In this document: positions 1 through 64,000 of the stretch, one piece after another
Layout of the letters: each line of letters opens with the position of its first letter
Numbering within the stretch: position 1 is the first letter of the stretch
Source of the DNA: Pimelobacter simplex
Lineage (GTDB): Bacteria > Actinomycetota > Actinomycetes > Propionibacteriales > Nocardioidaceae
Length of the DNA stretch: 64,000 nucleotides
Assembly (NCBI RefSeq): GCF_900114845.1
Contig: NZ_FOUK01000007.1
Coordinates: 310,001 to 374,000 of the forward strand
Reading direction: 5' to 3'
Position numbers and translations under genes: made by a program
The notes under the pieces: generated by a model
What the model was told of the DNA's origin: nothing
The model's input: only the letters and a program-made list of their open reading frames with translations
Databases searched by the model: none

Positions 1-833
1 GAGTGGTCCTCGCCGCCGCCCAGGATGAACTGCATCGGGTCGGCGCCGAGCGCCTGCCCGACGGCCACGAGCGGCTCGGGGACGTCGAAGGCGGCGGTCT
101 CGACATCGATCGTGACGCCGGAGCCCTCGGCGAGGTGCCGGGCCTCGGCGAGCAGGCCGTCGGAGACGTCGATCATCGCGGTGGCGCCGGCCTCCGCGGC
201 ACCCGGCCCCGCGTCGTACGGCGGCTCCGGGCGCCGGTAGGCCTCGACCAGGACCCGGGGCGAGCGGAAGCCGCGACCGAGCACCGCGAGCCCGCCGGCG
301 GCCCAGCCCTGGCGCCCGCAGAGGGCGAGGACGTCGCCGGGGACGGCGCCGGTGCGCAGCACGGGCGAGACGATGCAGGCGCCGAGGACGGTCACCGAGA
401 TCATCACCTGGTCGGCCCGGCTGATGTCCCCGCCGACGAGGCCGGCGCCGACCGTGGCGCACTCTTCGGCGAAGCCGCGGGTGAAGTCCAGGGCCCACTG
501 CGCCGGCAGGTCGGCCGGGGCGGCGAGGCCGACGGTGAGCCACTGCGCCCGGCCGCCCATCGCGTTGATGTCGGAGAGGTTCTGGGCGGCGGCGCGGTGA
601 CCGACGTCGACGGCCTCGGCCCAGTCGCGGCGGAAGTGCCGGCCCTCGACCATCACGTCGGTGGAGACCACGACATGGCCCTTGCGCACGCGCAGCACGG
701 CGGCGTCGTCCCCGGGGCCGACGAGGACGTCGGTGCCGGGCGCGGTCGCCGTCACCACCTCGTTGATCCGCCCGATCAACCCGAACTCCCCCAGGTCCGC
801 CACGGTCCTGTCCTGGTCGATCGCGTCTGCCAT
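1..833 (-). CDS. thiL: Thiamine-monophosphate kinase ThiL (3' part beyond window)
   Basis: ThiL phosphorylates thiamine monophosphate to the diphosphate cofactor with ATP. Translating the minus strand from the ATG at 833 gives an uninterrupted reading to the window edge (277 codons). It contains the AIRS/ThiL hallmarks: GPGDDAAV for Mg-ATP binding, STDVMVEGRHF, and NLSDINAMGG. The C-terminal end lies outside the window, so the gene is partial because of the window and shows no damage. It is divergent from the small Lrp-like gene with about 125 bp between them. Next to DUF3515 and ddl this is a familiar actinobacterial order. Identification is secure from motifs. Confidence 0.93.
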   Translation of the reverse strand, partial: MADAIDQDRTVADLGEFGLIGRINEVVTATAPGTDVLVGPGDDAAVLRVRKGHVVVSTDVMVEGRHFRRDWAEAVDVGHRAAAQNLSDINAMGGRAQWLTVGLAAPADLPAQWALDFTRGFAEECATVGAGLVGGDISRADQVMISVTVLGACIVSPVLRTGAVPGDVLALCGRQGWAAGGLAVLGRGFRSPRVLVEAYRRPEPPYDAGPGAAEAGATAMIDVSDGLLAEARHLAEGSGVTIDVETAAFDVPEPLVAVGQALGADPMQFILGGGEDH

Positions 834-958
834 GGCTCCATCCCACCAGACCCCGGTGGCGTACCCGCGAGTAGGGCGGACGCCTCGCGAGTTCTGCTCC
901 CGCGCGCCGGCGGGGTAGGTTGAACCGTTCCGGCAATCACGTCGACGGGAGCAGACCC

Positions 959-1195
959 ATGGTGGTTCAGGCCTACATCCTCATCCAGACCGACGTCGGC
1001 AAGGCCGCCGAGGTGGCGCGCGAGGTCGGCCAGATCAGCGGCGTGACGCTCGCTGAGGACGTCACCGGCCCCTACGACGTGATCGTCCGCGCCGAGGCGC
1101 GCAACGTCGACGAGCTCGGCAAGCTGGTCGTCTCCAAGGTGCAGAACCTCGAGGGCATCACCCGCACCCTCACCTGCCCTGTCGTCCACATCTGA
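959..1195 (+). CDS. Stand-alone Lrp/AsnC ligand-binding (RAM) domain protein
   Basis: A 78-residue protein beginning MVVQAYILIQTDVGKAAEVA. It is the alpha/beta sandwich effector-binding half of Lrp/AsnC regulators, without any helix-turn-helix. Such stand-alone RAM proteins form oligomers and bind amino acids in characterised family members; the ligand here is unknown. The start at 959 is preferred over an upstream in-frame ATG at 920 because GGGAG at 947-951 is correctly spaced and the family begins at this Met. The DUF3515 gene starts 3 bases after its stop, so the two are probably co-transcribed. Confidence 0.85.
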   Translation: MVVQAYILIQTDVGKAAEVAREVGQISGVTLAEDVTGPYDVIVRAEARNVDELGKLVVSKVQNLEGITRTLTCPVVHI

Positions 1196-1197
1196 CG

Positions 1198-1713
1198 GTG
1201 CCCTCCCCACGCCGCCGGCGGCTCGTGCCGCTCCCGGCTCTCGTCACGCTGCCCCTGACCCTGGTCCTGACCGCGTGCGGCGGACCCGTCGAGGTCGACG
1301 TGCCGAAGCTCTCCGCGGCCGAACGGGCCGTGTGCGACGCCTTCGTCGACGACCTGGGTGACACGTTCGCCGAGCAGGAGCGCGTCGAGACCGATCCGGC
1401 CGACGCCCCCGCTGCGGCGTACGGCGATCCGGCGATCGTCGTCACCTGCGGCGTCGGCAAGCCCCCGGGCTTCGACCTGACCGCGTCGTGCGAGCAGGCC
1501 AACGGCGTCGGCTACTACATCCCGGACGAGCAGTACCAGGACCAGGACAGCGACGTCACGCTCTTCGCCGCCGGCTACCGGCCGCGGATCGAGGTCGCGA
1601 TCCCCGCGGAGTACCGGCCCAACGCCATCGCCGCCGCCATGTCGGTGCTCGCGCCGCTCGTCGAGAAGCACCTCGAGCTGGTCGAGCCCTGCGACGACGG
1701 CGGCCAGAGCTAG
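1198..1713 (+). CDS. DUF3515 family lipoprotein
   Basis: A 171-residue protein with a GTG start. The arginine-rich N terminus is followed by a hydrophobic stretch and the lipobox LTAC (lipid-modified Cys27), predicting a lipoprotein on the outer face of the membrane. The rest (four further cysteines, YYIPDEQYQ segment) matches the actinobacterial DUF3515 family, which is typically located beside ddl and thiL. Function is unknown. The position next to D-Ala-D-Ala ligase hints at an envelope role, but this is only inference from neighbourhood. It is convergent with ddl, with 9 bp between the stops. Confidence 0.85.
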   Translation: MPSPRRRRLVPLPALVTLPLTLVLTACGGPVEVDVPKLSAAERAVCDAFVDDLGDTFAEQERVETDPADAPAAAYGDPAIVVTCGVGKPPGFDLTASCEQANGVGYYIPDEQYQDQDSDVTLFAAGYRPRIEVAIPAEYRPNAIAAAMSVLAPLVEKHLELVEPCDDGGQS

Positions 1714-1722
1714 CGGCCAGGG

Positions 1723-2847
1723 CTAGCGCAGGCCCGTCGGGCGCTGCAGCGCCAGCATCAGCAGCCGGTCGACCAGGTCGCCGTACTCGAGGCCGGTCGC
1801 GGCCCACATCTGCGGGAACATCGACAGCGGCGTGAAGCCGGGCATCGTGTTGAGCTCGTTGACGACGAGCGAGCCGTCGGGCATCAGGAAGAAGTCGACG
1901 CGCGCCAGGCCCTCGCAGCCGACCGCCGTGAACGCGGCGGCGGCCATGGCACGCATCCGCTCCTGGACGCCGTCGGGCAGGTGCGCCGGGACGTCGAGCT
2001 CGGTGTGCTCCTCGGGCAGGTACTTGGCCTCGAAGTCGTAGAACTCGTGCTCGCCGGTGATCCGGATCTCGGCCGGCAGGCTGGTGTCGACGCCGCCGTC
2101 GAGCGCCTCGAGGACGCCGCACTCGACCTCGCGGGCGCCCTCGGCCGAGACCTCGACGAGGACCTTCGGGTCGTGCGCGAGCGCCACCTCGAGCGCGCCG
2201 TCGAGCTCGTCGGCGCTGTGCGCCTTGGCGATCCCGATGCTGGAGCCACCACGGGCGGGCTTGACGAAGAGGGGGTACCCGAGCGCCCCGGCGCGGTCGC
2301 GGACGGCCTGCGGGTCGGTCTTCCACTCGCGGGCGGTGACGGTCTCGCTCGGCATCACGGGCAGGCCGGCGTCCTTCAGCACGACCTTCATGAACGCCTT
2401 GTCCATGCTGACCGCGGACGCGAGCACGCCGGAGCCGACGTACCGGACGTCGGACATCTCGAAGAGGCCCTGGATGGTGCCGTCCTCGCCCCAGGGGCCG
2501 TGCAGGAGCGGGAAGACGACGTCGACCTCACCCAGCGCCCGCGGCGTCGCCGACGGCTCGCTGACGACGAGACCGGTGCCGTCGCTCGTGGGAGTGAGGC
2601 TGACCGGCGTCCGGGCGCCGTCGACGGAGGGCAGCTGCCCAGGCCCGGTGATCCGGTGCCGCTGCGGGTCGTCGGCCTCGAGGACCCAGCGGCCGTCGGT
2701 CGCGATGCCGACCGGGACGACGTCGTACTTGTCGCGGTCGATGGCCTGCAGCACGCTGCCCGCGGTCACGCACGAGATGGCGTGCTCGCTGGAGCGGCCG
2801 CCGAAGACGACAGCGACGCGGATACGGCGGCCGGTGGGAGCGTTCAT
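1723..2847 (-). CDS. ddl: D-alanine--D-alanine ligase
   Basis: Ddl joins two D-alanines with ATP to make the dipeptide end of the peptidoglycan stem peptide, in the cytoplasm. The 374-residue product has the N-terminal VVFGGRSSEHAISC motif, the ATP-grasp core (VKPARGGSSIGIAKA; DFFLMPDGSLVVNELNTMPG) and normal family length. ATG at 2847 is chosen because the conserved N-terminal motif starts a few residues later; the frame is open much further upstream but that part lacks homology. It is divergent from the PLP-enzyme gene with only 24 bp between starts, so the two promoters must overlap the genes or each other. Confidence 0.96.
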   Translation of the reverse strand: MNAPTGRRIRVAVVFGGRSSEHAISCVTAGSVLQAIDRDKYDVVPVGIATDGRWVLEADDPQRHRITGPGQLPSVDGARTPVSLTPTSDGTGLVVSEPSATPRALGEVDVVFPLLHGPWGEDGTIQGLFEMSDVRYVGSGVLASAVSMDKAFMKVVLKDAGLPVMPSETVTAREWKTDPQAVRDRAGALGYPLFVKPARGGSSIGIAKAHSADELDGALEVALAHDPKVLVEVSAEGAREVECGVLEALDGGVDTSLPAEIRITGEHEFYDFEAKYLPEEHTELDVPAHLPDGVQERMRAMAAAAFTAVGCEGLARVDFFLMPDGSLVVNELNTMPGFTPLSMFPQMWAATGLEYGDLVDRLLMLALQRPTGLR

Positions 2848-2871
2848 CGCGGATGACCCTACCTTTGGGAC

Positions 2872-3951
2872 ATGACCGGTCCCACGTTGCGCCCCGCCAC
2901 CATCGCCGTGACCGCCGGACGTCCCCCGCACGATCCGGACCAGCCGCTCAACGTGCCGATCACGATGACGTCGACGTACGTCGCGACCGGCGACCTGGAG
3001 TACGGCCGCTTCGGCAACCCCACGTGGACGGCCTTCGAGGAGGCCCTCGGCGCCCTCGAGGGCGGCCGCGCGCTCGCGTTCGCCTCCGGCATGGCGGCGG
3101 TCACCACCCTCCTCGACCTGGTCGGCCAGGGCAGCAGCGTGATCGCGCCCCAGCACGCCTACAACGGCACCGTCGCCGCCCTCGCGGACGCCGAGTCGCG
3201 CGGCCGCCTGAAGGCGCACCTGGTCGACATCACCGACACCGCCGCCGTCATCCAGGCGATGCACGACGACGAGGACTGTGCCTTCCTCTGGCTCGAGTCC
3301 CCCACCAACCCGGCGCTCGAGATCGCCGACGTCCCGGCCCTCAGCGCCGCCGCGCGCGAGCTCGGCATCCGGGTCGTCGTCGACAACACCTTCGCCACTC
3401 CCCTGCTCCAGCAGCCCCTCTCGGACGGCGCCGACATCGTCCTCCACTCGGCCACCAAGTACATCGCCGGCCACAGCGACGTCCTGATGGGCGCCCTGGT
3501 CGTCGCCGACGACGAGGTCCACGACGCCCTCAAGGCCCGCCGCGGCCTCGCCGGCTCCACCCCCGGCCCCTTCGAGACCTGGCTCGCCCTCCGCGGCCTC
3601 CGCACCCTCCACGTCCGCCTCGAGCGCGCCGCCGCCAACGCCGCCGAGCTCGCCCGCCGCCTGGCCGACCACCCCGCCGTCGCCGAGGTCCGCTACCCCG
3701 GCTTCGGCGCCATCGTCGCCCCCGTCCTCGCCGGCGGCGCGGACGCCGGCGACTTCCTCGTCCGCGCCACCTCCCTGTGGGTGCACGCGACGTCCCTGGG
3801 CGGCGTCGAGTCGACGTTCGAGCGGCGCCGGCGCTGGAAGCTCGAGGCCGCCACGATCCCCGAGGGCCTGGTGCGGATGTCGGTCGGCATCGAGGACGTC
3901 GACGACCTGTGGGACGACCTCGTCCAGGCGCTCGACCGGATCAACGCCTAG
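2872..3951 (+). CDS. Cystathionine gamma-synthase/lyase family PLP enzyme
   Basis: A 359-residue fold-type I PLP enzyme of the Cys/Met metabolism family (trans-sulfuration: cystathionine synthase, lyase or gamma-lyase). Visible hallmarks are YGRFGNPTW near residue 44, the aspartate in VVVDNTFATPL (Asp171) that contacts the pyridine nitrogen, and HSATKYIAGHSD with the PLP-binding Lys196. YGRFGNPT departs slightly from the usual Y-S-R-x-x-N-P-T, so the exact reaction cannot be fixed from sequence alone. The protein is a little shorter than typical MetB (about 380-400). It is a single gene, followed by a long non-coding repeat region. Confidence 0.88.
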   Translation: MTGPTLRPATIAVTAGRPPHDPDQPLNVPITMTSTYVATGDLEYGRFGNPTWTAFEEALGALEGGRALAFASGMAAVTTLLDLVGQGSSVIAPQHAYNGTVAALADAESRGRLKAHLVDITDTAAVIQAMHDDEDCAFLWLESPTNPALEIADVPALSAAARELGIRVVVDNTFATPLLQQPLSDGADIVLHSATKYIAGHSDVLMGALVVADDEVHDALKARRGLAGSTPGPFETWLALRGLRTLHVRLERAAANAAELARRLADHPAVAEVRYPGFGAIVAPVLAGGADAGDFLVRATSLWVHATSLGGVESTFERRRRWKLEAATIPEGLVRMSVGIEDVDDLWDDLVQALDRINA

Positions 3952-4411
3952 CCGCGGCCGCGCCTCCGCCGCCAGCCGCCGCCAGCCGCCGCCGGCCCGC
4001 GCCGGCGAGCACCACGAGGCTGCGGCGGGAACGCCGGCCAGGCGGCGCAGCGAGCGAGGCACGAGCGACCGGAGCCGCCGGCGCCGGTGGCTACCGCCGC
4101 GCCGGCCGCTGGCCACCGGACGCCGCTACCAGCGCCGGCCTCGACTGTGCGCGCGGCAGCACGGCAGCGCGGCAGGGCGGCAGCACCGCGACGACGTGCC
4201 CGCGCCGGCGAGCACCACGAGGCTGCGGCGGGAACGCCGGCCAGGCGGCGCAGCGAGCGAGGCACGAGCGACCGGAGCCGCCGGCGCCGGTGGCTACCGC
4301 CGCGCCGGCCGCTGGCCACCGGACGGCCGCTACCAGCGCCGGCCTCGACCGTGCGCGCGGCAGCGCGGCGGAGCGCAGCGTCGACGCGCTCGCGCCCTCC
4401 GACTCAGCGGC
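3952..4411. repeat. Non-coding region with ~166-bp near-perfect direct repeat
   Basis: About 460 bp between the convergent PLP-enzyme gene and gpsA carry no convincing gene. Two copies of a GC-rich unit occupy roughly 3995-4160 and 4198-4364. They are identical over the first ~128 bases. A one-base insertion follows in the second copy (ggacgccgc against ggacggccgc), and then one substitution. The unit is itself rich in short inverted stretches (gccggc, ggcgcc). The DNA before the first copy contains three tandem ccgccgccag steps. All frames give low-complexity Arg/Ala/Pro peptides, so coding is unlikely. Confidence 0.8.
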
Positions 4412-5425
4412 TCAGCTCAGCTCGGCCTTGGTGTCCCGGCTGATGAACGCGTCCATCAGCTGCGCCGTCGTCAGCCTCCCGAGCACGACCTCGTCGACCG
4501 CGTCCACGATGGGCGTCTCGACGCCGGTGGCGACGGCGAGGGCGCGGAGGGAGGAGCAGGACTTGGCGCCCTCGGCGACCTGGCGGGTGGAGGCGTAGAT
4601 CTGCTCGACGCTCATGCCCTGGCCGAGCTTCTCGCCGAAGGTCCGGTTGCGCGAGAGCGGTGAGGAGCAGGTGGCGACGAGGTCGCCGAGGCCGGCGAGG
4701 CCCATCAGGGTGAGAGGGTTGGCGCCCTGGTTCATGGCGAGGCGGGCGGTCTCGGCGAGGCCACGGGTGATGAGGGAGGCGGTGGTGTTGTCGCCGAAGC
4801 CGAGGCCGACGGCCATGCCGACGCAGAGGGCGACGACGTTCTTGTAGGCGCCGCCGAACTCGCAGCCGAGGACGTCGATGCTCGTGTAGGGGCGGAAGGC
4901 GGGCGAGTGGACGCGGGCCTGGAGGAGGTTGGCGACGTCCTCGTCGGTGCAGGCGACGACGGAGGCGGCGGGCTCGCGGCGGGCGATCTCGCGGGCCAGG
5001 TTGGGTCCGCTGACGACGGCGATCCGGTCGGGGCTGATGTCGCCGACCTCGGCGACGACCTCCGACATCCGCTTCAGGGTGCCGAGCTCGACGCCCTTCA
5101 TGAGGGAGACGAAGACGGCGTCCTTCTCGACGAAGGGCAGGAAGGTGGGCAGGTTCTCGCGCAGCGACTGCGACGGCACCGCCAGGACGACGACGTCCGC
5201 GCCAGCGAGCGCCCGCTCGGGGTCGTGCGTGGAGGTGATGGTGCGTGGGAGCTCGATGCCCGGCAGGTAGTCGACGTTCTCGTGCCGCTCGTTGATCGCC
5301 GTGGCGACCTCCTCGCGGCGCGCCCACACGGAGACGTCGTTGCCCGCGTCGGCGAGGACGATCGAGAACGCCGTCCCCCAGGAGCCGGCGCCGAGCACCG
5401 CGATCTTGCTGCCACTGCCACCCAT
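4412..5425 (-). CDS. gpsA: Glycerol-3-phosphate dehydrogenase [NAD(P)+]
   Basis: GpsA reduces dihydroxyacetone phosphate to sn-glycerol-3-phosphate, the backbone for phospholipids. The 337-residue protein has the N-terminal Rossmann loop [10 protein letters not shown] (residues 11-20), the [11 protein letters not shown] segment, [20 protein letters not shown] with the catalytic lysine, and [19 protein letters not shown]. Length is normal. Its ATG overlaps the plsC stop by one base (TGATG on the minus strand), so plsC and gpsA are translationally coupled; both act at the start of phosphatidic acid synthesis. Confidence 0.96.
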
Positions 5426-6171
5426 CAGTTCGCCTTCTTCTTCTTGAACCGGTCGCCGCGCACGGCCATGTCGTAGCGCTCCGCCGGCGCTGTCTCGCCC
5501 CGGACCAGCTCGAGCTGGTGGGTGATGGCGGCCATGATCCGGTCGGTCGCCTGGTTGACGATCGCGGAGGTGCGCGGCTGGGCGCGCAGGTCCTCGAGCT
5601 CGACGGGCGGGCCGACCCGCATGACGACCCGGTGGCGGGGCACCAGGTGCGGGCGCTTCGTGTACGGCGCCAGGATCTCCTGCGCCCCCCACTGGCCCAC
5701 GGGGATCACCGGGCAGCCGGTCTCGAGGGCGATCCGGGCGGCGCCGGACTTGCCCTTCATCGGCCACATGTCGGGGTCGCGAGTGATCGTCGCCTCCGGG
5801 TAGATGACGACGCACTGCCCCGCGCGGACGGCGTCCACGGCGGCCGCGTAGGCGCCGACGGCGTCCTTGGTCTCGCGCTTGACCGGGATCTGGCCGGCGC
5901 CGCGCAGGAAGAAGCCGAGCGCCTTGTTGTCGAAGAGCCCCGACTTGGCGAGGTAGCGGGGCTTGTAGCCGTGGTCGTAGACGAGGTGCGCGGCGATCAG
6001 CGGGTCGGCGTGGGAGATGTGGTTGAGCGCGATGATGAAGCCGCCCGACTCCGGGATGTTCTCGCCGCCGATCCACTCGCGCCGGGTCGTCGCGAGCAGG
6101 GTGGGCTTGAGGGGGGGCACCGCGATGTTGAAGGCCCAGCCTCGCTTCTCCTGCAACTTCCGAACCGTCAC
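5425..6171 (-). CDS. plsC: 1-acyl-sn-glycerol-3-phosphate acyltransferase
   Basis: A 248-residue PlsC-type acyltransferase that transfers an acyl chain to lysophosphatidate at the membrane. The catalytic H-x4-D box is NHISHAD (His51, Asp56) and the phosphate-binding box reads YPEATITRD, a common actinobacterial form of the EGTR motif. The C terminus is strongly basic (RFKKKKAN), suitable for binding acidic membranes. It is directly upstream of gpsA, which supplies its pathway precursor, and transcribed with it. The start at 6171 is the ATG preceding the conserved [13 protein letters not shown] sequence. Confidence 0.92.
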
Positions 6172-6244
6172 GAGGATGCAGGTTACCTGTCAGTGACCCC
6201 GACCACTTGGGGGCACGGCATTGTTTGCCTGGGAGGATTCGAGG

Positions 6245-6916
6245 GTGTTCACGCGTTCAGGCGGCTTCGCGGTGCTGCTGCCGGTGAAGTCACCCGGCAC
6301 CGGCAAGTCCCGGCTGACCGCGCTCAGCCCCGTCGAGCGCGGCCGGCTGGCCGCGGCGTTCGCCGTCGACGTGGTCGACGCATGCCTCGCGACGCCCGGT
6401 GTGGCGGGCGTCCTCGTGATCAGCGACGACGACGCGTTCGCCGCGACGCTCGCGGCTCGGGGCGCCGAGACCTGCACCGATCCGGGCGGCGGCCTCAACG
6501 CGGCGCTGCGGCACGGCGCGGACGTCGTACGGCGGGCGCGGCCGGACCTGCGACCCGTCGCCCTGTGCGCCGACCTGCCGGCCCTGCGTCCGGACGATCT
6601 CGCGGCGGCACTGACGTTCGTCGACTCCCTCGCCGGCTCGGCCTGCTTCGTGCGCGATGCCGACGGCACCGGGACCAGCCTCTACACCGCACGGCACGAA
6701 GACTTCGACCCCCGCTTCGGGTCGGGGTCCGCGGCAGCCCACACGAGCGCGGGCGCCCAGCCCGTGCCGGGCCAGCTGACCACGTTGCGTCACGACGTCG
6801 ACGACGCCGACGGGCTCAGCGCGGCCGTGGCCATCGGCCTGGGTGCCGCGTCGCGGGAGGTCGTCTCCGAAATGGCGATCGGGCCGCACTCCCGAGGGAG
6901 TACGGCCCGATCGTGA
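6245..6916 (+). CDS. cofC: 2-phospho-L-lactate guanylyltransferase (coenzyme F420 synthesis)
   Basis: CofC/FbiD activates a phosphorylated C3 acid (2-phospholactate or phosphoenolpyruvate) with GTP in coenzyme F420 synthesis. The product (223 aa from GTG 6245) shows the nucleotidyltransferase pattern: [14 protein letters not shown] at the N terminus, VISDDDAF, then [14 protein letters not shown] and [14 protein letters not shown] 6245 is preferred over TTG 6221 because GGGAGGA at 6231-6237 lies 7 bases upstream. The last dozen codons are built from an inverted repeat that looks like the terminator shared with hupB. Confidence 0.88.
6876..6913. terminator. Hairpin overlapping the end of cofC, facing hupB
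   Basis: An almost uninterrupted inverted repeat: outer arms CGATCGGGCCG and CGGCCCGATCG (11 bp, perfect) and inner arms ACTCC/GGAGT around a short loop. It ends on the base before the cofC stop TGA. Genes on either side converge (cofC +, hupB -), so a bidirectional intrinsic-type terminator is the natural reading, although there is no clear T run. Confidence 0.7.
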
Positions 6917-6930
6917 GAACGGAGGAGGCG

Positions 6931-7548
6931 TCAGGCCTTCTTCGCGGTCTTCTTGGCCGGAGCCTTCTTGGCGGGGGCCTTCTTGGCCGGAGCCGCCTTC
7001 TTCGCGGCGGGAGCCTTCTTCGCGGGCGCCTTCTTGGCCGGAGCCGCCTTCTTCGCGGCGGGAGCCTTCTTCGCGGGCGCCTTCTTGGCCGGAGCCGCCT
7101 TCTTCGCGGCGGGAGCCTTCTTCGCGGGCGCCTTCTTGGCCGGAGCTGCCTTCTTGGCAGCGGTGGCGGCCTTCTTGGCCGGAGCGGCGGCCTTCTTGGC
7201 CACGGTCGTCGCGGCCTTCTTGGCCGGAGCAGCCGCCTTCTTGGCGGGCTTCGGCAGCGCCGGAAGCTTCTTCGCACCGGAGACCACGTTCTTCAGGTCA
7301 GCGCCGGCGCTGAACTTCGGAACCGACTTCTTCTTGGTCTTGACCCGCTCGCCCGTCTGGGGGTTGCGGACCCAACGCGCGTTGCGCACGGCCTTCTCGA
7401 ACGAGCCGAAGCCGGTGATGGCGACCTTCTCGCCCTTGGCGACCTGTCGCGTGATGGTGTCGAGAACCGCGTCGAGAGCGTGGGCCGCGTCCTTGCGGCT
7501 GCCCTCGAATCGGTCAGCCAGCGTGTCGATCAACTGAGACTTGTTCAC
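6931..7548 (-). CDS. hupB: HU nucleoid protein with long Lys/Ala/Pro tail
   Basis: HU bends and compacts DNA as a dimer. From GTG 7548 (preceded by GGAAGGACAGGTA) the 205-residue protein begins VNKSQLIDTLADRFEG, has the HU fold to about residue 90 (ITGFGSFEKAVRNARWVRNPQTGE) and then a ~110-residue tail of KKAAP/AKKAP units, the histone-H1-like extension typical of actinobacterial HupB. An in-frame ATG further upstream would add 34 residues without homology. Three exact 51-bp repeats lie in the tail DNA. HU is usually strongly expressed in exponential phase in this group. Confidence 0.95.
   Translation of the reverse strand: MNKSQLIDTLADRFEGSRKDAAHALDAVLDTITRQVAKGEKVAITGFGSFEKAVRNARWVRNPQTGERVKTKKKSVPKFSAGADLKNVVSGAKKLPALPKPAKKAAAPAKKAATTVAKKAAAPAKKAATAAKKAAPAKKAPAKKAPAAKKAAPAKKAPAKKAPAAKKAAPAKKAPAKKAPAAKKAAPAKKAPAKKAPAKKTAKKA
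6980..7132. repeat. Three perfect 51-bp tandem repeats in the hupB tail
   Basis: Units begin at 6980, 7031 and 7082, are identical base for base, and each encodes 17 residues (KKAAPAKKAPAKKAPAA). A fourth, diverged partial copy starts at 7133. The period is a multiple of three, so gain or loss of units keeps the frame and would only change tail length. Confidence 0.92.
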
Positions 7549-7713
7549 TACCTGTCCTTCCGAAACGCACCGCCTGCGCGTCCCTGGATGATGCGACTGG
7601 GCCCACGCCCAGTCGTCCTTCATGGGAACGCTAGGCACTAGCACGCACACTCACAATCACCACGCCGATGTTCTTGCGTGTTTTTTCGCGAATTCGGGGC
7701 TATTTGGCCGGAT

Positions 7714-9660
7714 TCAGGGCTTTTTGACCACTGCGCCCGGCCACATGCGGTCCACGGCCCGGCGATCACCGATGGAGAAGTCGAACTGCACGAGACGCAG
7801 ATCCGCCAGAAGTTGGGCGGTTTCGTCGTCCAGGTCGGACTCCTCGACGCGCTCGCCGGACGGGTCCAGCATGCGTCCCTGCTGCAGTGCGGTGACGTGC
7901 TCGTGGAGCTTGCCGAGCAGAGCGAGGTACGGCGGCACCGGCGCGTCCGCGACGTCGTACAGCAGGGGCAGGAAGAACGCCGGACTGGTGGTGGGGATCG
8001 TGCGGGGGCGGTTGTGCCCCGGCTCGCTGCTCCAGATGAAGAAGGGCGTGCGGTAGAGCGAGATCCCTGCGTTCTCGTGCTTGATCGTCGAGTCGTAGAT
8101 TCCGGGAAGATGGTCGCCGTAGAAGAGGACGATCGTCTTCTCGGGCTTCTTCTCGAGGGTGTCGAGGAACTCGTCCAATGCCTCGTCGGTGTGCTCGAGA
8201 CCCCGTGCGTACTGGCCGATCCGCTTGTCGCCGGTTCCCGAGACGCCGATCGGGTCGTCGTAGTTGTCGTCGACCGGGATGTGGTTCTGCATCGTCACGA
8301 GATTCACCATCAACGGGCGCTCGTGCTCGTCGATCTGCGTGATCACCTCGTCGAAAGCCGAATCGTCCGAGATGTAGGGGTTGTCGTCGATCGTGTCGGT
8401 CTCGCCGATCGTCGTGTCGTGGATGAACGACTGGAAGCCGAAGCGCTCGTACACCTGCTCCCGCTTGTACATCCCCACGCGGTAGGGGTGGATCGCGATG
8501 GCGTCGTGCCCCTGGCCGCGGAACCAGCCGACGGCCGACGGGTAGTCGGCCTGCTCCGGCACGAGCATCTGGTAAGGCGAGAGCATCTGCGGCCGGAACA
8601 GCCCCAGGGACTGGCCGGTCAGGGTCTCGAACTCCATGTTGGCCGTGCCGCCGCCGTACATCTGGGAGAGCATGTGGCCCGACGTCGTGCCCGCCATCCG
8701 GGCGCGGGTGCGCGGGATCGGGTCGTGCTCGAGGTCGAAGCCCTGCAGCTCGGTGGGATCGGAGAACGACTCACTGAGCACGATCACCACGTTGGTGTCG
8801 GCGAGCGATCCGGTGCGCCCGGCGTTGGTGCGCGCGGCCAGTCGCTCGTAGCGGTCGGCGATCTCGTCCATCCGCGCGGCGTCGTAGTCCTTCGGCTTCG
8901 CCATCGCGTCGACCGGCATGTTGAAGAGGAAGCCGCCGATGAAGCCGTTGGAGCGGTAGTTGGTCTTCTGGTTCCAGTAGCGCCAGTGCTCGCCGCGCAC
9001 CTCGTACATGCTGCGCCACAGGTTGCCCGGCTGGTTGAAGTGACCGGCCTGGGCGAGCAGCAGCAGCGCGACGACGCCCACCAGGACGCGGCTTCCGGCC
9101 AGGAGCCAGGCATGCGGCCGGCGCAGGTCGCGCCAGCGCGGCCGCGGGTAGCGGCGCGCCATCCGGCGACCGAGCAGCACTCCCCCTACGACCACGCCGA
9201 CGACGGCAGCCACGGCGACCACCAGCAGCGTCGGCGAGACCATCGACGTGAGGAAGCCGGGCTCGCGCAGGAAGTCGACGTCGCTGGGGTAGACCGGCTC
9301 CTCGCGGAACTGGATCTTGACCAGCGTCGCGACACCCACGGCGAGGACGAGCGCGAACACCACGCCGATCGACCACCACAGCCGGCCCAGCACGGCCCAC
9401 AGCAGGCCGAGGAACAGCCAGATCACGAGGGTGTCGACGTAGAAGCCGACGCCGAAGATCAGCTGGTCGCCCAGCCAGCGGATGCTGAACAGGCCGAGCG
9501 TCGAGGCCTGCAGGAGGACCGAGGCGACCACGGCGGCGAGGAGGCTCCCGAGGAAGCCGCGGCGCAGCACCTCACGCGGCGGAGCGGGTGCAGCAGGTTC
9601 GACGACCGTGCCCTCAGGGGGCTCCTCGTCCGCGCGGCGCGCCCGAACGAGAAGGGACAC
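7714..9660 (-). CDS. Membrane sulfatase / LTA-synthase-like phosphoglycerol transferase
   Basis: A 648-residue protein (GTG start) with five or so N-terminal membrane helices followed by an extracellular alkaline-phosphatase-superfamily domain. Metal and nucleophile sites of the LtaS type are visible: VLSESFSD, the catalytic-threonine segment GGGTANMEFETLTG, AIHPYRVGMYKR, and YGDHLPGI near the C terminus. LtaS enzymes move glycerol phosphate onto lipid or polymer anchors outside the cell; the true substrate here could be a teichoic acid or another envelope glycan. The GTG has no clear ribosome site close by, so the exact start is less certain. It lies between leuD and hupB on the same strand. 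Confidence 0.8.
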   Translation of the reverse strand: MSLLVRARRADEEPPEGTVVEPAAPAPPREVLRRGFLGSLLAAVVASVLLQASTLGLFSIRWLGDQLIFGVGFYVDTLVIWLFLGLLWAVLGRLWWSIGVVFALVLAVGVATLVKIQFREEPVYPSDVDFLREPGFLTSMVSPTLLVVAVAAVVGVVVGGVLLGRRMARRYPRPRWRDLRRPHAWLLAGSRVLVGVVALLLLAQAGHFNQPGNLWRSMYEVRGEHWRYWNQKTNYRSNGFIGGFLFNMPVDAMAKPKDYDAARMDEIADRYERLAARTNAGRTGSLADTNVVIVLSESFSDPTELQGFDLEHDPIPRTRARMAGTTSGHMLSQMYGGGTANMEFETLTGQSLGLFRPQMLSPYQMLVPEQADYPSAVGWFRGQGHDAIAIHPYRVGMYKREQVYERFGFQSFIHDTTIGETDTIDDNPYISDDSAFDEVITQIDEHERPLMVNLVTMQNHIPVDDNYDDPIGVSGTGDKRIGQYARGLEHTDEALDEFLDTLEKKPEKTIVLFYGDHLPGIYDSTIKHENAGISLYRTPFFIWSSEPGHNRPRTIPTTSPAFFLPLLYDVADAPVPPYLALLGKLHEHVTALQQGRMLDPSGERVEESDLDDETAQLLADLRLVQFDFSIGDRRAVDRMWPGAVVKKP

Positions 9661-9704
9661 GAGATGAACAGTAGCTGTCCACCTCGTGTCCCTACATCGG
9701 GTTT

Positions 9705-9718
9705 GTCCCCTAGGGGAC
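9705..9718. terminator. Small palindrome downstream of leuD
   Basis: A perfect 14-bp palindrome, GTCCCCTAGGGGAC, lies 5 bases beyond the leuD stop, followed on the minus strand by AAACCC. It could be a weak terminator or a processing site between leuD and the sulfatase gene; it has no loop, so the hairpin would lose its central pairs. Confidence 0.35.
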
Positions 9719-9723
9719 GGAGA

Positions 9724-10317
9724 TCACGCGTGCTGGGTGACCGGCTTCCACGACGGCCGGCCCGACTCGTACGCCGCGATGTCGGCATCGTGGCCGAGCG
9801 TGATGCCGATGTCGTCGAGCCCCTCGAGCAGGCGCCAGCGCGTGTAGTCGCCGATCTGGAAGGTGGCCTCGATGTCGCCGGCCTTCACCGTGCGGGCCTC
9901 GAGATCGACGGAGACCTCGGCGCCCGGGTCGGCCTCGAGGTAGGCCCAGATCCGCTCCACGTCGGCCTCGTCGAGCTGGCCCGCGACCAGCCCGGCCTTG
10001 CCGGAGTTGCCGCGGAAGATGTCGGCGAAGCGGGCCGAGAGGACGACCTTGAAGCCGTAGTTCTGCAGCGCCCAGACGGCGTGCTCGCGCGAGGAGCCGG
10101 TGCCGAAGTCGGGGCCGGCGACGAGCACCGAGCCCGCGGCGTACGGCTCCTGGTTGAGCACGAACTCGGGGTCGTTGCGCCAGGCCGCGAAGAGCCCGTC
10201 CTCGAAGCCCGTGCGGGTCACGCGCTTGAGGTAGACCGCCGGGATGATCTGGTCGGTGTCGACGTTGCTGCGTCGCAGCGGGACGCCGACGCCGGTGTGG
10301 GTGGTGAACTTCTCCAT
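9724..10317 (-). CDS. leuD: 3-isopropylmalate dehydratase small subunit
   Basis: LeuD is the swivel-domain partner of LeuC in the isomerisation of 2- to 3-isopropylmalate in leucine synthesis. The 197-residue protein has the expected sequence [27 protein letters not shown], the substrate loop [19 protein letters not shown] and normal length. It follows leuC by 14 bp and must be co-transcribed. Control by the divergent NdgR-type repressor is expected. Confidence 0.97.
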
Positions 10318-10331
10318 GGTCAGGCTCCCTT

Positions 10332-11744
<1,413 letters not shown>

Positions 11745-11796
11745 GACTCGCTCCTCCTCGTTCGTGTCATCGACGGCACCACTGCCGTCAACCAAG

Positions 11797-11842
11797 TGGG
11801 AGCCTACTCTTGCATCCCAGGATCCGAGACGGCAGTATTGCC
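11797..11842. promoter_or_regulatory. Candidate control region between leuC and ndgR
   Basis: The 100-bp divergent gap holds two small inverted repeats: TGGGA (11797-11801) with TCCCA (11815-11819), and GGCAgtatTGCC at 11831-11842 just before the ndgR ATG. Either could bind NdgR, as homologous regulators control their own gene and leuCD. This rests on position and symmetry only. Confidence 0.4.
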
Positions 11843-11844
11843 AT

Positions 11845-12567
11845 ATGGACAACTCGAGCGGCGTCGGCGTACTCGACAAGGCGGCTCTGGTGCTCACCGC
11901 ACTGGAGTCCGGCCCGGCCACCCTGGCAGGCCTCGTGGCCGGCACGGGCCTGGCCCGCCCGACGGCGCACCGGCTGGCCGTCGCCCTCGAGCACCACCGT
12001 CTCGTGGCCCGCGACATGCAGGGCCGCTTCGTCCTCGGCCCGCGTCTCGCCGAGCTGTCCGCCGCCGCCGGCGAGGACCGTCTCCTCGCCACCGCCGGCC
12101 CGGTGCTCGCCCGCCTGCGCGACATCACCGGCGAGTCCGCCCAGCTGTGGCGGCGCCAGGGCGACCACCGCGTCTGCGTGGCCGCCGCCGAGCGCCCCTC
12201 CGGCCTGCGCGACACCATCCCCGTCGGCTCCCAGCTGACCATGCGCGCCGGCTCCGCCGCCCAGGTCCTGCTCGCCTGGGACGACCCGGAGCGCATCCAC
12301 CGCGGCCTGCAGAACTCCGCCTTCTCCGCCGCCGAGCTCTCCGCCATCCGCCGTCGCGGCTGGGCGCAGTCGGTCGGCGAGCGCGAGCAGGGCGTCGCCT
12401 CGGTCTCGGCCCCCGTCCGCTCCCCCGGCGGCAAGGTGATCGCCGCCGTGTCGGTGTCCGGGCCGCTCGAGCGGCTCTCGCGGCAGCCGGGACGGATGCA
12501 CGCGCCCGCGGTGCTCGCGGCGGCCGAGCGGCTGTCGGAGTCGCTGCGGCGGGCGGCTGCGGAGTAG
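11845..12567 (+). CDS. ndgR: IclR-family regulator of leucine biosynthesis (NdgR/LtbR type)
   Basis: A 240-residue IclR protein: N-terminal winged helix-turn-helix ([14 protein letters not shown] ... [20 protein letters not shown]) and a C-terminal effector domain ([33 protein letters not shown] in outline). Divergent orientation from leuCD is the arrangement known for NdgR of Streptomyces and LtbR of Corynebacterium, which repress leuCD and influence other amino acid genes. The start at 11845 matches the family; an upstream in-frame ATG at 11737 would overlap leuC. Function follows from family and synteny. Confidence 0.88.
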
Positions 12568-12587
12568 TTCACTTCTGTCGCGCTGGT

Positions 12588-12623
12588 GCGTGAGTTTCGC
12601 CGGTCGACCGGCGAAACTCACGC
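12588..12623. repeat. 36-bp perfect palindrome
   Basis: Arms GCGTGAGTTTCGCCGGTC and GACCGGCGAAACTCACGC meet at a central GTCGAC. It starts 20 bases after the ndgR stop. The AGTTTC-n-CCG / CGG-n-GAAACT design resembles the 32-bp palindromes further along, so it may be a diverged member of the same family. A part copy, CGTGAGTTTCAGCGGTCA, follows at about 12650. Confidence 0.85.
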
Positions 12624-12852
12624 TTGACCGATGAAGTTCCGTCGGTCCAGCGTGAGTTTCAGCGGTCAGGTTCGGGCGGTGGACGGGTGCTGCGCGGCCG
12701 GCACGGGTGCGCGGACGACGAGCGCACGGCGGGCGGCGATCTGCGAGCATCCCCGCGGCGGGCACGCCGTCCCAGACCGTCGCGCGCTGGCCAGATCTCG
12801 CGGCTGAGCCGACGAAACCGCCGGTTGGCGCACGGAATTCCCTATGCCCACC

Positions 12853-12884
12853 GGCAGTTTCACCGCCTAGGCGGTGAAACTGCC
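12853..12884. repeat. 32-bp dispersed palindrome, copy 1
   Basis: Arms GGCAGTTTCACCGCCT and AGGCGGTGAAACTGCC meet at a central CTAG. The 32 bases are identical to those at 12976-13007 and 60268-60299. CTAG is normally rare in such GC-rich DNA. Confidence 0.92.
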
Positions 12885-12975
12885 CGCGCCCGCGCCGCAG
12901 AACGACGCTCCGCGGCGGGTGCGCTACTGGGCCGACGAAACTGGCGGTGAGCGCACGGAACTCCCTATGCCCACC

Positions 12976-13007
12976 GGCAGTTTCACCGCCTAGGCGGTGA
13001 AACTGCC
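12976..13007. repeat. 32-bp dispersed palindrome, copy 2
   Basis: Identical to copy 1, 123 bp downstream, embedded in the second ~80-bp direct repeat and ending 15 bases before the ogt stop codon. Confidence 0.92.
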
Positions 13008-13021
13008 CGCAAGGCCGCAGC

Positions 13022-13522
13022 CTAGAACAACGCGTCCTGCAGCGGCTCCGACTCCAGCTCGAGCAGCAGCTGCTTGCGGTCCAGCCCGCCGGCGTAGCCG
13101 GTGAGGGTCCCGTTGGCGCCGATCACCCGGTGGCACGGGATGACGATGGGGATCGGGTTGGCGCCGTTGGCGGTGCCGACCGCGCGCGAGGCGGCGTTGG
13201 TCTTGCCGAGGCGCGCCGCGATGTCGCCGTACGACGCGGTCTCGCCGTAGCCGATGCCCAGCAGCTGGGCCCACACCGAGCGCTGCCAGGCGCTGCCGGC
13301 GGGCGCGAGGGGGAGGTCGAACTCGTGGCGGTCGCCGGCGAAGTACTCGGTGAGCTGGCGCGCGGCCGCGACGAGCACCGGCGTGTCGGGGTCCTCGGGG
13401 CCGATCGGGCGGGCGCCGTCGCGGAAGGGGGAGAACTCGATGGCGGTGATCGCGCCGTCCTGCTCGACCAGGCGCAGCGGTCCGATGGGCGATTCGATGA
13501 CGGTCCACATGGTTGTGCTCAT
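13022..13522 (-). CDS. ogt: Methylated-DNA--protein-cysteine methyltransferase
   Basis: A suicide repair protein that moves the methyl group of O6-methylguanine to its own cysteine. The active site IPCHRVIG gives Cys130; the N-terminal ribonuclease-like domain and the WQRSVWAQLLGIGYGETASYGDIA helix-turn-helix (written across residues 79-102) are normal. ATG 13522 overlaps the ada-alkA stop (ATGA), which supports translational coupling. The next ATG at 13510 is an alternative. The protein carries no extra domain. Confidence 0.93.
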   Translation of the reverse strand: MSTTMWTVIESPIGPLRLVEQDGAITAIEFSPFRDGARPIGPEDPDTPVLVAAARQLTEYFAGDRHEFDLPLAPAGSAWQRSVWAQLLGIGYGETASYGDIAARLGKTNAASRAVGTANGANPIPIVIPCHRVIGANGTLTGYAGGLDRKQLLLELESEPLQDALF

Positions 13523-14991
13523 CCTTCCAACGACGTCCAGAGGTGCAGGAGGGCGTAGGAGCGCCACGGCGCCCATGCCTCCGGATCGATGACCGCGCCC
13601 TCGTGCCGGGCCAGCGCGTGGCGGACGCCGACGTCGGTCGGCAGCCAGATGTCGGGGTGGCCGAGGGCGCGCAGGGCGATGTAGTCGGCCGTCCACGGGC
13701 CGATGCCGGGCAGCGCGATCAGGTCACGGCGGACGTCGCCGCGGTCGGGGCCGCGGTCGAGCGCCAGGTCGCCGGCGGCGAGCGCCGCGGACAGCCCGAT
13801 CAGTGCCCGGCCGCGGGCGCGCGGCATCTTGAAGTCGGTCGGGTCGAGTGCCGCGACGGTCGCCGCCGACGGGAACAGGTGGGTCAGGCCCTCGACCGTC
13901 GTCGTGACGGGCCGGCCGTGGGCGGCGACGAGGCGGGCGGCGGCGGTGCGGGCGGCGACGACGGTGACCTGCTGGCCCAGCACCGCGCGGACGGCGATCT
14001 CGGCGCCGTCGACGTGTCCCGGGACGCGCAGGCCCGGCCGCGCCGCGACGAGCGGTCGCAGCACGGGATCGGCGGACAGGTGCCCGTCGACGGCGACTGG
14101 GTCGGCGTCCGCGTCGAGCATCGCGCGCATCCGCGCGAGTGCCGCCGCCGTGTCGCGCAGGTCGTCGAGCACCAGCCGCAGCGGCACGTACGACGTCCCG
14201 ACGTCGTCCAGGTCGGTGAGGTCGACACGCGCGACGCCGGGCCCGTGCGGCAGGTCGATCGTCCGCGCGTACCAGCCGCTGCCGTCGGCACCGACCTCGG
14301 CGACCTCGATGCCCGGGATCGCCCGCGCGGCGAGGAAGCGCAGCAGCGCACTTCCCCGGAACGGCGTCCGGACGGCGATCCGCAGGTCGATCGCGCCGGG
14401 GACCGGGCCGGGCGCGGGTGTCTTGCGCCCGCGCAGCTGGCTGGGCGTCGCGTCGTACACCTCGAGCATGGTGTCGTTGAACTGCCGCACGCTCGAGAAG
14501 CCCGCCGCGAACGCGACGTCGGCGAGGCTGAGCGTCGTGCTCTCGACGAGCGCCCGCGCGGTCTGGGCGCGCTGCGTGCGCGCGAGCGCGAGCGGCCCGG
14601 CCCCGAGCTCGGTCGTGAGCAGCCGGCCCAGGTGGCGCGACGTGTAGCCGAGCCGCGTCGCGAGCCCCTCGACGCCCTCGCGGTCGACGACGCCGTCGGC
14701 GATGAGGCGCATGGCCCGCCCGGCGACGGTGGCGGCGAGGTTCCACTCGGGGCTGCCCGGCGTCGCGTCGGGCAGGCAGCGCTTGCACGCGCGGTAACCG
14801 GCGGTCTGGGCGGCAGCGGCCGTGCGGTGGAAGGAGACGTTGCGGGAGGCCGGCGTCCGGGCCGGGCAGGACGGGCGGCAGTAGATGCCCGTCGTGCGGA
14901 CCGCGGTGTAGAAGACCCCGTCGAAGCGGCGGTCGCGCGACTGCACGGCGGTGTAGCAGCGCTCGAAGTCGAGGCTCTCGGCGGTCGTCAT
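13519..14991 (-). CDS. Ada-type methyl sensor fused to AlkA 3-methyladenine glycosylase
   Basis: A 490-residue fusion. Residues 1-80 are the Ada zinc/methyl-acceptor domain with Cys38, Cys42, Cys69 and Cys72, the same numbering as E. coli Ada. Residues ~82-185 form an AraC-type helix-turn-helix pair. Residues ~195-490 are the AlkA glycosylase with HhH motif LPGIGPWTADYIALRALG and catalytic Asp453 in LPTDVGVRHAL. It therefore senses methylphosphotriesters, likely activates its own operon, and removes alkylated bases, with ogt supplying the O6-methylguanine repair that E. coli Ada carries in its C-terminal half. Confidence 0.93.
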   Translation of the reverse strand: MTTAESLDFERCYTAVQSRDRRFDGVFYTAVRTTGIYCRPSCPARTPASRNVSFHRTAAAAQTAGYRACKRCLPDATPGSPEWNLAATVAGRAMRLIADGVVDREGVEGLATRLGYTSRHLGRLLTTELGAGPLALARTQRAQTARALVESTTLSLADVAFAAGFSSVRQFNDTMLEVYDATPSQLRGRKTPAPGPVPGAIDLRIAVRTPFRGSALLRFLAARAIPGIEVAEVGADGSGWYARTIDLPHGPGVARVDLTDLDDVGTSYVPLRLVLDDLRDTAAALARMRAMLDADADPVAVDGHLSADPVLRPLVAARPGLRVPGHVDGAEIAVRAVLGQQVTVVAARTAAARLVAAHGRPVTTTVEGLTHLFPSAATVAALDPTDFKMPRARGRALIGLSAALAAGDLALDRGPDRGDVRRDLIALPGIGPWTADYIALRALGHPDIWLPTDVGVRHALARHEGAVIDPEAWAPWRSYALLHLWTSLEG

Positions 14992-15104
14992 GCGTCCATC
15001 CTGCCCGGGCGCACCGACACTCTCTCGCGGAAATCGGACATGACAGCCGAGCGCCCCGCGACAGCCGCGAGCGCGGAGCCGCCGGATCTGCGACGCTGGG
15101 CGGC

Positions 15105-15560
15105 ATGGCGGATGCTCCCCTGAACCCGATCGACCTGCTGCTGAAGTCTCAGCAGGCCGCGCTCAAGCTCACCAGCGACGTGCTGCGGACCGTGCGCGAC
15201 ACCGCCGTCACCGGCATCACCCAGCCCGACGAGCTCGCCCAGCAGGTCGGCGACCTGGCCGGCGCCGTCGCCGGGCTGGCCACCGGCATCACCGGCCTCG
15301 CCGGCGCGACGGCCCAGCCGCTCCAGGACTTCATCGTCCGCCAGCGCGAGCTCGCCGACACCGTCCACACGCTCGCCGAGGCCCAGGCCGAGCTCGCCGG
15401 CGTCGTCGCCTCGCTCGCCGAGCGCCATGCCGAGGCCGTCGCCGCGCTGGAGAGGCTCACCGCTCCGGTGTTCGCGGTCGTGGGCACCGACCCGACGCCG
15501 CCGCGGACGCGGGCGGCCAAGCAGAGCGCCGCGGCGCGGTCGAAGAACCGGACGGACTAG
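15105..15560 (+). CDS. Small alpha-helical protein, phasin-like in character
   Basis: A 151-residue protein of unknown function. Apart from the polar C-terminal tail (PPRTRAAKQSAAARSKNRTD) it is almost wholly amphipathic helix rich in Ala, Leu, Thr and Gly, with VGDLAGAVAGLATGITGLAG in the centre and no membrane segment. Such composition is seen in phasins that coat polyhydroxyalkanoate granules and in some surface-binding proteins; this is only a resemblance. It stands alone and divergent from ada-alkA. Its stop TAG shares the tetramer CTAG with the stop of the converging downstream gene. Confidence 0.65.
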   Translation: MADAPLNPIDLLLKSQQAALKLTSDVLRTVRDTAVTGITQPDELAQQVGDLAGAVAGLATGITGLAGATAQPLQDFIVRQRELADTVHTLAEAQAELAGVVASLAERHAEAVAALERLTAPVFAVVGTDPTPPRTRAAKQSAAARSKNRTD

Positions 15561-16270
15561 TCCGCGGGAGCGCCGCCGGCCGGCGGGACCGGACCGATCG
15601 GATCGACCGGGTCGGCGTCGCCGGGGACGGCGTGCCTCGGCGCACCGGGGATGGCAACGTAGCTGTCGTCGCGCCGGACCGCGACGGCGACGCCCTCGAT
15701 GCCGCTCGCCGCGACCGGTCCGAGAACGCGTGAGTCGACCGCCCGGGCGCGGTTGTCACTGAGCACGAACACGTCGCCCGCCGGCACGTCGACCGCCGCG
15801 AACGGCTCCGACGGCAGCGCGGCGAGGTAGTCGTCGGTACTGGGTCGGCCGTCGACGAGCACCCCTGCGCACGTTCCGTCAGGGCGAGCCGGGCAGCTCA
15901 CCGTCGTACCGCCGACCGCGATGACCCGGGTCAGCAGCGGCACGGGCACCCCCGGCACCGAGATCCGCACGACATCGCCCTGCTCGGCGGCGAGGTCGCG
16001 GTGGAACGTCACCGACTCCCCCATGGCGATCGTCGGCGCCATGCCCGCGCTCGGCTGGAGCTCGTCGTAGTAGGGACCGGCGCCGATCCGCCCGGCGCCC
16101 CAGGAGACCCCCAGGCCGACGGCGACCACCCCCGCCGCGATCGCCGGACGCCGCCGGCGGGTGCGGCGCGCCCCGCGCAGAGCCCGGGCCGCGAGGTCGA
16201 CCGGCGTGCTGGTGTCGCGCCCCGCGACGGCGGCGAGCGTGCGGATCTCGTTCTCGACCGACGTGGTCAT
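15557..16270 (-). CDS. Signal-peptidase-I-like protein lacking the catalytic dyad, paired with an ECF sigma factor
   Basis: A 237-residue protein. Residues 1-42 are soluble and basic at the end, residues ~43-60 form one membrane helix, and the rest resembles the S26 signal peptidase fold. Box B reads PSAGMAPTIAMGE and box E reads VLSDNRARAVDSRVLGPV. However, the nucleophile serine (S-M-x-P-T) is Gly76 and the general-base lysine (K-R) is Thr114 in LLTRVIAVGG, so peptidase activity is not expected. It overlaps the upstream sigma-factor gene by ATGA, the usual place for an anti-sigma factor. An anti-sigma or sensor role is inference. Confidence 0.7.
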   Translation of the reverse strand: MTTSVENEIRTLAAVAGRDTSTPVDLAARALRGARRTRRRRPAIAAGVVAVGLGVSWGAGRIGAGPYYDELQPSAGMAPTIAMGESVTFHRDLAAEQGDVVRISVPGVPVPLLTRVIAVGGTTVSCPARPDGTCAGVLVDGRPSTDDYLAALPSEPFAAVDVPAGDVFVLSDNRARAVDSRVLGPVAASGIEGVAVAVRRDDSYVAIPGAPRHAVPGDADPVDPIGPVPPAGGAPAD

Positions 16271-16791
16271 GACATCGCCTCCAATGAGTCGCCGAGGCGG
16301 TCGCGCAGGCTGCCCAGGGCACGCGAGAGGTTGCTGCGGACAGTGCCGGCGGCGCAGCCCATGATGCGCGCGGTCTCGGCCTCGCTGAGGTCCTCCACGA
16401 CGCGCAGCACGACCGTCGCCCGCTGCTTCGGCGGCAGGCTGGCCAGCAGTACGTCGAGCCGGCGCCGCGCCGCGAGGGCGTCGGCCGGGTCCGGAGCGGG
16501 TGCCCCGCGCTCGGGCTCGACGTCCTCGGCCGGGGTGGGCACGAGGTGGCGGCGGCGCCCGCGGTCCCGGGCGAGGTTGACCAGGATGGTGCGGGTGTAG
16601 GCCTCGGGCGTCTCGGTCCGGTGCCAGTGCCGGGCGAGCCGGGTCAGCGCCTCCTGCAGCGCGTCCTCGGCCTCACCGTGGTCGAGGACCAGCAGCCGGG
16701 CGAACCGGAGGAGCCGATCGCCCGAAGTGGCCACGAACGCGGTGAACGCGGCCTCGTCCTGGTCTCTCACACCCAGGTAGACGAGAGCCAC
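16267..16791 (-). CDS. ECF RNA polymerase sigma factor, SigE-family style
   Basis: A 174-residue sigma factor with region 2 (AFVATSGDRLLRFARLLVLD ... DALQEALTRLARHW) and region 4 (LPPKQRATVVLRVVEDLSE followed by the recognition helix around AAGTVRSNLSRAL). The linker between them is short and proline-rich. Start: GTG 16791 gives the full frame, but GTG 16770 (VRDQDEAAFTAF) is also possible, because neither has a strong ribosome site. It is translationally coupled to the S26-like membrane protein that follows, forming a sigma/regulator pair. Confidence 0.88.
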   Translation of the reverse strand: MALVYLGVRDQDEAAFTAFVATSGDRLLRFARLLVLDHGEAEDALQEALTRLARHWHRTETPEAYTRTILVNLARDRGRRRHLVPTPAEDVEPERGAPAPDPADALAARRRLDVLLASLPPKQRATVVLRVVEDLSEAETARIMGCAAGTVRSNLSRALGSLRDRLGDSLEAMS

Positions 16792-16811
16792 GACGGAATC
16801 GTTGCAAAGGA

Positions 16812-16870
16812 GCGGCCGACGACCGTCACGACCGGGCCCCGAGGTCTCCGGTCGTGACGGCGTCGGCCGC
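16812..16870. terminator. Long hairpin downstream of the M14 peptidase gene
   Basis: Arms at 16812-16835 and 16848-16870 pair over 23 bp with a single bulged A, around a 12-base loop. It lies 21 bases after the peptidase stop and before the sigma gene, both on the minus strand, so it probably ends the peptidase transcript and separates the two units. Confidence 0.7.
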
Positions 16871-16890
16871 CCGCTACCTGTTCGACGAGA

Positions 16891-19800
16891 TCAGCGGCGG
16901 ACCACCTTCAACCTCGTCGTCGTCGACGACCGCGTGAGGTTCGCGCTGCCCAGGTAGGTCACCTGCACCGTGTGCTTGCCCCGACGCAGCTTCGGCAGGA
17001 ACAGCGTCACCTTGCCGTTGGCGGCGACGGCGCGCGAGGCGACCAGGCGGCCGTCGACCCGGACCAGCACGGTGCCGGAGATCTTGGCGCCGGGCGCCGC
17101 GACCACGACCTTGAGCTTGGCCCGCTTCTTCGGGGTCACCGTGGCCGTCTTGACCTGGGCGGTGACCGTCGACGCGGCCTTGACCACCTTGAGGACGGCG
17201 CCCGGCGAGACGCTGGGCGCGAAGGCGGCGTCGCCGCCGTACTCGGCGGTCAGCACCTTGGTGCCGGCCTTGGGGAAGGCGCCGACCGGGATCGAGGCGA
17301 CACCGCTGTCGTCGATCTCGCCCGAGCCGACCACGACGTCGCCGTCGCGCAGGGTGACGACGCCGGAGGGCGCCGGCTGGTCGCCGGCTCCGGTGGCCGT
17401 CACCTCGACCTGCGCGGTGACGCCGCGCGCGCCGACCTTGACGGTCGCCGGGCTCAGGCTGAGGGACGTCGCGCTGGACGCGAGCGGCTCCTCGTACCCG
17501 ACCTCGGCCTTCCAGGTGCGGTAGTTGCGGTCCTTGCCCGGCACGAAGTGCCGCTCGACGTTGCCGCGGCTGTCGACGGTGATCCAGCGGACCTCGGCGC
17601 CGGCGTCGACCTTCAGCCGCTCACCGAGCGTGTTGCGGAGACCGTCGGCGTCGTAGCGCTCCGAGCCGAGGTTGGGCACGGTGCCGTCGAGCGTGTAGAA
17701 CACGGCCGCCGGCTCGTTCGTCTCGAACCGGACGTTGACCTTGCCCGGTGCGGACGGCGCCGCGGTCACCGCGACCGTCGAGACCGGCGGCACGTCGTCC
17801 CGCTCGTGGTCGAGCGCGACCCGGGCCATCTCGACGAGGCCGTTGGCGAACTCCTGGCTCTCCGCGTGGGCGGAGGCTCCGTTGGGGTTCTCGAGGTTCT
17901 CGAACGGCGGCTGGAAGGTCGTGCCGACCTCGAAGTCCCAGGCGTAGATGCCGTACTTGTACCAGAGCATGTCGCCGGAGTTCCCGGCTGCCGAGTAGAG
18001 CACGTCGACGACCTGGCCGGTCCGGGCGGGCGTGACGCTCAGGCCACGGTGGCGCTTGATGGCGGTCAGGATCCGCGAGGAGGCGCCCCAGAACAGGCCT
18101 TCCTCCTCGAGGGTGGGCACCGGCGCGGTCTCGCGACCGGCCGCCTTGTAGGACGCCGGCGACCACATGAAGTAGTTGCCGGAGCTGTGCACGTTCATCG
18201 AGAACGTCATGTTGGGGTGCGCCGCGACCCAGTCGACGTTGTTCGCCTCGGGCTCCGAGAGCTCGGCCGGGCCGGCCGACGTCCCGCTGGTGCAGCTCGT
18301 GGTGGACGCGCCGCTGTAGCCGTCGAACGCGCTGTAGAGGTCGTAGTTGCGGTTGACGTCGACGCCCCACGAGTTGCGCGAGCCGAAGTCGCCGGTGCTC
18401 TCGACGCCGCAGTAGCGCGTCATGTTCTTGCGCTGGCTGGCGAAGTCGTAGAAGGAGTAGTGGCCGCCGTCGGGGTTGACCGACGGGAGGATCCAGATCT
18501 CCAGGTTGTCGACGAGGTCACGGGTGCCCGCGTGGGTGGCGTAGTTGCGGAGCAGCCGCTCGGCGGTCTCGATCGTCACCAGCGGCGGCACCCACTCGCG
18601 CGCGTGCTCCTGTGCGTAGTAGAAGACGCCGGGCTTCGAGCCGTCGCGCACCTTGCCGATCTTGATGGCGTAGACCTGCTGCGGGTCGCGGGAGATGGAC
18701 GCCGGCGCGTTGAGGCCGTCGGACAGTGCCACCGGGGCGGTCGCCGGGACGACGCCCGCTCCGGCGTCGCCGCGGTAGGTGTAGGCCTTGACCAGTGCGG
18801 CCGCGGCGGGGGTGGCGTTGATCGCCGCGACGATCTGGGCGGACGTGCTCGTGGCGACGCTGCCGGCGTCGGTGGCCGACGAGACGGTGATCGCCTTGTC
18901 GCTGACACCGATGCTCAGCAGGGCGTTCGACGCCGCCGGGTGGACGACCTCGACGGTGATTCCGTTGCCGCCCTCGTGCCCCCAGGCCACCGAGTCGAGG
19001 CCGAAGCGCTGCGAGATCGCCGTGGGGTTGTTCGCCGTCGGGCCGACCATCGCCTGCGCGAGGCGCCGGTAGCCGTTGGTCTTGTAGGGCAGCTCGACGA
19101 TCTCGGCGAGCTCGGGGTAGGTCAGCGCGAGCTGCTTGATCCGGTCGTAGAGCTGGGTCGGGTCGAGGTAGGACTGGATGAAGTCCTGCTGGTAGCCGGG
19201 GCCCTTGAACGGGTCCGGCTCGCCCTCGGTGGTGGGCAGCCAGTCACGGACCTTGAGGATCGCGACGTCGCCGCTGGCGCTGGTGATCCGCACCCGGTCG
19301 GGCCGCGTCGTCAGGCCAGTCGAGCTGGCGCCGGTGTGGTACATGTACACGCCCGCGTCGACGAACCGGGAGATGTTCTGCGTGCCGCCGCTGCCGAAGG
19401 CCGTGCCGGGACCGCTGTCGCGCTCGACGGTGAGAGTGGTGACGTTCGCGCCGTTGGCGACCTGCGCCTCGACGGCGAGGACCGGCGTCCCGAACGAGGT
19501 GTAGTAGTCGGCGCGGAGGATCTTGACGTCGCTGGTGTCGGGGTCGGTCGCCTCGTCGTCCAGCGCGTCGGCCGTCTGCTGGTGGGCCGCGATGGTGGCG
19601 TCGCGCTCGGCGACCGCGGCCTCGCTGTCCTCGGCGGCGAGCAGCGTCCCGCCGACCGCGAAGCCGAGCGCCTTGAGCTGCTTGACCTCGCCGGGCGTGA
19701 CGACGGCGTGGACGGCGAGGCCGTCCTCCTCCTGGTGGACGCCGTGGTCGAGGTCGACGCCGGTCGCGACGAGCCGGTCGAGCTCAGCCGTTCCGGGCAC

Positions 19801-19992
19801 GACGATCTCGACGACCTCGGGCGTCTCGTCGGCGCTGCGCTCGAGGACCGGGTCGTCCGGCGCCGCCTGGGCGCGGGGCCCGGTCGCGGCCGTCGACTCG
19901 CTCGGCATGACGCCGACCACGAGCCCGAACAACGCCAGTCCGGCAGCGGACGCCGCCCAGCGCTTCCTTCTCAGATGTGTGGATGCAGACAC
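16891..19992 (-). CDS. Secreted zinc carboxypeptidase (M14) with C-terminal Ig-like domains
   Basis: A ~1033-residue exported metallopeptidase. GTG 19992 is chosen because GAGGG lies 6 bases upstream; it gives a signal peptide (basic LRRKRW, hydrophobic core, cleavage near STAATG). The M14 site is complete: H463-x-x-E466 in QEHAREWVPP, NPDG at 506-509, third ligand His602 in MNVHSSGN, and catalytic Glu688 in WDFEVGTTF. After residue ~740 come a chitobiase-C-like segment (FYTLDGTVPNLGS) and two Ig-like repeats ending in a basic tail. It likely trims peptides or wall-linked proteins outside the cell. The gene is monocistronic. Confidence 0.9.
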   Translation of the reverse strand: MSASTHLRRKRWAASAAGLALFGLVVGVMPSESTAATGPRAQAAPDDPVLERSADETPEVVEIVVPGTAELDRLVATGVDLDHGVHQEEDGLAVHAVVTPGEVKQLKALGFAVGGTLLAAEDSEAAVAERDATIAAHQQTADALDDEATDPDTSDVKILRADYYTSFGTPVLAVEAQVANGANVTTLTVERDSGPGTAFGSGGTQNISRFVDAGVYMYHTGASSTGLTTRPDRVRITSASGDVAILKVRDWLPTTEGEPDPFKGPGYQQDFIQSYLDPTQLYDRIKQLALTYPELAEIVELPYKTNGYRRLAQAMVGPTANNPTAISQRFGLDSVAWGHEGGNGITVEVVHPAASNALLSIGVSDKAITVSSATDAGSVATSTSAQIVAAINATPAAAALVKAYTYRGDAGAGVVPATAPVALSDGLNAPASISRDPQQVYAIKIGKVRDGSKPGVFYYAQEHAREWVPPLVTIETAERLLRNYATHAGTRDLVDNLEIWILPSVNPDGGHYSFYDFASQRKNMTRYCGVESTGDFGSRNSWGVDVNRNYDLYSAFDGYSGASTTSCTSGTSAGPAELSEPEANNVDWVAAHPNMTFSMNVHSSGNYFMWSPASYKAAGRETAPVPTLEEEGLFWGASSRILTAIKRHRGLSVTPARTGQVVDVLYSAAGNSGDMLWYKYGIYAWDFEVGTTFQPPFENLENPNGASAHAESQEFANGLVEMARVALDHERDDVPPVSTVAVTAAPSAPGKVNVRFETNEPAAVFYTLDGTVPNLGSERYDADGLRNTLGERLKVDAGAEVRWITVDSRGNVERHFVPGKDRNYRTWKAEVGYEEPLASSATSLSLSPATVKVGARGVTAQVEVTATGAGDQPAPSGVVTLRDGDVVVGSGEIDDSGVASIPVGAFPKAGTKVLTAEYGGDAAFAPSVSPGAVLKVVKAASTVTAQVKTATVTPKKRAKLKVVVAAPGAKISGTVLVRVDGRLVASRAVAANGKVTLFLPKLRRGKHTVQVTYLGSANLTRSSTTTRLKVVRR

Positions 19993-20223
19993 GATCAACC
20001 CTCGGGGTGGGGGACGGGGGGTCGCACTCCTCAGGACGTGAGAGACATCACAAGAAGTGTGCGCTCACCTAAGCGGCAGCCCTTCGCGGGCGTCAACCAC
20101 GAGATCCGAAAACCGCCTTACGACTGGACGGATGGCGCACGAGAGCCCGGTCGAGAGGACAAGGAGTCCAGCACAGGGCCCCGATTCGCCGGTCGGTCGA
20201 GACGATTGGCCGGAAAACGCATT

Positions 20224-20250
20224 CGGGCCCGGTCCTGAGGACCGGGCCCG
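20224..20250. terminator. Terminator after tRNA-Glu
   Basis: Perfect 12-bp arms CGGGCCCGGTCC / GGACCGGGCCCG with a 3-base loop, 6 bases beyond the tRNA-Glu 3' end, followed on the minus strand by GAATGCGTTTTCC. A classic intrinsic terminator for the tRNA transcript. Confidence 0.88.
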
Positions 20251-20256
20251 ACTCTG

Positions 20257-20329
20257 TACCCCCGACCGGATTCGAACCGGCGCTACCTACGTGAGAGGCA
20301 GGCGTGCTAGGCCGCTACACAACGGGGGC
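20257..20329 (-). tRNA. tRNA-Glu (anticodon CTC)
   Basis: A 73-nt cloverleaf read on the minus strand. Acceptor GCCCCCG pairs with CGGGGGT (a G-T pair at position 1:72), followed by discriminator A; CCA is not encoded. The anticodon loop CTCTCAC gives CTC (Glu, GAG codons). The T arm is CCGGTTCGAATCCGG. A terminator hairpin follows at 20224-20250. Confidence 0.95.
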
Positions 20330-20438
20330 ATGTCGCCGGATCTCCCCGAGGGGGTCTCTCAGCGACCTGCGGAACTCTAGCGATCTCGCCTCCCGGACTC
20401 CAAATCGGCGTCCGTCTCGGCCTTCTCGCGAGAACTCG

Positions 20439-20510
20439 CTGGTCTACTAGGACTCGAACCTAGACTAACTGGACCAGAACCAGTCGTGCTGCCAATTACA
20501 CCATAGACCA
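20439..20510 (-). tRNA. tRNA-Gln (anticodon CTG)
   Basis: A 72-nt cloverleaf on the minus strand. Acceptor arms TGGTCTA/TAGACCA, anticodon loop TTCTGGT giving CTG (Gln, CAG codons), T arm CTAGGTTCGAGTCCTAG, discriminator G, CCA not encoded. It lies about 110 bp upstream of tRNA-Glu on the same strand. The pair sits next to gltX, whose enzyme charges tRNA-Glu and, in most actinobacteria, also misacylates tRNA-Gln for later amidation. Confidence 0.95.
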
Positions 20511-20555
20511 CTGCTGCATCGGCCCGATCCCGAAGGACCCGGCCGACGAGGAACA

Positions 20556-21539
20556 CTACACGCGGCCCCGCCGCGCCTCCAAAATGGCCCCACTGGTGGC
20601 GGGATCCGTGCGGTCCGCGACGCCCAGCCGGCGGGCCGCGAGCACCGCCAGGAGCAGGTAGCTCAGCGACTGCGTGAGGGTCACCGGAATGGCCCACCAG
20701 GTGCCGCCGGTGGGGTTCAGGGCGCTGGTCATGTCGCCGAACGCGAGGGCCAGCCCGAACGCGAAGAAGTTGTTGAGGACGTGCATCGCGATGCCGGCCT
20801 CGAGGCCGCCGGTGAGCAGCACGAGCAGGCCGGCGACGAGACCGAAGGCGAGCCGGTCGAAGAAGATCGGGACGTCCTGGCCGAGGCCGTGCGCGAGCGC
20901 GAACAGCACCGCCGGGACGACGACCGCGACCGCCGCTCCCGTCCGGGCGCCGAAGCCGGCGGCGAGCCCGCCGAAGGCCTGCGCGAGGTAGCCCCGGAAC
21001 ACGAACTCCTCCCCCGCCGCCTGGAGCGGGGTGAGCAGCACGATGACGAGCAGGAAGTCGCGCACGGTCGACGTCCAGGGGTTGAGCTGGTCGCCGACGT
21101 CGACGGAGCCGGCGCCCTGGTCGGGCAGCACGGTCGAGACGAGCAGGGTCAGCGCGAGCGAGACCACCGCGATGCCCAGGCACGCGGCGAACCAGCGCCA
21201 GCGGAAGGCGCCGACCACCGACGCGACCCACCCCGGCCGCTGCTCGTGCAGGGCGCGAGCGACCAGCCACACCATCGGGATCGCCACCGCCCAGCCGAGG
21301 TTGACGAGAGCGAGGAAGGCGGGCGTCGTGGGATCACCGGAGAGGTGGTCGACCGCCTCCTTCGAGGTGTCGCCCCCGGCCACCAGGATCGTCGTCACGA
21401 CGACGCTGAGGACCACCTGGCCCATGAAGAAGAGCACCACCAGGGCGGGGATCCCGGCGAACGGGCGCCAGGCCCCCGCCGGCCCGAGCCGGTGGAGCTC
21501 GTCGTACCGCAGGCGCAGCGCGCCGTCAGCCGAGGGCAC
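20556..21539 (-). CDS. CPBP-family intramembrane metalloprotease
   Basis: A 327-residue polytopic membrane protein with about eight helices. The CPBP (Abi/CAAX-like) glutamyl-protease motifs are present: EE-x3-R in [13 protein letters not shown]-x3-H in LFALAHGLG, and HVLNN. The substrate is unknown. GTG 21539 overlaps the end of gltX by 14 bp, so it is translated from the same transcript as gltX; why these are linked is not evident. Confidence 0.85.
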
Positions 21540-22989
21540 GCTGCAGTCGTCCGAGGCTGCGGTCGCGACCGAGCAGCTCGAGCGACTCGAACAGCGGCGG
21601 CGAGATGCGCTTGCCGGTCACCGCGACCCGGACCGGGCCGAAGGCGTTGCGGGGCTTGAGGCCCAGGCCCTCGACGAGCGCGTCCTGGAGCGCGGTCTGG
21701 ATCGCGTCGGTCGACCACGTGGTCAGCGCGGCGAGCGCGTCGTGGGCGGCCTGGACGACGGGCCGGCCGGTCTCGCCGAGCTGCTTCGCGGCGTCCTCGG
21801 GGTCGACGGCGAAGTCGGCCTCGTCGACGAACAGGAACGCGAGCAGGCCGCTGGCCTCGGCCAGCTTGTTGATCCGCTCGGCCACCAGCGGCATCGCGAG
21901 CTCGAGGAGCTGGGCGTCGGCGTCGCTGACCGGGTCGCTGACGACGCCGTCGCGCTTGAGGAAGGGCAGCACCCGGTGGGTGATCTCGTCGGTCGAGAGC
22001 CGGCGCATGTGCGCGGCGTTGATCGCGTCGCACTTCTTCAGGTCGAAGCGCGCGGGGTTGGGGACGACGTCGGTGACGTCGAACGCCTCGACCATCTCGT
22101 CGAGCGTGAACACGTCGCGGTCGGCCGCGATCGCCCAGCCCAGCAGGGCGAGGTAGTTGAGCAGGCCCTCGGGCAGGTAGCCCTGGTCGCGGTAGGCCAG
22201 CGCGTGCGCCTCGGGGTCGCGCTTGGAGAGCTTCTTGTTGCCCTCGCCCATCACGTAGGGGAGGTGGCCGAACTGCGGCGTCGCCTTCGCGATGCCGACC
22301 TCCTCGAGCGCCGCGTAGAGCGCGATCTGGCGCGGGGTCGACGACAGGAGGTCCTCGCCGCGCAGGACGTGGGTGATCTCCATCAGCGCGTCGTCGACCG
22401 GGTTGACGAGCGTGTAGAGCGGGTCGCCGTTGGCACGGGCCAGCGCGAAGTCCGGCACGAACTCGGTCTCGAAGCTCACCTCGCCGCGGACCAGGTCGTT
22501 CCAGGTGATCGAGCCGTCGGGCATCCGGAACCGGACGACGGGCTTGCGACCCTCGGCCACGAAGGCGTCGACCTGCTCCGGGGTGAGCTCGCGGCAGAAG
22601 CCGTCGTACCCCTGGACCTTGGAGCCGGCGGCCTTGCGGCGCGCGGTCGCCTCGTCGGTGGTGCAGTAGCAGTCGTAGGTGTGGCTGCTCTCCTTGAGCC
22701 GCGCGAGGGCGTCAACGTAGAGGTCGCTGCGCTCGCTCTGGAAGTACGGCGCGTGGGGGCCGCCGACCTCGGGGCCCTCGTCCCAGTCGAGACCCAGCCA
22801 GCGCATCAGGTCGAGGATCGAGCGGAGCGACTCGTCGGTGCTGCGCTCCTTGTCGGTGTCCTCGATGCGGAACACGAACGTGCCGCCGTGGTGGCGGGCG
22901 AACGCCCAGTTGAAGAGGGCGGTGCGGATCATGCCGACGTGGGGGCTGCCCGTCGGGGACGGGGCCATCCGGACTCGGACGTTGCTCAT
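21526..22989 (-). CDS. gltX: Glutamyl-tRNA synthetase
   Basis: GluRS charges tRNA-Glu. The 487-residue class I enzyme has the HIGH-type motif in [20 protein letters not shown] near the N terminus and the KMSKS equivalent KLSKR at residues 253-257, plus [11 protein letters not shown]. Length is normal for a bacterial discriminating or non-discriminating GluRS. ATG 22989 overlaps the upstream FAH-family stop (ATGA). Its partner tRNA genes lie just downstream. Confidence 0.97.
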
Positions 22990-23798
22990 GCGCGTGCTTC
23001 CACCTTGTTCGTGAGGGTTCCGAGGCCCGCGATCGAGATCTCGACCTCGTCACCGACCTCCATGGGTCCGACACCCTCGGGGGTACCGGTGAGGATGACG
23101 TCGCCCGGCAGCAGCGTCATCACGCTCGACACGTGGGCGACGAGCGCGGGGACGTCGAAGATCATGTCGGCCGTCGTGCCGTCCTGGACGACGTCGCCGT
23201 TGAGGAAGGTCTGCACCCGGCGGCCCTGGGCGAAGTCGTTCGGGTCGAGATCGGTCTCGATCCACGGGCCCAGCGGGCAGAACGTGTCGAAGCCCTTGGC
23301 CCGGGTGAACTGACCGTCGGCCTTCTGCAGGTCGCGCGCCGTCACGTCGTTGGCGATCGTGTAGCCGTGGATGACGTCGGTGGCCTGCTCGACCGGGACG
23401 TCGCGGCAGATCCGCCCGATGACGACGGCGAGCTCGCCCTCGTAGTGGACGTTCGACGACTGCGCCGGGTAGCGGATGACGTCGCCGGGGCCGACCACGC
23501 TCGTGTTCGGCTTGAGGAACATCATCGGCTCGGACGGCACCTCGTTGCCGAGCTCGGCCGCGTGGGCCGCGTAGTTGCGGCCGATGCCGACGACCTTGCT
23601 GCGCGGCAGGACCGGCGCCAGCAGGCGGATGTCGTCGAGCCGGTACTCCTTCTCGAGCAGCTTGATGCCGACGTAGAGCGGGTCGCCGGCGAGGCCGACG
23701 ACCACGGCGTCGTCCCCGGGCTGGCCGTACTCGTCGAGGTCGCCGGTGAGGACGCCGTACGACGGCTCCTCCCCTGTGGTGAAACGGACGATGCGCAC
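22986..23798 (-). CDS. Fumarylacetoacetate hydrolase family protein
   Basis: A 270-residue FAH-fold enzyme (GTG start). The catalytic core holds the metal-binding acids in [10 protein letters not shown] and [10 protein letters not shown] and the substrate loop [16 protein letters not shown]. The family includes hydrolases, decarboxylases and hydratases/isomerases of oxo-acids, so the reaction is open. The close linkage to gltX, with an ATGA overlap, is common in actinobacteria and does not inform function. Confidence 0.85.
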
Positions 23799-23849
23799 GC
23801 CGCGAGCCTATCGGGCGCGGCGTGCGCCACCGTCATCGTCAGCCGGCGC

Positions 23850-26411
23850 TCACGGCAGGATCGTCACCGGGACCAGGCTTCCCGCGTTCACGCCGCCGGT
23901 GCCGAGCTGGCCCTGGAAGTTGTTGCCCCACGCGCGCTGGGTTCCGTCGTCCTTGAGGGCGTAGGTCATGGTGCCGCCGGTGGCCACCTGGGCCCAGTCG
24001 GAGTCGGTCCCGACCCGGACCGGCGTCGCCCTGGCGACGGTGTCGCCGGTGCCCAGCTCCCCGTCGTTGTTGTGGCCCCAGCACCAGAGCTGGCCGCTGG
24101 TCCTGACCCCGCAGGCGTGGTTGCCCTGGCCGCTGCCGCCGGTGGCGGAGACGAACTCCCAGTCGTTGGCGGAGCCGACCTGGGTCGGGACCAGCCGGTC
24201 GGTGCCGGGGCTGCCGGTGCCCGTCTCGCCGTGGGCGTTGTAGCCCCAGCACCACAGCGTTGCGTCGCTCTTCAGGGCGCAGCTGGTGCCGGCGCTGACC
24301 GAGACGCCGGTCCACGTCGTCCCGTCGGAGTCCTCGCGCACGGGGACGTCGGAGCCGCCCGTGGTGCCGTCGCCGAGCTGGCCGCGCGAGTTGAACCCCC
24401 AGCACCACAGCTCACCGCCGGTGGTCGTGGCACAGGTGTGGGTGTAGCCGGCCGAGACGGTCGACCAGTCGCTGCGCGTGCCGACCTGGGCCGGCGCGGC
24501 GTCGCCGGTCCGGCCGAGCTGGCCGAAGGTGTCGTTGCCCCAGCACCACAGCTGGCGGTCGGTGGTGATCGCGCAGGTGTGGGCGTAGCCCGAGCTCACG
24601 CTCGCCCAGTTGCGGCCGGCGTCCACGCGCTTCGGCACGAACTCCGTGCCGGTGCCGGGCTGGCCGAGCTCGCCGTCCACGTTCGAACCCCAGCACCACA
24701 GGCTGCGGTCGGCGCGGATCCCGCACGTGTGCGCCCACTGGGCCGCGCCGCCGGCCGAGATCTCGACCCAGTCGCTGGCGCTGCCGACCTGGGTGGGCGT
24801 GGGGTTGCGGGGCACCTGGAGGTTGAGCTGCTGGCCGATCTGCTGGGCGAAGTTGTAGCCCCAGCAGTCGACCGTGTGATCGGCCTTCACCCGGCAGCCG
24901 TGCTGCCCGCCGGCGCTGAGCCGCACCGTCGTCGGCAGCGGGACGGTCGCGTCGATCCGGAGCGGCAGGACCACCGGGCTCGCCGCGACGCCCGTGGAGG
25001 TCTGCGTGAAGCCGAGGGTGACGCTCGACGTGCCGGCCGCGTTCGGGGTGCCGGTGATCAGGCCCGTCCCGGCGGCGTAGGTCAGGCCGGCGGGCAGGCC
25101 GGACACCGACCAGGTCCCGGCCGGGCTGCCGACCGCGGTGAGCTGCTTCGAGTACGCCGTGCCCTGCACGCCGTCCGGGAGCGTGCCGGTCGCGATGACC
25201 GGCGGCGGCGGGGCGGTGACCAGCAGCGGGAGGATCACCGGGCTGGCCGCGACGCCCGTGGAGGTCTGGGTGAAGTTGAGGGTGACGCTCGACGTGCCGG
25301 CCGCGGTCGGGATACCGGTGATCAGGCCCGTCGCGGCGGCGTAGGTCAGGCCGGCGGGGAGGCCGGACACCGACCAGGTCCCGGCCGGGCTGCCGACCGC
25401 GGTGAGCTGCTTCGAGTACGCGGCGCCCTGCAGACCGTCCGGCAGCGACGACGTCGCGATCACCGGCGGGGGCGCGGCCGCGACGTGCAGCGGCAGCACG
25501 ACCGGGTTCGCCGCGACACCGTTGGCCGTCTGGGTGAAGCCGATGGTGACGCTCGACGTGCCGGCCGCGGTCGGCGTCCCGGTGATCAGGCCCGTCGCGG
25601 CGGCGTAGGTCAGGCCGGCGGGCAGGCCGGACACCGACCAGGTCCCGGCCGGGCTGCCGACCGCGGTGAGCTGCTTCGAGTACGCGGCGCCCTGCAGGCC
25701 GTCGGGCAGGGACGACGTGGCGATCACCGGGACCGGCGTCGTGGCGCCGAGGGTCCGCAGCGGCGAGACGCCGGCGAGCCGGGGTCCGCCCGCCGGGACC
25801 GTGGCCCGGTAGGTCGTGGCGCCCGACGCCGTCGTCGTCGCCGTGAAGGAGCCTGTCGCGTCGAGCGTCGCCGTCGTCACCGGCACCCACACCGCGCCGG
25901 ACCTGCTCTGCAGCGTGACCGTCGACCCGGTCGCGAAGGGCCGCACCGTGCCGCGCAGGGTGACGGTGGTCGGCACGCCGTCCACGACGGACGCCGGGTC
26001 GACGGTGAGACCGACGGCGACCGAGGTCTGCGCGACCACGGCCACCGGCCGCGACGTCGCCGCCTTGAGCTTGCCGCGCTTGGGCGCGACCGCGCGGTAG
26101 TAGTAGGTGCCGGCCGTCGTCGGGCGGGCCAGCGTGACCGCATAGGTCCCGGCCTTGTTCTTCGTCTTCGCGGCCTTGACCTTCGTCCAGCGGGTGCCCA
26201 CCTTGCGCTCGACGACGAGCGGCGTCCCCTTCGGCGACCGGGTCAGCCGGCCGGCGAAGGTCACGGTGGACCCCGTCAGCGCCTGGGCCGGTGCGGCCGT
26301 CAGGCTGACGGTGCGCTTCGTCACCGCGTCGGCGACACCGGGCACACCGGTGAGGAGGAGAGCCGCGAGCAGCAGCGGCAGGACAGTTCGGAGCAGGCGC
26401 GTCAGCAGCAC
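23850..26411 (-). CDS. Secreted protein with Ig-like repeats and an RCC1-type propeller
   Basis: About 853 residues from GTG 26411 (GAGG five bases upstream) with a clear signal peptide (RLLRTVLPLLLAALLLTGVP, cleavage near ADA). Two Ig-like segments (~30-235) come first. Three 88-residue putative-Ig repeats follow, each starting VIAT-SLPDG and containing GLPAGLTYAA-TGLITG. At the C terminus there are about seven ~50-residue RCC1/BNR repeats with the signature CWG-N-GQLG, predicting a seven-bladed propeller. No catalytic motif or sorting signal is seen. It is probably a secreted binding or adhesion protein; the ligand is unknown. Confidence 0.8.
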   Translation of the reverse strand: MLLTRLLRTVLPLLLAALLLTGVPGVADAVTKRTVSLTAAPAQALTGSTVTFAGRLTRSPKGTPLVVERKVGTRWTKVKAAKTKNKAGTYAVTLARPTTAGTYYYRAVAPKRGKLKAATSRPVAVVAQTSVAVGLTVDPASVVDGVPTTVTLRGTVRPFATGSTVTLQSRSGAVWVPVTTATLDATGSFTATTTASGATTYRATVPAGGPRLAGVSPLRTLGATTPVPVIATSSLPDGLQGAAYSKQLTAVGSPAGTWSVSGLPAGLTYAAATGLITGTPTAAGTSSVTIGFTQTANGVAANPVVLPLHVAAAPPPVIATSSLPDGLQGAAYSKQLTAVGSPAGTWSVSGLPAGLTYAAATGLITGIPTAAGTSSVTLNFTQTSTGVAASPVILPLLVTAPPPPVIATGTLPDGVQGTAYSKQLTAVGSPAGTWSVSGLPAGLTYAAGTGLITGTPNAAGTSSVTLGFTQTSTGVAASPVVLPLRIDATVPLPTTVRLSAGGQHGCRVKADHTVDCWGYNFAQQIGQQLNLQVPRNPTPTQVGSASDWVEISAGGAAQWAHTCGIRADRSLWCWGSNVDGELGQPGTGTEFVPKRVDAGRNWASVSSGYAHTCAITTDRQLWCWGNDTFGQLGRTGDAAPAQVGTRSDWSTVSAGYTHTCATTTGGELWCWGFNSRGQLGDGTTGGSDVPVREDSDGTTWTGVSVSAGTSCALKSDATLWCWGYNAHGETGTGSPGTDRLVPTQVGSANDWEFVSATGGSGQGNHACGVRTSGQLWCWGHNNDGELGTGDTVARATPVRVGTDSDWAQVATGGTMTYALKDDGTQRAWGNNFQGQLGTGGVNAGSLVPVTILP
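24938..25729. repeat. Three 264-bp coding repeats (putative Ig domains)
   Basis: Three consecutive 264-bp units, at approximately 24938-25201, 25202-25465 and 25466-25729, each encode one 88-residue domain. Long runs of identical bases between units point to recent duplication or gene conversion within the gene. Confidence 0.85.
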
Positions 26412-26511
26412 GAGGACCTCGGGAGCTAGGTCGAGTGGGGGGACGCCCAGGCTAGGCGCCGCAGGGCACCACCACCGCCGAACGCGACAACCGGTCACTA
26501 ACCTCGGGGGC

Positions 26512-27363
26512 GTGGACACCTGGCGAGAGCGGGCCGCGGCGCACGCCGCGCGCATCGACGCGTACATCGCGCCGCACCTCGCGCGCCGCGAGTCGCACGT
26601 CAAGCACCCGGTGTTCGACTTCCTCTTCACCTACTACTCCCACCGGCCCGCCCAGCTCCGCCGCTGGCACCCCGGCTACGGCGTGACCCTTCCCGCGTCG
26701 GCCGAGCACGCGTCGCTCAAGGGGTACGGACCGGTGGCCTCCGGCGGCGTTGGCCTCACGGCGGCGTACCTGGCGTCGCAGCGGCCCCTCGTCGAGGCCC
26801 TGCACCGGCTGCTGGCCGCGACCGCCGGCCGTGCGCCCCACTTCGGCTGCTTCGGCCTCCACGAGTGGGCCATGGTCTACCGCCTCACCGAGGACGAGAC
26901 CCGCCACGCCGACTGGCCCTTGCGACTCGGGCCGGCGGGCACCGACGCCGTCGTCGAGGGTCACCGGATCGCCTGCTCCCACTTCGACGCCTACCGCTTC
27001 TTCACTCCCGCGGCGCGGCCCCTGAACACGCTGTCCCCCGGCCGCGACGACCGCGTCGCGTTCGAGCAGCCGGCCTGCCTGCACGCGGGGATGGACCTCT
27101 ACAAGCACGCCTTCCGGCTCTCACCGCTCATCTGCTCGGACCTCGTCGCGGACTGCTTCGAGCTCGCGTGGGACATCCGGGTGCTCGACATGCGCGCGGC
27201 GCCGTACGACCTGGCGGACCTGGGGTTCGCTCCGGTGCCGATCGAGACGGCGGAGGGCAAGGCGTCGTACGTCGAGGCGCAGCGGGGGTTCGCGGAGCGG
27301 GCGGCGCCGTTGCGGGCGGGGTTGGTGGCGGAGTGCGAGCGGTTGCTGGCGGTCGCCACCTAG
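26512..27363 (+). CDS. Conserved actinobacterial protein often labelled 3-methyladenine DNA glycosylase
   Basis: A 283-residue protein from GTG 26512. The sequence RRESHVKHPVFDFLFTYYSH, followed by AQLRRWHPGYG, is typical of an actinobacterial family frequently labelled 3-methyladenine DNA glycosylase. I see no helix-hairpin-helix or other recognised glycosylase motif, so that label should be treated with care. Conserved His, Trp and Cys residues (HFGCFGLHEWAMVYR; YKHAFRLSPLICSDLVADCFELAWD in part) suggest an enzyme or metal protein. The next gene begins 11 bases after its stop. Confidence 0.65.
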   Translation: MDTWRERAAAHAARIDAYIAPHLARRESHVKHPVFDFLFTYYSHRPAQLRRWHPGYGVTLPASAEHASLKGYGPVASGGVGLTAAYLASQRPLVEALHRLLAATAGRAPHFGCFGLHEWAMVYRLTEDETRHADWPLRLGPAGTDAVVEGHRIACSHFDAYRFFTPAARPLNTLSPGRDDRVAFEQPACLHAGMDLYKHAFRLSPLICSDLVADCFELAWDIRVLDMRAAPYDLADLGFAPVPIETAEGKASYVEAQRGFAERAAPLRAGLVAECERLLAVAT

Positions 27364-27374
27364 GCTCCCCCGCC

Positions 27375-27701
27375 ATGCGCTACTTCCACGTCACCTCCAG
27401 CCTGAATCGCGCGTCCATCACCGCGCACGGTCTCGACTGGGACCGGATGGGCGCGGCGCCGGGAATCGCGGGCAGCCCGGTGCCCGAGCAGGAGGGTTGC
27501 TTCCTGGGCACGGACAGGGATGCGGAGTTCTTCATCCGGATCAACAACACCGGCGGCCCCGTCGACCTCTGGCAGGTCGACGGGGTCACGGACGGCGACC
27601 TGGTCGAGTCGCCGGAGGGCTTCCGCTACCTGCCGCGCCGGATCCCGGCGAGCCAGGTCCGGTTGGTTCGGCAGGACATCACCGGCGACGCGCCGTTCTG
27701 A
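27375..27701 (+). CDS. Small conserved protein, ADP-ribosyltransferase-like N terminus
   Basis: A 108-residue protein beginning MRYFHVTSSLNRASITAHGL, then a glycine-rich centre (GAAPGIAGSPVPEQEGCFLG) and LWQVDGV. The Y-F-H-V-T-S-x-x-N-R-x-S-I-x-x-H-G-L opening recalls the first strand and helix of ART-fold proteins (RNA 2'-phosphotransferase, DarT and relatives), but the later catalytic residues cannot be assigned with confidence. Similar small proteins are scattered in actinobacteria. It probably shares a transcript with the gene 11 bp upstream. Confidence 0.55.
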   Translation: MRYFHVTSSLNRASITAHGLDWDRMGAAPGIAGSPVPEQEGCFLGTDRDAEFFIRINNTGGPVDLWQVDGVTDGDLVESPEGFRYLPRRIPASQVRLVRQDITGDAPF

Positions 27702-27738
27702 CCACCGGCTGCCGGCGACCGGGAGGGACCAGGCGCCC

Positions 27739-28044
27739 TCAGCGCTCATCCCGGGTGTGCCGGCCCGGCTTCTGGGCCCCGAACCACACCCGGTGCGCGA
27801 GCTCCCCGGCACCGAGCAGGAGAACGACCACGCCGGCGATGCCGAGTCCGGTGGCAACACTACGTCGGCCGCCGTATCCCCACTCTGAGCCCGAGCTGTC
27901 CGGCAGGTGCGGTTCGACGAGGTTGCTCCACAGGAGCGCGGCGCCGAGGAGGAGCAGGCCCACGCCGAAGTACGCCGTGATCCACGCCAGGCGCTTGCGG
28001 TCTGACCGTCGCTGCCGCAGGCGCACGCGCTGCTCGTCCTTCAC
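27739..28044 (-). CDS. Small membrane protein, two helices
   Basis: A 101-residue protein (GTG start) with a highly charged N terminus (RVRLRQRRSDRKR), two hydrophobic helices (about 21-40 and 65-82), and a polar basic C terminus. No family is recognised. It sits between the ART-like gene (convergent) and metQ, on the metQ strand but downstream of it. Confidence 0.55.
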   Translation of the reverse strand: MKDEQRVRLRQRRSDRKRLAWITAYFGVGLLLLGAALLWSNLVEPHLPDSSGSEWGYGGRRSVATGLGIAGVVVLLLGAGELAHRVWFGAQKPGRHTRDER

Positions 28045-28085
28045 GCCGGCAGCGTACGACGGCGTACGACGTCCGCGCCCGGCCC

Positions 28086-29018
28086 CTACTCCGCCGACAC
28101 CGGCGCCAGCTGCCCCGACAGGCTCGGGTCGTCGTTCTCCGCGAGGTAGGGCTGGACCCGCTTGTCGAAGAAGACCTTCTTCAGCTTCTCGACCTGGGGG
28201 TCGTCGAGGTAGGCGGTGCCGACGACGAGCTGGCCGGCGAACTCCTTGGGGGCGTCCGGCTCGTAGATGCGGTACTTCGTGGGGGTGCCGGCGTCGACGA
28301 AGGACATGTTATAGTCGATGACGGCGTCGACGGAGTCGAGCGTGCGGGGGCCGGCGCCGTACTCCATGTAGGTGAACTTGTAGCCGCCGATGTTGTCGGC
28401 GATGTCCTGCTCGGTGGCGGCCCAGGGGTCGACGCCGTCCTTGAAGGTGAGCTTGCCGGCGCGCTCGAGGATCCAGAGGGCCTGGGCGGTGTTGGCGGGG
28501 TCGTTGAGAAGGGCGATGGTGGCGCCCTGGGGGAGGTCGTCGAGGGAGGCGTGCTTGGTCGAGTAGACGGAGTACGACCACTGGAAGACCTCGCCGAGGG
28601 CGGTGAGCTTCATGCCGGTGGCGTCGGTGACCTGCTTCAGCCAGTGCTTGTGCTGGTAGATGTTGGCGATGTACTTGCCGTCGGCGGTGGCCTGGTCGAG
28701 CTGGTTGCCGTCCTCGATGCCGATGCCCTCGATGGTGACGCCGTAGTCGGGCGCGATCTCCTTGTTCAGGTAGTCGAGGAACGCCTTCTCCGAGGCACTG
28801 CTGGCCTGGTAGGCGATCTGGAAGTCGCTGCCGAAGTGGCTGCCGGCGACGGTCTTGTCGTCGCCCCCGCCGGTCAGCCGTACGACGAGGAAGACGGCGA
28901 GCGCGAGGACGACGACGGCGCCGATGCCGGGGAGGAGCCAACGGCGCGGAGAGCGGCCGAGGTCGATGGCGTCGTCCGGTTCGGAGGTACGGCGTCCGGG
29001 CTGCTGGGTGGTGGACAT
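28086..29018 (-). CDS. metQ: MetQ-type methionine-binding protein with an N-terminal membrane anchor
   Basis: A 310-residue NLPA/MetQ solute-binding protein, third gene of metNIQ. The binding domain shows IGIEDGNQLDQATADGKYIAN, QHKHWLKQ, LLNDPANTAQALWILERAGK and YNMSFVDAG. Unusually, the N terminus is not a lipoprotein signal: about 25 polar residues lead into one hydrophobic helix (LLPGIGAVVVLALAVFLVV) with no following cysteine, so it should be tethered by this helix. ATG 29018 has AAAGGGA at suitable distance. Substrate (methionine or an analogue) is inferred from the family. Confidence 0.88.
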   Translation of the reverse strand: MSTTQQPGRRTSEPDDAIDLGRSPRRWLLPGIGAVVVLALAVFLVVRLTGGGDDKTVAGSHFGSDFQIAYQASSASEKAFLDYLNKEIAPDYGVTIEGIGIEDGNQLDQATADGKYIANIYQHKHWLKQVTDATGMKLTALGEVFQWSYSVYSTKHASLDDLPQGATIALLNDPANTAQALWILERAGKLTFKDGVDPWAATEQDIADNIGGYKFTYMEYGAGPRTLDSVDAVIDYNMSFVDAGTPTKYRIYEPDAPKEFAGQLVVGTAYLDDPQVEKLKKVFFDKRVQPYLAENDDPSLSGQLAPVSAE

Positions 29019-29034
29019 GACGATCCCTTTCGGG

Positions 29035-29706
29035 TCAGTGGGTGAGGGCCCGGACGATCCGGTCACCGGAGAATTGGATGAGCTGGACCAGCGCGACGAG
29101 CAGCACGATGCAGGCGATCATGATGTTGTCGTCGAAGCGCCGGTAGCCGTAGTTGACGGCGAGGTACCCGACGCCGCCGGAGCCGATGGCGCCGGCGATC
29201 GCGGAGTACTCGATCATCGCGATCACGTTGAGGGTCAGTCCGGCGGCGAGGCCCGGGAGCGCCTCGGTGAGCTGGATGGACGTCATGATCTGGCGCTTGC
29301 TGCTGCCGCCGGCGAGGCCGACGTCGAGGAGCTCGCGCGGCACCTCGCGCACGGCGTTCTCGGTGAGCCGCGCGAAGAAGGCGATGCCGGCGATCGACAT
29401 GGGGATGAGCGCCGCCTGGAAGCCGATCGTGGTCCCGAAGACGAGCTTCGTCACCGGGATCACGGCCGCCATCAGCACGAGGAACGGCAGCGAGCGGCCG
29501 AGGTTGGCGATCCAGCTGATCGACACGTGGACGAGCCGGTGCGGCGTGAGGCCGAGCGGCGAGGTGTTGAAGATGAGGACGCCGAGCGGCCCGCCGACGA
29601 GGACGACGACGCCCATCACGACCGCGACCATCCGCAGGGTCTCGCCCAGGGCGGGCAGCAGCAGGTCCGGCACGTCGGGCCAGGGCGTGCCGAGGAGGAC
29701 GGTCAT
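29035..29706 (-). CDS. metI: Methionine ABC transporter permease
   Basis: A 223-residue MetI-type permease with five membrane helices and the EAA loop (REVPRELLDVGLAGGSSKRQI) that docks on MetN. ATG 29706 overlaps the metN stop (ATGA); metQ follows 16 bp downstream. The order ATPase-permease-binding protein is as in E. coli metNIQ. Confidence 0.92.
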   Translation of the reverse strand: MTVLLGTPWPDVPDLLLPALGETLRMVAVVMGVVVLVGGPLGVLIFNTSPLGLTPHRLVHVSISWIANLGRSLPFLVLMAAVIPVTKLVFGTTIGFQAALIPMSIAGIAFFARLTENAVREVPRELLDVGLAGGSSKRQIMTSIQLTEALPGLAAGLTLNVIAMIEYSAIAGAIGSGGVGYLAVNYGYRRFDDNIMIACIVLLVALVQLIQFSGDRIVRALTH

Positions 29707-30725
29707 GCCGCACCCGCGCCCGCGTCGCGGACGGCGTGCAGCAGCACCCGCTCCGGCGGCTCCAGCGGCTCCGCGACGACGCCGTGCCGCGCGAGCACCT
29801 CGGTGACCCGGCGGTCGTCGAGGTGCGGGTCGAGCCCGAGCGCGAGCCGGCCCACGCGGGACTCCCCCGCGGCCTCGACCAGCGCGGCGAGGACGGCGAT
29901 GTCGGTGTCGAGCTCGCGGCCGGCCTGGACCAGCCACACGGGCGAGACGTCGTCCTGCTCGTAGCGGACGTTCCAGGTCCGCAGCCGCTCGGCGCCGGGA
30001 GCCGGCGGCAGCGGCAGCAGGGCCCGCGAGAGCCCCGAGTCCGAGCGGCGCACGACGTCCGCGACGGCGCCCTGCTCGACGATCCGGCCGTGGTCGAGCT
30101 GGGCCACGACGTCGGCGATGCTGCGCACGACGTCCATCTCGTGGGTGATCACGACGACGGTGAGGCCGAGGTCGTCGCGCAGCTCGGTGAGCAGGTCGAG
30201 GATGGCCCGGGTGCTGTCCGGGTCGAGCCCGGACGTCGCCTCGTCGGCGAGCAGCACCGCGGGGTCGAGGGCCAGCCCGCGGGCGATGCCGATCCGCTGG
30301 CGCTGACCGCCGGAGAGCTGCGAGGGGTAGTGGTTCGCGCGGTGCCGCATGCCGACCCGCTCGAGCAGGTCCCCGACCCGGCGCCGGGTCTCGGCCTCGG
30401 AGAGGCCGGCGTGCCGCATCGGGAGTGCGACGTTCTGCGCGGCAGTCCGCCGGCGCAGCAGGTTCGCGGACTGGAAGACCGTGCCGATCTGGCGGCGGGC
30501 CTGGCGCAGGTCGCGGCGCGAGAGCCGGGTCAGGTCCTGGCCGTCGACGGCGATCGTGCCGCTGGTGGGCCGCTCCAGGAGGTTGATGCAGCGGGCGAGG
30601 GTGCTCTTGCCGGCGCCGCTCGGCCCGACCACCGCGGCGATCTGCGCCTGCCCGACGGAGAGGTCGATCCCGTCGAGCACGGTGGTCGCCCCGTAGGACT
30701 TGGTGAGCCCGGCGATCTCGATCAT
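29703..30725 (-). CDS. metN: Methionine ABC transporter ATP-binding protein
   Basis: A 340-residue ATPase: Walker A GPSGAGKST (34-42), signature LSGGQRQR, Walker B AVLLADEATSGLD, and a C-terminal ~90-residue domain (DVSPVWLVQAGRELDTDIAVLAA) matching the NIL substrate-sensing domain of MetN, through which methionine inhibits transport from inside. First gene of the operon. An AT-rich promoter zone with an inverted repeat lies just upstream. Confidence 0.93.
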   Translation of the reverse strand: MIEIAGLTKSYGATTVLDGIDLSVGQAQIAAVVGPSGAGKSTLARCINLLERPTSGTIAVDGQDLTRLSRRDLRQARRQIGTVFQSANLLRRRTAAQNVALPMRHAGLSEAETRRRVGDLLERVGMRHRANHYPSQLSGGQRQRIGIARGLALDPAVLLADEATSGLDPDSTRAILDLLTELRDDLGLTVVVITHEMDVVRSIADVVAQLDHGRIVEQGAVADVVRRSDSGLSRALLPLPPAPGAERLRTWNVRYEQDDVSPVWLVQAGRELDTDIAVLAALVEAAGESRVGRLALGLDPHLDDRRVTEVLARHGVVAEPLEPPERVLLHAVRDAGAGAA

Positions 30726-30739
30726 CCGGCGTCCCCCGT

Positions 30740-30767
30740 TTCAGTCGGTCAATGTTTCTCGACTGAA
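30740..30767. promoter_or_regulatory. Inverted repeat and AT-rich promoter zone upstream of metN
   Basis: TTCAGTCG (30740-30747) and CGACTGAA (30760-30767) form perfect 8-bp arms 12 bases apart, 15 bases before the metN start. Next to them, on the minus strand, is CTATAAATT, one of the most AT-rich patches in the window and a likely -10 region. This is a plausible operator for the duplicated Lrp-type regulator encoded just upstream. I saw no known riboswitch fold. Confidence 0.5.
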
Positions 30768-30839
30768 TTTATAGACTTTGCGGGACGGCTCCGCCAGAGA
30801 TCGACGTCACCTGCCCCGACGGCGTGACCGATCCCCCGA

Positions 30840-31754
30840 TCAACGAGACCTTTCAGCCGTGCCGTCGGGCGCCAGGGTCACCGCGTCGTAGGACTCCTTG
30901 ACGATCGCCAGGTGCCGCCAGGTCTCGACATCGCGGACGCCGGGCAGCGCGCGGATCCGCTCCAGCACGTCGAGCGCCGGCTGCGAGCGCCCGTCGGCGA
31001 GCGTGACGAGGAGGTCGGCGCGGCCGTAGGTGGCGGCCAGGAAGAGCACATCCGGCAGCTCGAGGACCGCTGTCACCACCGGGGCGAGCGAGCCGGCGAC
31101 GCGGACCGCGACGCCGGTGACGTCCTGCCCCGCGAAGCGCGTACGCCGGGCGAGCCCGCCGATCCGCACGGCCGAGGCCGCGACGAGCCGCTGCACGCGC
31201 CGTCGGACGGCGGCCGGGGTCAGGCCGACCGCCTGCGCCAGCGCGACGTACGACGCCCGCCCGTCGGCCTGGAGCAGCCGCAGCAGGTCGAGGTCGATCT
31301 CGTCGATCTCGCACGTGACCGGACCGACGGGGCCGAGCACGTCGCGGTGCACGGCCGCGTAGACGAGGGTGTCGACGGACCGGACGCCCGGCAGGGCGCG
31401 CAGCTCGGCGACCGCGGCCCCGAACCTGGCGGCGTCGGGCTCGCGGACCTCGACCACGACCGGCCGGTCCCCCGTGGTGACCGAGACGAGCGTGGCGTCG
31501 GTGCGCTCGGCCGCGGCCCGGGCGACGGGGAGCACCGGGCCGTCGACGGCGAGCGCGAGGTAGCCGAGCTCGCGCTGGCCGAGGAGCGCGGGGTTCACCG
31601 CGCCCCGGACGACGACCGCCTCGTCGGCGAGCAGCCGGGTCAGCCGGGCACCGGCGGCCGAGCGGGACAGCCCGGTCCGCTGGGCGAGCTCGCGGTGCGT
31701 CATCCGTCCGTCGCCGGCCAGGAGCGCGACGATCCGGGCGTCGAGGTCGTCCAC
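30840..31754 (-). CDS. Duplicated Lrp/AsnC-family regulator
   Basis: A 304-residue protein from GTG 31754, with a strong AAGGAGGG ribosome site. It is two Lrp units in tandem: HTH (DDLDARIVALLAGDGRMTHR) plus RAM at residues 1-145, then a second HTH (EIDEIDLDLLRLLQADGRAS) plus RAM to the end. One chain thus supplies what is normally a dimer. It lies upstream of metNIQ on the same strand and divergent from the NTF2-like/NCS1 permease pair, so it could regulate either. Confidence 0.85.
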   Translation of the reverse strand: MDDLDARIVALLAGDGRMTHRELAQRTGLSRSAAGARLTRLLADEAVVVRGAVNPALLGQRELGYLALAVDGPVLPVARAAAERTDATLVSVTTGDRPVVVEVREPDAARFGAAVAELRALPGVRSVDTLVYAAVHRDVLGPVGPVTCEIDEIDLDLLRLLQADGRASYVALAQAVGLTPAAVRRRVQRLVAASAVRIGGLARRTRFAGQDVTGVAVRVAGSLAPVVTAVLELPDVLFLAATYGRADLLVTLADGRSQPALDVLERIRALPGVRDVETWRHLAIVKESYDAVTLAPDGTAERSR

Positions 31755-31802
31755 GCGTCCCTCCTTGCACGAAGTCGCAGCAAGATCTTTCCGCGACGGC
31801 GA

Positions 31803-31875
31803 CCGGCAGATCGGTAGCCCGGTCTCGCCCAGAGTCCCAGATCGCGCCGGATCTGCCCAGCCCACCGGCAGATCG
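31803..31875. promoter_or_regulatory. Repeated CCGGCAGATCG boxes in the divergent regulator gap
   Basis: The 213-bp gap between the Lrp-type gene and the NTF2-like gene has CCGGCAGATCG twice (31803-31813 and 31865-31875). A partial inverse, GGATCTGCC, lies between them at about 31849-31857. Multiple spaced half-sites suit an Lrp-type octamer. Position-based inference. Confidence 0.4.
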
Positions 31876-31967
31876 ATCGCCGATATGCAATCACCACGTC
31901 CGGTTGTGCTTGTCACCACCGCACCCCCGCCGTAGCGTCAGCCGACCGATCAGCGCAGGAGGACGAC

Positions 31968-32387
31968 GTGGACGACGTGACCGAGCCCCAGCCCGACCTC
32001 GACGAGACCGCCGTCCTCGCCGCCGCGGACCGCCTCGTCGCCGCCTTCGCGGCGACCGACACCACGGCGTACTTCGGGTGCTTCTCCCCCGACGCGACCT
32101 TCGTCTTCCACACCGAGCCGGCCCGGCTCGACGACCGCGCCGCGTACGAGGCACTGTGGGCGTCCTGGCTCACCGACGGCTGGCAGGTCCTGGCCTGCGC
32201 GAGCACCGACCGCAAGGTCCAGCTCGCCGGTCCGGCCGCGATCTTCACCCACACCGTCCGCACGACGGTCCGCCCGGCGACGGGCGCCGCCGAGGAGTCC
32301 TACGCCGAGCGGGAGACGATCGTCTTCACGCGCACCGGCACCGGCCTCGTCGCCGTCCACGAGCACCTGTCCCCGATCGCCGAGTGA
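31968..32387 (+). CDS. NTF2/SnoaL-like small protein
   Basis: A 139-residue cone-fold protein (GTG start; GGAGGA ribosome site). The pattern ADRLVAAFAATDTTAYFGCF followed by SPDATFVFHTE and a terminal ERETIVF ... VAVHEHLSP is that of SnoaL/DUF4440-like proteins, which may be enzymes or binding proteins. A permease gene begins 7 bases after its stop, so it is likely to act on, or be regulated with, the transported compound. Confidence 0.75.
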   Translation: MDDVTEPQPDLDETAVLAAADRLVAAFAATDTTAYFGCFSPDATFVFHTEPARLDDRAAYEALWASWLTDGWQVLACASTDRKVQLAGPAAIFTHTVRTTVRPATGAAEESYAERETIVFTRTGTGLVAVHEHLSPIAE

Positions 32388-32394
32388 GGCTCCG

Positions 32395-33903
32395 ATGACC
32401 ACCACCGACCGCGCCGCCGCCGCGCCGTCCGCGACCACCGTCGAGGTCAACGGCATCGCCCCGATCCCCGACGACGAGCGCACCGCGTCGCCGGTCGACC
32501 TCTTCCGGCTCATCTTCGGCGGCGCCAACACGTTCGCCACCGTCGTGCTCGGCACCTTCCCGATCGTCTTCGGGCTCTCGTTCTGGCAGGGCGCCGCGGC
32601 GATCGTGATCGGCCTGCTGGTCGGCGCCGCCCTGCTCGCGCCGATGGCACTCTTCGGCGCCCGCAACGGCACCAACAACGCGGTCTCGTCCTCGGCCCAC
32701 CTGGGCGTGCACGGCCGGGTGGTCGGCTCGTTCCTCTCGCTGCTCACCGCGCTCGCGTTCTTCTCGATCTCGGTGTGGTCCTCGGGCGACATGCTCATCG
32801 GCGCCGCCCACCGGGCGATCAAGATCCCGCAGAACGACGTCAGCCTGGCCCTCGGCTACGGGCTGTTCGCCGTCCTGGTGCTCGTCGTGTGCATCTACGG
32901 CTTCCGCTTCATGCTGCTCGTCAACAAGATCGCGGTCGTCGCGACGACGCTGCTCTTCGTGCTCGGCATCGTCGCCTTCGCCGGCGACTTCGACGCCGGG
33001 TACGCCGGAACCGCGACCGGCTCGCTGTTCTGGCCGGCCTTCGTGGGCGCCGTCCTCATCGTGATGTCGAACCCGGTCTCGTTCGGCGCCTTCCTCGGCG
33101 ACTGGTCGCGCTACATCCCGCGCGAGACCCCGCGCCGGCAGCTGATGGCCGCCGCCTTCGGCGCCCAGCTCGCCACGCTCGTGCCGTTCGCGTTCGGCCT
33201 CACCACCGCCACCATCGTCGCCACCGCGCAGCCCGACCTGTTCGCGGCCGGCAACTACTCCGGCGGCCTGCTCGCCGTCTCGCCGGGCTGGTTCATGCTG
33301 CCGGTCTGCGCGATCGCCGTCATCGGCGGCCTCTCCACCGGGACGACGGCGCTCTACGGCACCGGCCTCGACTTCTCCAGCGTCTTCCCGGCCTTCAGCC
33401 GGGTGCAGGCCACCGCGTTCATCGGCGCCTTCGCCATCGCGTTCATCTTCATCGGCCGGTTCGCCATCGACGTGGTCACCAGCATCAGCACGTTCGCCGT
33501 CCTCATCGTCGTGTGCACCGCGCCGTGGATGGTCGTGATGATGATCGGCTGGTACGTGCGCCGCGGCTGGTACGACTCGGACTCGCTCCAGGTCTTCAAC
33601 CGCCGCCAGCACGGCGGCCGCTACTGGTTCACGCACGGCTGGAACTGGCGCGCCATGGGCGCCTGGCTCGTCTCGGCCGGCGTCGGCCTGCTCTTCGTCA
33701 ACCTGCCCGGGCAGTTCGTCGGCTGGCTCGGCGACCACGCCAACGGCGTCGACCTGAGCATCCCGATCAGCCTCGGGCTGGCCGCAATCCTCTACCTGGG
33801 CGCGCTCTTCGTGTTCCCCGAGCCCGCGGACGCCTACGGCCCCGAGGGCGCCGCGCTCGTCCCGACCGGGCCGGCTGCGAACCACCCGATCGTCGGCGAC
33901 TAG
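32395..33903 (+). CDS. NCS1-family permease (cytosine/purine/allantoin type)
   Basis: A 502-residue transporter with 12 predicted helices. NCS1 features include FRLIFGGANTFATVVLGTFP in helix 1, GARNGTNNAVSSSAHLGVHG, and the SNPVSFGAFLGDWSRYIP segment near the substrate site. Family members import cytosine, purines, hydantoins, allantoin or thiamine precursors; the substrate is not predictable here. It is coupled to the NTF2-like gene and lies divergent from the duplicated Lrp regulator. Confidence 0.85.
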   Translation: MTTTDRAAAAPSATTVEVNGIAPIPDDERTASPVDLFRLIFGGANTFATVVLGTFPIVFGLSFWQGAAAIVIGLLVGAALLAPMALFGARNGTNNAVSSSAHLGVHGRVVGSFLSLLTALAFFSISVWSSGDMLIGAAHRAIKIPQNDVSLALGYGLFAVLVLVVCIYGFRFMLLVNKIAVVATTLLFVLGIVAFAGDFDAGYAGTATGSLFWPAFVGAVLIVMSNPVSFGAFLGDWSRYIPRETPRRQLMAAAFGAQLATLVPFAFGLTTATIVATAQPDLFAAGNYSGGLLAVSPGWFMLPVCAIAVIGGLSTGTTALYGTGLDFSSVFPAFSRVQATAFIGAFAIAFIFIGRFAIDVVTSISTFAVLIVVCTAPWMVVMMIGWYVRRGWYDSDSLQVFNRRQHGGRYWFTHGWNWRAMGAWLVSAGVGLLFVNLPGQFVGWLGDHANGVDLSIPISLGLAAILYLGALFVFPEPADAYGPEGAALVPTGPAANHPIVGD

Positions 33904-33949
33904 CTCCCACCCCGGCACCGGCGCCGGCACCGGCCCGGGCAGCGGTGCT

Positions 33950-34057
33950 GTAACACGCTGTCCGCGTTGCTACCCAGCGGTTGTCGTCGCCGAACGCCCC
34001 GATTCCACGGCGTGTCGCGACGACAACCGGCGCGTAGTGCGGTGGACGGCGTGTTAC
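33950..34057. repeat. Long imperfect inverted repeat between convergent genes
   Basis: GGTTGTCGTCGC (33979-33990) pairs perfectly with GCGACGACAACC (34017-34028). Outside it, GTAACACGCTGTCC (33950-33963) pairs with GGACGGCGTGTTAC (34044-34057) with one mismatch. Together they could fold a ~108-base cruciform or RNA hairpin between the NCS1 permease and the tetR stops. It may serve as a bidirectional terminator, or be a dispersed palindromic element. Confidence 0.65.
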
Positions 34058-34098
34058 CCGCGCCCGCCGCCGACCAGGCGACCAGGCGACCCCGACCG

Positions 34099-34728
34099 CT
34101 AGCGCGCCGCGATCCCGTCATACATCACCGCACGGATCGCGGCGCTGAGCCGCTCCTGCTGCGCCGGCGCCGGATCACGCATGCCGGCGAGCACCGAGCC
34201 CAGGATCATTCCGTTGATCGCCTGCGCGGTCGGCTCGACGTCGAGGTCGGCGCGCAGGTAGCCGAGCCGCACCCCGTGCTCGAGGTACGCCGCGGTGAGC
34301 GGCGTCGTCGTCGCGAACAGGTCGAGCATCCGCTCGCGCATCGCGTCGTCGATGCCGGCCGCGGACAGCAGCAGCGAGGCGACCCGCGGGTCCTCGCTGA
34401 AGATCTGGGCCAGGGCGGTGCCGATGCGGGCGGTCTGGGCGCGGTACTCCTCGAGCGTGCTCACCGCGTCGGGCGCGTTCTCGGCACCGAGGGCCGCGAC
34501 GATGCGGTCGATCAGGTCGGTGATGACGTGCTCGACGATGTCCCGCTTGTTCTCGAAGTAGCGGTAGAAGGTGCCGTGCCCGATGCCGATCCGCGCGGCG
34601 ATGTCGGCGATCCCGGTGGCGTGGTAGCCCTGCTCGGCGAAGCAGGTGAACGCGGCCTCGATGATCTCGCGCCGGGTCTCGGCCTTGCGCCGCTCCAGCC
34701 CCGTGAGCCCCTCCGTGGTCGCCGTCAT
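34099..34728 (-). CDS. TetR-family regulator
   Basis: A 209-residue regulator with an N-terminal TetR HTH (RREIIEAAFTCFAEQGYHAT ... IGIGHGTFYRYFENKRDIV) and a ligand domain ending DGIAAR. ATG 34728 gives the usual short lead. It is divergent from the patatin-SDR-BVMO operon, which it probably represses; the ligand would then be a substrate or product of that operon. The gap contains two GAACTGAC repeats. Confidence 0.88.
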   Translation of the reverse strand: MTATTEGLTGLERRKAETRREIIEAAFTCFAEQGYHATGIADIAARIGIGHGTFYRYFENKRDIVEHVITDLIDRIVAALGAENAPDAVSTLEEYRAQTARIGTALAQIFSEDPRVASLLLSAAGIDDAMRERMLDLFATTTPLTAAYLEHGVRLGYLRADLDVEPTAQAINGMILGSVLAGMRDPAPAQQERLSAAIRAVMYDGIAAR

Positions 34729-34754
34729 GACACCGGAGCCTATTGCAGATCGCC

Positions 34755-34783
34755 GGAACTGACGATACGTTCCAGAACTGACA
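34755..34783. promoter_or_regulatory. Possible TetR operator before the patatin operon
   Basis: GGAAC (34755-34759) and GTTCC (34769-34773) form an inverted pair, and GAACTGAC is repeated directly about 19 bp apart (34757 and 34776). The 96-bp gap serves both the tetR gene and the patatin operon, so these are the best operator candidates. Confidence 0.4.
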
Positions 34784-34824
34784 CGCCATTCCGTTCTGCT
34801 CGAGACCACCTGCAAGGGGGCGCC

Positions 34825-35754
34825 ATGGGGCGCGCACTCGTCATCGGCTGCGGCGGCACGCTGGGCTTCGCCTGGACGGCCGCCGTGCTGGCCGAGCTCG
34901 ATCGCCAGGGCTGGGACACCCGGACCGCCGACGTCCTCGTCGGGACGTCGGCCGGGGCCGAGCTGGTCGCGCTCCTCGGCGCCGGCGTGCCCGCGGCCGC
35001 GATCGCTGACGGCAGCGACGCCCGGGTCGCGGCGCACCTGGCCGCGCCCGGCGCACCGGGCCGGCTGCCCGGGCTGCCCCGTCCCACGCTGCCCGCCCTC
35101 GGGCTCACCCGGGCCGCCCTGCGCGGCCGGGGCGACGTGCTGTCCGGGCTCGCCGGGCTGCTCCCCCGCGGCGGCGGGGACGCCCGGTGGCTCGCCGACC
35201 TCGGCGCCGCCCTCGCCGATCCCGGCACCGGCTGGGTCACCCATCCGGCCACCTGGCTGGTCGCGGCCGACGCCCGCACCGGCGAGCGCGTCCCGCTCGG
35301 CCGCGCGGACGCGCCCACGGCCTCGCTGGGCCAGGCGATCGCCGCCTCGTGGGCGATCCCCGGCTGGTTCCCGCCGGTCGCGATCGACGGACGTCGCTAC
35401 GTCGACGGCGGCGCCGTGTCCCCCACCTCGGCCGACCTGCTGCTCCCCCACGTCGCCGACGGCCGGATCGACGAGGTCGTCGTGGTCGCCCCGATGGCGA
35501 GCCACGGCGGCGCTCCCGCCCGCGGCGCCGCCCGCCTGGAGCGGCTGCTGCGCCACCCGATGACCCGCCGGGTCGACCGCGAGGTCGCGCAGCTGCGGGC
35601 GGCCGGCGCCCGGGTCCACCGGATCGAGCCGAGCCCGGCCGACCTGACCGCCATGGGCGCGAACTTCATGGACCGCTCGCGCGTCGAGCGGGTCCGCGAG
35701 GTCGCCGCCCGCACCGCTCCCACCCTCGTCGCCCACCAGGAGGTCGCCCGATGA
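34825..35754 (+). CDS. Patatin-like phospholipase/esterase
   Basis: A 309-residue patatin-fold lipid hydrolase. The glycine-rich oxyanion loop is GCGGTLGFAW (8-17), the nucleophile elbow is GTSAG with Ser42, and the catalytic aspartate is Asp195 in VDGGAVS. It releases fatty acids from lipids or cleaves other esters. First gene of a three-gene operon (ATGA overlap with the SDR). A Baeyer-Villiger enzyme downstream makes esters or lactones that a hydrolase such as this could open, which is inference from context. Confidence 0.9.
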   Translation: MGRALVIGCGGTLGFAWTAAVLAELDRQGWDTRTADVLVGTSAGAELVALLGAGVPAAAIADGSDARVAAHLAAPGAPGRLPGLPRPTLPALGLTRAALRGRGDVLSGLAGLLPRGGGDARWLADLGAALADPGTGWVTHPATWLVAADARTGERVPLGRADAPTASLGQAIAASWAIPGWFPPVAIDGRRYVDGGAVSPTSADLLLPHVADGRIDEVVVVAPMASHGGAPARGAARLERLLRHPMTRRVDREVAQLRAAGARVHRIEPSPADLTAMGANFMDRSRVERVREVAARTAPTLVAHQEVAR

Positions 35755-36599
35755 CCCGTCCCACTCCCATCGACCTGGCCGGCGCGCACGTCGCGCTCAC
35801 CGGCGGTGCCCGCGGCATCGGCCGGGCCACCGTCGAGGCCTTCCTCGCGCGCGGGGCGAAGGTCTCGTTCGGCGACCTCGACCTCGACACGGCGCGGGCC
35901 ACCGCGGCCGCGACGGGCGCCTCCGCGCACCTGCTCGACGTCGCCGACCGGGCGTCGTACGACGCCTTCGTCGACGCCGCCGAGGCCGAGCACGGCCCGG
36001 TCGACGTGCTGGTCAACAACGCCGGGATCATGCCCAACGGTGCCTTCCTCGACATGGACCCCGCACTCGACCGGCTGATGATGGAGGTCAACGTCCACGG
36101 CGTGCTGCACGGGATGCGGCGGGTGCTCCCCGGGATGGTCGAGCGGCGCCGCGGCCATGTCGTCAACGTCGCCTCGCTGGCCGGCAAGTTCCCGATCCCG
36201 GGGCTCGCGGTCTACAACGCCAGCAAGTTCGCGGTCGTCGGCCTCACCGCCGCGACCCGGCTCGAGATGGCGCCCCACGGCGTCACCCTCACCGCGGTGC
36301 TGCCCTCCGCGGTCGACACCGACCTCGCCTCGGGCCTCGACATGAAGCCGATCCCCAAGGTCTCCCCCCAGCGGATCGCCGACGCCGTCGTCGGCTCGGT
36401 CCGCAGCCGCGACGCCGAGATCGCGGTGCCCGGCTACGTCGGAGCGCTCGCCGCGGGCTCCCACCTGGTGCCCGTGCCGGTCCTCGACCGGTTCCGGCGC
36501 CTGATGCGCGACGACCGTGCGCTCCACGCCGATACCACCCAGCGGGCGGCGTACACCGAGCGTCTCGCCGACGCCGCCACCGAGAGGACCTCCCGATGA
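35751..36599 (+). CDS. Short-chain dehydrogenase/reductase
   Basis: A 282-residue classical SDR: cofactor loop TGGARGIG (17-24), NNAG, catalytic Ser142, Tyr155 and Lys159 (YNASK). Asp41 (GDLDLD) after the second strand suggests NAD(H) preference. A C-terminal extension of about 40 residues follows the usual end. It is coupled on both sides by ATGA overlaps. It would interconvert an alcohol with the ketone used by the downstream monooxygenase. Confidence 0.9.
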   Translation: MTRPTPIDLAGAHVALTGGARGIGRATVEAFLARGAKVSFGDLDLDTARATAAATGASAHLLDVADRASYDAFVDAAEAEHGPVDVLVNNAGIMPNGAFLDMDPALDRLMMEVNVHGVLHGMRRVLPGMVERRRGHVVNVASLAGKFPIPGLAVYNASKFAVVGLTAATRLEMAPHGVTLTAVLPSAVDTDLASGLDMKPIPKVSPQRIADAVVGSVRSRDAEIAVPGYVGALAAGSHLVPVPVLDRFRRLMRDDRALHADTTQRAAYTERLADAATERTSR

Positions 36600-38104
36600 A
36601 CCAGATCCACGACGCCGTCATCGTCGGCGCCGGCTTCGGCGGCATGGGCGCCGCGATCGAGCTGCACCGCCAGGGGTACGACGACCTGGTGATCCTCGAG
36701 CGCGAGGACGACCTCGGCGGCACCTGGCACGTCAACCGCTACCCGGGCCTCGCCGTCGACATCCCGAGCTCGACGTACTCCTACTCGTTCGAACCGAACC
36801 CCCACTGGTCGCGGCTGTTCGCGCCCGGCGCCGAGCTCAAGAAGTACGCCGGCCACGTCGCCGACAAGTACGGCCTGCGCCGCCACATGCGCTTCGGCAC
36901 CGTGGTCGAGGGCGCCCGCTGGGACGAGGACGCCGCCGCCTGGGAGGTGACGCTCGCCGGCGGCGAGGTGGTCCGCGGCCGCTTCCTGCTGACCGCGACC
37001 GGCTTCCTGTCCCAGCCCAAGCTGCCGGACATCCCCGGCGTCGAGGACTTCGCCGGCACCGTCGTCCACACCACCCGCTGGGACGACGACATCGAGCTCG
37101 CGGGCAAGCGGGTCGGCATCATCGGCACCGGCGCGACCGCCGTCCAGCTCATCCCCGAGCTGGCGAAGGTCGCCGACCACCTCACCGTCTACCAGCGCAC
37201 GCCGATCTACGTGAGCCCCAAGCTGGACGGCCCGGTCCCGGGCGTCGTCCGCGGCGCGTTCGCGAAGGTGCCGCTGACCCAGAAGGCGACGCGGCTCGTC
37301 GGCACCTCGATCCTCGAGGTGATGATGGTGGCCGGCGTCCTGCACTTCCGCGACCTGCCGTGGGCCAACGCGGCCGGCAAGCGGGTGTGCGCCGCGCACC
37401 TCGCGCGCCAGGTCAAGGACCCGGTCCTGCGCGCCAAGCTCACGCCCGACTACGACTTCGGATGCAAGCGGCCGACGTTCTCCAACACCTACTACCCGAC
37501 CTTCACGAAGCCGCACGTCGACCTCGAGACCATCGCGATCGACCACGTCGACGCCGGCGGCATCGTCACTTCCGACGGCAACCGCACCGACCTCGACGTC
37601 CTCGTGCTGGCCACCGGCTTCAACCTGTGGGACGTGAACTTCCCCGCCATCCAGGTGGTCGGGCGCGAGGGGCGCGACCTCGGGAAGTGGTGGCGGGACA
37701 ACCGGTTCTGCGCCTACGAGGGGATCACCGTCCCGAAGTTCCCCAACTTCTTCTCGCTCAACAGCCCCTACTCGTACTCGGGCCTGTCGTACTTCACGAC
37801 GATCGAGACCCAGATGGCCCACATGGGCCGGGTCCTCGGGGCGATGCGCCAGCGCGGCGCCGACATCGTGGAGGTCACCGAGGAGGCCAACGACCAGTTC
37901 CTGGACCGGATGACCGGCCTGCTCGACAACTCCGTCTTCAACGCGGGCAGCTGCAGCACCGCGCGGAGCTACTACTTCAACCAGCACGGCGAGGCGGTGC
38001 TGCTGCGCCCGACGTCGACGTTGAGCGCGGCCCGCGAGGCCACCCGCTTCCCGCTCGACCACTACACGTTCACGGGGGCGAGGGTCTCGGCGTCCGCCTC
38101 CTGA
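36596..38104 (+). CDS. Flavin-containing Baeyer-Villiger monooxygenase
   Basis: A 502-residue FAD/NADPH enzyme that inserts oxygen next to a ketone. FAD loop GAGFGGMG (11-18), NADPH loop GTGATA near residue 177, and between them the type I BVMO fingerprint F-x-G-x3-H-x3-W as FAGTVVHTTRWDD (F152, H158, W162). Length is on the short side of the family. Last gene of the patatin-SDR-BVMO operon. The substrate is unknown; a comparable gene company (BVMO, SDR, lipase) is seen in the mycobacterial mymA region. Confidence 0.92.
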   Translation: MNQIHDAVIVGAGFGGMGAAIELHRQGYDDLVILEREDDLGGTWHVNRYPGLAVDIPSSTYSYSFEPNPHWSRLFAPGAELKKYAGHVADKYGLRRHMRFGTVVEGARWDEDAAAWEVTLAGGEVVRGRFLLTATGFLSQPKLPDIPGVEDFAGTVVHTTRWDDDIELAGKRVGIIGTGATAVQLIPELAKVADHLTVYQRTPIYVSPKLDGPVPGVVRGAFAKVPLTQKATRLVGTSILEVMMVAGVLHFRDLPWANAAGKRVCAAHLARQVKDPVLRAKLTPDYDFGCKRPTFSNTYYPTFTKPHVDLETIAIDHVDAGGIVTSDGNRTDLDVLVLATGFNLWDVNFPAIQVVGREGRDLGKWWRDNRFCAYEGITVPKFPNFFSLNSPYSYSGLSYFTTIETQMAHMGRVLGAMRQRGADIVEVTEEANDQFLDRMTGLLDNSVFNAGSCSTARSYYFNQHGEAVLLRPTSTLSAAREATRFPLDHYTFTGARVSASAS

Positions 38105-38145
38105 AGGAGGCACTACCCCCCAAAGAGGGTGCCGTCGTTGCCGCG

Positions 38146-38161
38146 TGTGACTGCAGTCACC
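38146..38161. promoter_or_regulatory. CRP/GlxR-like palindrome upstream of the LuxR gene
   Basis: TGTGACTGCAGTCACC matches the CRP-type consensus TGTGA-N6-TCACA at nine of ten fixed positions, and its core GTGACTGCAGTCAC is a perfect palindrome. It ends 12 bases before the chosen start codon, so binding there would block or shape transcription of the luxR gene. Confidence 0.6.
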
Positions 38162-38173
38162 TACCGTGGGGCC

Positions 38174-39073
38174 ATGTCCCCCGAGCTCATCCAGGAGCCG
38201 CCGACCGAAGGTGGCCGGCTCCTGCGCACGCTCGCGGCGTTCCGGGCCACGGGAGACAGCGACATGGCCTTCGGCGGCCCGGTCGTCGACAGCGGCGGCG
38301 CCCTCGACATCACCGCCCTGCACAGCGCCCAGACCCGTGCCCTGCAGGGCCTGCGCGTGCGCTCGGGCTACGGCCTGGGCGGCAAGGCACTGCTCATGGG
38401 CCGGCCGGTCTCGGTCACCAACTACTACGACGCCCGCGGCATCACCCACCAGTACGACGGCCCGGTGCGCGCCGAGCAGCTCGAGACGGTGACCGCGCTG
38501 CCCATCGTGGTCGACCGGGTGCCGCGGATGGTCGTCTACGTCGGCCACCGCGCCCAGGTCGTGCTCGGTGACGTCTGGTACGACGCGTTCCTCCCCCACG
38601 TCCGCCGGCTCGAGCGCGAGATCGCCGTCGACGACGAGGTGCGCCGCCGGCTCGGCCAGCTGCGCCACCTCGGCCGCCCCGCGGCGCCCGCACCCCAGCC
38701 CGACGTCCAGCTGACCCGCGCCGACCTGCGCGACATCTCCGACGAGCTCGCCGACCTCGCCTCCCTGGTCGAGGACGACGCCCTGCGCGCGCGCCTCGAA
38801 GAGGTGCGCAGCCGCGTCGAGCAGGGCCGCGCGCCGGCCCCCGCGCAGATCGCGCGCCGCAAGGCCGACGGGGTGCCGACCGGGCTCGCCGCGCGCGAGA
38901 TCGACGTCCTCACCCAGGTCGCGCTCGGCCAGAGCAACCGCGAGGTCGCGGTCTCGCTCGGGCTCGTCGAGAGCACCGTGAAGTCCTACCTCAAGAACGC
39001 CATGCGCAAGCTCCACGCGTCCAACCGGGTGCACGCCGTCCGGCTGGCGCGCGAGGCGGGCGTCATCGACTAG
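38174..39073 (+). CDS. LuxR-family regulator with GAF-like sensor
   Basis: A 299-residue regulator. Residues ~10-160 resemble a GAF sensor domain (GLRVRSGYGLGGKALLMGRP; TALPIVVDRVPRMVVYVG), and the C terminus is a LuxR helix-turn-helix (LAAREIDVLTQVALGQSNRE, then VESTVKSYLKNAMRKL). ATG 38174 is preferred to ATG 38129 because the extra residues carry no homology and the 14-bp palindrome would otherwise be coding. The gene lies 69 bp after the BVMO gene on the same strand and may help control that module. Confidence 0.85.
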   Translation: MSPELIQEPPTEGGRLLRTLAAFRATGDSDMAFGGPVVDSGGALDITALHSAQTRALQGLRVRSGYGLGGKALLMGRPVSVTNYYDARGITHQYDGPVRAEQLETVTALPIVVDRVPRMVVYVGHRAQVVLGDVWYDAFLPHVRRLEREIAVDDEVRRRLGQLRHLGRPAAPAPQPDVQLTRADLRDISDELADLASLVEDDALRARLEEVRSRVEQGRAPAPAQIARRKADGVPTGLAAREIDVLTQVALGQSNREVAVSLGLVESTVKSYLKNAMRKLHASNRVHAVRLAREAGVID

Positions 39074-39125
39074 GGCCCGCGATAGGTCACCCCCCTGCTG
39101 CATCGGAGTGCCACGCTCACCGAGG

Positions 39126-39139
39126 CCATACTGGTATGG
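39126..39139. promoter_or_regulatory. CCATAC-TG-GTATGG inverted repeat
   Basis: Perfect 6-bp arms around TG, about 37 bases upstream of the start of the secreted-protein gene, within a locally AT-rich stretch (GGTATGGTCATCTA) that could hold the -10. A regulator-binding site is likely, but no regulator can be named. Confidence 0.45.
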
Positions 39140-39175
39140 TCATCTAGGCATGCAGAGCGACACTCGGGGGATGCG

Positions 39176-40432
39176 ATGAGAGACAAGCACGGTCCACCAC
39201 GACGCCCAGGCCCACGGATCGGCGTCGTCGCCGCGGCCATCGCCCTGACCGTGACGTCGGCAGCACCGGCCCTGGCGACAGAGCAGTCGGCATCGGAGAC
39301 CGGCCCGCCGGCCGCCGTCGCCGGCGTACTGCCGGCCGGCGCGGACGTCACCGGTGTCCGACTCATCGCGATGCCCGCCGACCCGGTACTGCGCAGGGCG
39401 GCCGTCGGCAGCACGGTCGCCCCACTGACCGAGGTCCGGCCCGCGCGACTGGTGATCAAGGACAACGGGTTCACTGCCTACCTCTCACCGGAGCAGGCTC
39501 CGGCGGAGGCGGTCGACGGTCGCGGCATCGCGTTCTGGCAGGTGCTGGTCCAGACCGACCAGGGGACCTATGTGTCGTCGGCGAGCCTGCAGGCCGCGGT
39601 CCTCCCGGACGGCCGCAGCCGTTGGGCACGCCCCGATGCCCCGACCGTCGATCAGAGCCGCGGCCGATTGCGGATGCAGCGCGGCCTGACACGGAGTGTT
39701 CCCGTGGTGAGGGCTGTGAACACGGGCGCGGTACGCCTGTCGGCGTTCGGCCGCGTGGCGACCAACGCGCCGGCGACGCGTGCTGGTCGGACGGCGGCGA
39801 GCGATCCGCAGCCGCCACCCGGGTGCAGCTACCGCAAGCTCTCCACCCGGGTTCGGTCCGCCACCATCGGAACGACGTACCCGGTCGGGGGTGACACCGC
39901 AACCATGCTGGTCAGCTCCTCGACGGGCGCGAGCTACGGCGTGGCCTTCTCGATGACGGACCGCAAGGGCAAGTGGGGCGCCTTCAAGGCCGGGCAGTCG
40001 AAGCACACCCAGAGCTCGTGGGGCTTCAAGTGGACCCCGTCGGCGAAATCGCGGAGCTACCGCAAGGGCGTCGAGTACGGCCTGTTCGAGACGACGTGCG
40101 CCCGAGGCTGCGTCAAGTGCCAGCGGCAGTGGATCCCCATCGGCGAGACCGGAGGAACGGGCGCCAACACCAAGGGCGTCAACCGGCCCACGTGGACCAA
40201 GTGCGCACCCGTCGTCAAGGGCCAGTGGTGGCGCGACCGCAGCGACGGGCGCGCCTACGACTACAACGCCGGCGTGAAGTTCGCCGAGGTGATCGGCATC
40301 GATCTCTCAGTCAACCGCCAGTACAACAGGTCGCAGAAGCTCGTCTACCACCTGAAGAAGGCGCGGCGCATGTGCGGCTCCGACGGCGTGTGGGCCTCGA
40401 AGGCCAGTAAGGTCATGGCGCGCCTCCGGTGA
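39176..40432 (+). CDS. Secreted Cys/Trp-rich protein of unknown function
   Basis: A 418-residue protein with a signal peptide (basic start, hydrophobic 17-32, cleavage after PALA near residue 34). No family is recognised. The first half is plain; the second half (from ~215) is rich in Trp, Tyr, Lys and Cys, with Cys217, 308, 312, 315, 343 and 400. The C-x3-C-x2-C cluster (TTCARGCVKCQRQW) could bind metal or form disulfides. GTGA overlap joins it to the lipoprotein gene that follows, so the two exported products probably work together. Confidence 0.65.
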   Translation: MRDKHGPPRRPGPRIGVVAAAIALTVTSAAPALATEQSASETGPPAAVAGVLPAGADVTGVRLIAMPADPVLRRAAVGSTVAPLTEVRPARLVIKDNGFTAYLSPEQAPAEAVDGRGIAFWQVLVQTDQGTYVSSASLQAAVLPDGRSRWARPDAPTVDQSRGRLRMQRGLTRSVPVVRAVNTGAVRLSAFGRVATNAPATRAGRTAASDPQPPPGCSYRKLSTRVRSATIGTTYPVGGDTATMLVSSSTGASYGVAFSMTDRKGKWGAFKAGQSKHTQSSWGFKWTPSAKSRSYRKGVEYGLFETTCARGCVKCQRQWIPIGETGGTGANTKGVNRPTWTKCAPVVKGQWWRDRSDGRAYDYNAGVKFAEVIGIDLSVNRQYNRSQKLVYHLKKARRMCGSDGVWASKASKVMARLR

Positions 40433-41052
40433 GGCGGCCCTTGCGCGCCGCGGCGGCCGCCACCGTCGCCGTGCTCTTCTTTGCGGCCTGCTCCCCACAG
40501 GGCGGTCACCCCGACGGCACGGACGGGCCGCTGGACTCGGACCTGGACGGCGGCGGCGTCAGCATCGCCGTGCCCGACCATGCCGACTGGCCGTGGCAGG
40601 GGACCTTCGGCAGCCTGATGATCTGCGCCGACGAGGAGGTCACCCTGCTCTGGGTCGAGCCGCACTACCGCGCGGGCAGGCCGGTCACCGCGACGTTCAC
40701 GGTGCGCAGCGTGCCGGAGCGAGCACGGCGTACCGGCCGCCAGGGTCCGTGGTCGCCGGTCGGCTCCAGTACTACGCCGCTCGAACGGCTGCTCGGGCAG
40801 GAGCTGCGCTCGACGCAGGTCAGGCCGTTGGGAGGAGCCGTGGTCGACGAGCCCTGTGTCCCGAACAGCAAGGCGGACGACCCCTACACCGAGATCCTGA
40901 CGACGCTCGCGGTCGACGAGGCCGGGGTGTGGATCGACCGGCTGGACGTTCACTACCGCGCCGGCGGTCGCCAGCACGTTCTGCGAGTCGGATGGTCGTA
41001 CGTGGGTTGCGGAAGGGCGATCACCGACCCGGACGTCTGCTGGGTCGATTGA
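40429..41052 (+). CDS. Lipoprotein of unknown function
   Basis: A 207-residue protein with lipobox FAAC (Cys21) after a short hydrophobic signal. The mature part has two more cysteine pairs (MICADE ... DEPCVPN; YVGCGR ... DVCWVD), beta-strand-like sequence and no recognised family. The GTG start overlaps the stop of the upstream secreted-protein gene. It is convergent with tetR, with 114 bp between that hold no clear element. Confidence 0.65.
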   Translation: MRRPLRAAAAATVAVLFFAACSPQGGHPDGTDGPLDSDLDGGGVSIAVPDHADWPWQGTFGSLMICADEEVTLLWVEPHYRAGRPVTATFTVRSVPERARRTGRQGPWSPVGSSTTPLERLLGQELRSTQVRPLGGAVVDEPCVPNSKADDPYTEILTTLAVDEAGVWIDRLDVHYRAGGRQHVLRVGWSYVGCGRAITDPDVCWVD

Positions 41053-41166
41053 TCGCGGGAGCTGGCGGCGCGGGCGGCCGGCGAACGTCCGCGGCTCGCA
41101 GCCAGCAGAAGCACGAGGAGCGCGCACCGGACTGACCTGACCACGCGCACTAGTAGGGCTCGGGCC

Positions 41167-41805
41167 TCAGCCCCCGCGAACCGGCCGCGCCCCGTCGATC
41201 AGCACGGCGCACAGCGTGTCGACGTTGCGCGTCGACGGGTCGCCCAGGATGTCGGCACGCCGCCCCGGGTCGGTGAGCCCGGTGATCGCGGTGAAGATCA
41301 GCCAGGTCATGCCCGCCGGGGTGATGTCGCGGCGCAGCGACCCGTCGGCCTGACCGCGCCGGATCACCAGGTGCCAGATCGCGATGCAGCGCTGGCCGTC
41401 GGCGACGAGCGACTCGGCCCCGGGCTCGCGTCGCACCTGCATGAGCTCGCGGACCATCGTGAGGTGGTCGAACGGGTGCGCGGTGCTCACGGCGGTGGCG
41501 ACCCGGATCAGGTGCTCGAGCCGCTCCACGCCGGAGCCGGGCATCCGGGAGGCGGCCTGCAGCTCGGGCACCAGCGCCGCGAAGTAGCGCTTGCCGACCG
41601 CGATGAGCAGCTCGTCCTTGCTCGCGAAGTGGTTGTAGATCGAGGGCGCCCGCATGCCGGCGGCGTCGGCGATCGTGCGCATCGAGGCGCCGCGGCTGCC
41701 GTGGGTCGCGAAGGACTCGGCGGCGGCGTCGAGGATCCGCTCGGCCGGGTTCGTCTCCGGCTTGCCGGGCGGTCGGCCGCGCCGTCGTGACATCTCGTCG
41801 TTCAT
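41167..41805 (-). CDS. TetR-family regulator of the acyl-CoA synthetase/ABC operon
   Basis: A 212-residue TetR protein with a basic lead (MSRRRGRPPGKPETNP), HTH (AERILDAAAESFATHGSRGA ... GMRAPSIYNHFASKDELLIA) and a ligand domain. ATG 41805 with GGAG upstream is preferred; ATG 41817 in frame is possible. It is divergent from a seven-gene operon, and a perfect palindrome lies between the two. The ligand is probably a CoA thioester or acid handled by that operon (inference). Confidence 0.88.
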   Translation of the reverse strand: MNDEMSRRRGRPPGKPETNPAERILDAAAESFATHGSRGASMRTIADAAGMRAPSIYNHFASKDELLIAVGKRYFAALVPELQAASRMPGSGVERLEHLIRVATAVSTAHPFDHLTMVRELMQVRREPGAESLVADGQRCIAIWHLVIRRGQADGSLRRDITPAGMTWLIFTAITGLTDPGRRADILGDPSTRNVDTLCAVLIDGARPVRGG

Positions 41806-41827
41806 GGGACTCCGCATCCTAAGAGCC

Positions 41828-41856
41828 TTGACAGACTAACGATCGTTAGTAAACCC
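41828..41856 (+). promoter_or_regulatory. Promoter with a 16-bp TetR-type operator
   Basis: TTGACA (41828-41833) is a perfect -35 box. It is followed at once by ACTAACGATCGTTAGT (41835-41850), a perfect 16-bp palindrome, then TAAACC about where a -10 would fall. A repressor bound there would cover the promoter spacer. The position is 55-70 bp before the acyl-CoA synthetase ATG and about 30 bp from the divergent tetR start. Confidence 0.75.
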
Positions 41857-41904
41857 TGACGCTACCCGCCGAACCAAGCATTTGCTTCGCCAAAGGAGTG
41901 TTGG

Positions 41905-43998
41905 ATGGACCACATCGACCGCGCGAGCGTCGACCTCGACGCGCTGTTTCGTCCGGAACGGGTGGCGGTGATCGGGGCCTCGGACGCCGAGGGGCGGCCG
42001 ACGACGCTCAACTGGCGCCGGGTCGCCGGGTGGGCGGAGCGCGTCGGTGCCGAGGCGGTGCCGGTCCACCCGCGGCGCGCGGTCGTCGACGGCCGGACGG
42101 CGTACCGCTCGATCGAGGACGTGCCCGGCCAGGTCGACGTCGCGATCGTGCTCATCGGCGACGTCGACTCGGTGCTGCCCGGGATCGCCGCGAAGGGCGT
42201 CGGGTTCGTCGTCCTCTTCGCGGCCGGGTACGCCGAGACCGGGCCCGACGGCGAGCGGCGCCAGGCCGAGCTCGTCCGCTCGCTGCGCGCGGCGGGGGTC
42301 CGGGCGCTCGGGCCCAACACCAACATGAACCTCTTCGAGGAGTTCCGCACCGACCTGCCCGGCCGGCCCATCGCGCTGATCACGCAGAGCGGCCACCAGG
42401 GCCGCCCGGTCTTCCAGGGCCAGGAGCTCGGCATCCGGTTCAGCCACTGGGCGCCGACCGGCAACGAGGCCGACCTCAACGCGGCCCACTTCGTCGACTA
42501 CTTCGCGCACGAGGACGACACCGGCGCGATCGCCCTCTACCTCGAAGGATTCGCCGACGGGACGGCGTTCCGCCGGGCCGCGCGCGCCGCCGCCCGCCGC
42601 GGCGTCCCCCTGGTCGCGGTCAAGGTGGGCCGGACCGAGCTCGGTCGCTCCTGGGCCATGTCCCACACCGGCCACCTGGCCGGCGCGGACGACGTCGCCT
42701 CGGCGGTCATGCGCCAGTACGGCATCGCCCGGGTCGACGGTCTCGACGAGCTCCTCGACACGGCCGCGCTCTTCGCCCGGGCAGGCGACCCGCCGCACGC
42801 CGGCGTCTGCGTCTACGCGATCAGCGGCGGCACGAGCGCGCACATGGCCGACCTGCTCGGCGCCGCGGGGATCGACCTCCCCGAGCTGAGTGCCGAGACC
42901 GTCACCGCCCTGCGCCAGTGGATCCCCGACTACCTGCGGGTGAGCAATCCCGTCGACAACGGCGGCCACCCCGTCGGCGACTGGCGGGGGCGGCGGATCC
43001 TCGAGACGATCCTCGCCGACCCGGCCGTCGGCATCCTCGTCGTCCCCATCACCGGCGCCTTCCCGCCGATGAGCGACACGCTCGTGGCCGACCTCGTCGC
43101 CGTCGCCGAGACGACGGACAAGCCGATCTGCGTCGTCTGGGGCTCCCCCTCCGGCACCGAGGACGCCTACCGCCGGGTGCTCCTCGGCTCGCAGCTCCCC
43201 GTCTTCCGCACGTTCGGCAACTGCGTCGCCGCGATCCGGGCGCTGGCCGACCACCTCGACTTCCGCGAGCGGGCCCACGAGCTGCCGGTCGTCCCCGACC
43301 CGCCGCCGGCCCTGGCCGGGCCGGGGCGCCAGCTCACCGAGCTCGACGCCAAGCGCCTGCTGGCCGCGCACGGCGTCCCGGTCTCGCGGGACGCACTGTG
43401 CGCGGGCGCCGACGAGGCGGCCCGCGCGATCGACGACCAGGGCGGTCCGGTCGTCGTCAAGGCGGTCGTCGACGGGCTGGCCCACAAGTCCGAGCACGGG
43501 CTGGTCCGGCTCGGGATCGCCGACGCCGCCGAGGGCCGGGCCGTCGTGGCCGACTTCGAGCGGATCGTCGCGGACCTGCCGGGCCGCGAGCTGGCCGGCG
43601 TCCTGGTGAGCGAGCAGGTGCACGGCGGTGTCGAGATGGTGGTCGGCATCGCGCCCGACCCGGTCTTCGGCCCGACCGTGATGCTCGGGGTCGGCGGCGT
43701 CGCCGTCGAGGTCTACCGCGACGTCTCCTTCCGGGTGCCGCCCTTCGACCGTCCCGAGGTGCACCGGATGATCGACGAGCTCACCGGATCGGCGCTCCTC
43801 ACGGGCTTCCGCGGCGCGCCGCCGGTCGACCTCGAGCCCCTCGTCGACGTCGTGATGGCCGTCCAGCAGCTCGCCGCCGACGGCGTCGTGACCGAGCTCG
43901 ACATCAACCCCCTCATCGTCCTGCCCGACCGCGTCGTCGCCGTCGACGCGCTCGCCTCGATCCCCGACCCGCACGAGAACGCCGGAGCCGTCGCATGA
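41905..43998 (+). CDS. Acyl-CoA synthetase (ADP-forming type)
   Basis: A 697-residue single-chain ADP-forming acyl-CoA synthetase. Domains in order: CoA-binding Rossmann (FRPERVAVIGASDAEG, ~15-140), succinyl-CoA-ligase-like domains with the phosphorylated histidine His254 in SHTGHLAG, and a C-terminal ATP-grasp domain (~480-690; VVVKAVVDGLAHKSEHGLV, ELDINPLIV). It would activate an acid imported by the ABC system encoded next in the operon. ATGA overlap to the ATPase gene. Acid identity unknown. Confidence 0.88.
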   Translation: MDHIDRASVDLDALFRPERVAVIGASDAEGRPTTLNWRRVAGWAERVGAEAVPVHPRRAVVDGRTAYRSIEDVPGQVDVAIVLIGDVDSVLPGIAAKGVGFVVLFAAGYAETGPDGERRQAELVRSLRAAGVRALGPNTNMNLFEEFRTDLPGRPIALITQSGHQGRPVFQGQELGIRFSHWAPTGNEADLNAAHFVDYFAHEDDTGAIALYLEGFADGTAFRRAARAAARRGVPLVAVKVGRTELGRSWAMSHTGHLAGADDVASAVMRQYGIARVDGLDELLDTAALFARAGDPPHAGVCVYAISGGTSAHMADLLGAAGIDLPELSAETVTALRQWIPDYLRVSNPVDNGGHPVGDWRGRRILETILADPAVGILVVPITGAFPPMSDTLVADLVAVAETTDKPICVVWGSPSGTEDAYRRVLLGSQLPVFRTFGNCVAAIRALADHLDFRERAHELPVVPDPPPALAGPGRQLTELDAKRLLAAHGVPVSRDALCAGADEAARAIDDQGGPVVVKAVVDGLAHKSEHGLVRLGIADAAEGRAVVADFERIVADLPGRELAGVLVSEQVHGGVEMVVGIAPDPVFGPTVMLGVGGVAVEVYRDVSFRVPPFDRPEVHRMIDELTGSALLTGFRGAPPVDLEPLVDVVMAVQQLAADGVVTELDINPLIVLPDRVVAVDALASIPDPHENAGAVA

Positions 43999-44828
43999 GC
44001 ACCCCAGGAGCCACCTTGTCCCCCACCACCGATCCCGCCGCCACCGGCGCCGCCGCGATCGAGGTCCGCGGCGTCGCCAAGAGGTACGGCACCCGGGACG
44101 CGGTCATCGCCCTCGACGGCGTGGACCTCACCGTGCGCCAGGGCGAGTTCGTGTGCCTGGTCGGCCCCTCGGGCTGCGGCAAGTCGACCTTGCTGCGGAT
44201 GATGGCCGGGCTGCACCGCCCCAGCGAGGGCGAGGTCCTCGTCCACCACGACGGCACCGGCCGCACGCCCACCGCGATGGTGTTCCAGGACTACGGGATC
44301 TTCCCCTGGAAGTCGGTGCGCGCCAACGTCCGCTTCGGCCTCGACGTCGCCGGGGTCCCCCGCGCCGAGGCCACCCGGACGGTCGACTCCTGGCTCACCC
44401 GGCTCGGGCTCGCGGACTTCGCCGACGCCTACCCGGCGACGCTCTCGGGCGGCATGCGCCAGCGCGTCTCGATCGCCCGGGCGCTCGCGGTCGAGCCGGA
44501 GGTGCTGCTGCTCGACGAGCCGTTCGCGGCCCTCGACGCCCAGCTGCGCACGGTGCTCCAGGAGGAGCTCCTGGCGCTGTGGCAGGCCGACCGCCGCACG
44601 GTCGTGTTCGTCACCCACAGCCTGGAGGAGGCCATCCTCCTGGGCGACCGAGTCGTCGTCATGTCCGCCCGGCCCGGCCGGATCCTCGCCGACCTGCCGG
44701 TGCCGCTCCCCCGGCCGCGGTCCGCGGAGACCCGTGGCGAGCCGGCGTTCGCCGCGCTGGAGCAGCAGCTCTGGTCGCTGCTGCGCGACGAGGTCTCGCG
44801 CACCTTCGACGGCGGGAGCCCGGCATGA
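43995..44828 (+). CDS. NitT/TauT-type ABC transporter ATP-binding protein
   Basis: A 277-residue ATPase: Walker A GPSGCGKST (57-65), Q-loop VFQDYGIFPWKSV, signature LSGGMRQR, Walker B LLLDEPFAALD, and the switch histidine in VFVTHSLEEA. FPWKSV after the Q-loop is typical of the nitrate/sulfonate/taurine/pyrimidine-precursor class. It overlaps the genes on both sides by ATGA, within one operon. Confidence 0.93.
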   Translation: MSTPGATLSPTTDPAATGAAAIEVRGVAKRYGTRDAVIALDGVDLTVRQGEFVCLVGPSGCGKSTLLRMMAGLHRPSEGEVLVHHDGTGRTPTAMVFQDYGIFPWKSVRANVRFGLDVAGVPRAEATRTVDSWLTRLGLADFADAYPATLSGGMRQRVSIARALAVEPEVLLLDEPFAALDAQLRTVLQEELLALWQADRRTVVFVTHSLEEAILLGDRVVVMSARPGRILADLPVPLPRPRSAETRGEPAFAALEQQLWSLLRDEVSRTFDGGSPA

Positions 44829-45655
44829 GCGCCACGCTGACGGTCCGGCCCACCGCCGCCGAGATCGACCCGGTCCGCACCGCCCGCCGGCGCCGCCGCC
44901 TGGAGCGGGCGCTCGCCGTCCTCACCCCGCTGCTGGTGCTCGTCGCCTGGGAGATCGCCGCGCGGACGGGCGCCATCCCGGTGCGCTTCTTCCCCGCACC
45001 CACGATGATCGTGTCGACCGCCGGTGACATGATCCGCAGCGGCGTCCTGCTCGACGACCTCGGCGCGACCCTGCGCCGCGTGGTGGTCGGCTTCGTCGCC
45101 GGGTCCGCCGCCGGCGCCGCCGCGGGCCTCGCGCTCGGCCTGTCCGGGCTGGCCCGGGCCGCCTTCGACCCGTTCCTCTCGGCCCTCTATAGCGTGCCCA
45201 AGCTCGCGCTGCTCCCGCTGCTCCTGCTCATCTTCGGGCTCGGTGAGACGCCGCTCGTCCTGCTGGTCGCGCTGTCGGTGTTCTTCCCGACCTGGATCAC
45301 CTGCATGGCCGGCGTGACGGCCATCCCGGAGGGCTACCGCGAGGCGGCCCGCGCGTTCGGCGCGAGCCGGTGGGACATGTTCCGCCACGTGCTGTGGCCC
45401 GCCTTCCTTCCCCAGCTCTTCGTCGCGCTCCGGCTCTCGGTCGGCGTCGCGATCCTCGTCATCGTCGGCGCCGAGTTCGTCCAGGGCAGCAGCGGCGTCG
45501 GCTTCCGGATCTGGCACAGCTGGTCGCTCTTCCAGGCCCGGCCGATGTACGTCGGCATCTGCGTCATCGCTCTTCTCGGGCTGCTCTGCACGACCTTGGT
45601 CACCGCGCTCGGACGGCGGCTCCTGCCCTGGGCGCAGCCGGCGAACCGCCGCTGA
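44825..45655 (+). CDS. NitT/TauT-type ABC transporter permease
   Basis: A 276-residue permease with six helices and the EAA loop (AIPEGYREAARAFGASRWDM) that contacts the ATPase. The opening LLVLVAWEIAARTG and FFPAPTMIV are typical of the SsuC/TauC group. It directly follows the ATPase gene and precedes the binding protein. Confidence 0.93.
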   Translation: MSATLTVRPTAAEIDPVRTARRRRRLERALAVLTPLLVLVAWEIAARTGAIPVRFFPAPTMIVSTAGDMIRSGVLLDDLGATLRRVVVGFVAGSAAGAAAGLALGLSGLARAAFDPFLSALYSVPKLALLPLLLLIFGLGETPLVLLVALSVFFPTWITCMAGVTAIPEGYREAARAFGASRWDMFRHVLWPAFLPQLFVALRLSVGVAILVIVGAEFVQGSSGVGFRIWHSWSLFQARPMYVGICVIALLGLLCTTLVTALGRRLLPWAQPANRR

Positions 45656-45692
45656 CCGCGCCCCCTCCCCTCACCTCTGCAAAGGAACCGAA

Positions 45693-46682
45693 GTGTTGAA
45701 CCGAAAGCTCGCCCTGCCCGTCGCCGGGCTCCTGGCCGGCGTCCTGCTCGCCGGCTGCGGCTCGTCGGACGACTCCGACGACAAGAACACCGTCAAGGTC
45801 GCCATCTCGGCCAAGCTCGAGGCCTTCGCGCCGCTGCTCGTCGGCATGGAGCTCGGCAGCTATGCCGACCAGGACCTCGACGTCGAGATCGTCACCGCCG
45901 CGCCCAGCGACGCGATGGTGCTGCTCGCCACCGGCGAGGTGGACGCCGTCTTCAGCGCCCCGAGCGCGGCGTTCTTCAACGCCGTCTCCGGCGGCTCGCC
46001 GATCAAGATCGTCGCCCCGGGCATGTTCCCGCCGGAGAACAGCCGCTCGGGCCTGTGGGTCAGCAAGGACCTCGCGCCGGGCGGCACCTTCGACCCGGAG
46101 AAGCTCCGCGGCGAGACCGTCGCGACCGCCGTCGGCGCGGGTGCGCCGGTCTCGATGGTGCTGGAGGAGGAGCTCGAGCGCAGCGGTGTCTCCGCCGAGG
46201 ACGTGAAGTTCCAGACCATGGGCGCGACCGACATCCTGGTCGCGCTGGAGAGCGGCGCGGTCAAGGCGGGCTGGCTCTCCGACCCGGTCTGGCTGGAGGC
46301 GGAGAAGTCCGACGACCTCACGTTCGCGTTCGGGCAGCCGGAGGACATCACCATGGGTGCGGTGCTCTTCGGCCCGACTCTGCTGGAGAAGGACCGGGAC
46401 AAGGGCGCCCGCCTGCTCGCCGGCATGCGCAGCGCGGTCGCCGACCACCTCCAGGGCGCCTACCACGACGACCCCGAGGTGCGGGCCGCGCTGATCGAGC
46501 AGCTCGAGATCTCCGAGGACCAGCTCGACAAGCTGCCCGAGCTCGTGTTCCCGCCCGACCTGGCCTACCCGGCCGGTCTGACCGACCGCTACCAGGCGAC
46601 GTACGCCCGGCAGAAGGGCGTGCTCGTCTACTCCGACCCGCTGCCCGAGGACGAGGTCATCGACGCCGACCTCGCGAAGTAG
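45693..46682 (+). CDS. NitT/TauT/NMT1-like substrate-binding lipoprotein
   Basis: A 329-residue periplasmic-type binding protein tethered by Cys22 (lipobox LAGC). It carries the NMT1/SsuA pattern VKVAISAKLEAFAPLLVGME ... DLDVEIVTAAPSDAMVLLATGEVDAVFSAPSAAFFN. GTG 45693 has AAAGGA upstream. The pocket residues do not reveal the substrate; the operon suggests an organic acid, aromatic or sulfonate-like compound. Confidence 0.9.
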   Translation: MLNRKLALPVAGLLAGVLLAGCGSSDDSDDKNTVKVAISAKLEAFAPLLVGMELGSYADQDLDVEIVTAAPSDAMVLLATGEVDAVFSAPSAAFFNAVSGGSPIKIVAPGMFPPENSRSGLWVSKDLAPGGTFDPEKLRGETVATAVGAGAPVSMVLEEELERSGVSAEDVKFQTMGATDILVALESGAVKAGWLSDPVWLEAEKSDDLTFAFGQPEDITMGAVLFGPTLLEKDRDKGARLLAGMRSAVADHLQGAYHDDPEVRAALIEQLEISEDQLDKLPELVFPPDLAYPAGLTDRYQATYARQKGVLVYSDPLPEDEVIDADLAK

Positions 46683-46691
46683 CCCGCCTCG

Positions 46692-47393
46692 ATGAGCGCG
46701 ATCTACATCCACGAGGAGATCGACATCCTCGGTCCGCGCCGGGCCGACTACATGACCCACATGACGTCGGGCTGGGACGCCGCCGCGCGCGGTGAGCGCG
46801 GGATGCGCTGCTTCGGCGTGTGGGCGACGGTCGGCAGCACCGGCCGGTGGCCGACCGTGGTCAACCTGTGGGAGCTCGACGGCTGGGAGGGCCTCGCCGC
46901 CAACTTCGCCCACGAGCTCTCGCACGACACGCTCCAGGACCCCACCCTGGCGCGGTGGTGGTCGGCGGCCGCCGAGCTGCGGTCGGGCGGGCGGGACCGG
47001 ATCCTGCTCCCGGCCGACTACAGCCCGGACATCGAGACGCTCTGCGCGGACCTCCCGCCCGCCGTGTGCCACCTGCACGAGGTGGTCACCCTGCGCCGCG
47101 GGACCGCGCGCGAGTACCTCGCGCTCCTCGCGGACGAGTGGCTCGAGCCGGCCCTCGGCGCCGGCCTCGGGCTGACCGGCGCCTACCGGACCGCGATGGT
47201 CTCCGACAGCGAGGTGATCGTCCTGTGGTCGGTCCCGGACTGGCCGCGCTGGGCGGAGATCGAGCAGCTCCTCGACCACGGCCCCGCCATCGACCGGTGG
47301 CGCGAGCGCACCGCCGGCCTCGTCACGTCCGACCAGCGCACCTTGGTGTGCGCGGCCCCGCTGTCGCCGCTGCGTACCGGCCGGCAGCCCTGA
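46692..47393 (+). CDS. NIPSNAP-like dimeric alpha/beta-barrel protein
   Basis: A 233-residue protein made of two ferredoxin-like repeats: the first opens MSAIYIHEEIDILGPRRADY, the second VCHLHEVVTLRRGTAREYLA, each followed by a WELDGWE or WSVPDWPRW segment. This two-domain pattern fits NIPSNAP/ABM-type proteins, some of which are oxygenases, dehydratases or isomerases in catabolic operons. It starts 9 bp after the binding-protein stop. No catalytic residue can be assigned. Confidence 0.7.
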   Translation: MSAIYIHEEIDILGPRRADYMTHMTSGWDAAARGERGMRCFGVWATVGSTGRWPTVVNLWELDGWEGLAANFAHELSHDTLQDPTLARWWSAAAELRSGGRDRILLPADYSPDIETLCADLPPAVCHLHEVVTLRRGTAREYLALLADEWLEPALGAGLGLTGAYRTAMVSDSEVIVLWSVPDWPRWAEIEQLLDHGPAIDRWRERTAGLVTSDQRTLVCAAPLSPLRTGRQP

Positions 47394-47406
47394 CCGAGAG
47401 GATCTC

Positions 47407-48633
47407 GTGAACCACGACACCCCGCTGCTGGACGGCGTCCGCGTCGTCGAGTGCACCCTGCTCGAACCCGGCGCCCTCGCCATGACGCTCGGCGACCTGG
47501 GCGCCGACGTCATCAAGGTCGAGCCCCCGGGCGGCGACTACATCCGCCGGCTCGGCTGGCCGATCGTCGAGGGGCACTCGCTCCTGCACTGGCACGTCAA
47601 CCGCGGCAAGCGCTCGATCCGGCTCGACCTGCGCACGCCCGAGGGACCCGAGGTGTTCCTCGACCTCGTCCGCGACGCCGACGTCGTCGTCGAGGGGATG
47701 CGCCCGGGCGCCCTGGAGCGGCGCGGCCTCGGCTACGACCGGCTGCGGGAGGTCAACCCCGCCGTCGTGCTCTGCTCCCTGTCCGGCTTCGGGATCGACG
47801 GCCCCTACCGCGACCTTCCCTCCCACGGCGTCGGCTTCGACGCCTGGGCCGGACTGGCCACCCCTGCGGTCGACGACCGCGGCTTCACCTACATCCCGGA
47901 GCACACGGGCACCGGCACCAAGGTCGGGCCGCTCTGGGGCGCGCTCGCGGCGGTGTCCGCGGTGCTGCGGGCACGCCGTACCGGTGTGGGGTGCCATCTC
48001 GACATCTCGCAGAGCGACGCCGCGGCGTTCAGCAACTGGCTACCGATCGAGGGCCACCGCGCCTACGAGCGGCCCGAGCCCGAGGTCACCGGCAACCCGG
48101 CCGACGACGGCGCCCGCCGTCGTCCCGGACCGGGGGGCATGGAGGAGGCCGTGCGCTACCAGTACTACCGCTCGGCCGACGGGCACGTGCTCTTCCAGGC
48201 CTCGGAGCAGGAGTTCTGGCGCAACTTCTGCGTGGCCTGCGACCGGATGGACCTCTTCGAGGGCCGCGAGGGCCAGCAGTACGGCGACCACGCCACCGGC
48301 GACCGCGACCTGCGCGCCGAGCTGCGCGACCTGTTCGCCACCCGGACCACCGCGGAGTGGGTCGAGCTCGGCCTGGCCATCGACTGCCCCATCGCCCCGG
48401 TCAACGACGCCGAGGGCATCGGCCGCGACCCCCAGTTCGCGCACCGGATGGCGTGGTGGCCCGCGGCCGAGCACGGCGCGGACCTGCTGCCCTCGCCCGT
48501 CAACGTCGTCGGCGAGCCGCGCCGCCCACCCCGCCGGGCACCCGAGGTCGGCGCGGACACCGAGGAGGTGCTCGCCGAGCTCGGCTACGGCGACGACCGG
48601 GTAGCCTCGCTGCGCCGTTCCGGCGTCATCTAG
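47407..48633 (+). CDS. Class III CoA transferase (CaiB/BaiF/Frc family)
   Basis: A 408-residue protein (GTG start, GAGAGGA upstream). Family marks: LLDGVRVVECTLLEPGALA at the start, LGDLGADVIKVEPPGGDYIR, HWHVNRGKRSIRLDLRTPEG, DVVVEGMRPGALERRGLGY, and VGCHLDISQSDAA. It moves CoA between acids or acts as a racemase-like enzyme. The aspartate normally found before G-x-L-A-A-L is absent: residues 164-180 read PEHTGTGTKVGPLWGAL, with Glu165 the nearest acid. Activity may therefore differ. Confidence 0.85.
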   Translation: MNHDTPLLDGVRVVECTLLEPGALAMTLGDLGADVIKVEPPGGDYIRRLGWPIVEGHSLLHWHVNRGKRSIRLDLRTPEGPEVFLDLVRDADVVVEGMRPGALERRGLGYDRLREVNPAVVLCSLSGFGIDGPYRDLPSHGVGFDAWAGLATPAVDDRGFTYIPEHTGTGTKVGPLWGALAAVSAVLRARRTGVGCHLDISQSDAAAFSNWLPIEGHRAYERPEPEVTGNPADDGARRRPGPGGMEEAVRYQYYRSADGHVLFQASEQEFWRNFCVACDRMDLFEGREGQQYGDHATGDRDLRAELRDLFATRTTAEWVELGLAIDCPIAPVNDAEGIGRDPQFAHRMAWWPAAEHGADLLPSPVNVVGEPRRPPRRAPEVGADTEEVLAELGYGDDRVASLRRSGVI

Positions 48634-48646
48634 GAGGAGCCGAGCC

Positions 48647-49525
48647 GTGCCGAACTCGCAGGACCGCCGCGTCGCCGTCGTCACCGGAGCCAGCCGGGGG
48701 CTCGGCAAGGGCATCGCCCTCGCCCTCGGAGACGCCGGGTACGTCGTCTACGTGACCGGCCGCAGCGTCGACCCCGGCGCGCACGACCTCGGCGGCACCG
48801 TCGGCGAGACCGCCCGCCTGGTCACCGAGCGCGGCGGCACCGGCGTCGCCGTCGCCTGCGACCACCGCGACGACGACGCGGTCGCGGCGCTCGTCGCGCA
48901 GGTCCGGTCGGAGCAGGGCCGGCTCGACGTGCTGGTCAACAACGCGTTCGCGGTGCCCGACGAGGTCACCGCGGGCGGCGGCTTCTGGGAGAAGCCGCTC
49001 GACGCGGTGATGATGTTCGACGTCGGGCTGCGCTCGACGTACACGACGACCTGGCACGCCACTCCCCTGCTGCTCGCGTCGGCGGAGCGGGCACCGCTCG
49101 TCGTCAACATCTCCGGCTTCGGGGCGACCTGCTACCTGCACGGGCCGGCGTACGGCGCGGTCAAGGCGGGCGTCGACAAGATGACCCACGACATGGCCGT
49201 CGACCTCGACGGCCGCGGCGTCACCGTCGTCTCCCTGTGGCCGGGACTCCTGCGCACCGAGCGCACCATGCGCGTCGTCGACGCCGACCCGACCCTCTAC
49301 GAGGCCTCGCTGCCGATCATGGAGCACCCCGAGCTCACCGGCCGCGCGATCGCCGCGCTCGACGCCGTCCCGGCCGACGCCAAGCTCGCGCGCTCGGGGC
49401 GCGCGCTCATAGGTGCCGAGCTGGCCGTCGAGCTCGGCGTCACCGACGTCGACGGGCGGGTGCCGGTGTCGCGTCGTACGTTGCTGGGTGGGCCGCGGGG
49501 GTACAGCGAGGCCGTCGTCCGCTAG
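48647..49525 (+). CDS. Short-chain dehydrogenase/reductase
   Basis: A 292-residue SDR (GTG start, AGGAGGAG ribosome site), last gene of the operon. TGASRGLGKG cofactor loop, VNNAFAVP in place of NNAG, ISGF serine and YGAVK catalytic Tyr/Lys are all present. The segment VYVTGRS implies NADP(H) preference through arginine. It resembles the human DHRS1 type (AGGGFWEKPLDAV). The stop TAG lies in a CTAG shared with the stop of the convergent lipoprotein gene. Confidence 0.88.
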   Translation: MPNSQDRRVAVVTGASRGLGKGIALALGDAGYVVYVTGRSVDPGAHDLGGTVGETARLVTERGGTGVAVACDHRDDDAVAALVAQVRSEQGRLDVLVNNAFAVPDEVTAGGGFWEKPLDAVMMFDVGLRSTYTTTWHATPLLLASAERAPLVVNISGFGATCYLHGPAYGAVKAGVDKMTHDMAVDLDGRGVTVVSLWPGLLRTERTMRVVDADPTLYEASLPIMEHPELTGRAIAALDAVPADAKLARSGRALIGAELAVELGVTDVDGRVPVSRRTLLGGPRGYSEAVVR

Positions 49526-50457
49526 GGAGCCGGCACCTGCGCCTCACCCTCGGCGCGGCCGCTCGCCGCGTCGAGGTCGAGGTAGCCGCGCGCCCTCCGG
49601 ACCCGCTCCGCGAGCGCCGCCCGGTGCGCCTCCCACCGGTCGGTGTCGGCGTCGAGCGAGCGCTGCTGCAGCTCAGCGAGGACCGCCACCCGGCGCTCGA
49701 CGTACGACGTCGCGACCCGGCAGTCGGCGTCTTCTCGAGCGACCGCGAGCTCGCGCTCGGTGACCGCGCTCGCGCCGCCGTACTCGACGACGGGGTCGAG
49801 GGGGTTGGCGTAGTCGTGGCCGGCGTCCTTCATGCAGTCCGCCCAGTCCCCGATCGCCGCGCGGACCCGCGGATCGGCGCGCTCCGCCTCCTCGATCGCG
49901 GTGACCGCACGCTCGGCGAACTCGTTCTCGGCAACCGTGCCACCGAGGAACGCCTCGGCCTCACCGGCGCAGCCGTCGTCCGGCAACGCGGCACCCCCGG
50001 GATCGAGCGGCCGCTTCACGCCGGCCGGGACGTCGCCGTCGAGCAGGTAGGACGCCGTCGGGCGCCCGGGCGGCACCCGCACCGGATGGGCCGCGGCGAA
50101 GCTCTCGCTCAGCTCGTCGGCGGGATCGTGGTACCCGTGCTCGCGCGCGCTCGCCGTGCCCACCAGGCCGAAGCGGTACGGCGAGAACGCCGGCGTCACC
50201 CCGGTCGCGACCTCCGGGACGTGGTGGACCTGGGTGTAGCGCAGGACGCACTCGTCGAGCAGCGCGGCCCGGGCCCGCGCGACGTCGCGGACCTCGGCAC
50301 CGTCGAGGACGTAGCCGTCGAGCGGGAGGACGATGTCGGACGCGGCAGTCACCCCCACGGCCGACGGAGCCGACGGAGACGCCGTGCGGTCCCCGCCGCC
50401 GCAGCCCGCGGCGAGCAGACCCACGGCGGCTGCGATGGCGGCGAGCGCGGCCCTCAT
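49522..50457 (-). CDS. Lipoprotein of unknown function
   Basis: A 311-residue lipoprotein from ATG 50457; lipobox LAAGC (Cys19) followed by a Gly/Ser/Pro linker. The mature region contains paired cysteines (LDECVLRYTQ, PDDGCAGEAEAF, WADCMKDAGHDY, DADCRVATSY) and a long charged C-terminal helix. The pattern WADCM-x-x-AGHDY occurs in many actinobacterial lipoproteins of unknown function. It lies downstream of zwf on the same strand, with a 10-bp gap. Confidence 0.7.
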   Translation of the reverse strand: MRAALAAIAAAVGLLAAGCGGGDRTASPSAPSAVGVTAASDIVLPLDGYVLDGAEVRDVARARAALLDECVLRYTQVHHVPEVATGVTPAFSPYRFGLVGTASAREHGYHDPADELSESFAAAHPVRVPPGRPTASYLLDGDVPAGVKRPLDPGGAALPDDGCAGEAEAFLGGTVAENEFAERAVTAIEEAERADPRVRAAIGDWADCMKDAGHDYANPLDPVVEYGGASAVTERELAVAREDADCRVATSYVERRVAVLAELQQRSLDADTDRWEAHRAALAERVRRARGYLDLDAASGRAEGEAQVPAP

Positions 50458-50467
50458 CGGACCCCGC

Positions 50468-51925
50468 TCAGCCACCCATCGCGTTCGGGTTGCGCCACCC
50501 ACGCTCGAACGGCAGCCGCCACGCGTACGGCGCGATCAGCTGGTGGATCTGGTTCGGACCCCAGCTGCCCTGGCGGTAGGGCCGGACCACCGGCGGGTTC
50601 TCGAGGAGCGGGGCGGAGACCTCCCACAGCCGCTCGATGCCGGCCGCCGAGGTGAAGAGCGTCTGGTCGCCGCGCGCGGCGTCGTAGATGAGCCGCTCGT
50701 AGGCCTCGAGCACCGAGCCGGCCCACGTGGTGTCGGTCATCGCGAACTGCATGGAGAGCTTGTCGAGCTTCATGCCGGGACCGGGCCGCTTGCCGTAGAA
50801 CGACAGCGACATCTTGGCCTTGTCGGCCAGGTCGAAGGTGAGGTGGTCGGGGCCGTGGTCGCCGACGCCGGAGTTGTGGGGGAACATCGAGCGCGGCGGC
50901 TCCTTGAACGCGATCGAGATGATCCGCGCGCCCTCGGCGAGGCGCTTGCCGGTGCGCAGGTAGAACGGGACGCCGGCCCAGCGCCAGTTGTCGATGTAGC
51001 ACTTGAGCGCGATGAACGTCTCGGTCTCGGACTCGGGCGCGACGCCGGCGATGGAGCGGTAGCCGTCGTACTGGCCGCGGACGACGTTGGCCGGGTCGAT
51101 CGGCAGCAGCGAGCGGAAGACCTTGTTCTTCTCGTCGTTGATGGCCGACGGGTCGAGCGACGTCGGGGGCTCCATCGCGGTGAAGGCGAGCACCTGGAAG
51201 AGGTGGGTGACGACCATGTCGCGGTAGGCGCCGGTGGACTCGTAGAAGTCGGCGCGCTGCTCGAGCCCGAGCTCCTCGGGGACGTCGATCTGGACGTGGT
51301 CGATGTTGTTGCGGTGCCAGATCGGCTCGAAGAGGCCGTTGGCGAACCGGAACGCGAGGATGTTCTGCGCCGCCTCCTTCCCGAGGAAGTGGTCGATCCG
51401 GTAGATCTGCGACTCGTCGAAGGTCTTGTGCAGCTCGGCGTTGAGCTTCTTGGCCGAGTCGAGGTCGACGCCGAACGGCTTCTCCATGATGATCCGGCTG
51501 CCGGCCGCGAGGTCGGCGTCGTCGAGCGTCTTGACCACCGCGAGCGCGGCCTTGGGCGGCACGCTGAGGTAGTGGAGGCGGACCCGGTCGCCGTCCCAGG
51601 CGGACTCGGCCTTCTCGACGGCGGACCGCAGTCCCGCCGGCCCCTCGGCGCCGGGCGCCCAGTGCAGGAGCTTCGAGAACTCCGGCCAGGCCGCCATGTC
51701 GCCGTCGTCGCCGGAGAACTCCATCACGGCCTCGTGCACGAACTCCACGAACGTCTCGGTGGTGTGCTCGTCGAGCGAGGTGCCGACGATCTGCAGCTGC
51801 GGCAGCAGCCCGGTCTCGAACAGGTGCAGCATCCCGGGCAGCAGCTTGCGTCGTGCGAGGTCGCCGGTCGCGCCGAACAGCACGACCGTCACCGGCTTCT
51901 GGGTCTTCGGTGCCATGTCGTCCAC
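50468..51925 (-). CDS. zwf: Glucose-6-phosphate dehydrogenase
   Basis: Oxidises glucose 6-phosphate to the lactone and makes NADPH. The 485-residue enzyme has the nucleotide loop VLFGATGDLARRKL (15-28) and the catalytic RIDHFLGKE (His179, Lys183). GTG 51925 is supported by GAGGAGG upstream; ATG 51916 is an alternative. The usual actinobacterial partners (tkt, tal, opcA, pgl) are not adjacent, so this is probably a second, separately controlled copy. An imperfect palindrome lies just upstream. Confidence 0.94.
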   Translation of the reverse strand: MDDMAPKTQKPVTVVLFGATGDLARRKLLPGMLHLFETGLLPQLQIVGTSLDEHTTETFVEFVHEAVMEFSGDDGDMAAWPEFSKLLHWAPGAEGPAGLRSAVEKAESAWDGDRVRLHYLSVPPKAALAVVKTLDDADLAAGSRIIMEKPFGVDLDSAKKLNAELHKTFDESQIYRIDHFLGKEAAQNILAFRFANGLFEPIWHRNNIDHVQIDVPEELGLEQRADFYESTGAYRDMVVTHLFQVLAFTAMEPPTSLDPSAINDEKNKVFRSLLPIDPANVVRGQYDGYRSIAGVAPESETETFIALKCYIDNWRWAGVPFYLRTGKRLAEGARIISIAFKEPPRSMFPHNSGVGDHGPDHLTFDLADKAKMSLSFYGKRPGPGMKLDKLSMQFAMTDTTWAGSVLEAYERLIYDAARGDQTLFTSAAGIERLWEVSAPLLENPPVVRPYRQGSWGPNQIHQLIAPYAWRLPFERGWRNPNAMGG

Positions 51926-51939
51926 AGTGCCTCCTCGGT

Positions 51940-51956
51940 GTTACCGCAACGATAAC
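51940..51956. promoter_or_regulatory. Imperfect palindrome before zwf
   Basis: GTTACCGCAACGATAAC pairs at six of seven positions around a 3-base centre and lies 14 bases upstream of the zwf GTG. Possibly an operator. Confidence 0.35.
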
Positions 51957-51973
51957 GAGAGGCGCCCGATCAC

Positions 51974-52036
51974 CGTCGTACCGGACGATCTGGTCGTGAT
52001 CTCGGCCCGATCGCGACCGAATTGTCCGGTACGACG
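51974..52036. terminator. Nested hairpin after the bioQ-type gene
   Basis: Outer arms GTCGTACCGGAC (51975-51986) and GTCCGGTACGAC (52024-52035) pair perfectly. Inner arms GGTCGTGATC (51992-52001) and GATCGCGACC (52009-52018) pair with one mismatch. It begins one base after the bioQ stop and probably ends that transcript before zwf. Confidence 0.65.
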
Positions 52037-52037
52037 C

Positions 52038-52529
52038 TCAACCGAGGCGCGCGCGCAGCCCGTCGAGCACCAGCGCGAGCGCCATCCCGAAGTCCGCCGG
52101 CTCGTCGTCCTCGTGGGAGAGCACGAAGCGGACGAGCGTGCGGGCACCGACGCGGGCGAGGTCGGGGTCGGCGCCGGCCCGCTCGAGGGCGGCGCGCAGC
52201 GGCCGCTCCAGCGCCTCCGCGTCGGCCCGGTTGACCTGCGCGATGAGCACCGCGCCGTCGCGGTGCCGGCGCATCGCGTCGCGCAGCCCGACGCAGAGCA
52301 GCTGCACCTCGGCGTCCCACGCGGCGATCTCGGCCGGCCGGCTGCCGCGGCGCAGGATCTCGTCGGCGATCGCGGAGAGCAGCGCGTCCTTGTTGGTGAA
52401 GTGGTGGTAGAGCGCACCGGGTTGGACGCCGAGGTCGGTGGCCAGGCGGCGCATCGACAGTGCGTCGAGACCGTGGGCGTCGAGCACCTCGATCGCGCGC
52501 TCCACGACGTCCGCCCTGCGGTACCTCAT
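52038..52529 (-). CDS. bioQ: TetR-family biotin regulator, BioQ type
   Basis: A 163-residue TetR protein: HTH in YRRADVVERAIEVLDAHGLD ... LGVQPGALYHHFTNKDALLS. It is divergent from bioY. The symmetric site CTGAACACCGTTCAG in the gap reappears as CTGAACACTGTTCAG before bioB, and closely resembles the TGAAC-N3-GTTCA-type boxes known for BioQ of mycobacteria and corynebacteria. ATG 52529 is preceded by GGAGGG; GTG 52541 is an alternative. The assignment rests on location and paired operators. Confidence 0.85.
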   Translation of the reverse strand: MRYRRADVVERAIEVLDAHGLDALSMRRLATDLGVQPGALYHHFTNKDALLSAIADEILRRGSRPAEIAAWDAEVQLLCVGLRDAMRRHRDGAVLIAQVNRADAEALERPLRAALERAGADPDLARVGARTLVRFVLSHEDDEPADFGMALALVLDGLRARLG

Positions 52530-52542
52530 CCGCCCTCCCACT

Positions 52543-52585
52543 TTGACCGTTGTCGAGAGGCCACTTTAACCTGAACACCGTTCAG
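52543..52585 (+). promoter_or_regulatory. bioY promoter with BioQ operator
   Basis: TTGACC (52543-52548), a 16-base spacer and TTTAAC (52565-52570) make a likely promoter. The operator CTGAACACCGTTCAG (52571-52585) follows immediately over the expected transcription start. Binding would stop bioY transcription and could also control the divergent bioQ gene. Confidence 0.75.
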
Positions 52586-52625
52586 TCTGCGCGACCGCCG
52601 CGCTCCCGGCCCGAGAGGGACCCCG

Positions 52626-53225
52626 ATGACCCGCCGTACGCCCACCACCGACGTCGCCCTGATCGCCGGTTTCGCCGCCCTCATCGCGGTGTGCGCCATC
52701 CTGCCCGACATCAAGACCGGCGTCGGCGTCCCGTACTCGCTGCAGACGTTCGGCGTGCTGCTCACCGGAGCCGTGCTCGGCCCGGTGCGCGGCTTCCTCA
52801 GCGTCGTGCTCTACCTCGTCGCCGGCCTGGTGCTGCCGATCTACTCCGGCGGCGCGTCCGGGATCTCGCACTACAGCGGCGTGACGGCCGGCTACCTCGT
52901 CGCGTTCCCGCTGGCCGCGGCGCTGTGCGGCTACCTCGTCTACCGCAACCACCGCAACGCTACGCAGTTCACGCTCGTCTTCACCTGCGGCCTGCTCAGC
53001 AGCTTCGTCTTCGTGCACACGCTCGGTCCGCTCAACCTCGCCTGGCGCGCGGACCTCAGCCTCAAGGAGGCGTTCAGCTTCGACGCCGCCTACTTCCCCG
53101 GTGACATCGCCAAGAACGTCGTGATGGCGCTCATTGCGACCGCCGTGCACCGGGCGTTCCCCGACCTCGCCGCGCGTCGCTCCCCCGCGACCACCACGGA
53201 CGAGCCGGCGACGCAGTCCGCGTGA
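52626..53225 (+). CDS. bioY: Biotin transporter substrate-binding subunit
   Basis: A 199-residue membrane protein, the S component of the ECF-type biotin importer. BioY marks: LPDIKTGVGVPYSLQTFGVL, GAVLGPVRGFLSVVLYLVAG, LPIYSGGASG and GYLVAFPLAA. About six helices. Its stop overlaps the ATPase GTG (GTGA), so the transporter genes are coupled. Confidence 0.95.
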   Translation: MTRRTPTTDVALIAGFAALIAVCAILPDIKTGVGVPYSLQTFGVLLTGAVLGPVRGFLSVVLYLVAGLVLPIYSGGASGISHYSGVTAGYLVAFPLAAALCGYLVYRNHRNATQFTLVFTCGLLSSFVFVHTLGPLNLAWRADLSLKEAFSFDAAYFPGDIAKNVVMALIATAVHRAFPDLAARRSPATTTDEPATQSA

Positions 53226-53923
53226 GCCGGATCGAGCTCGACCGGGTCGTCGTCCGCGCGGCGACGCCCGGTGGGCCGGTCCCGGAGGTCACCGTCCTCC
53301 GGGAGACCACGCTCGACCTCACCGAGCAGCGGATCGCGCTCGTCGGCCCCAACGGCTCGGGCAAGTCCACGCTCGCCCGGCTGGTCAACGGGCTGGTCGA
53401 GCCGACCTCCGGCCGGGTCGTCGTCGACGGGCTCGACGTGGCCAAGAAGGGCCGCGAGGTACGCCGCCGGGTCGGCTTCGTCTTCACCGACCCCAGCGCC
53501 CAGCTCGTGATGCCCACCGTCGTCGAGGACGTCGCCCTCTCGCTGCGCCACCAGGTCCGCGGCCGCGAGGAGCGGGCCGACGCGGCGCGGGGCGTGCTCG
53601 CGTCGTACGGGCTGGAGGAGCTGGCGGACCGCAGCGTCCACACGCTGTCCGGCGGCCAGCGCCAGCTGCTCGCCCTGGCCGGCGTCCTGGCCACCGACCC
53701 CGCGGTGCTCGTCGCCGACGAGCCGACGACGCTCCTCGACCTGCGCAACGCCCGGATGATCGGCGACCTGCTGCTCGGCCTCCCCCAGCAGCTGGTCCTC
53801 GCCACCCACGACCTCGACCTCGCCCTGCGCTGCGACCGGGTCCTGCTCGTCGACGACGGGACCGTCGTCGCCGACGGCGCCCCGGACGAGGTGGTCGCCC
53901 ACTACCGCGCGAGCGCCGGCTGA
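53222..53923 (+). CDS. bioM: Energy-coupling factor ATPase of the biotin importer
   Basis: A 233-residue ATPase: Walker A GPNGSGKST, FTDPSAQLVMPTVVEDVALS (the Q-loop region typical of CbiO/BioM), LSGGQRQ, and VLVADEPTTLLD. It powers biotin uptake with BioN and BioY. GTG 53222 overlaps the bioY stop. Confidence 0.93.
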   Translation: MSRIELDRVVVRAATPGGPVPEVTVLRETTLDLTEQRIALVGPNGSGKSTLARLVNGLVEPTSGRVVVDGLDVAKKGREVRRRVGFVFTDPSAQLVMPTVVEDVALSLRHQVRGREERADAARGVLASYGLEELADRSVHTLSGGQRQLLALAGVLATDPAVLVADEPTTLLDLRNARMIGDLLLGLPQQLVLATHDLDLALRCDRVLLVDDGTVVADGAPDEVVAHYRASAG

Positions 53924-53928
53924 GCCCG

Positions 53929-54540
53929 ATGACCGCCAGCCCGCTCGGCGACTACCAGCCGGGGACCTCCGTCTTCCACCAGCTCCCCGTCGGCGCCAAG
54001 CTGCTGGGCCTGCTCGTGCTCAGCATCGTCGCCGTCAGCTTCCGCGGCGTGCCCACCACGATCGGGCTGCTCGTGCTCGCCGTCGCCGGCTGCGTGGTCG
54101 CCGGCGTCCGCCTGCGCCGCGCGGCCCGGGCGCTGCGCGGAGTGCTCGTCGCGATGACCCTGCTGGCGGCGTACCAGACCTGGCAGCGGGGCGGCGAGCA
54201 CGCCTTCGTCGTGGTCGGCGCGCTCGTCGCGCTCCTGCTGCTGGCGACCGTCTTCACCACGACCACCTCCGTCGAGCGGATGGTCGACGCGATCACCCGG
54301 TGGCTGGGGCCGTTCCGCCGCTTCGGCGTGAACCCCGAGCTCGTGGCCCTCGCGTTCTCGCTGATGATCCGCGGCATCCCCCTCACCCTCGCCATCGCCG
54401 GCGAGACCCGGGACGCCGCCCGCGCCCGCGGCCTCGAGCGCAACCCGCGCGCGTACCTCACGCCGCTGGTGATCCGGGTGGTCGCGCACGCGCGCGCCAC
54501 CGGCGACGCCCTCCACGCGCGCGGGCTCGGTGACGACTGA
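53929..54540 (+). CDS. bioN: Energy-coupling factor transmembrane subunit of the biotin importer
   Basis: A 203-residue T component with several helices and the coupling motif A-R-G in DAARARGLERN and HARGLGDD, which docks on the ATPase. HQLPVGAKLLGLL at the N terminus is family-typical. It begins 5 bases after the bioM stop and completes bioYMN. Confidence 0.92.
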   Translation: MTASPLGDYQPGTSVFHQLPVGAKLLGLLVLSIVAVSFRGVPTTIGLLVLAVAGCVVAGVRLRRAARALRGVLVAMTLLAAYQTWQRGGEHAFVVVGALVALLLLATVFTTTTSVERMVDAITRWLGPFRRFGVNPELVALAFSLMIRGIPLTLAIAGETRDAARARGLERNPRAYLTPLVIRVVAHARATGDALHARGLGDD

Positions 54541-54606
54541 GCCGCGCGTCCGGTAACGCACCGACACATCCGTGGTGGAGGCTGACCCCCGACCCCGGAG
54601 GACGAG

Positions 54607-55449
54607 ATGGACCCGCTGCCCTGGACCGACGAGCACACCCGGCTCGTCACCGACACCGCGCCCGAGGTGGACGGCGCCGACCCCGCCGCGCTGGCCCGCA
54701 CCTGGAACGTCGTCCGCGCCCGGATGGACGACGCCCCGCCCCCGCGACGCCGTCGTCGCCGGCTGATCGCGGCGGGAGTCGCCGCGGCGGCGCTCGCCGT
54801 GCCGGCCGGCCTGGCGGCGGCCGACGGCTGGGGCGCGCGGACCGGGCGGAGCGCCGCCGACGCCGAGGACCTGCGGCTCGGAGGGCCGGGCGAGCACCTC
54901 GACCCGGCCGGCGCGGACTACGCCGAGGTGATCGAGGAGGAGACCCGCGACATCCGGTTCCCGACCGCGGCGGCGCGGCGGATCGCGCTCGACAGCCACG
55001 TCGAGGACGCCCGGCGCGGTGGCGGCGCGGAGCCGGGTACGACGTCCGTCAGCACCGGCGCGATCCGGGGCTGGACGGCGATCTTCGCGGTGTGCGCGTG
55101 GTCCAACACCTGGAAGCGTGCGATCGACGCCGGCGACACCGCGCTGCGCGACGAGGCGGCCGCGGTCCTGGTCACCGCGCGGACCTGGCCGGCGATCACC
55201 GACCTCGACCCCCGCCAGGCCACGAGCATGGCGACGATGGACGTGTACGACGCCGACACGGGCGTGACCACCACCGAGGTGCATGCCGACCCGACGCAGT
55301 ACTACTACCTGCGCGAGGTCACCCGGGCCGTGGCCGCCGGGGACGTCGACGCGCTCGCCGCCAGCCTCGCCGCCCACGCCAATTGCCTCGGCCCGGCGCT
55401 CATGCCGGACTTCCCGCAGGCGCTCCCCTCCGACGGACCGGGGCGCTGA
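54607..55449 (+). CDS. Membrane-anchored putative anti-sigma/regulatory protein
   Basis: A 280-residue protein: soluble N-terminal ~45 residues (DEHTRLVTDTAPEVDGADPA), a basic stretch (PPPRRRRRRL), one membrane helix (~53-72) and a ~205-residue outer domain. This topology is that of single-pass anti-sigma factors, and an ECF sigma gene follows one base after its stop. No zinc-binding H-x3-C-x2-C motif is present, so it is not a ZAS protein. Start ATG 54607 follows GGAGGA. Function is inferred from layout. Confidence 0.65.
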   Translation: MDPLPWTDEHTRLVTDTAPEVDGADPAALARTWNVVRARMDDAPPPRRRRRRLIAAGVAAAALAVPAGLAAADGWGARTGRSAADAEDLRLGGPGEHLDPAGADYAEVIEEETRDIRFPTAAARRIALDSHVEDARRGGGAEPGTTSVSTGAIRGWTAIFAVCAWSNTWKRAIDAGDTALRDEAAAVLVTARTWPAITDLDPRQATSMATMDVYDADTGVTTTEVHADPTQYYYLREVTRAVAAGDVDALAASLAAHANCLGPALMPDFPQALPSDGPGR

Positions 55450-55450
55450 C

Positions 55451-55975
55451 GTGGCGCGCATCCTGACCGCCGGCGAGTTCGAGGAGCTCTACCGCGCGAC
55501 GGCTCCCGAGCTCTTCGGCTACGTCCGGCGCCGGACGACGGCCGACGCCGAGGACGTCGTCGCCGAGGTGTTCACCACCGCGTGGCGCCGCCGCGGGGAC
55601 CTGCCGGCACCGATGCTCCGCCGGGCCTGGCTGTACGGCGTCGCGCGCCGCCTGCTGCTCGCCGAGGCCCGGCGCCAGGGCCGGGAGGACGCCACCGTCA
55701 CCGAGCTCGCGAGCCGGCCCGAGCAGGCCCCGGCCGACGCGGGCGAGGCCCGCCGCCAGGCGGTCCGGGCGGCCCTCGACCGCCTCTCCCCCGCCGAGCG
55801 CGAGGTGCTGCTCCTCGTCGAGTGGGAGCGGCTGACCCCGGCCGAGCTGGCGGTCACCCTGGGGGTGCGCCCGGGGACGGCGCGGGTCCGGCTGCACCGC
55901 GCCCGCCGCGCTCTCGCCGCCGATCCGGAGCTCGACGCCCTGGCCCGCGCGCTCCGCGCGGGGTCGCGTGCCTGA
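55451..55975 (+). CDS. ECF RNA polymerase sigma factor
   Basis: A 174-residue sigma factor (GTG start). Region 2 is LYRATAPELFGYVRRRTTAD ... DVVAEVFTTAWRR, region 4 is LSPAEREVLLLVEWERLTPA followed by the recognition helix GVRPGTARVRLHRARRAL. It is paired with the membrane protein upstream. The pair sits between bioN and bioB but has its own promoter region, so a functional link to biotin is not established. Confidence 0.88.
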   Translation: MARILTAGEFEELYRATAPELFGYVRRRTTADAEDVVAEVFTTAWRRRGDLPAPMLRRAWLYGVARRLLLAEARRQGREDATVTELASRPEQAPADAGEARRQAVRAALDRLSPAEREVLLLVEWERLTPAELAVTLGVRPGTARVRLHRARRALAADPELDALARALRAGSRA

Positions 55976-56031
55976 GAAGGCAGATGTCCGGGTTCTCGGG
56001 CACACGACTCCCCAAACCGGCGCCGCGCCGC

Positions 56032-56060
56032 TATCCTGAGCAACCTGAACACTGTTCAGG
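56032..56060 (+). promoter_or_regulatory. bioB promoter and BioQ operator
   Basis: TATCCT (56032-56037) is a likely -10 box. CCTGAACACTGTTCAGG (56044-56060), a 17-bp site with perfect 8-base arms around one central base, lies over the expected transcription start, 31 bases before the bioB ATG. It differs from the bioY operator at one base in the 15-bp core. Confidence 0.8.
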
Positions 56061-56090
56061 AAGCCTGCCCACCGCACCAGGGAGTCACCG

Positions 56091-57161
56091 ATGAGCGCGC
56101 AGTTCGACCAGCTGGCCACCACGATCCTGGCGGGTGGCGCCGCCTCCGAGGCCGACGCCCTCGCCGTCCTCCGGGCCCCCGACGCCGACCTGGTCGGCCT
56201 CGTCGCGGCGGCCGGGCGGCTGCGGCGGGAGCACTTCGGCAACACGGTCAAGGTCAACTACCTGGTCAACCTCAAGTCCGGGCTGTGCCCCGAGAACTGC
56301 AACTACTGCTCCCAGGCGCTCGGCTCGGACGCGCCGATCCTCAAGTACTCCTGGCTCTCCAAGGACGAGACCCTCCAGCAGGCCGGCGCCGGCCTGCGCG
56401 GAGGCGCGACCCGGGTGTGCATGGTGTCGTCGGGTCGCGGGCCGTCCAACCGCGACATCGAGAAGGTCGCCGAGATGACCGAGGCGCTCAAGGACGAGTA
56501 CCCGGACGTCGAGGTCTGCGCCTGCCTCGGCCTGCTCAAGGACGGCCAGGCCGAGCGGCTCAAGGAGGCGGGCGTCGACGCGTACAACCACAACATCAAC
56601 ACCGCCGAGTCGCACCACGACACGATCGTCCAGACCCACACGTACGACGACCGGGTCGAGACCATCGGCAGGGCCAAGTCCGCCGGCCTCTCCCCCTGCT
56701 CGGGCCTGATCGCCGGGCTCGGCGAGACCGACGAACAGCTGGTCGAGGCGCTGTTCGCGCTCAAGGCGCTCGACTCCGACTCGATCCCGGTCAACTTCCT
56801 CATGCCCTTCGACGGGACGCCGTTCGAGAACACCTGGGAGCTCTCCCCCACCCGCTGCCTCAAGATCCTCGCGATGGCGCGGTTCGTGTGCCCCGACAAG
56901 GAGATCCGGATCGCCGGCGGCCGCGAGATGCACCTGCGCTCGCTCCAGGCGCTCGCGCTGCACGTCGCGAACTCGATCTTCCTCGGCGACTACCTCACCT
57001 CCGAGGGCCAGGAGGCGAAGGCCGACATCGAGATGATCCGCGACAACGGCTTCGTCATCCTCGGTGCCGAGGACGCGCTCGACCCGGCGGCCGAGGCGAC
57101 CGAGCACGACCCGGCCATCCGGCGCCGGGGCGCGGGCACCGAGGTCGCGGCGAACGCCTGA
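56091..57161 (+). CDS. bioB: Biotin synthase
   Basis: Radical-SAM enzyme that inserts sulfur into dethiobiotin. The 356-residue protein has the SAM-cluster motif C-x3-C-x2-C (Cys66, 70, 73 in CPENCNYC), the [10 protein letters not shown] segment, and the second-cluster residues in VCMVSSGRG and CACLGLL. First gene of bioBAFD under the BioQ operator; bioA starts 5 bp after its stop. Confidence 0.97.
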
Positions 57162-57166
57162 GCGCC

Positions 57167-58450
57167 ATGACCCTCACCGCCACCGACGCGGTGCTCGCCT
57201 TCGACCGCGAGCACCTCTGGCATCCCTACACGTCGATGACCGCGCCGACGCCCGCACACCTGGTCACCGCGGCGCGCGGCTGCGAGCTGGAGGTCGACGG
57301 CGCCTGGGTGGTCGACGGGATGGCGTCGTGGTGGTCGGCGATCCACGGCTACCGGCACCCGGCGCTCGACGCCGCGCTCACCGAGCAGGCCGGCCGGTTC
57401 AGCCACGTGATGTTCGGCGGGCTGACCCATGAGCCGGCCGTCGGCCTGGGCCGCCGGCTCGTCGAGATCACGCCGGAGCCGCTGGAGCGGGTCTTCCTCG
57501 CCGACTCCGGCTCGGTGAGCGTCGAGGTCGCGATGAAGATGGTGCTGCAATACCAGCGCGGCCGCGGCCGCCCCGAGCGCACCCGGATGCTCACCGTCCT
57601 CGGCGGCTACCACGGCGACACCTTCGACTGCATGAGCGTCACCGACCCGGTCGGCGGCATGCACAGCATGTGGGCGGGGCTGCTCCCCGACCAGATCTTC
57701 GGGCCCCAGCCCCCGTCGTACGACGCCGGGGCGCCGGAGCTTGCCACCTGGGCCGCCGGACTGCGCTCCCTCGCGGCCCGGCACGCGCACGAGCTGGCCG
57801 GGATCATCGTCGAGCCGCTGCTGCAGGGCGCGGGCGGCATGCACCCCTATCCCGCGGAGTGCCTGCAGGTCTTCCGCGAGATCGCCGACGAGCACGGCCT
57901 GCTGCTGGTGTTCGACGAGATCGCGACGGGCTTCGGGCGTACCGGTCACCTGTTCGTCAGCGAGCTCGTCACGCCCGACGTCCTGTGCCTGGGCAAGGCG
58001 CTGACCGGCGGCTACCTCACGCTCGCCGCCGTCATCACCACCGACGAGGTGGCCCGGGGCATCTCCGCGAGCGAGTCCGGCGTCGTCATGCACGGGCCCA
58101 CGTTCATGGGCAACCCGCTGGCCTGCGCGGTCGCCAGTGCGTCGATCGACCTGCTCCTCGACGGCGACTGGGCGGGCCGCGTGCGCGCGATCGGCGACCG
58201 GCTCGCGGCCGGCCTCTCCCCCCTGCGCGGAACGCCGGGCGTGCGCGACGTCCGGACGATCGGCGCGGTGGGCGTCGTCCAGCTCGACCACCCGGTCGAC
58301 GTCATCGCGGCCACCGAGGCGGCGCTCGCGGCCGGGGCGTGGCTGCGCCCGTTCCGCGACCTGGTCTACGCGATGCCGCCCTACGTCACCGGCCCCGACG
58401 AGCTCGACCGGCTCCTCGCCGGGATCACCGCGGCGGTGCGCGCCGGATGA
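57167..58450 (+). CDS. bioA: Adenosylmethionine-8-amino-7-oxononanoate aminotransferase
   Basis: A 427-residue class III aminotransferase using SAM as amino donor to make 7,8-diaminopelargonate. LWHPYTSM at 17-24 is a BioA hallmark (Tyr/Trp substrate residues). PLP sites: [12 protein letters not shown] (Asp250) and Lys277 in [10 protein letters not shown]. It overlaps bioF by ATGA. Confidence 0.96.
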
Positions 58451-59574
58451 GCGCCTGGGAGACCTGGCTCGCCGAGCAGGCCGCCACCCGCGAGGCCGCG
58501 GGGCTCACCCGCCGGCTGCGCCCGCGCGCGGCCGACGACCCGGCCGTCGACCTGGCCGGCAACGACTACCTCGGTCTCGCCCGCGACCCCGGCGTCCGCC
58601 GGGCCGCCGCGGACGCTGCGCTGGCCTGGGGGGCCGGCGCCAGCGCCTCGCGCCTGGTCACCGGCACGCTGGGGATCCACGACGAGCTCGAGCGCGAGCT
58701 CGCCGACTACCTCGGCCAGCCGGCCGCGCTCGTGCTCTCGACCGGCTACCACGCCAACCTCGCCGTGGTCACCGCGCTCGCCGACCGCGGCACCCGGGTC
58801 CTCTCGGACGCCCACATCCACGCCTCGCTCGTCGACGCGGTCCGTCTCTCGCGCGCCCGGCTGACCGTCGTCCCGCACAGCGACGTCGACGCGGTCCGGG
58901 CCGGTCTCGTCGCCGCCGCGGCCGACGGCGAGCGGACCATCGTGCTGGCCGAGTCGGTCTACTCGGTGCTCGGCGACGCCGCGCCGCTGGTCGAGCTCGC
59001 CGAGCTCTGCGCCGAGCACGACGCCCTGCTCGTGGTCGACGAGGCCCACGGCCTCGGCGTGCACGGCCCGGGGCTGGTCGCCACGCTCGGGCTCGCCGGC
59101 CTCCCCCACGTCGTCGTCACCGCGACGCTGTCGAAGTCGCTCGGCGCCCAGGGCGGCGCCGTGCTCGGCTCTCCCGCGCTGCGCGAGCACCTGGTCAACC
59201 GGGCCCGGCCGTTCATCTTCGACACCGGCCTGGCACCCGCGCCGACCGCCGGGGCGCTGGCCGCCCTGCGCGCGCTGCGGGCCCGCCCCGAGCTCGGTAC
59301 GACGGTCCGGGCCCGGGTCGCCGAGCTGGCCGACGTCCTCGGCGTGGCGGCACCGGCGGGCGCCGTCCTGTCGGTCCCGATGTCGTCGCCGCAGGCCGCC
59401 GTCGCCGCCCAGGCCGCCGCGCTCGGCGCGGGACTGCGAGTGGGCTGCTTCCGGCCGCCGTCGGTGCCCGACGGCATCTCCCGGCTGCGGATCACCGCCA
59501 GCGCCGGCGTCCCGGACGACGACTGGGCGCGCGCCGTCGCCACCCTCGCCGCCCTGGTCAAGGAGCACCAGTGA
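58447..59574 (+). CDS. bioF: 8-amino-7-oxononanoate synthase
   Basis: A 375-residue alpha-oxoamine synthase joining pimeloyl thioester and alanine. DEAHGLG (198-204) and PLP Lys230 in [11 protein letters not shown] are present, as are GNDYLGLA and [12 protein letters not shown]. It overlaps bioA and bioD (ATGA and GTGA). Confidence 0.96.
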
Positions 59575-60251
59575 CCGCCGCCCGGATCGTCGTCGTCACC
59601 GGCACCGACACCGGGGTCGGCAAGACGATCGCCACCGCGGCGCTGGCCGCCCGGGCACGCGGGATCGGCGAGCGGGTGCTGGTCGTCAAGCCCGTCCAGA
59701 CCGGGATCGGCGGCGCCGACCCCGACCCCCACGACGTCGACACGGTCGCCGCCCTCACCGGCGCCGATGTCATCGAGCTGGCCGCGCTCGACGAGGCCCT
59801 GGCCCCCGACACCGCCGCCCGCCGGGCCGGCGCCACGCTGCCGACCGTCGCCGAGCACGCCGCCCGGGTCCGCGACCTGGCCACCACGGGCCAGCACGAC
59901 CTCGTGCTCGTCGAGGGCGCCGGTGGCCTGCTCGTCCGGCTCGACCTCGACGACGGCACGCTCCTCGACCTCGCCGTCGCGCTCGGCGCCGACGTCGTCG
60001 TCGTGGCCCGGGCCGGGCTCGGCACGCTCAACCACACCGAGCTCACCGTCGCCGCGCTCCGTGCCCGCGGGGTCGAGCCGGCCGGCGTGGTCATCGGCGC
60101 CTGGCCCTGCTCGCCCGGGCTCGCCGAGCGCTGCAACCGCGACGACCTGCCGCGGGTCACCGGGCTGCCGGTGCTCGCCGTCGTCCCGGACGGGGCGGGT
60201 TCGCTGCTGCCTGACGCGTTCGTCGAGGCGGCGGTGGGGTGGTTCGGCTGA
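59571..60251 (+). CDS. bioD: Dethiobiotin synthetase
   Basis: A 226-residue ATP-dependent carboxylase that closes the ureido ring. P-loop GTDTGVGKT (11-19), VKPVQTG, and VEGAGGLLVRL are standard. GTG 59571 overlaps bioF. It ends the bioBAFD operon. A copy of the dispersed 32-bp palindrome follows 16 bases after its stop. No bioC, bioH, bioW or bioZ is in the window, so the pimeloyl source lies elsewhere. Confidence 0.95.
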   Translation: MTAARIVVVTGTDTGVGKTIATAALAARARGIGERVLVVKPVQTGIGGADPDPHDVDTVAALTGADVIELAALDEALAPDTAARRAGATLPTVAEHAARVRDLATTGQHDLVLVEGAGGLLVRLDLDDGTLLDLAVALGADVVVVARAGLGTLNHTELTVAALRARGVEPAGVVIGAWPCSPGLAERCNRDDLPRVTGLPVLAVVPDGAGSLLPDAFVEAAVGWFG

Positions 60252-60266
60252 GGCGGCGCGTCCTGA

Positions 60267-60300
60267 CGGCAGTTTCACCGCCTAGGCGGTGAAACTGCCG
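60267..60300. repeat. Dispersed palindrome, copy 3 (34 bp)
   Basis: Contains the same 32 bases as 12853-12884 and 12976-13007, extended by one C-G pair. It sits between the convergent bioD and amidase genes, where it could stop transcription from both sides. Confidence 0.92.
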
Positions 60301-60319
60301 GACGGCGCCGACCACCCCC

Positions 60320-61747
60320 TCACCACACCGGCGGCCGCCGGTCCCTCCACGGCAACGCCGCCTCGAGCTGCGCCGCGAGCGAGAGCAGCAGCTCCTCCTC
60401 GGCCGGCCGCGCGGCGAGCATGATCCCCACGGGCAGGCCCTCCGGCGTCTGGTGCAGCGGCAGCGAGATCGCGGGCATGCCGGTCACGTTCCAGGCCGAG
60501 GTCCACGGCGTGTAGCGCTTCTGCGCCTCGAAGTCGGCCGCGGGGTCGGCGTCGTCGCGCAGGGCGCCGACGAGCGGCGGCGGGGTCGCGACGGTCGGCG
60601 TCAGCACGATGTCGTACGGCGCCAGCGCGACCAGCGCCTCGGCGGCGTGCCGGCGCAGCGCCCCGATCGCGAGCCCGAACTCCGGCCCCGAGACGGCGGC
60701 CCCGCGCTCCCCCAGCCAGCGGGTCAGCGGGCGCAGCGTGGCCTGCTGCTCGGGCGCGAGCGGCACCGTGGACAGCCCGGTCAGCACCGCCCAGCAGGTC
60801 TCGAAGTCGGCGACGGCCTCGCGCGGGAGCGGGACCGGGATGTCCTCGACGGCGTGCCCGAGCGACGCGAGCAGCCGGGTCGTCTCGTCGTAGGCGCGCC
60901 GCACCTCGGGGTCGAGGTCGGTGTCGGCGATGACGGGCTCGTCGAAGCAGCCGATCCGCAGCCGGCCGGGCTCGCGACCGGTCGCGGCGAGGAAGGCGCC
61001 GCCGCTCGGCTCGGGGGCCCAGGACGGGTCGCCGGCGCGGCGCCCGGCCATCACGTCGAGGAGTGCGGCGGCGTCGGCGACGGTCCGCGCGATGGGTCCG
61101 GCGACGGCGAGGCCGATCGGGTCGCCGTACATCGGGAAGCCGCTGATCCGGCCCCGGCTGGGCTTGAGGCCGACCAGACCGCAGCAGGCGGCGGGGATCC
61201 GGATCGAGCCGCCCCCGTCGGAGCCCTGGGCGACCGGCACCAGTCCCGCGGCGACCGCGGCCGCGGCGCCGCCGGAGGAGCCCCCGGCCATCCGGGTGGT
61301 GTCCCACGGCGTTACGGCCGGCGGGCGGCCCTCGGGCTCGGTGTAGCAGGGCGAGCCGAACTCGGGCGTGCTCGTCTTGCCGAGGCTGATCATCCCGGCG
61401 TCCTCGATCGCGAGGGTCACGCCGTCGGAGATCTCGGGCACGTAGCCCGCGAACGCCGGCGAGCCGAACGCGGTGGGCACGCCCTTGGTCAGGTTGAGGT
61501 CCTTGATCGCCGTCGGGACGCCGGCCAGCGGCGACGCGCCGTCGCCGACCGGACCCACGGCCGCGACCTCGCGCGCCCGCAGCCGGGCGGCATCGGGGTC
61601 GCGGAAGGCGAAGGCGCCGTCGACGTACTCCTGCGGGAGCCGCGCGGCACGTTCGAGGTAGTGCTCGGTCAGCTCGACGGGGCTGATCTCGCCGGAGCGG
61701 ATCAGCGCACCCTGCTCGAGCGCGGACAGGTCGTGGAGTTCGGCCAC
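60320..61747 (-). CDS. Amidase (amidase-signature family)
   Basis: A 475-residue hydrolase (GTG start) with the Ser-cisSer-Lys triad: Lys82 (IKDLN), Ser157 (GGSSGG) and Ser181 (DGGGSIRIPA). The family splits amides ranging from simple carboxamides to 6-aminohexanoate oligomers; the substrate is not predictable. It stands as a single gene with its own promoter in the short gap to the permease gene. Confidence 0.9.
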   Translation of the reverse strand: MAELHDLSALEQGALIRSGEISPVELTEHYLERAARLPQEYVDGAFAFRDPDAARLRAREVAAVGPVGDGASPLAGVPTAIKDLNLTKGVPTAFGSPAFAGYVPEISDGVTLAIEDAGMISLGKTSTPEFGSPCYTEPEGRPPAVTPWDTTRMAGGSSGGAAAAVAAGLVPVAQGSDGGGSIRIPAACCGLVGLKPSRGRISGFPMYGDPIGLAVAGPIARTVADAAALLDVMAGRRAGDPSWAPEPSGGAFLAATGREPGRLRIGCFDEPVIADTDLDPEVRRAYDETTRLLASLGHAVEDIPVPLPREAVADFETCWAVLTGLSTVPLAPEQQATLRPLTRWLGERGAAVSGPEFGLAIGALRRHAAEALVALAPYDIVLTPTVATPPPLVGALRDDADPAADFEAQKRYTPWTSAWNVTGMPAISLPLHQTPEGLPVGIMLAARPAEEELLLSLAAQLEAALPWRDRRPPVW

Positions 61748-61792
61748 CCTCCGACCGTATCGCCCGGGCGCGGAGCGCCGGAGTATCGGCCC

Positions 61793-62794
61793 CTAGACCC
61801 AGCCCGCCCCGACGGCGCCGCGCATCACGGCGACGAGCACGACCAGGAAGCCCACGTTGACGACAGTGAACAGCCCGAGGAACGAGCGCGCCTCCCCCGG
61901 CCGCAGCGCGGCGTACTGGCGCAGGGTGATCAGGCTCGCCAGGGACGCGATGATCGTGCCGACCCCGCCGATGTTGACGCCGACGAGCAGCTGGGCGTGC
62001 TCATCGGTGAACGGCGCGGCGAGGACGGCGGTCGGGACGTTCGAGAGCACCTGGCTGGCCAGCGTGCTGACGAGCAGCGGGTCGTGGGCGAGCAGGTCGC
62101 CGAGCGCGGTCGCGACCGCGGGCACCCGGGAGAGCCCCTCGGCGACCACGAAGAACAGCGCCAGGATGACGATGAGCAGGTAGTCGACCTTGAGCAGCGC
62201 CGCACGGTCGACGACGAGCAGCACCGCGACGACCCCGATCCCGGCCCACCACGGCAGCACCCGCAGCACGATCGCGACGGTGACGGCGAACAGCACCAGG
62301 TGCAGCAGCGCCGGGCGCCAGGCGACCTCGTGCGGGAAGACCACCGGCTCGTGCCGGGTCCGGCGGACGAACAGGCAGGTCACCACGATCAGCGCGACGG
62401 ACACGGCGAACGGCAGCGCCATGATGCGCAGGAAGTCACCGATCCCGAGCGCGTAGTACTGGTAGAGGTAGAGGTTCTGGGGGCTGCCGAAGGGCGTGAT
62501 CATCCCGCCGAGGTTGGCCGCGACCGTCTCCATCACGAAGACGAACGCCAGCAGGTCGTCGTTGCCGGTGGCGCGCAGGGTGACCGCGGTGAGCGGCAGC
62601 AGCGTCAGCAGCGCCATGTCGTTGGTGATGAGCATCGACGCGAGCAGGGTGAGCAGCACCAGCCCGAGCACCAGCGAGCGGCGGCTGCGCAGCAGCCCGA
62701 TGATCCCCTCGGCGACGGCGCTGAAGAAGTGCACGCCCTCCAGCGCCCGGACGACCGCGAGCAGGCAGAAGACGCTCGTCAGCGTGGTCAGCAC
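61793..62794 (-). CDS. SLC13/ArsB-type permease, short N terminus
   Basis: A 333-residue integral membrane protein of the ion-transporter superfamily (SLC13, ArsB, CitMHS). Two re-entrant-type motifs, SMLITNDMALLTLLPL and VLSNVPTAVLAAPF, occur as expected, and LGGMITPFGSPQNLYLYQYYA marks a substrate region. The start (GTG 62794) has no ribosome site. Homologues usually carry one or two more N-terminal helices, so this protein looks slightly short. It is in the same reading frame as the upstream hydrolase, four codons after its stop. Confidence 0.75.
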   Translation of the reverse strand: MLTTLTSVFCLLAVVRALEGVHFFSAVAEGIIGLLRSRRSLVLGLVLLTLLASMLITNDMALLTLLPLTAVTLRATGNDDLLAFVFVMETVAANLGGMITPFGSPQNLYLYQYYALGIGDFLRIMALPFAVSVALIVVTCLFVRRTRHEPVVFPHEVAWRPALLHLVLFAVTVAIVLRVLPWWAGIGVVAVLLVVDRAALLKVDYLLIVILALFFVVAEGLSRVPAVATALGDLLAHDPLLVSTLASQVLSNVPTAVLAAPFTDEHAQLLVGVNIGGVGTIIASLASLITLRQYAALRPGEARSFLGLFTVVNVGFLVVLVAVMRGAVGAGWV

Positions 62795-62806
62795 GGGCGG
62801 CGGCGC

Positions 62807-63796
62807 TCAGGCAGGGGTGCTCGCCTCGTCCCGCGCCTCGGCGACGGCCACCGCGGCCATCGGCCCGAGCGGCGCGGTGACGCCGGCCTTGAGCATCCGC
62901 CGGAACCGCGCTCGGTTGTACGACGCCGGCTCGGTCGTCGAGACGAACTCGTCGAGGATGCGGGCGAACTCCTCGGGGTGGTTCTTGTGCGGGAAGTGCC
63001 CGGCGTCGGCGAGCAGGTCGACCCGGACGTCGGGCGCGAGCTCGGCCGCATTGGCGGCGTGGCGCACCGGGAGCACCTGGTCGTCCTCGCCCCACACGAC
63101 CGCCATCGGCATCGCCTCGGACAGGTAGGCCCGGTCGGACATGGTGACGATCTGGCCCCGCCAGTCGATCACCGCGCGCACGAGGTGCCGGATCGCGAAG
63201 CGGGTGCGCCGGTCCTTCCAGGACTCGACGATGTCGGCGACCTCGTCGAGGTCGCGGGTGTACTTGCGCAGGGGGCCGACGTCGCCGTACCGCGCGGCGG
63301 TGCGGAGCGCGAACGTCTCGGCGTGCCGGATGCCGGGCAGCGTCAGCACCCCGACGGCGCGGAACCAGCCGGGCACCTGGATCAGCCGGATGAGCGGGGT
63401 CACCTCGGGGCCGAGCCCGCCGGTGGCGACGAGCATCACCCGCTGGGTGCGCTCGGGGAACTGGTAGGCGAACTGCATCGCGATCCCGCCGCCGAAGCTG
63501 TGGCCGACCACGGTCACCTTGTCGATGCCGAGGACGGTGAGCAGGTCGCGCATGCCGTTGGCGTAGCCGCCGAGCGTGTAGTCGGCGCGGGGCTTGTCCG
63601 AGAGCCCGTGCCCCAGCAGGTCGGGGGCGATGACGGTGTAGCGCTCGGCGAGCCGGTCGATGACCGGCGACCAGGTCGTGTGGTCGCAGGCGAGGCCGTG
63701 CAGCAGCAGGAGCGCGGGACCGGAGCCCTTCTTGACGTAGGCGCGCCGCTTGCCGTGCAGCGTGACGTACTGGACGTCGTCCTCCGGCTCCGTCAT
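62807..63796 (-). CDS. Alpha/beta hydrolase
   Basis: A 329-residue alpha/beta hydrolase from ATG 63796 (GGGAGGGGG upstream). Oxyanion region LLHGLACDHTTW, nucleophile Ser100 in GHSFGGG, acid in WGEDDQVLP, and histidine in DAGHFPHKNHP. A C-terminal ~45-residue tail follows the fold. Esterase, epoxide hydrolase and C-C hydrolase activities are all possible. It is followed by the permease gene and probably forms an operon with it. Confidence 0.88.
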   Translation of the reverse strand: MTEPEDDVQYVTLHGKRRAYVKKGSGPALLLLHGLACDHTTWSPVIDRLAERYTVIAPDLLGHGLSDKPRADYTLGGYANGMRDLLTVLGIDKVTVVGHSFGGGIAMQFAYQFPERTQRVMLVATGGLGPEVTPLIRLIQVPGWFRAVGVLTLPGIRHAETFALRTAARYGDVGPLRKYTRDLDEVADIVESWKDRRTRFAIRHLVRAVIDWRGQIVTMSDRAYLSEAMPMAVVWGEDDQVLPVRHAANAAELAPDVRVDLLADAGHFPHKNHPEEFARILDEFVSTTEPASYNRARFRRMLKAGVTAPLGPMAAVAVAEARDEASTPA

Positions 63797-63898
63797 GGCG
63801 CGCCCCCTCCCGCAAGCAGATGGTGGACGATTCAACCACGTCCGGCCCCGGGCCGACACCCGGGCCGCCGGGTGTTCACCGGGTCCTACGCTGGTGTC

Positions 63899-64000
63899 AT
63901 GTCCCCGATCGGTCGCTCGACGCGCGCCAGCGCGACCCAGCAGCTGCGCGCCGCGTCCGGCTCGCTGGGCTCCGCCGCGATCGCCCGCATGGAGGCCGAC
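63899..64000 (+). CDS. Start of a probable FasR/PucR-like regulator (partial)
   Basis: The window ends 34 codons into a frame starting ATG 63899: MSPIGRSTRASATQQLRAAS, then GSLGSAAIARMEAD. The pattern LR-x2-SG-x-L-x3-AIARME is how FasR-type (PucR-like) regulators of fatty acid synthesis begin in actinobacteria. It is divergent from the hydrolase gene. Too short for certainty. Confidence 0.5.
   Translation, partial: MSPIGRSTRASATQQLRAASGSLGSAAIARMEAD

What the first reader, a model, noticed from the sequence alone, without database searches (positions are those of the whole stretch)
15557..16791. Signal-peptidase-like pseudoenzyme encoded with an ECF sigma factor
The product at 15557-16270 keeps the S26 fold signatures (P-S-x-x-M-x-P-T and S-D-N-R-x5-D-S-R) but has Gly76 for the nucleophile serine and Thr114 for the general-base lysine. 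Both losses are read directly from the DNA (ggc and acc codons). It overlaps an ECF sigma gene by ATGA, where an anti-sigma factor is expected, and has a soluble N-terminal arm, one membrane helix and the dead peptidase fold outside. The pattern suggests a signal-peptide- or peptide-binding sensor controlling a sigma factor.
Basis: partly seen in the sequence, partly recalled or inferred. Interest (0 to 1): 0.7.

Follow-up and report, generated by a model that had tools for sequence, protein, structure and literature searches.

The report
Dead signal peptidase beside sigma factor
An actinobacterium encodes, coupled to a transcription switch, a membrane protein whose outer half is a signal peptidase that has lost its cutting residues, most likely reused as a sensor that controls the switch.

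Summary
The ORF at 15557-16270 (-) is a signal-peptidase (S26) protein with Gly76 and Thr114 where Ser and Lys belong, and no lysine at all. It overlaps a SigE-family ECF sigma gene by ATGA.

It is not a one-off. Eight full-length members were found, this one included: six in Nocardioides-like genomes, two outside the order. All eight follow a SigE-like sigma gene. Seven lack both Ser and Lys, with varying substitutes. The eighth keeps both and branches first, so an active ancestor that died once is likely. dN/dS is 0.2-0.5 in five pairs. Of 59 other S26 proteins, 55 keep Ser and Lys; the other four sit in pilus-like clusters, and none of the 59 lies beside such a sigma gene.

The Arg-rich N-terminal arm resembles, in five of eight members, arms of other SigE-family partners. 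An exact TGCAAC-N15-CTCGT[CT] site lies 9-10 bases before all eight sigma genes, suggesting autoregulation and a sigma start at 16770.

Best reading: a membrane anti-sigma-like regulator with a dead signal peptidase as sensor. The closest solved fold is the pseudo-peptidase SipA. Sigma binding, ligand and regulon are untested.

The parts
16801..16806 (-). -35-like element TGCAAC before the sigma gene
   Evidence: full pattern TGCAAC-N15-CTCGT[CT] exact in 8 of 8 members; 0 of 16000 dinucleotide shuffles of the upstream regions match it. The pattern was drawn from six members; L194 and L195 came later and also have it
16780..16785 (-). -10-like element CTCGTC, 15 bases from the -35-like element, 9 bases before the proposed start codon
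   Evidence: only exact match in the 64-kb window
16267..16770 (-). ECF sigma factor gene, SigE family (TIGR02983); proposed GTG start at 16770 instead of 16791
   Evidence: 143.4 bits for the ORF from 16791; start placed by the promoter-like site and the aligned start codons of the eight sigma genes
16267..16270 (-). ATGA overlap of sigma stop and partner start
   Evidence: ATGA in 6 of 6 Nocardioides-like members, TGATG and ATGACTAG in the other two
15557..16270 (-). partner gene: arm, one predicted membrane helix, S26 domain without Ser and Lys, proline-rich tail
16148..16270 (-). residues 1-41: Arg-rich arm, putative sigma-binding segment
   Evidence: profile of 14 other SigE-family partner arms of the same genome gives 22.1 bits; 0 of 500 full shuffles and 2 of 500 shuffles that keep the Arg cluster reach it
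16085..16147 (-). residues 42-62: predicted membrane helix, N-in by the positive-inside rule
   Evidence: hydropathy, weak; inference
15677..16075 (-). residues 66-198: S26 (type I signal peptidase) domain
   Evidence: PF10502 and TIGR02227; model of residues 61-205 pLDDT 75.5; Foldseek E 2.0e-7 to SipA 4n31
16043..16045 (-). codon GGC, Gly76 in the column of the nucleophile Ser
15929..15931 (-). codon ACC, Thr114 in the column of the general-base Lys
15557..15646 (-). residues 209-237 and stop: tail beginning GAPxxxxP, shared by 8 of 8 members
   Evidence: invariant G209 A210 P211 P216; GAPxxxxP after the last D[SG][RT] in 0 of 59 other S26 open frames

Best explanation
The pair is an autoregulated, translationally coupled ECF sigma / membrane anti-sigma-like system. 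Residues 1-41 of the partner stay in the cytoplasm and hold the sigma factor at the membrane (inferred). One helix crosses the membrane (predicted, weakly). The outer domain is a type I signal peptidase that lost Ser and Lys but kept its fold (shown by profile and model). It most likely works as a sensor: binding of a ligand or protein at the old peptide cleft or docking face changes the partner or exposes it to proteolysis, which frees the sigma factor (inferred). The sigma factor then transcribes its own operon from TGCAAC-N15-CTCGTC (inferred from the conserved site). The sensor probably evolved from an active signal peptidase already tied to the sigma gene; the basal member G1010 still has the Ser/Lys pair.
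For: All 8 members follow a SigE-like sigma gene with overlapping or touching stop and start codons; 0 of the 50 loci that hold the 59 other S26 rows has a match to this sigma factor. In 215 genus genomes the sigma profile at E<=1e-50 hits exactly the 6 genomes that hold the partner. 7 of 8 lack both Ser and Lys; 55 of 59 other S26 rows keep both. The eight form one clade (100/99) and the seven dead ones a clade inside it (99/95). dN/dS 0.21-0.49 in five pairs. Arms of 5 of 8 members score 18.0-22.1 bits with a profile of 14 other partners, above all 500 full shuffles each. In the window's genome 15 of 20 SigE-family sigma genes (>=138 bits), this one included, are followed by an arm-helix protein, with varied outer parts. 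Promoter-like site exact in 8 of 8. Domain model pLDDT 75.5; best solved match is the pseudo-peptidase SipA (E 2.0e-7; Z 14.6, rmsd 2.8 over 128).
Against: Sigma-arm contact was not tested. The full-length model is poor (pLDDT 47.3). The arm likeness rests largely on the Arg cluster and helix start: when these are kept and only the head is shuffled, 2, 5, 6, 2 and 4 of 500 reach the score in the five better members, 22 of 500 in L044, and L043 (221 of 500) and L194 (142 of 500) show none. The membrane helix is weaker than in other partners. Gln72 replaces Val/Ile of 55 of 55 dyad-bearing rows, so the cleft has changed, also in G1010. G1010 keeps Ser and Lys, so deadness is not needed everywhere. 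No regulon beyond the operon was found. No known anti-sigma domain is recognised.
Confidence: 0.55

Rival explanations
1. The S26 domain is only a structural plug: a folded outer domain that resists site-1 proteolysis until envelope damage unfolds it. It has no ligand and its cleft is a relic.
For: The Val/Ile before the catalytic motif is replaced by Gln in all 8 members; partners of other SigE-family sigma factors carry other outer parts.
Against: dN/dS in the S26 part is 0.15-0.48 in five pairs, and Ser74, Met77, Arg115-Val116 and Asp179-Ser180-Arg181 are kept in 8 of 8. Conservation of the fold alone could explain part of this.
Confidence: 0.21
2. The partner is not an anti-sigma factor. 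It is a secretion or assembly helper, like SipA of pili, or a subunit that docks on the housekeeping signal peptidase, merely made together with the sigma factor.
For: Best structural match is SipA; S26 proteins with a changed Ser/Lys pair occur in pilus-like clusters of the same order.
Against: Coupling to a sigma gene in 8 of 8, arm likeness in five of eight, and no pilin or sortase gene seen by eye among the ORFs at 8000-24000.
Confidence: 0.18
3. The protein is still a protease with a different catalytic pair.
For: Ser74 is invariant in 8 of 8 and the basal member G1010 has an intact Ser/Lys pair.
Against: Three members, the window's included, have no lysine anywhere. The Ser that supports the catalytic Lys (recalled as Ser278 of E. 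coli LepB) is Ala in 5 of 6 Nocardioides-like members. Substitutes vary in the Ser column (G, A, V) and the Lys column (T, R, L, S).
Confidence: 0.04
4. A decaying gene or a sequencing error.
For: Both catalytic residues are changed.
Against: Open frames in 8 genomes, dN/dS 0.21-0.49 in five pairs, shared promoter-like site and coupling.
Confidence: 0.02

Closest known systems
SipA of Streptococcus pyogenes (PMC4049620; passages and section 9 read)
   Same: Signal-peptidase fold with Ser and Lys replaced (there Asp and Gly); closest solved structure to the model. Its cleft held a peptide in the crystal.
   Different: SipA is needed for pilus polymerisation; the passages read mention no sigma factor. 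Different substitutes.
RsiP/sigmaP and RsiV/sigmaV of Bacillus (PMC8844934, PMC4183432; titles and abstract openings seen)
   Same: Membrane anti-sigma factors with an outer sensor part; signal peptidase enters the pathway (RsiP: title; RsiV: recalled).
   Different: There an active signal peptidase cuts the anti-sigma factor; here the anti-sigma-like protein itself carries a dead signal peptidase.
Partners of other SigE-family (TIGR02983) sigma factors in the same genome
   Same: Short Arg-rich arm, one hydrophobic stretch, gene start at or overlapping the sigma stop.
   Different: Other outer parts, e.g. a PASTA domain (L082) and a sub-threshold Gmad2 match (L086). No S26 domain in the six validly scanned with Pfam; the other eight were only read by eye.
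Class II anti-sigma factors such as CnrY, and RsbN of BldN (PMC7406223, PMC8103513; passages read)
   Same: Anti-sigma factors outside the common class I domain; class II domains are short, RsbN is membrane-anchored and from Streptomyces.
   Different: No sequence link was tested.
Type I signal peptidase (S26), e.g. the canonical gene L001 of the same genome
   Same: Profile and fold.
   Different: Ser and Lys intact there, behind a ribosomal-protein-L19-like frame by eye; no match to this sigma factor in the locus.

Membership tests
Type I signal peptidase, S26 | S26 profile and fold | tested here: met
   PF10502 59 bits, TIGR02227 53.8 bits; the first 24 Foldseek matches in the PDB are signal peptidases or SipA
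Type I signal peptidase, S26 | catalytic Ser | tested here: not met
   Gly76; 7 of 8 sigma-linked members lack it, 57 of 59 other S26 rows have it
Type I signal peptidase, S26 | catalytic Lys | tested here: not met
   Thr114; no lysine in the protein; 55 of 59 other S26 rows have it
Type I signal peptidase, S26 | cleaves signal peptides | not testable with these tools
   needs an assay
SigE-family ECF sigma factor (TIGR02983) | score over the curated cut-off | tested here: met
   143.4 bits against 141.55, for the ORF from 16791; the sigma factors of L194 and L195 score 123.5 and 125.9, under the cut-off
ECF anti-sigma factor | gene coupled to the sigma gene | tested here: met
   8 of 8
ECF anti-sigma factor | known anti-sigma domain or zinc motif in the N-terminal part | tested here: not met
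   Pfam lists only S26 at E<=10; no Cys or His in residues 1-41
ECF anti-sigma factor | arm shared with other partners of the same sigma family | tested here: inconclusive
   5 of 8 arms beat all 500 full shuffles clearly and L044 narrowly; L043 and L194 do not; keeping the Arg cluster weakens the signal to 2-6 of 500 in the five
ECF anti-sigma factor | binds and inhibits the sigma factor | not testable with these tools
   no complex prediction and no assay
SipA-like pilus factor | signal-peptidase fold without Ser and Lys | tested here: met
SipA-like pilus factor | lies in a pilin/sortase gene cluster | tested here: inconclusive
   none seen by eye in the ORF list 8000-24000; only four of the window's ORFs were scanned with Pfam

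The most novel reading that the evidence does not exclude
A signal peptidase was recruited whole into an anti-sigma factor. In the basal lineage (G1010) it is still catalytic and may cut itself or a client to release the sigma factor. In the Nocardioides lineage it became a decoy receptor that reads the state of protein export: unprocessed signal peptides, or lipopeptides that block the real signal peptidase, fill its cleft and switch on the sigma factor.
Probability: 0.22. Interest if true: 0.87.

Novelty: new variant of a known kind. Interest (0 to 1): 0.65.

Why it matters
I know of no dedicated sensor that reports the load or the inhibition of signal peptidase through a sigma factor (recall; the listing showed none). 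Here an enzyme fold forms the outer half of an anti-sigma-like protein, with one living member that still has the catalytic pair and seven that lost it. That makes the step from enzyme to receptor testable by experiment, and suggests how SigE-family sigma systems may acquire new inputs by exchanging the outer domain behind an Arg-rich arm.

Tried and rejected
Full-length structure prediction from 4 sequences gave pLDDT 47.3 and was not used; the domain alone worked. A sigma-partner complex was not attempted: the tool folds one chain. Regulon search: exact TGCAAC-N15-CTCGTY gave 13 sites in 6 genomes (reversed-pattern control 5); six are the sites before the sigma genes, the other 7 mostly read like coding sequence by eye. 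A looser form gave 40 sites against 26 in the control, again with no clear further target; loci of the sites were not all inspected. Upstream regions of the 20 SigE-family sigma genes of the genome show several AAC-spacer-CGT-like sites, so the promoter type may be common to this sigma family. Viral contigs could not be scanned with the 8-row alignment. Plasmids gave only ordinary lepB hits: 6 records, none covering 80% of the query. Relatives of G1010: none of the other 16 of 17 genomes had a full-length member, so the intact form rests on one genome, 91% complete, on a 5.4-kb contig.

Literature searches listed no paper on a signal-peptidase pseudoenzyme tied to a sigma factor, judged from titles and abstract openings; four lists were capped (20 of 122, 15 of 25, 15 of 300, 15 of 44). 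The large 2021 ECF classification paper (PMC7826278) is not held, so an earlier mention there cannot be excluded. LepB equivalences other than Ser90 and Lys145 (Ser88, Ser278, Ile86) are recalled. One-off mutation, decay and sequencing error were rejected. My working view that the family was confined to the genus was overturned.

Dropped or weak rows: S26 hits starting after profile position 100 or ending before 180 were left out (number not printed), and 22 of 87 were removed as near-duplicates; the rows were trimmed, so the tail was checked separately on whole frames. In one search, 7 rows (4 pilus type, L123, L054, L119) were left out of the tree; they are in the tree. The first arm profile used 18 arms, 4 of which (L034-L037) had come in by likeness to the window's own arm; it was repeated with the 14 neighbourhood-chosen arms and a stricter control, and the membership row and the confidence (0.58 to 0.55) were lowered for that. 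In one search the first row (L075) was read on a wrong stretch and is void.

Full report
What is there. The minus strand carries, in order, a promoter-like site at 16780-16806, an ECF sigma gene and a partner gene at 15557-16270 that overlaps the sigma stop by ATGA. The sigma ORF scores 143.4 bits against TIGR02983, the SigE family (cut-off 141.55), and the partner scores 59 bits against Peptidase_S26 and 53.8 against signal peptidase I. In the partner, Gly76 (GGC) stands in the column of the nucleophile and Thr114 (ACC) in that of the general base. The protein has no lysine at all, so a shifted Ser/Lys pair is excluded. Its E-box is SDNR-x4-DSR, not x5.

Relatives. The window lies in a Nocardioides-like genome: same-genus contigs of 635822 and 84488 bases match named Nocardioides records. 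A profile of four members searched in 215 genus genomes found six full-length members. The family search (341 genomes, E<=1e-22) found the same six and none in the other 25 genera. Samples of 391 order and 396 phylum genomes added none at over 100 bits. A class sample of 266 genomes added two outside the order, G1142 and G1010. All eight follow a SigE-like sigma gene; junctions are ATGA in six, TGATG in G1142 and ATGACTAG in G1010. The sigma factors of G1142 and G1010 score 123.5 and 125.9 bits, under the TIGR02983 cut-off. In the 215 genus genomes the sigma profile at E<=1e-50 hits six genomes, the same six; only 15 candidates per genome were scored and the threshold was my choice. As a control, 0 of the 50 loci that hold the 59 other S26 rows has a match to the window's sigma factor at E<=0.01 (loci reach about 1.5 kb either side), while the three positives included do.

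Catalytic columns. In Ser/Lys order the members read G/T (window), A/T (G228), G/R (G042), V/L (G046, G012, G268), A/S (G1142) and S/K (G1010). So 7 of 8 lack both. Of 59 other distinct S26 proteins in the loci held at that time, 55 have both. The four without Lys (L113, L117, L118, L120; the last two also without Ser) lie beside pilin-like frames, with a sortase-like frame in L117, by eye. The Ser that supports the Lys (recalled as Ser278 of LepB) is Ala in 5 of 6 Nocardioides-like members and Ser in all 55 dyad-bearing rows. In G1010 that Ser is present, and its single lysine, K119, is the one in the catalytic column.

Evolution. In a maximum-likelihood tree the six Nocardioides-like members form one clade apart from the pilus type. 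With the two new members the eight form one clade (100/99), the seven dead ones are together (99/95) and G1010 is their sister. The simplest history is an active ancestor already tied to the sigma factor, one loss of catalysis, and drift of the two positions. The intact form rests on one genome (91% complete, 5.4-kb contig; none in 16 relatives), so this is an inference. dN/dS is 0.22, 0.33, 0.49, 0.35 and 0.21 in five pairs (a simple method, GC-rich genes), so the dead protein is under selection.

The arm. In the window's genome 29 places match TIGR02983 at E<=1e-20. Of the 20 that score at least 138 bits, 15 (the window's included) are followed, at or overlapping the stop, by a protein with a short arm, an Arg-rich stretch and a hydrophobic stretch. 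Three more of the 20 have such a protein upstream, found as top matches among 1265 open-frame starts (L076, L080, L088). Outer parts differ: of seven scanned, one has a PASTA domain, one a sub-threshold Gmad2 match, four nothing, and one row was void. A profile of the 14 other downstream arms gives the eight members 22.1, 21.7, 20.3, 19.6, 4.7, 11.7, 2.5 and 18.0 bits (L046, L047, L045, L042, L043, L044, L194, L195). None of 500 full shuffles each reaches the score in six of them; 28 do for L043 and 53 for L194. When the Arg cluster and helix start are kept and only the head is shuffled, 2, 5, 6, 2, 221, 22, 142 and 4 of 500 reach it. So five of eight arms resemble those of other partners beyond the Arg cluster, one is doubtful and two are not resolved. 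An earlier profile of 18 arms gave a like picture, but four of its arms had come in by likeness to the window's arm. No known anti-sigma domain was recognised. The predicted helix is weaker in the family (19-residue means 1.51-1.95) than in the 14 other partners (1.76-3.11).

The promoter. TGCAAC-N15-CTCGT[CT] occurs exactly in 8 of 8 upstream regions, 9-10 bases before the aligned start codon; 0 of 16000 dinucleotide shuffles of those regions have it. It was drawn from six members; the two found later have it too. In the window the exact pattern occurs once. It looks like an ECF promoter (family knowledge) and suggests autoregulation by a nearly leaderless message. It also moves the sigma start to GTG at 16770. 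Elsewhere in the six genomes exact sites are few (7, against 5 in all for the reversed control), so the regulon is unknown.

Fold. The domain model (residues 61-205, four sequences) has pLDDT 75.5 and pTM 0.73. Its best solved match is SipA 4n31, E 2.0e-7, Z 14.6 (rmsd 2.8 over 128 residues); E. coli LepB reaches Z 12.3 (2.9 over 131). SipA is itself a signal-peptidase-like protein without Ser and Lys whose cleft held a peptide in the crystal (PMC4049620, passages and section 9 read). In the window family Ser74, Met77, Arg115-Val116 and Asp179-Ser180-Arg181 are kept in 8 of 8, but Gln72 replaces the Val/Ile of all 55 dyad-bearing rows, in G1010 too. A tail beginning GAPxxxxP is shared by 8 of 8 and seen in 0 of 59 others.

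Mechanism. Shown: coupling, conserved loss of the dyad, conserved promoter-like site, S26 fold, arm likeness in five of eight. Predicted: one membrane helix, N-in. Inferred: sigma binding by the arm, sensing by the outer domain, release of the sigma factor by binding or proteolysis. Peptide or export-state sensing is the most attractive ligand hypothesis but rests on analogy with SipA; the changed cleft position speaks for a changed ligand.

What is known. RsiP is an anti-sigma factor cut by an active signal peptidase (title of PMC8844934); RsiV likewise, as recalled. SipA is a dead signal peptidase in pilus assembly. I found no paper joining the two in eight searches (titles and abstract openings, some lists capped); the main ECF classification paper is not held. 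I therefore call it a new variant: a known kind of sigma partner with a new, enzyme-derived outer domain.

Noticed in passing
   Followed up: partly
L195:1489-2728 (G1010:C338): A sigma-linked S26 partner with intact Ser, Lys and supporting Ser; possibly an anti-sigma factor with a working signal peptidase.
   Followed up: yes
L199 (G1069:C120:2802-3263): A short S26-like protein with a lipoprotein-like N-terminus and Asn and Gln near the Ser and Lys positions, by eye; perhaps another pseudo-peptidase.
   Followed up: no
L076, L080, L088 (same genome as the window): Arm-helix proteins encoded upstream instead of downstream of a SigE-family sigma match; top matches of the arm profile.
   Followed up: partly
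L081 and L085 (same genome, C5): SigE-family sigma matches inside long open frames of 593 and 621 aa; possibly sigma and partner fused in one chain.
   Followed up: no
15105-15560 (+): A phasin-like ORF, by eye, convergent with the partner gene; a like ORF lies in L005 near the same partner.
   Followed up: no
55466-55933 (+): Another ECF-like sigma match in the window (76 bits, L103), upstream of a biotin-synthase-like frame by eye.
   Followed up: no
13022-14991 (-): Ada/AlkA-like frame followed by an Ogt-like methyltransferase frame, a DNA-alkylation repair pair, by eye.
   Followed up: no
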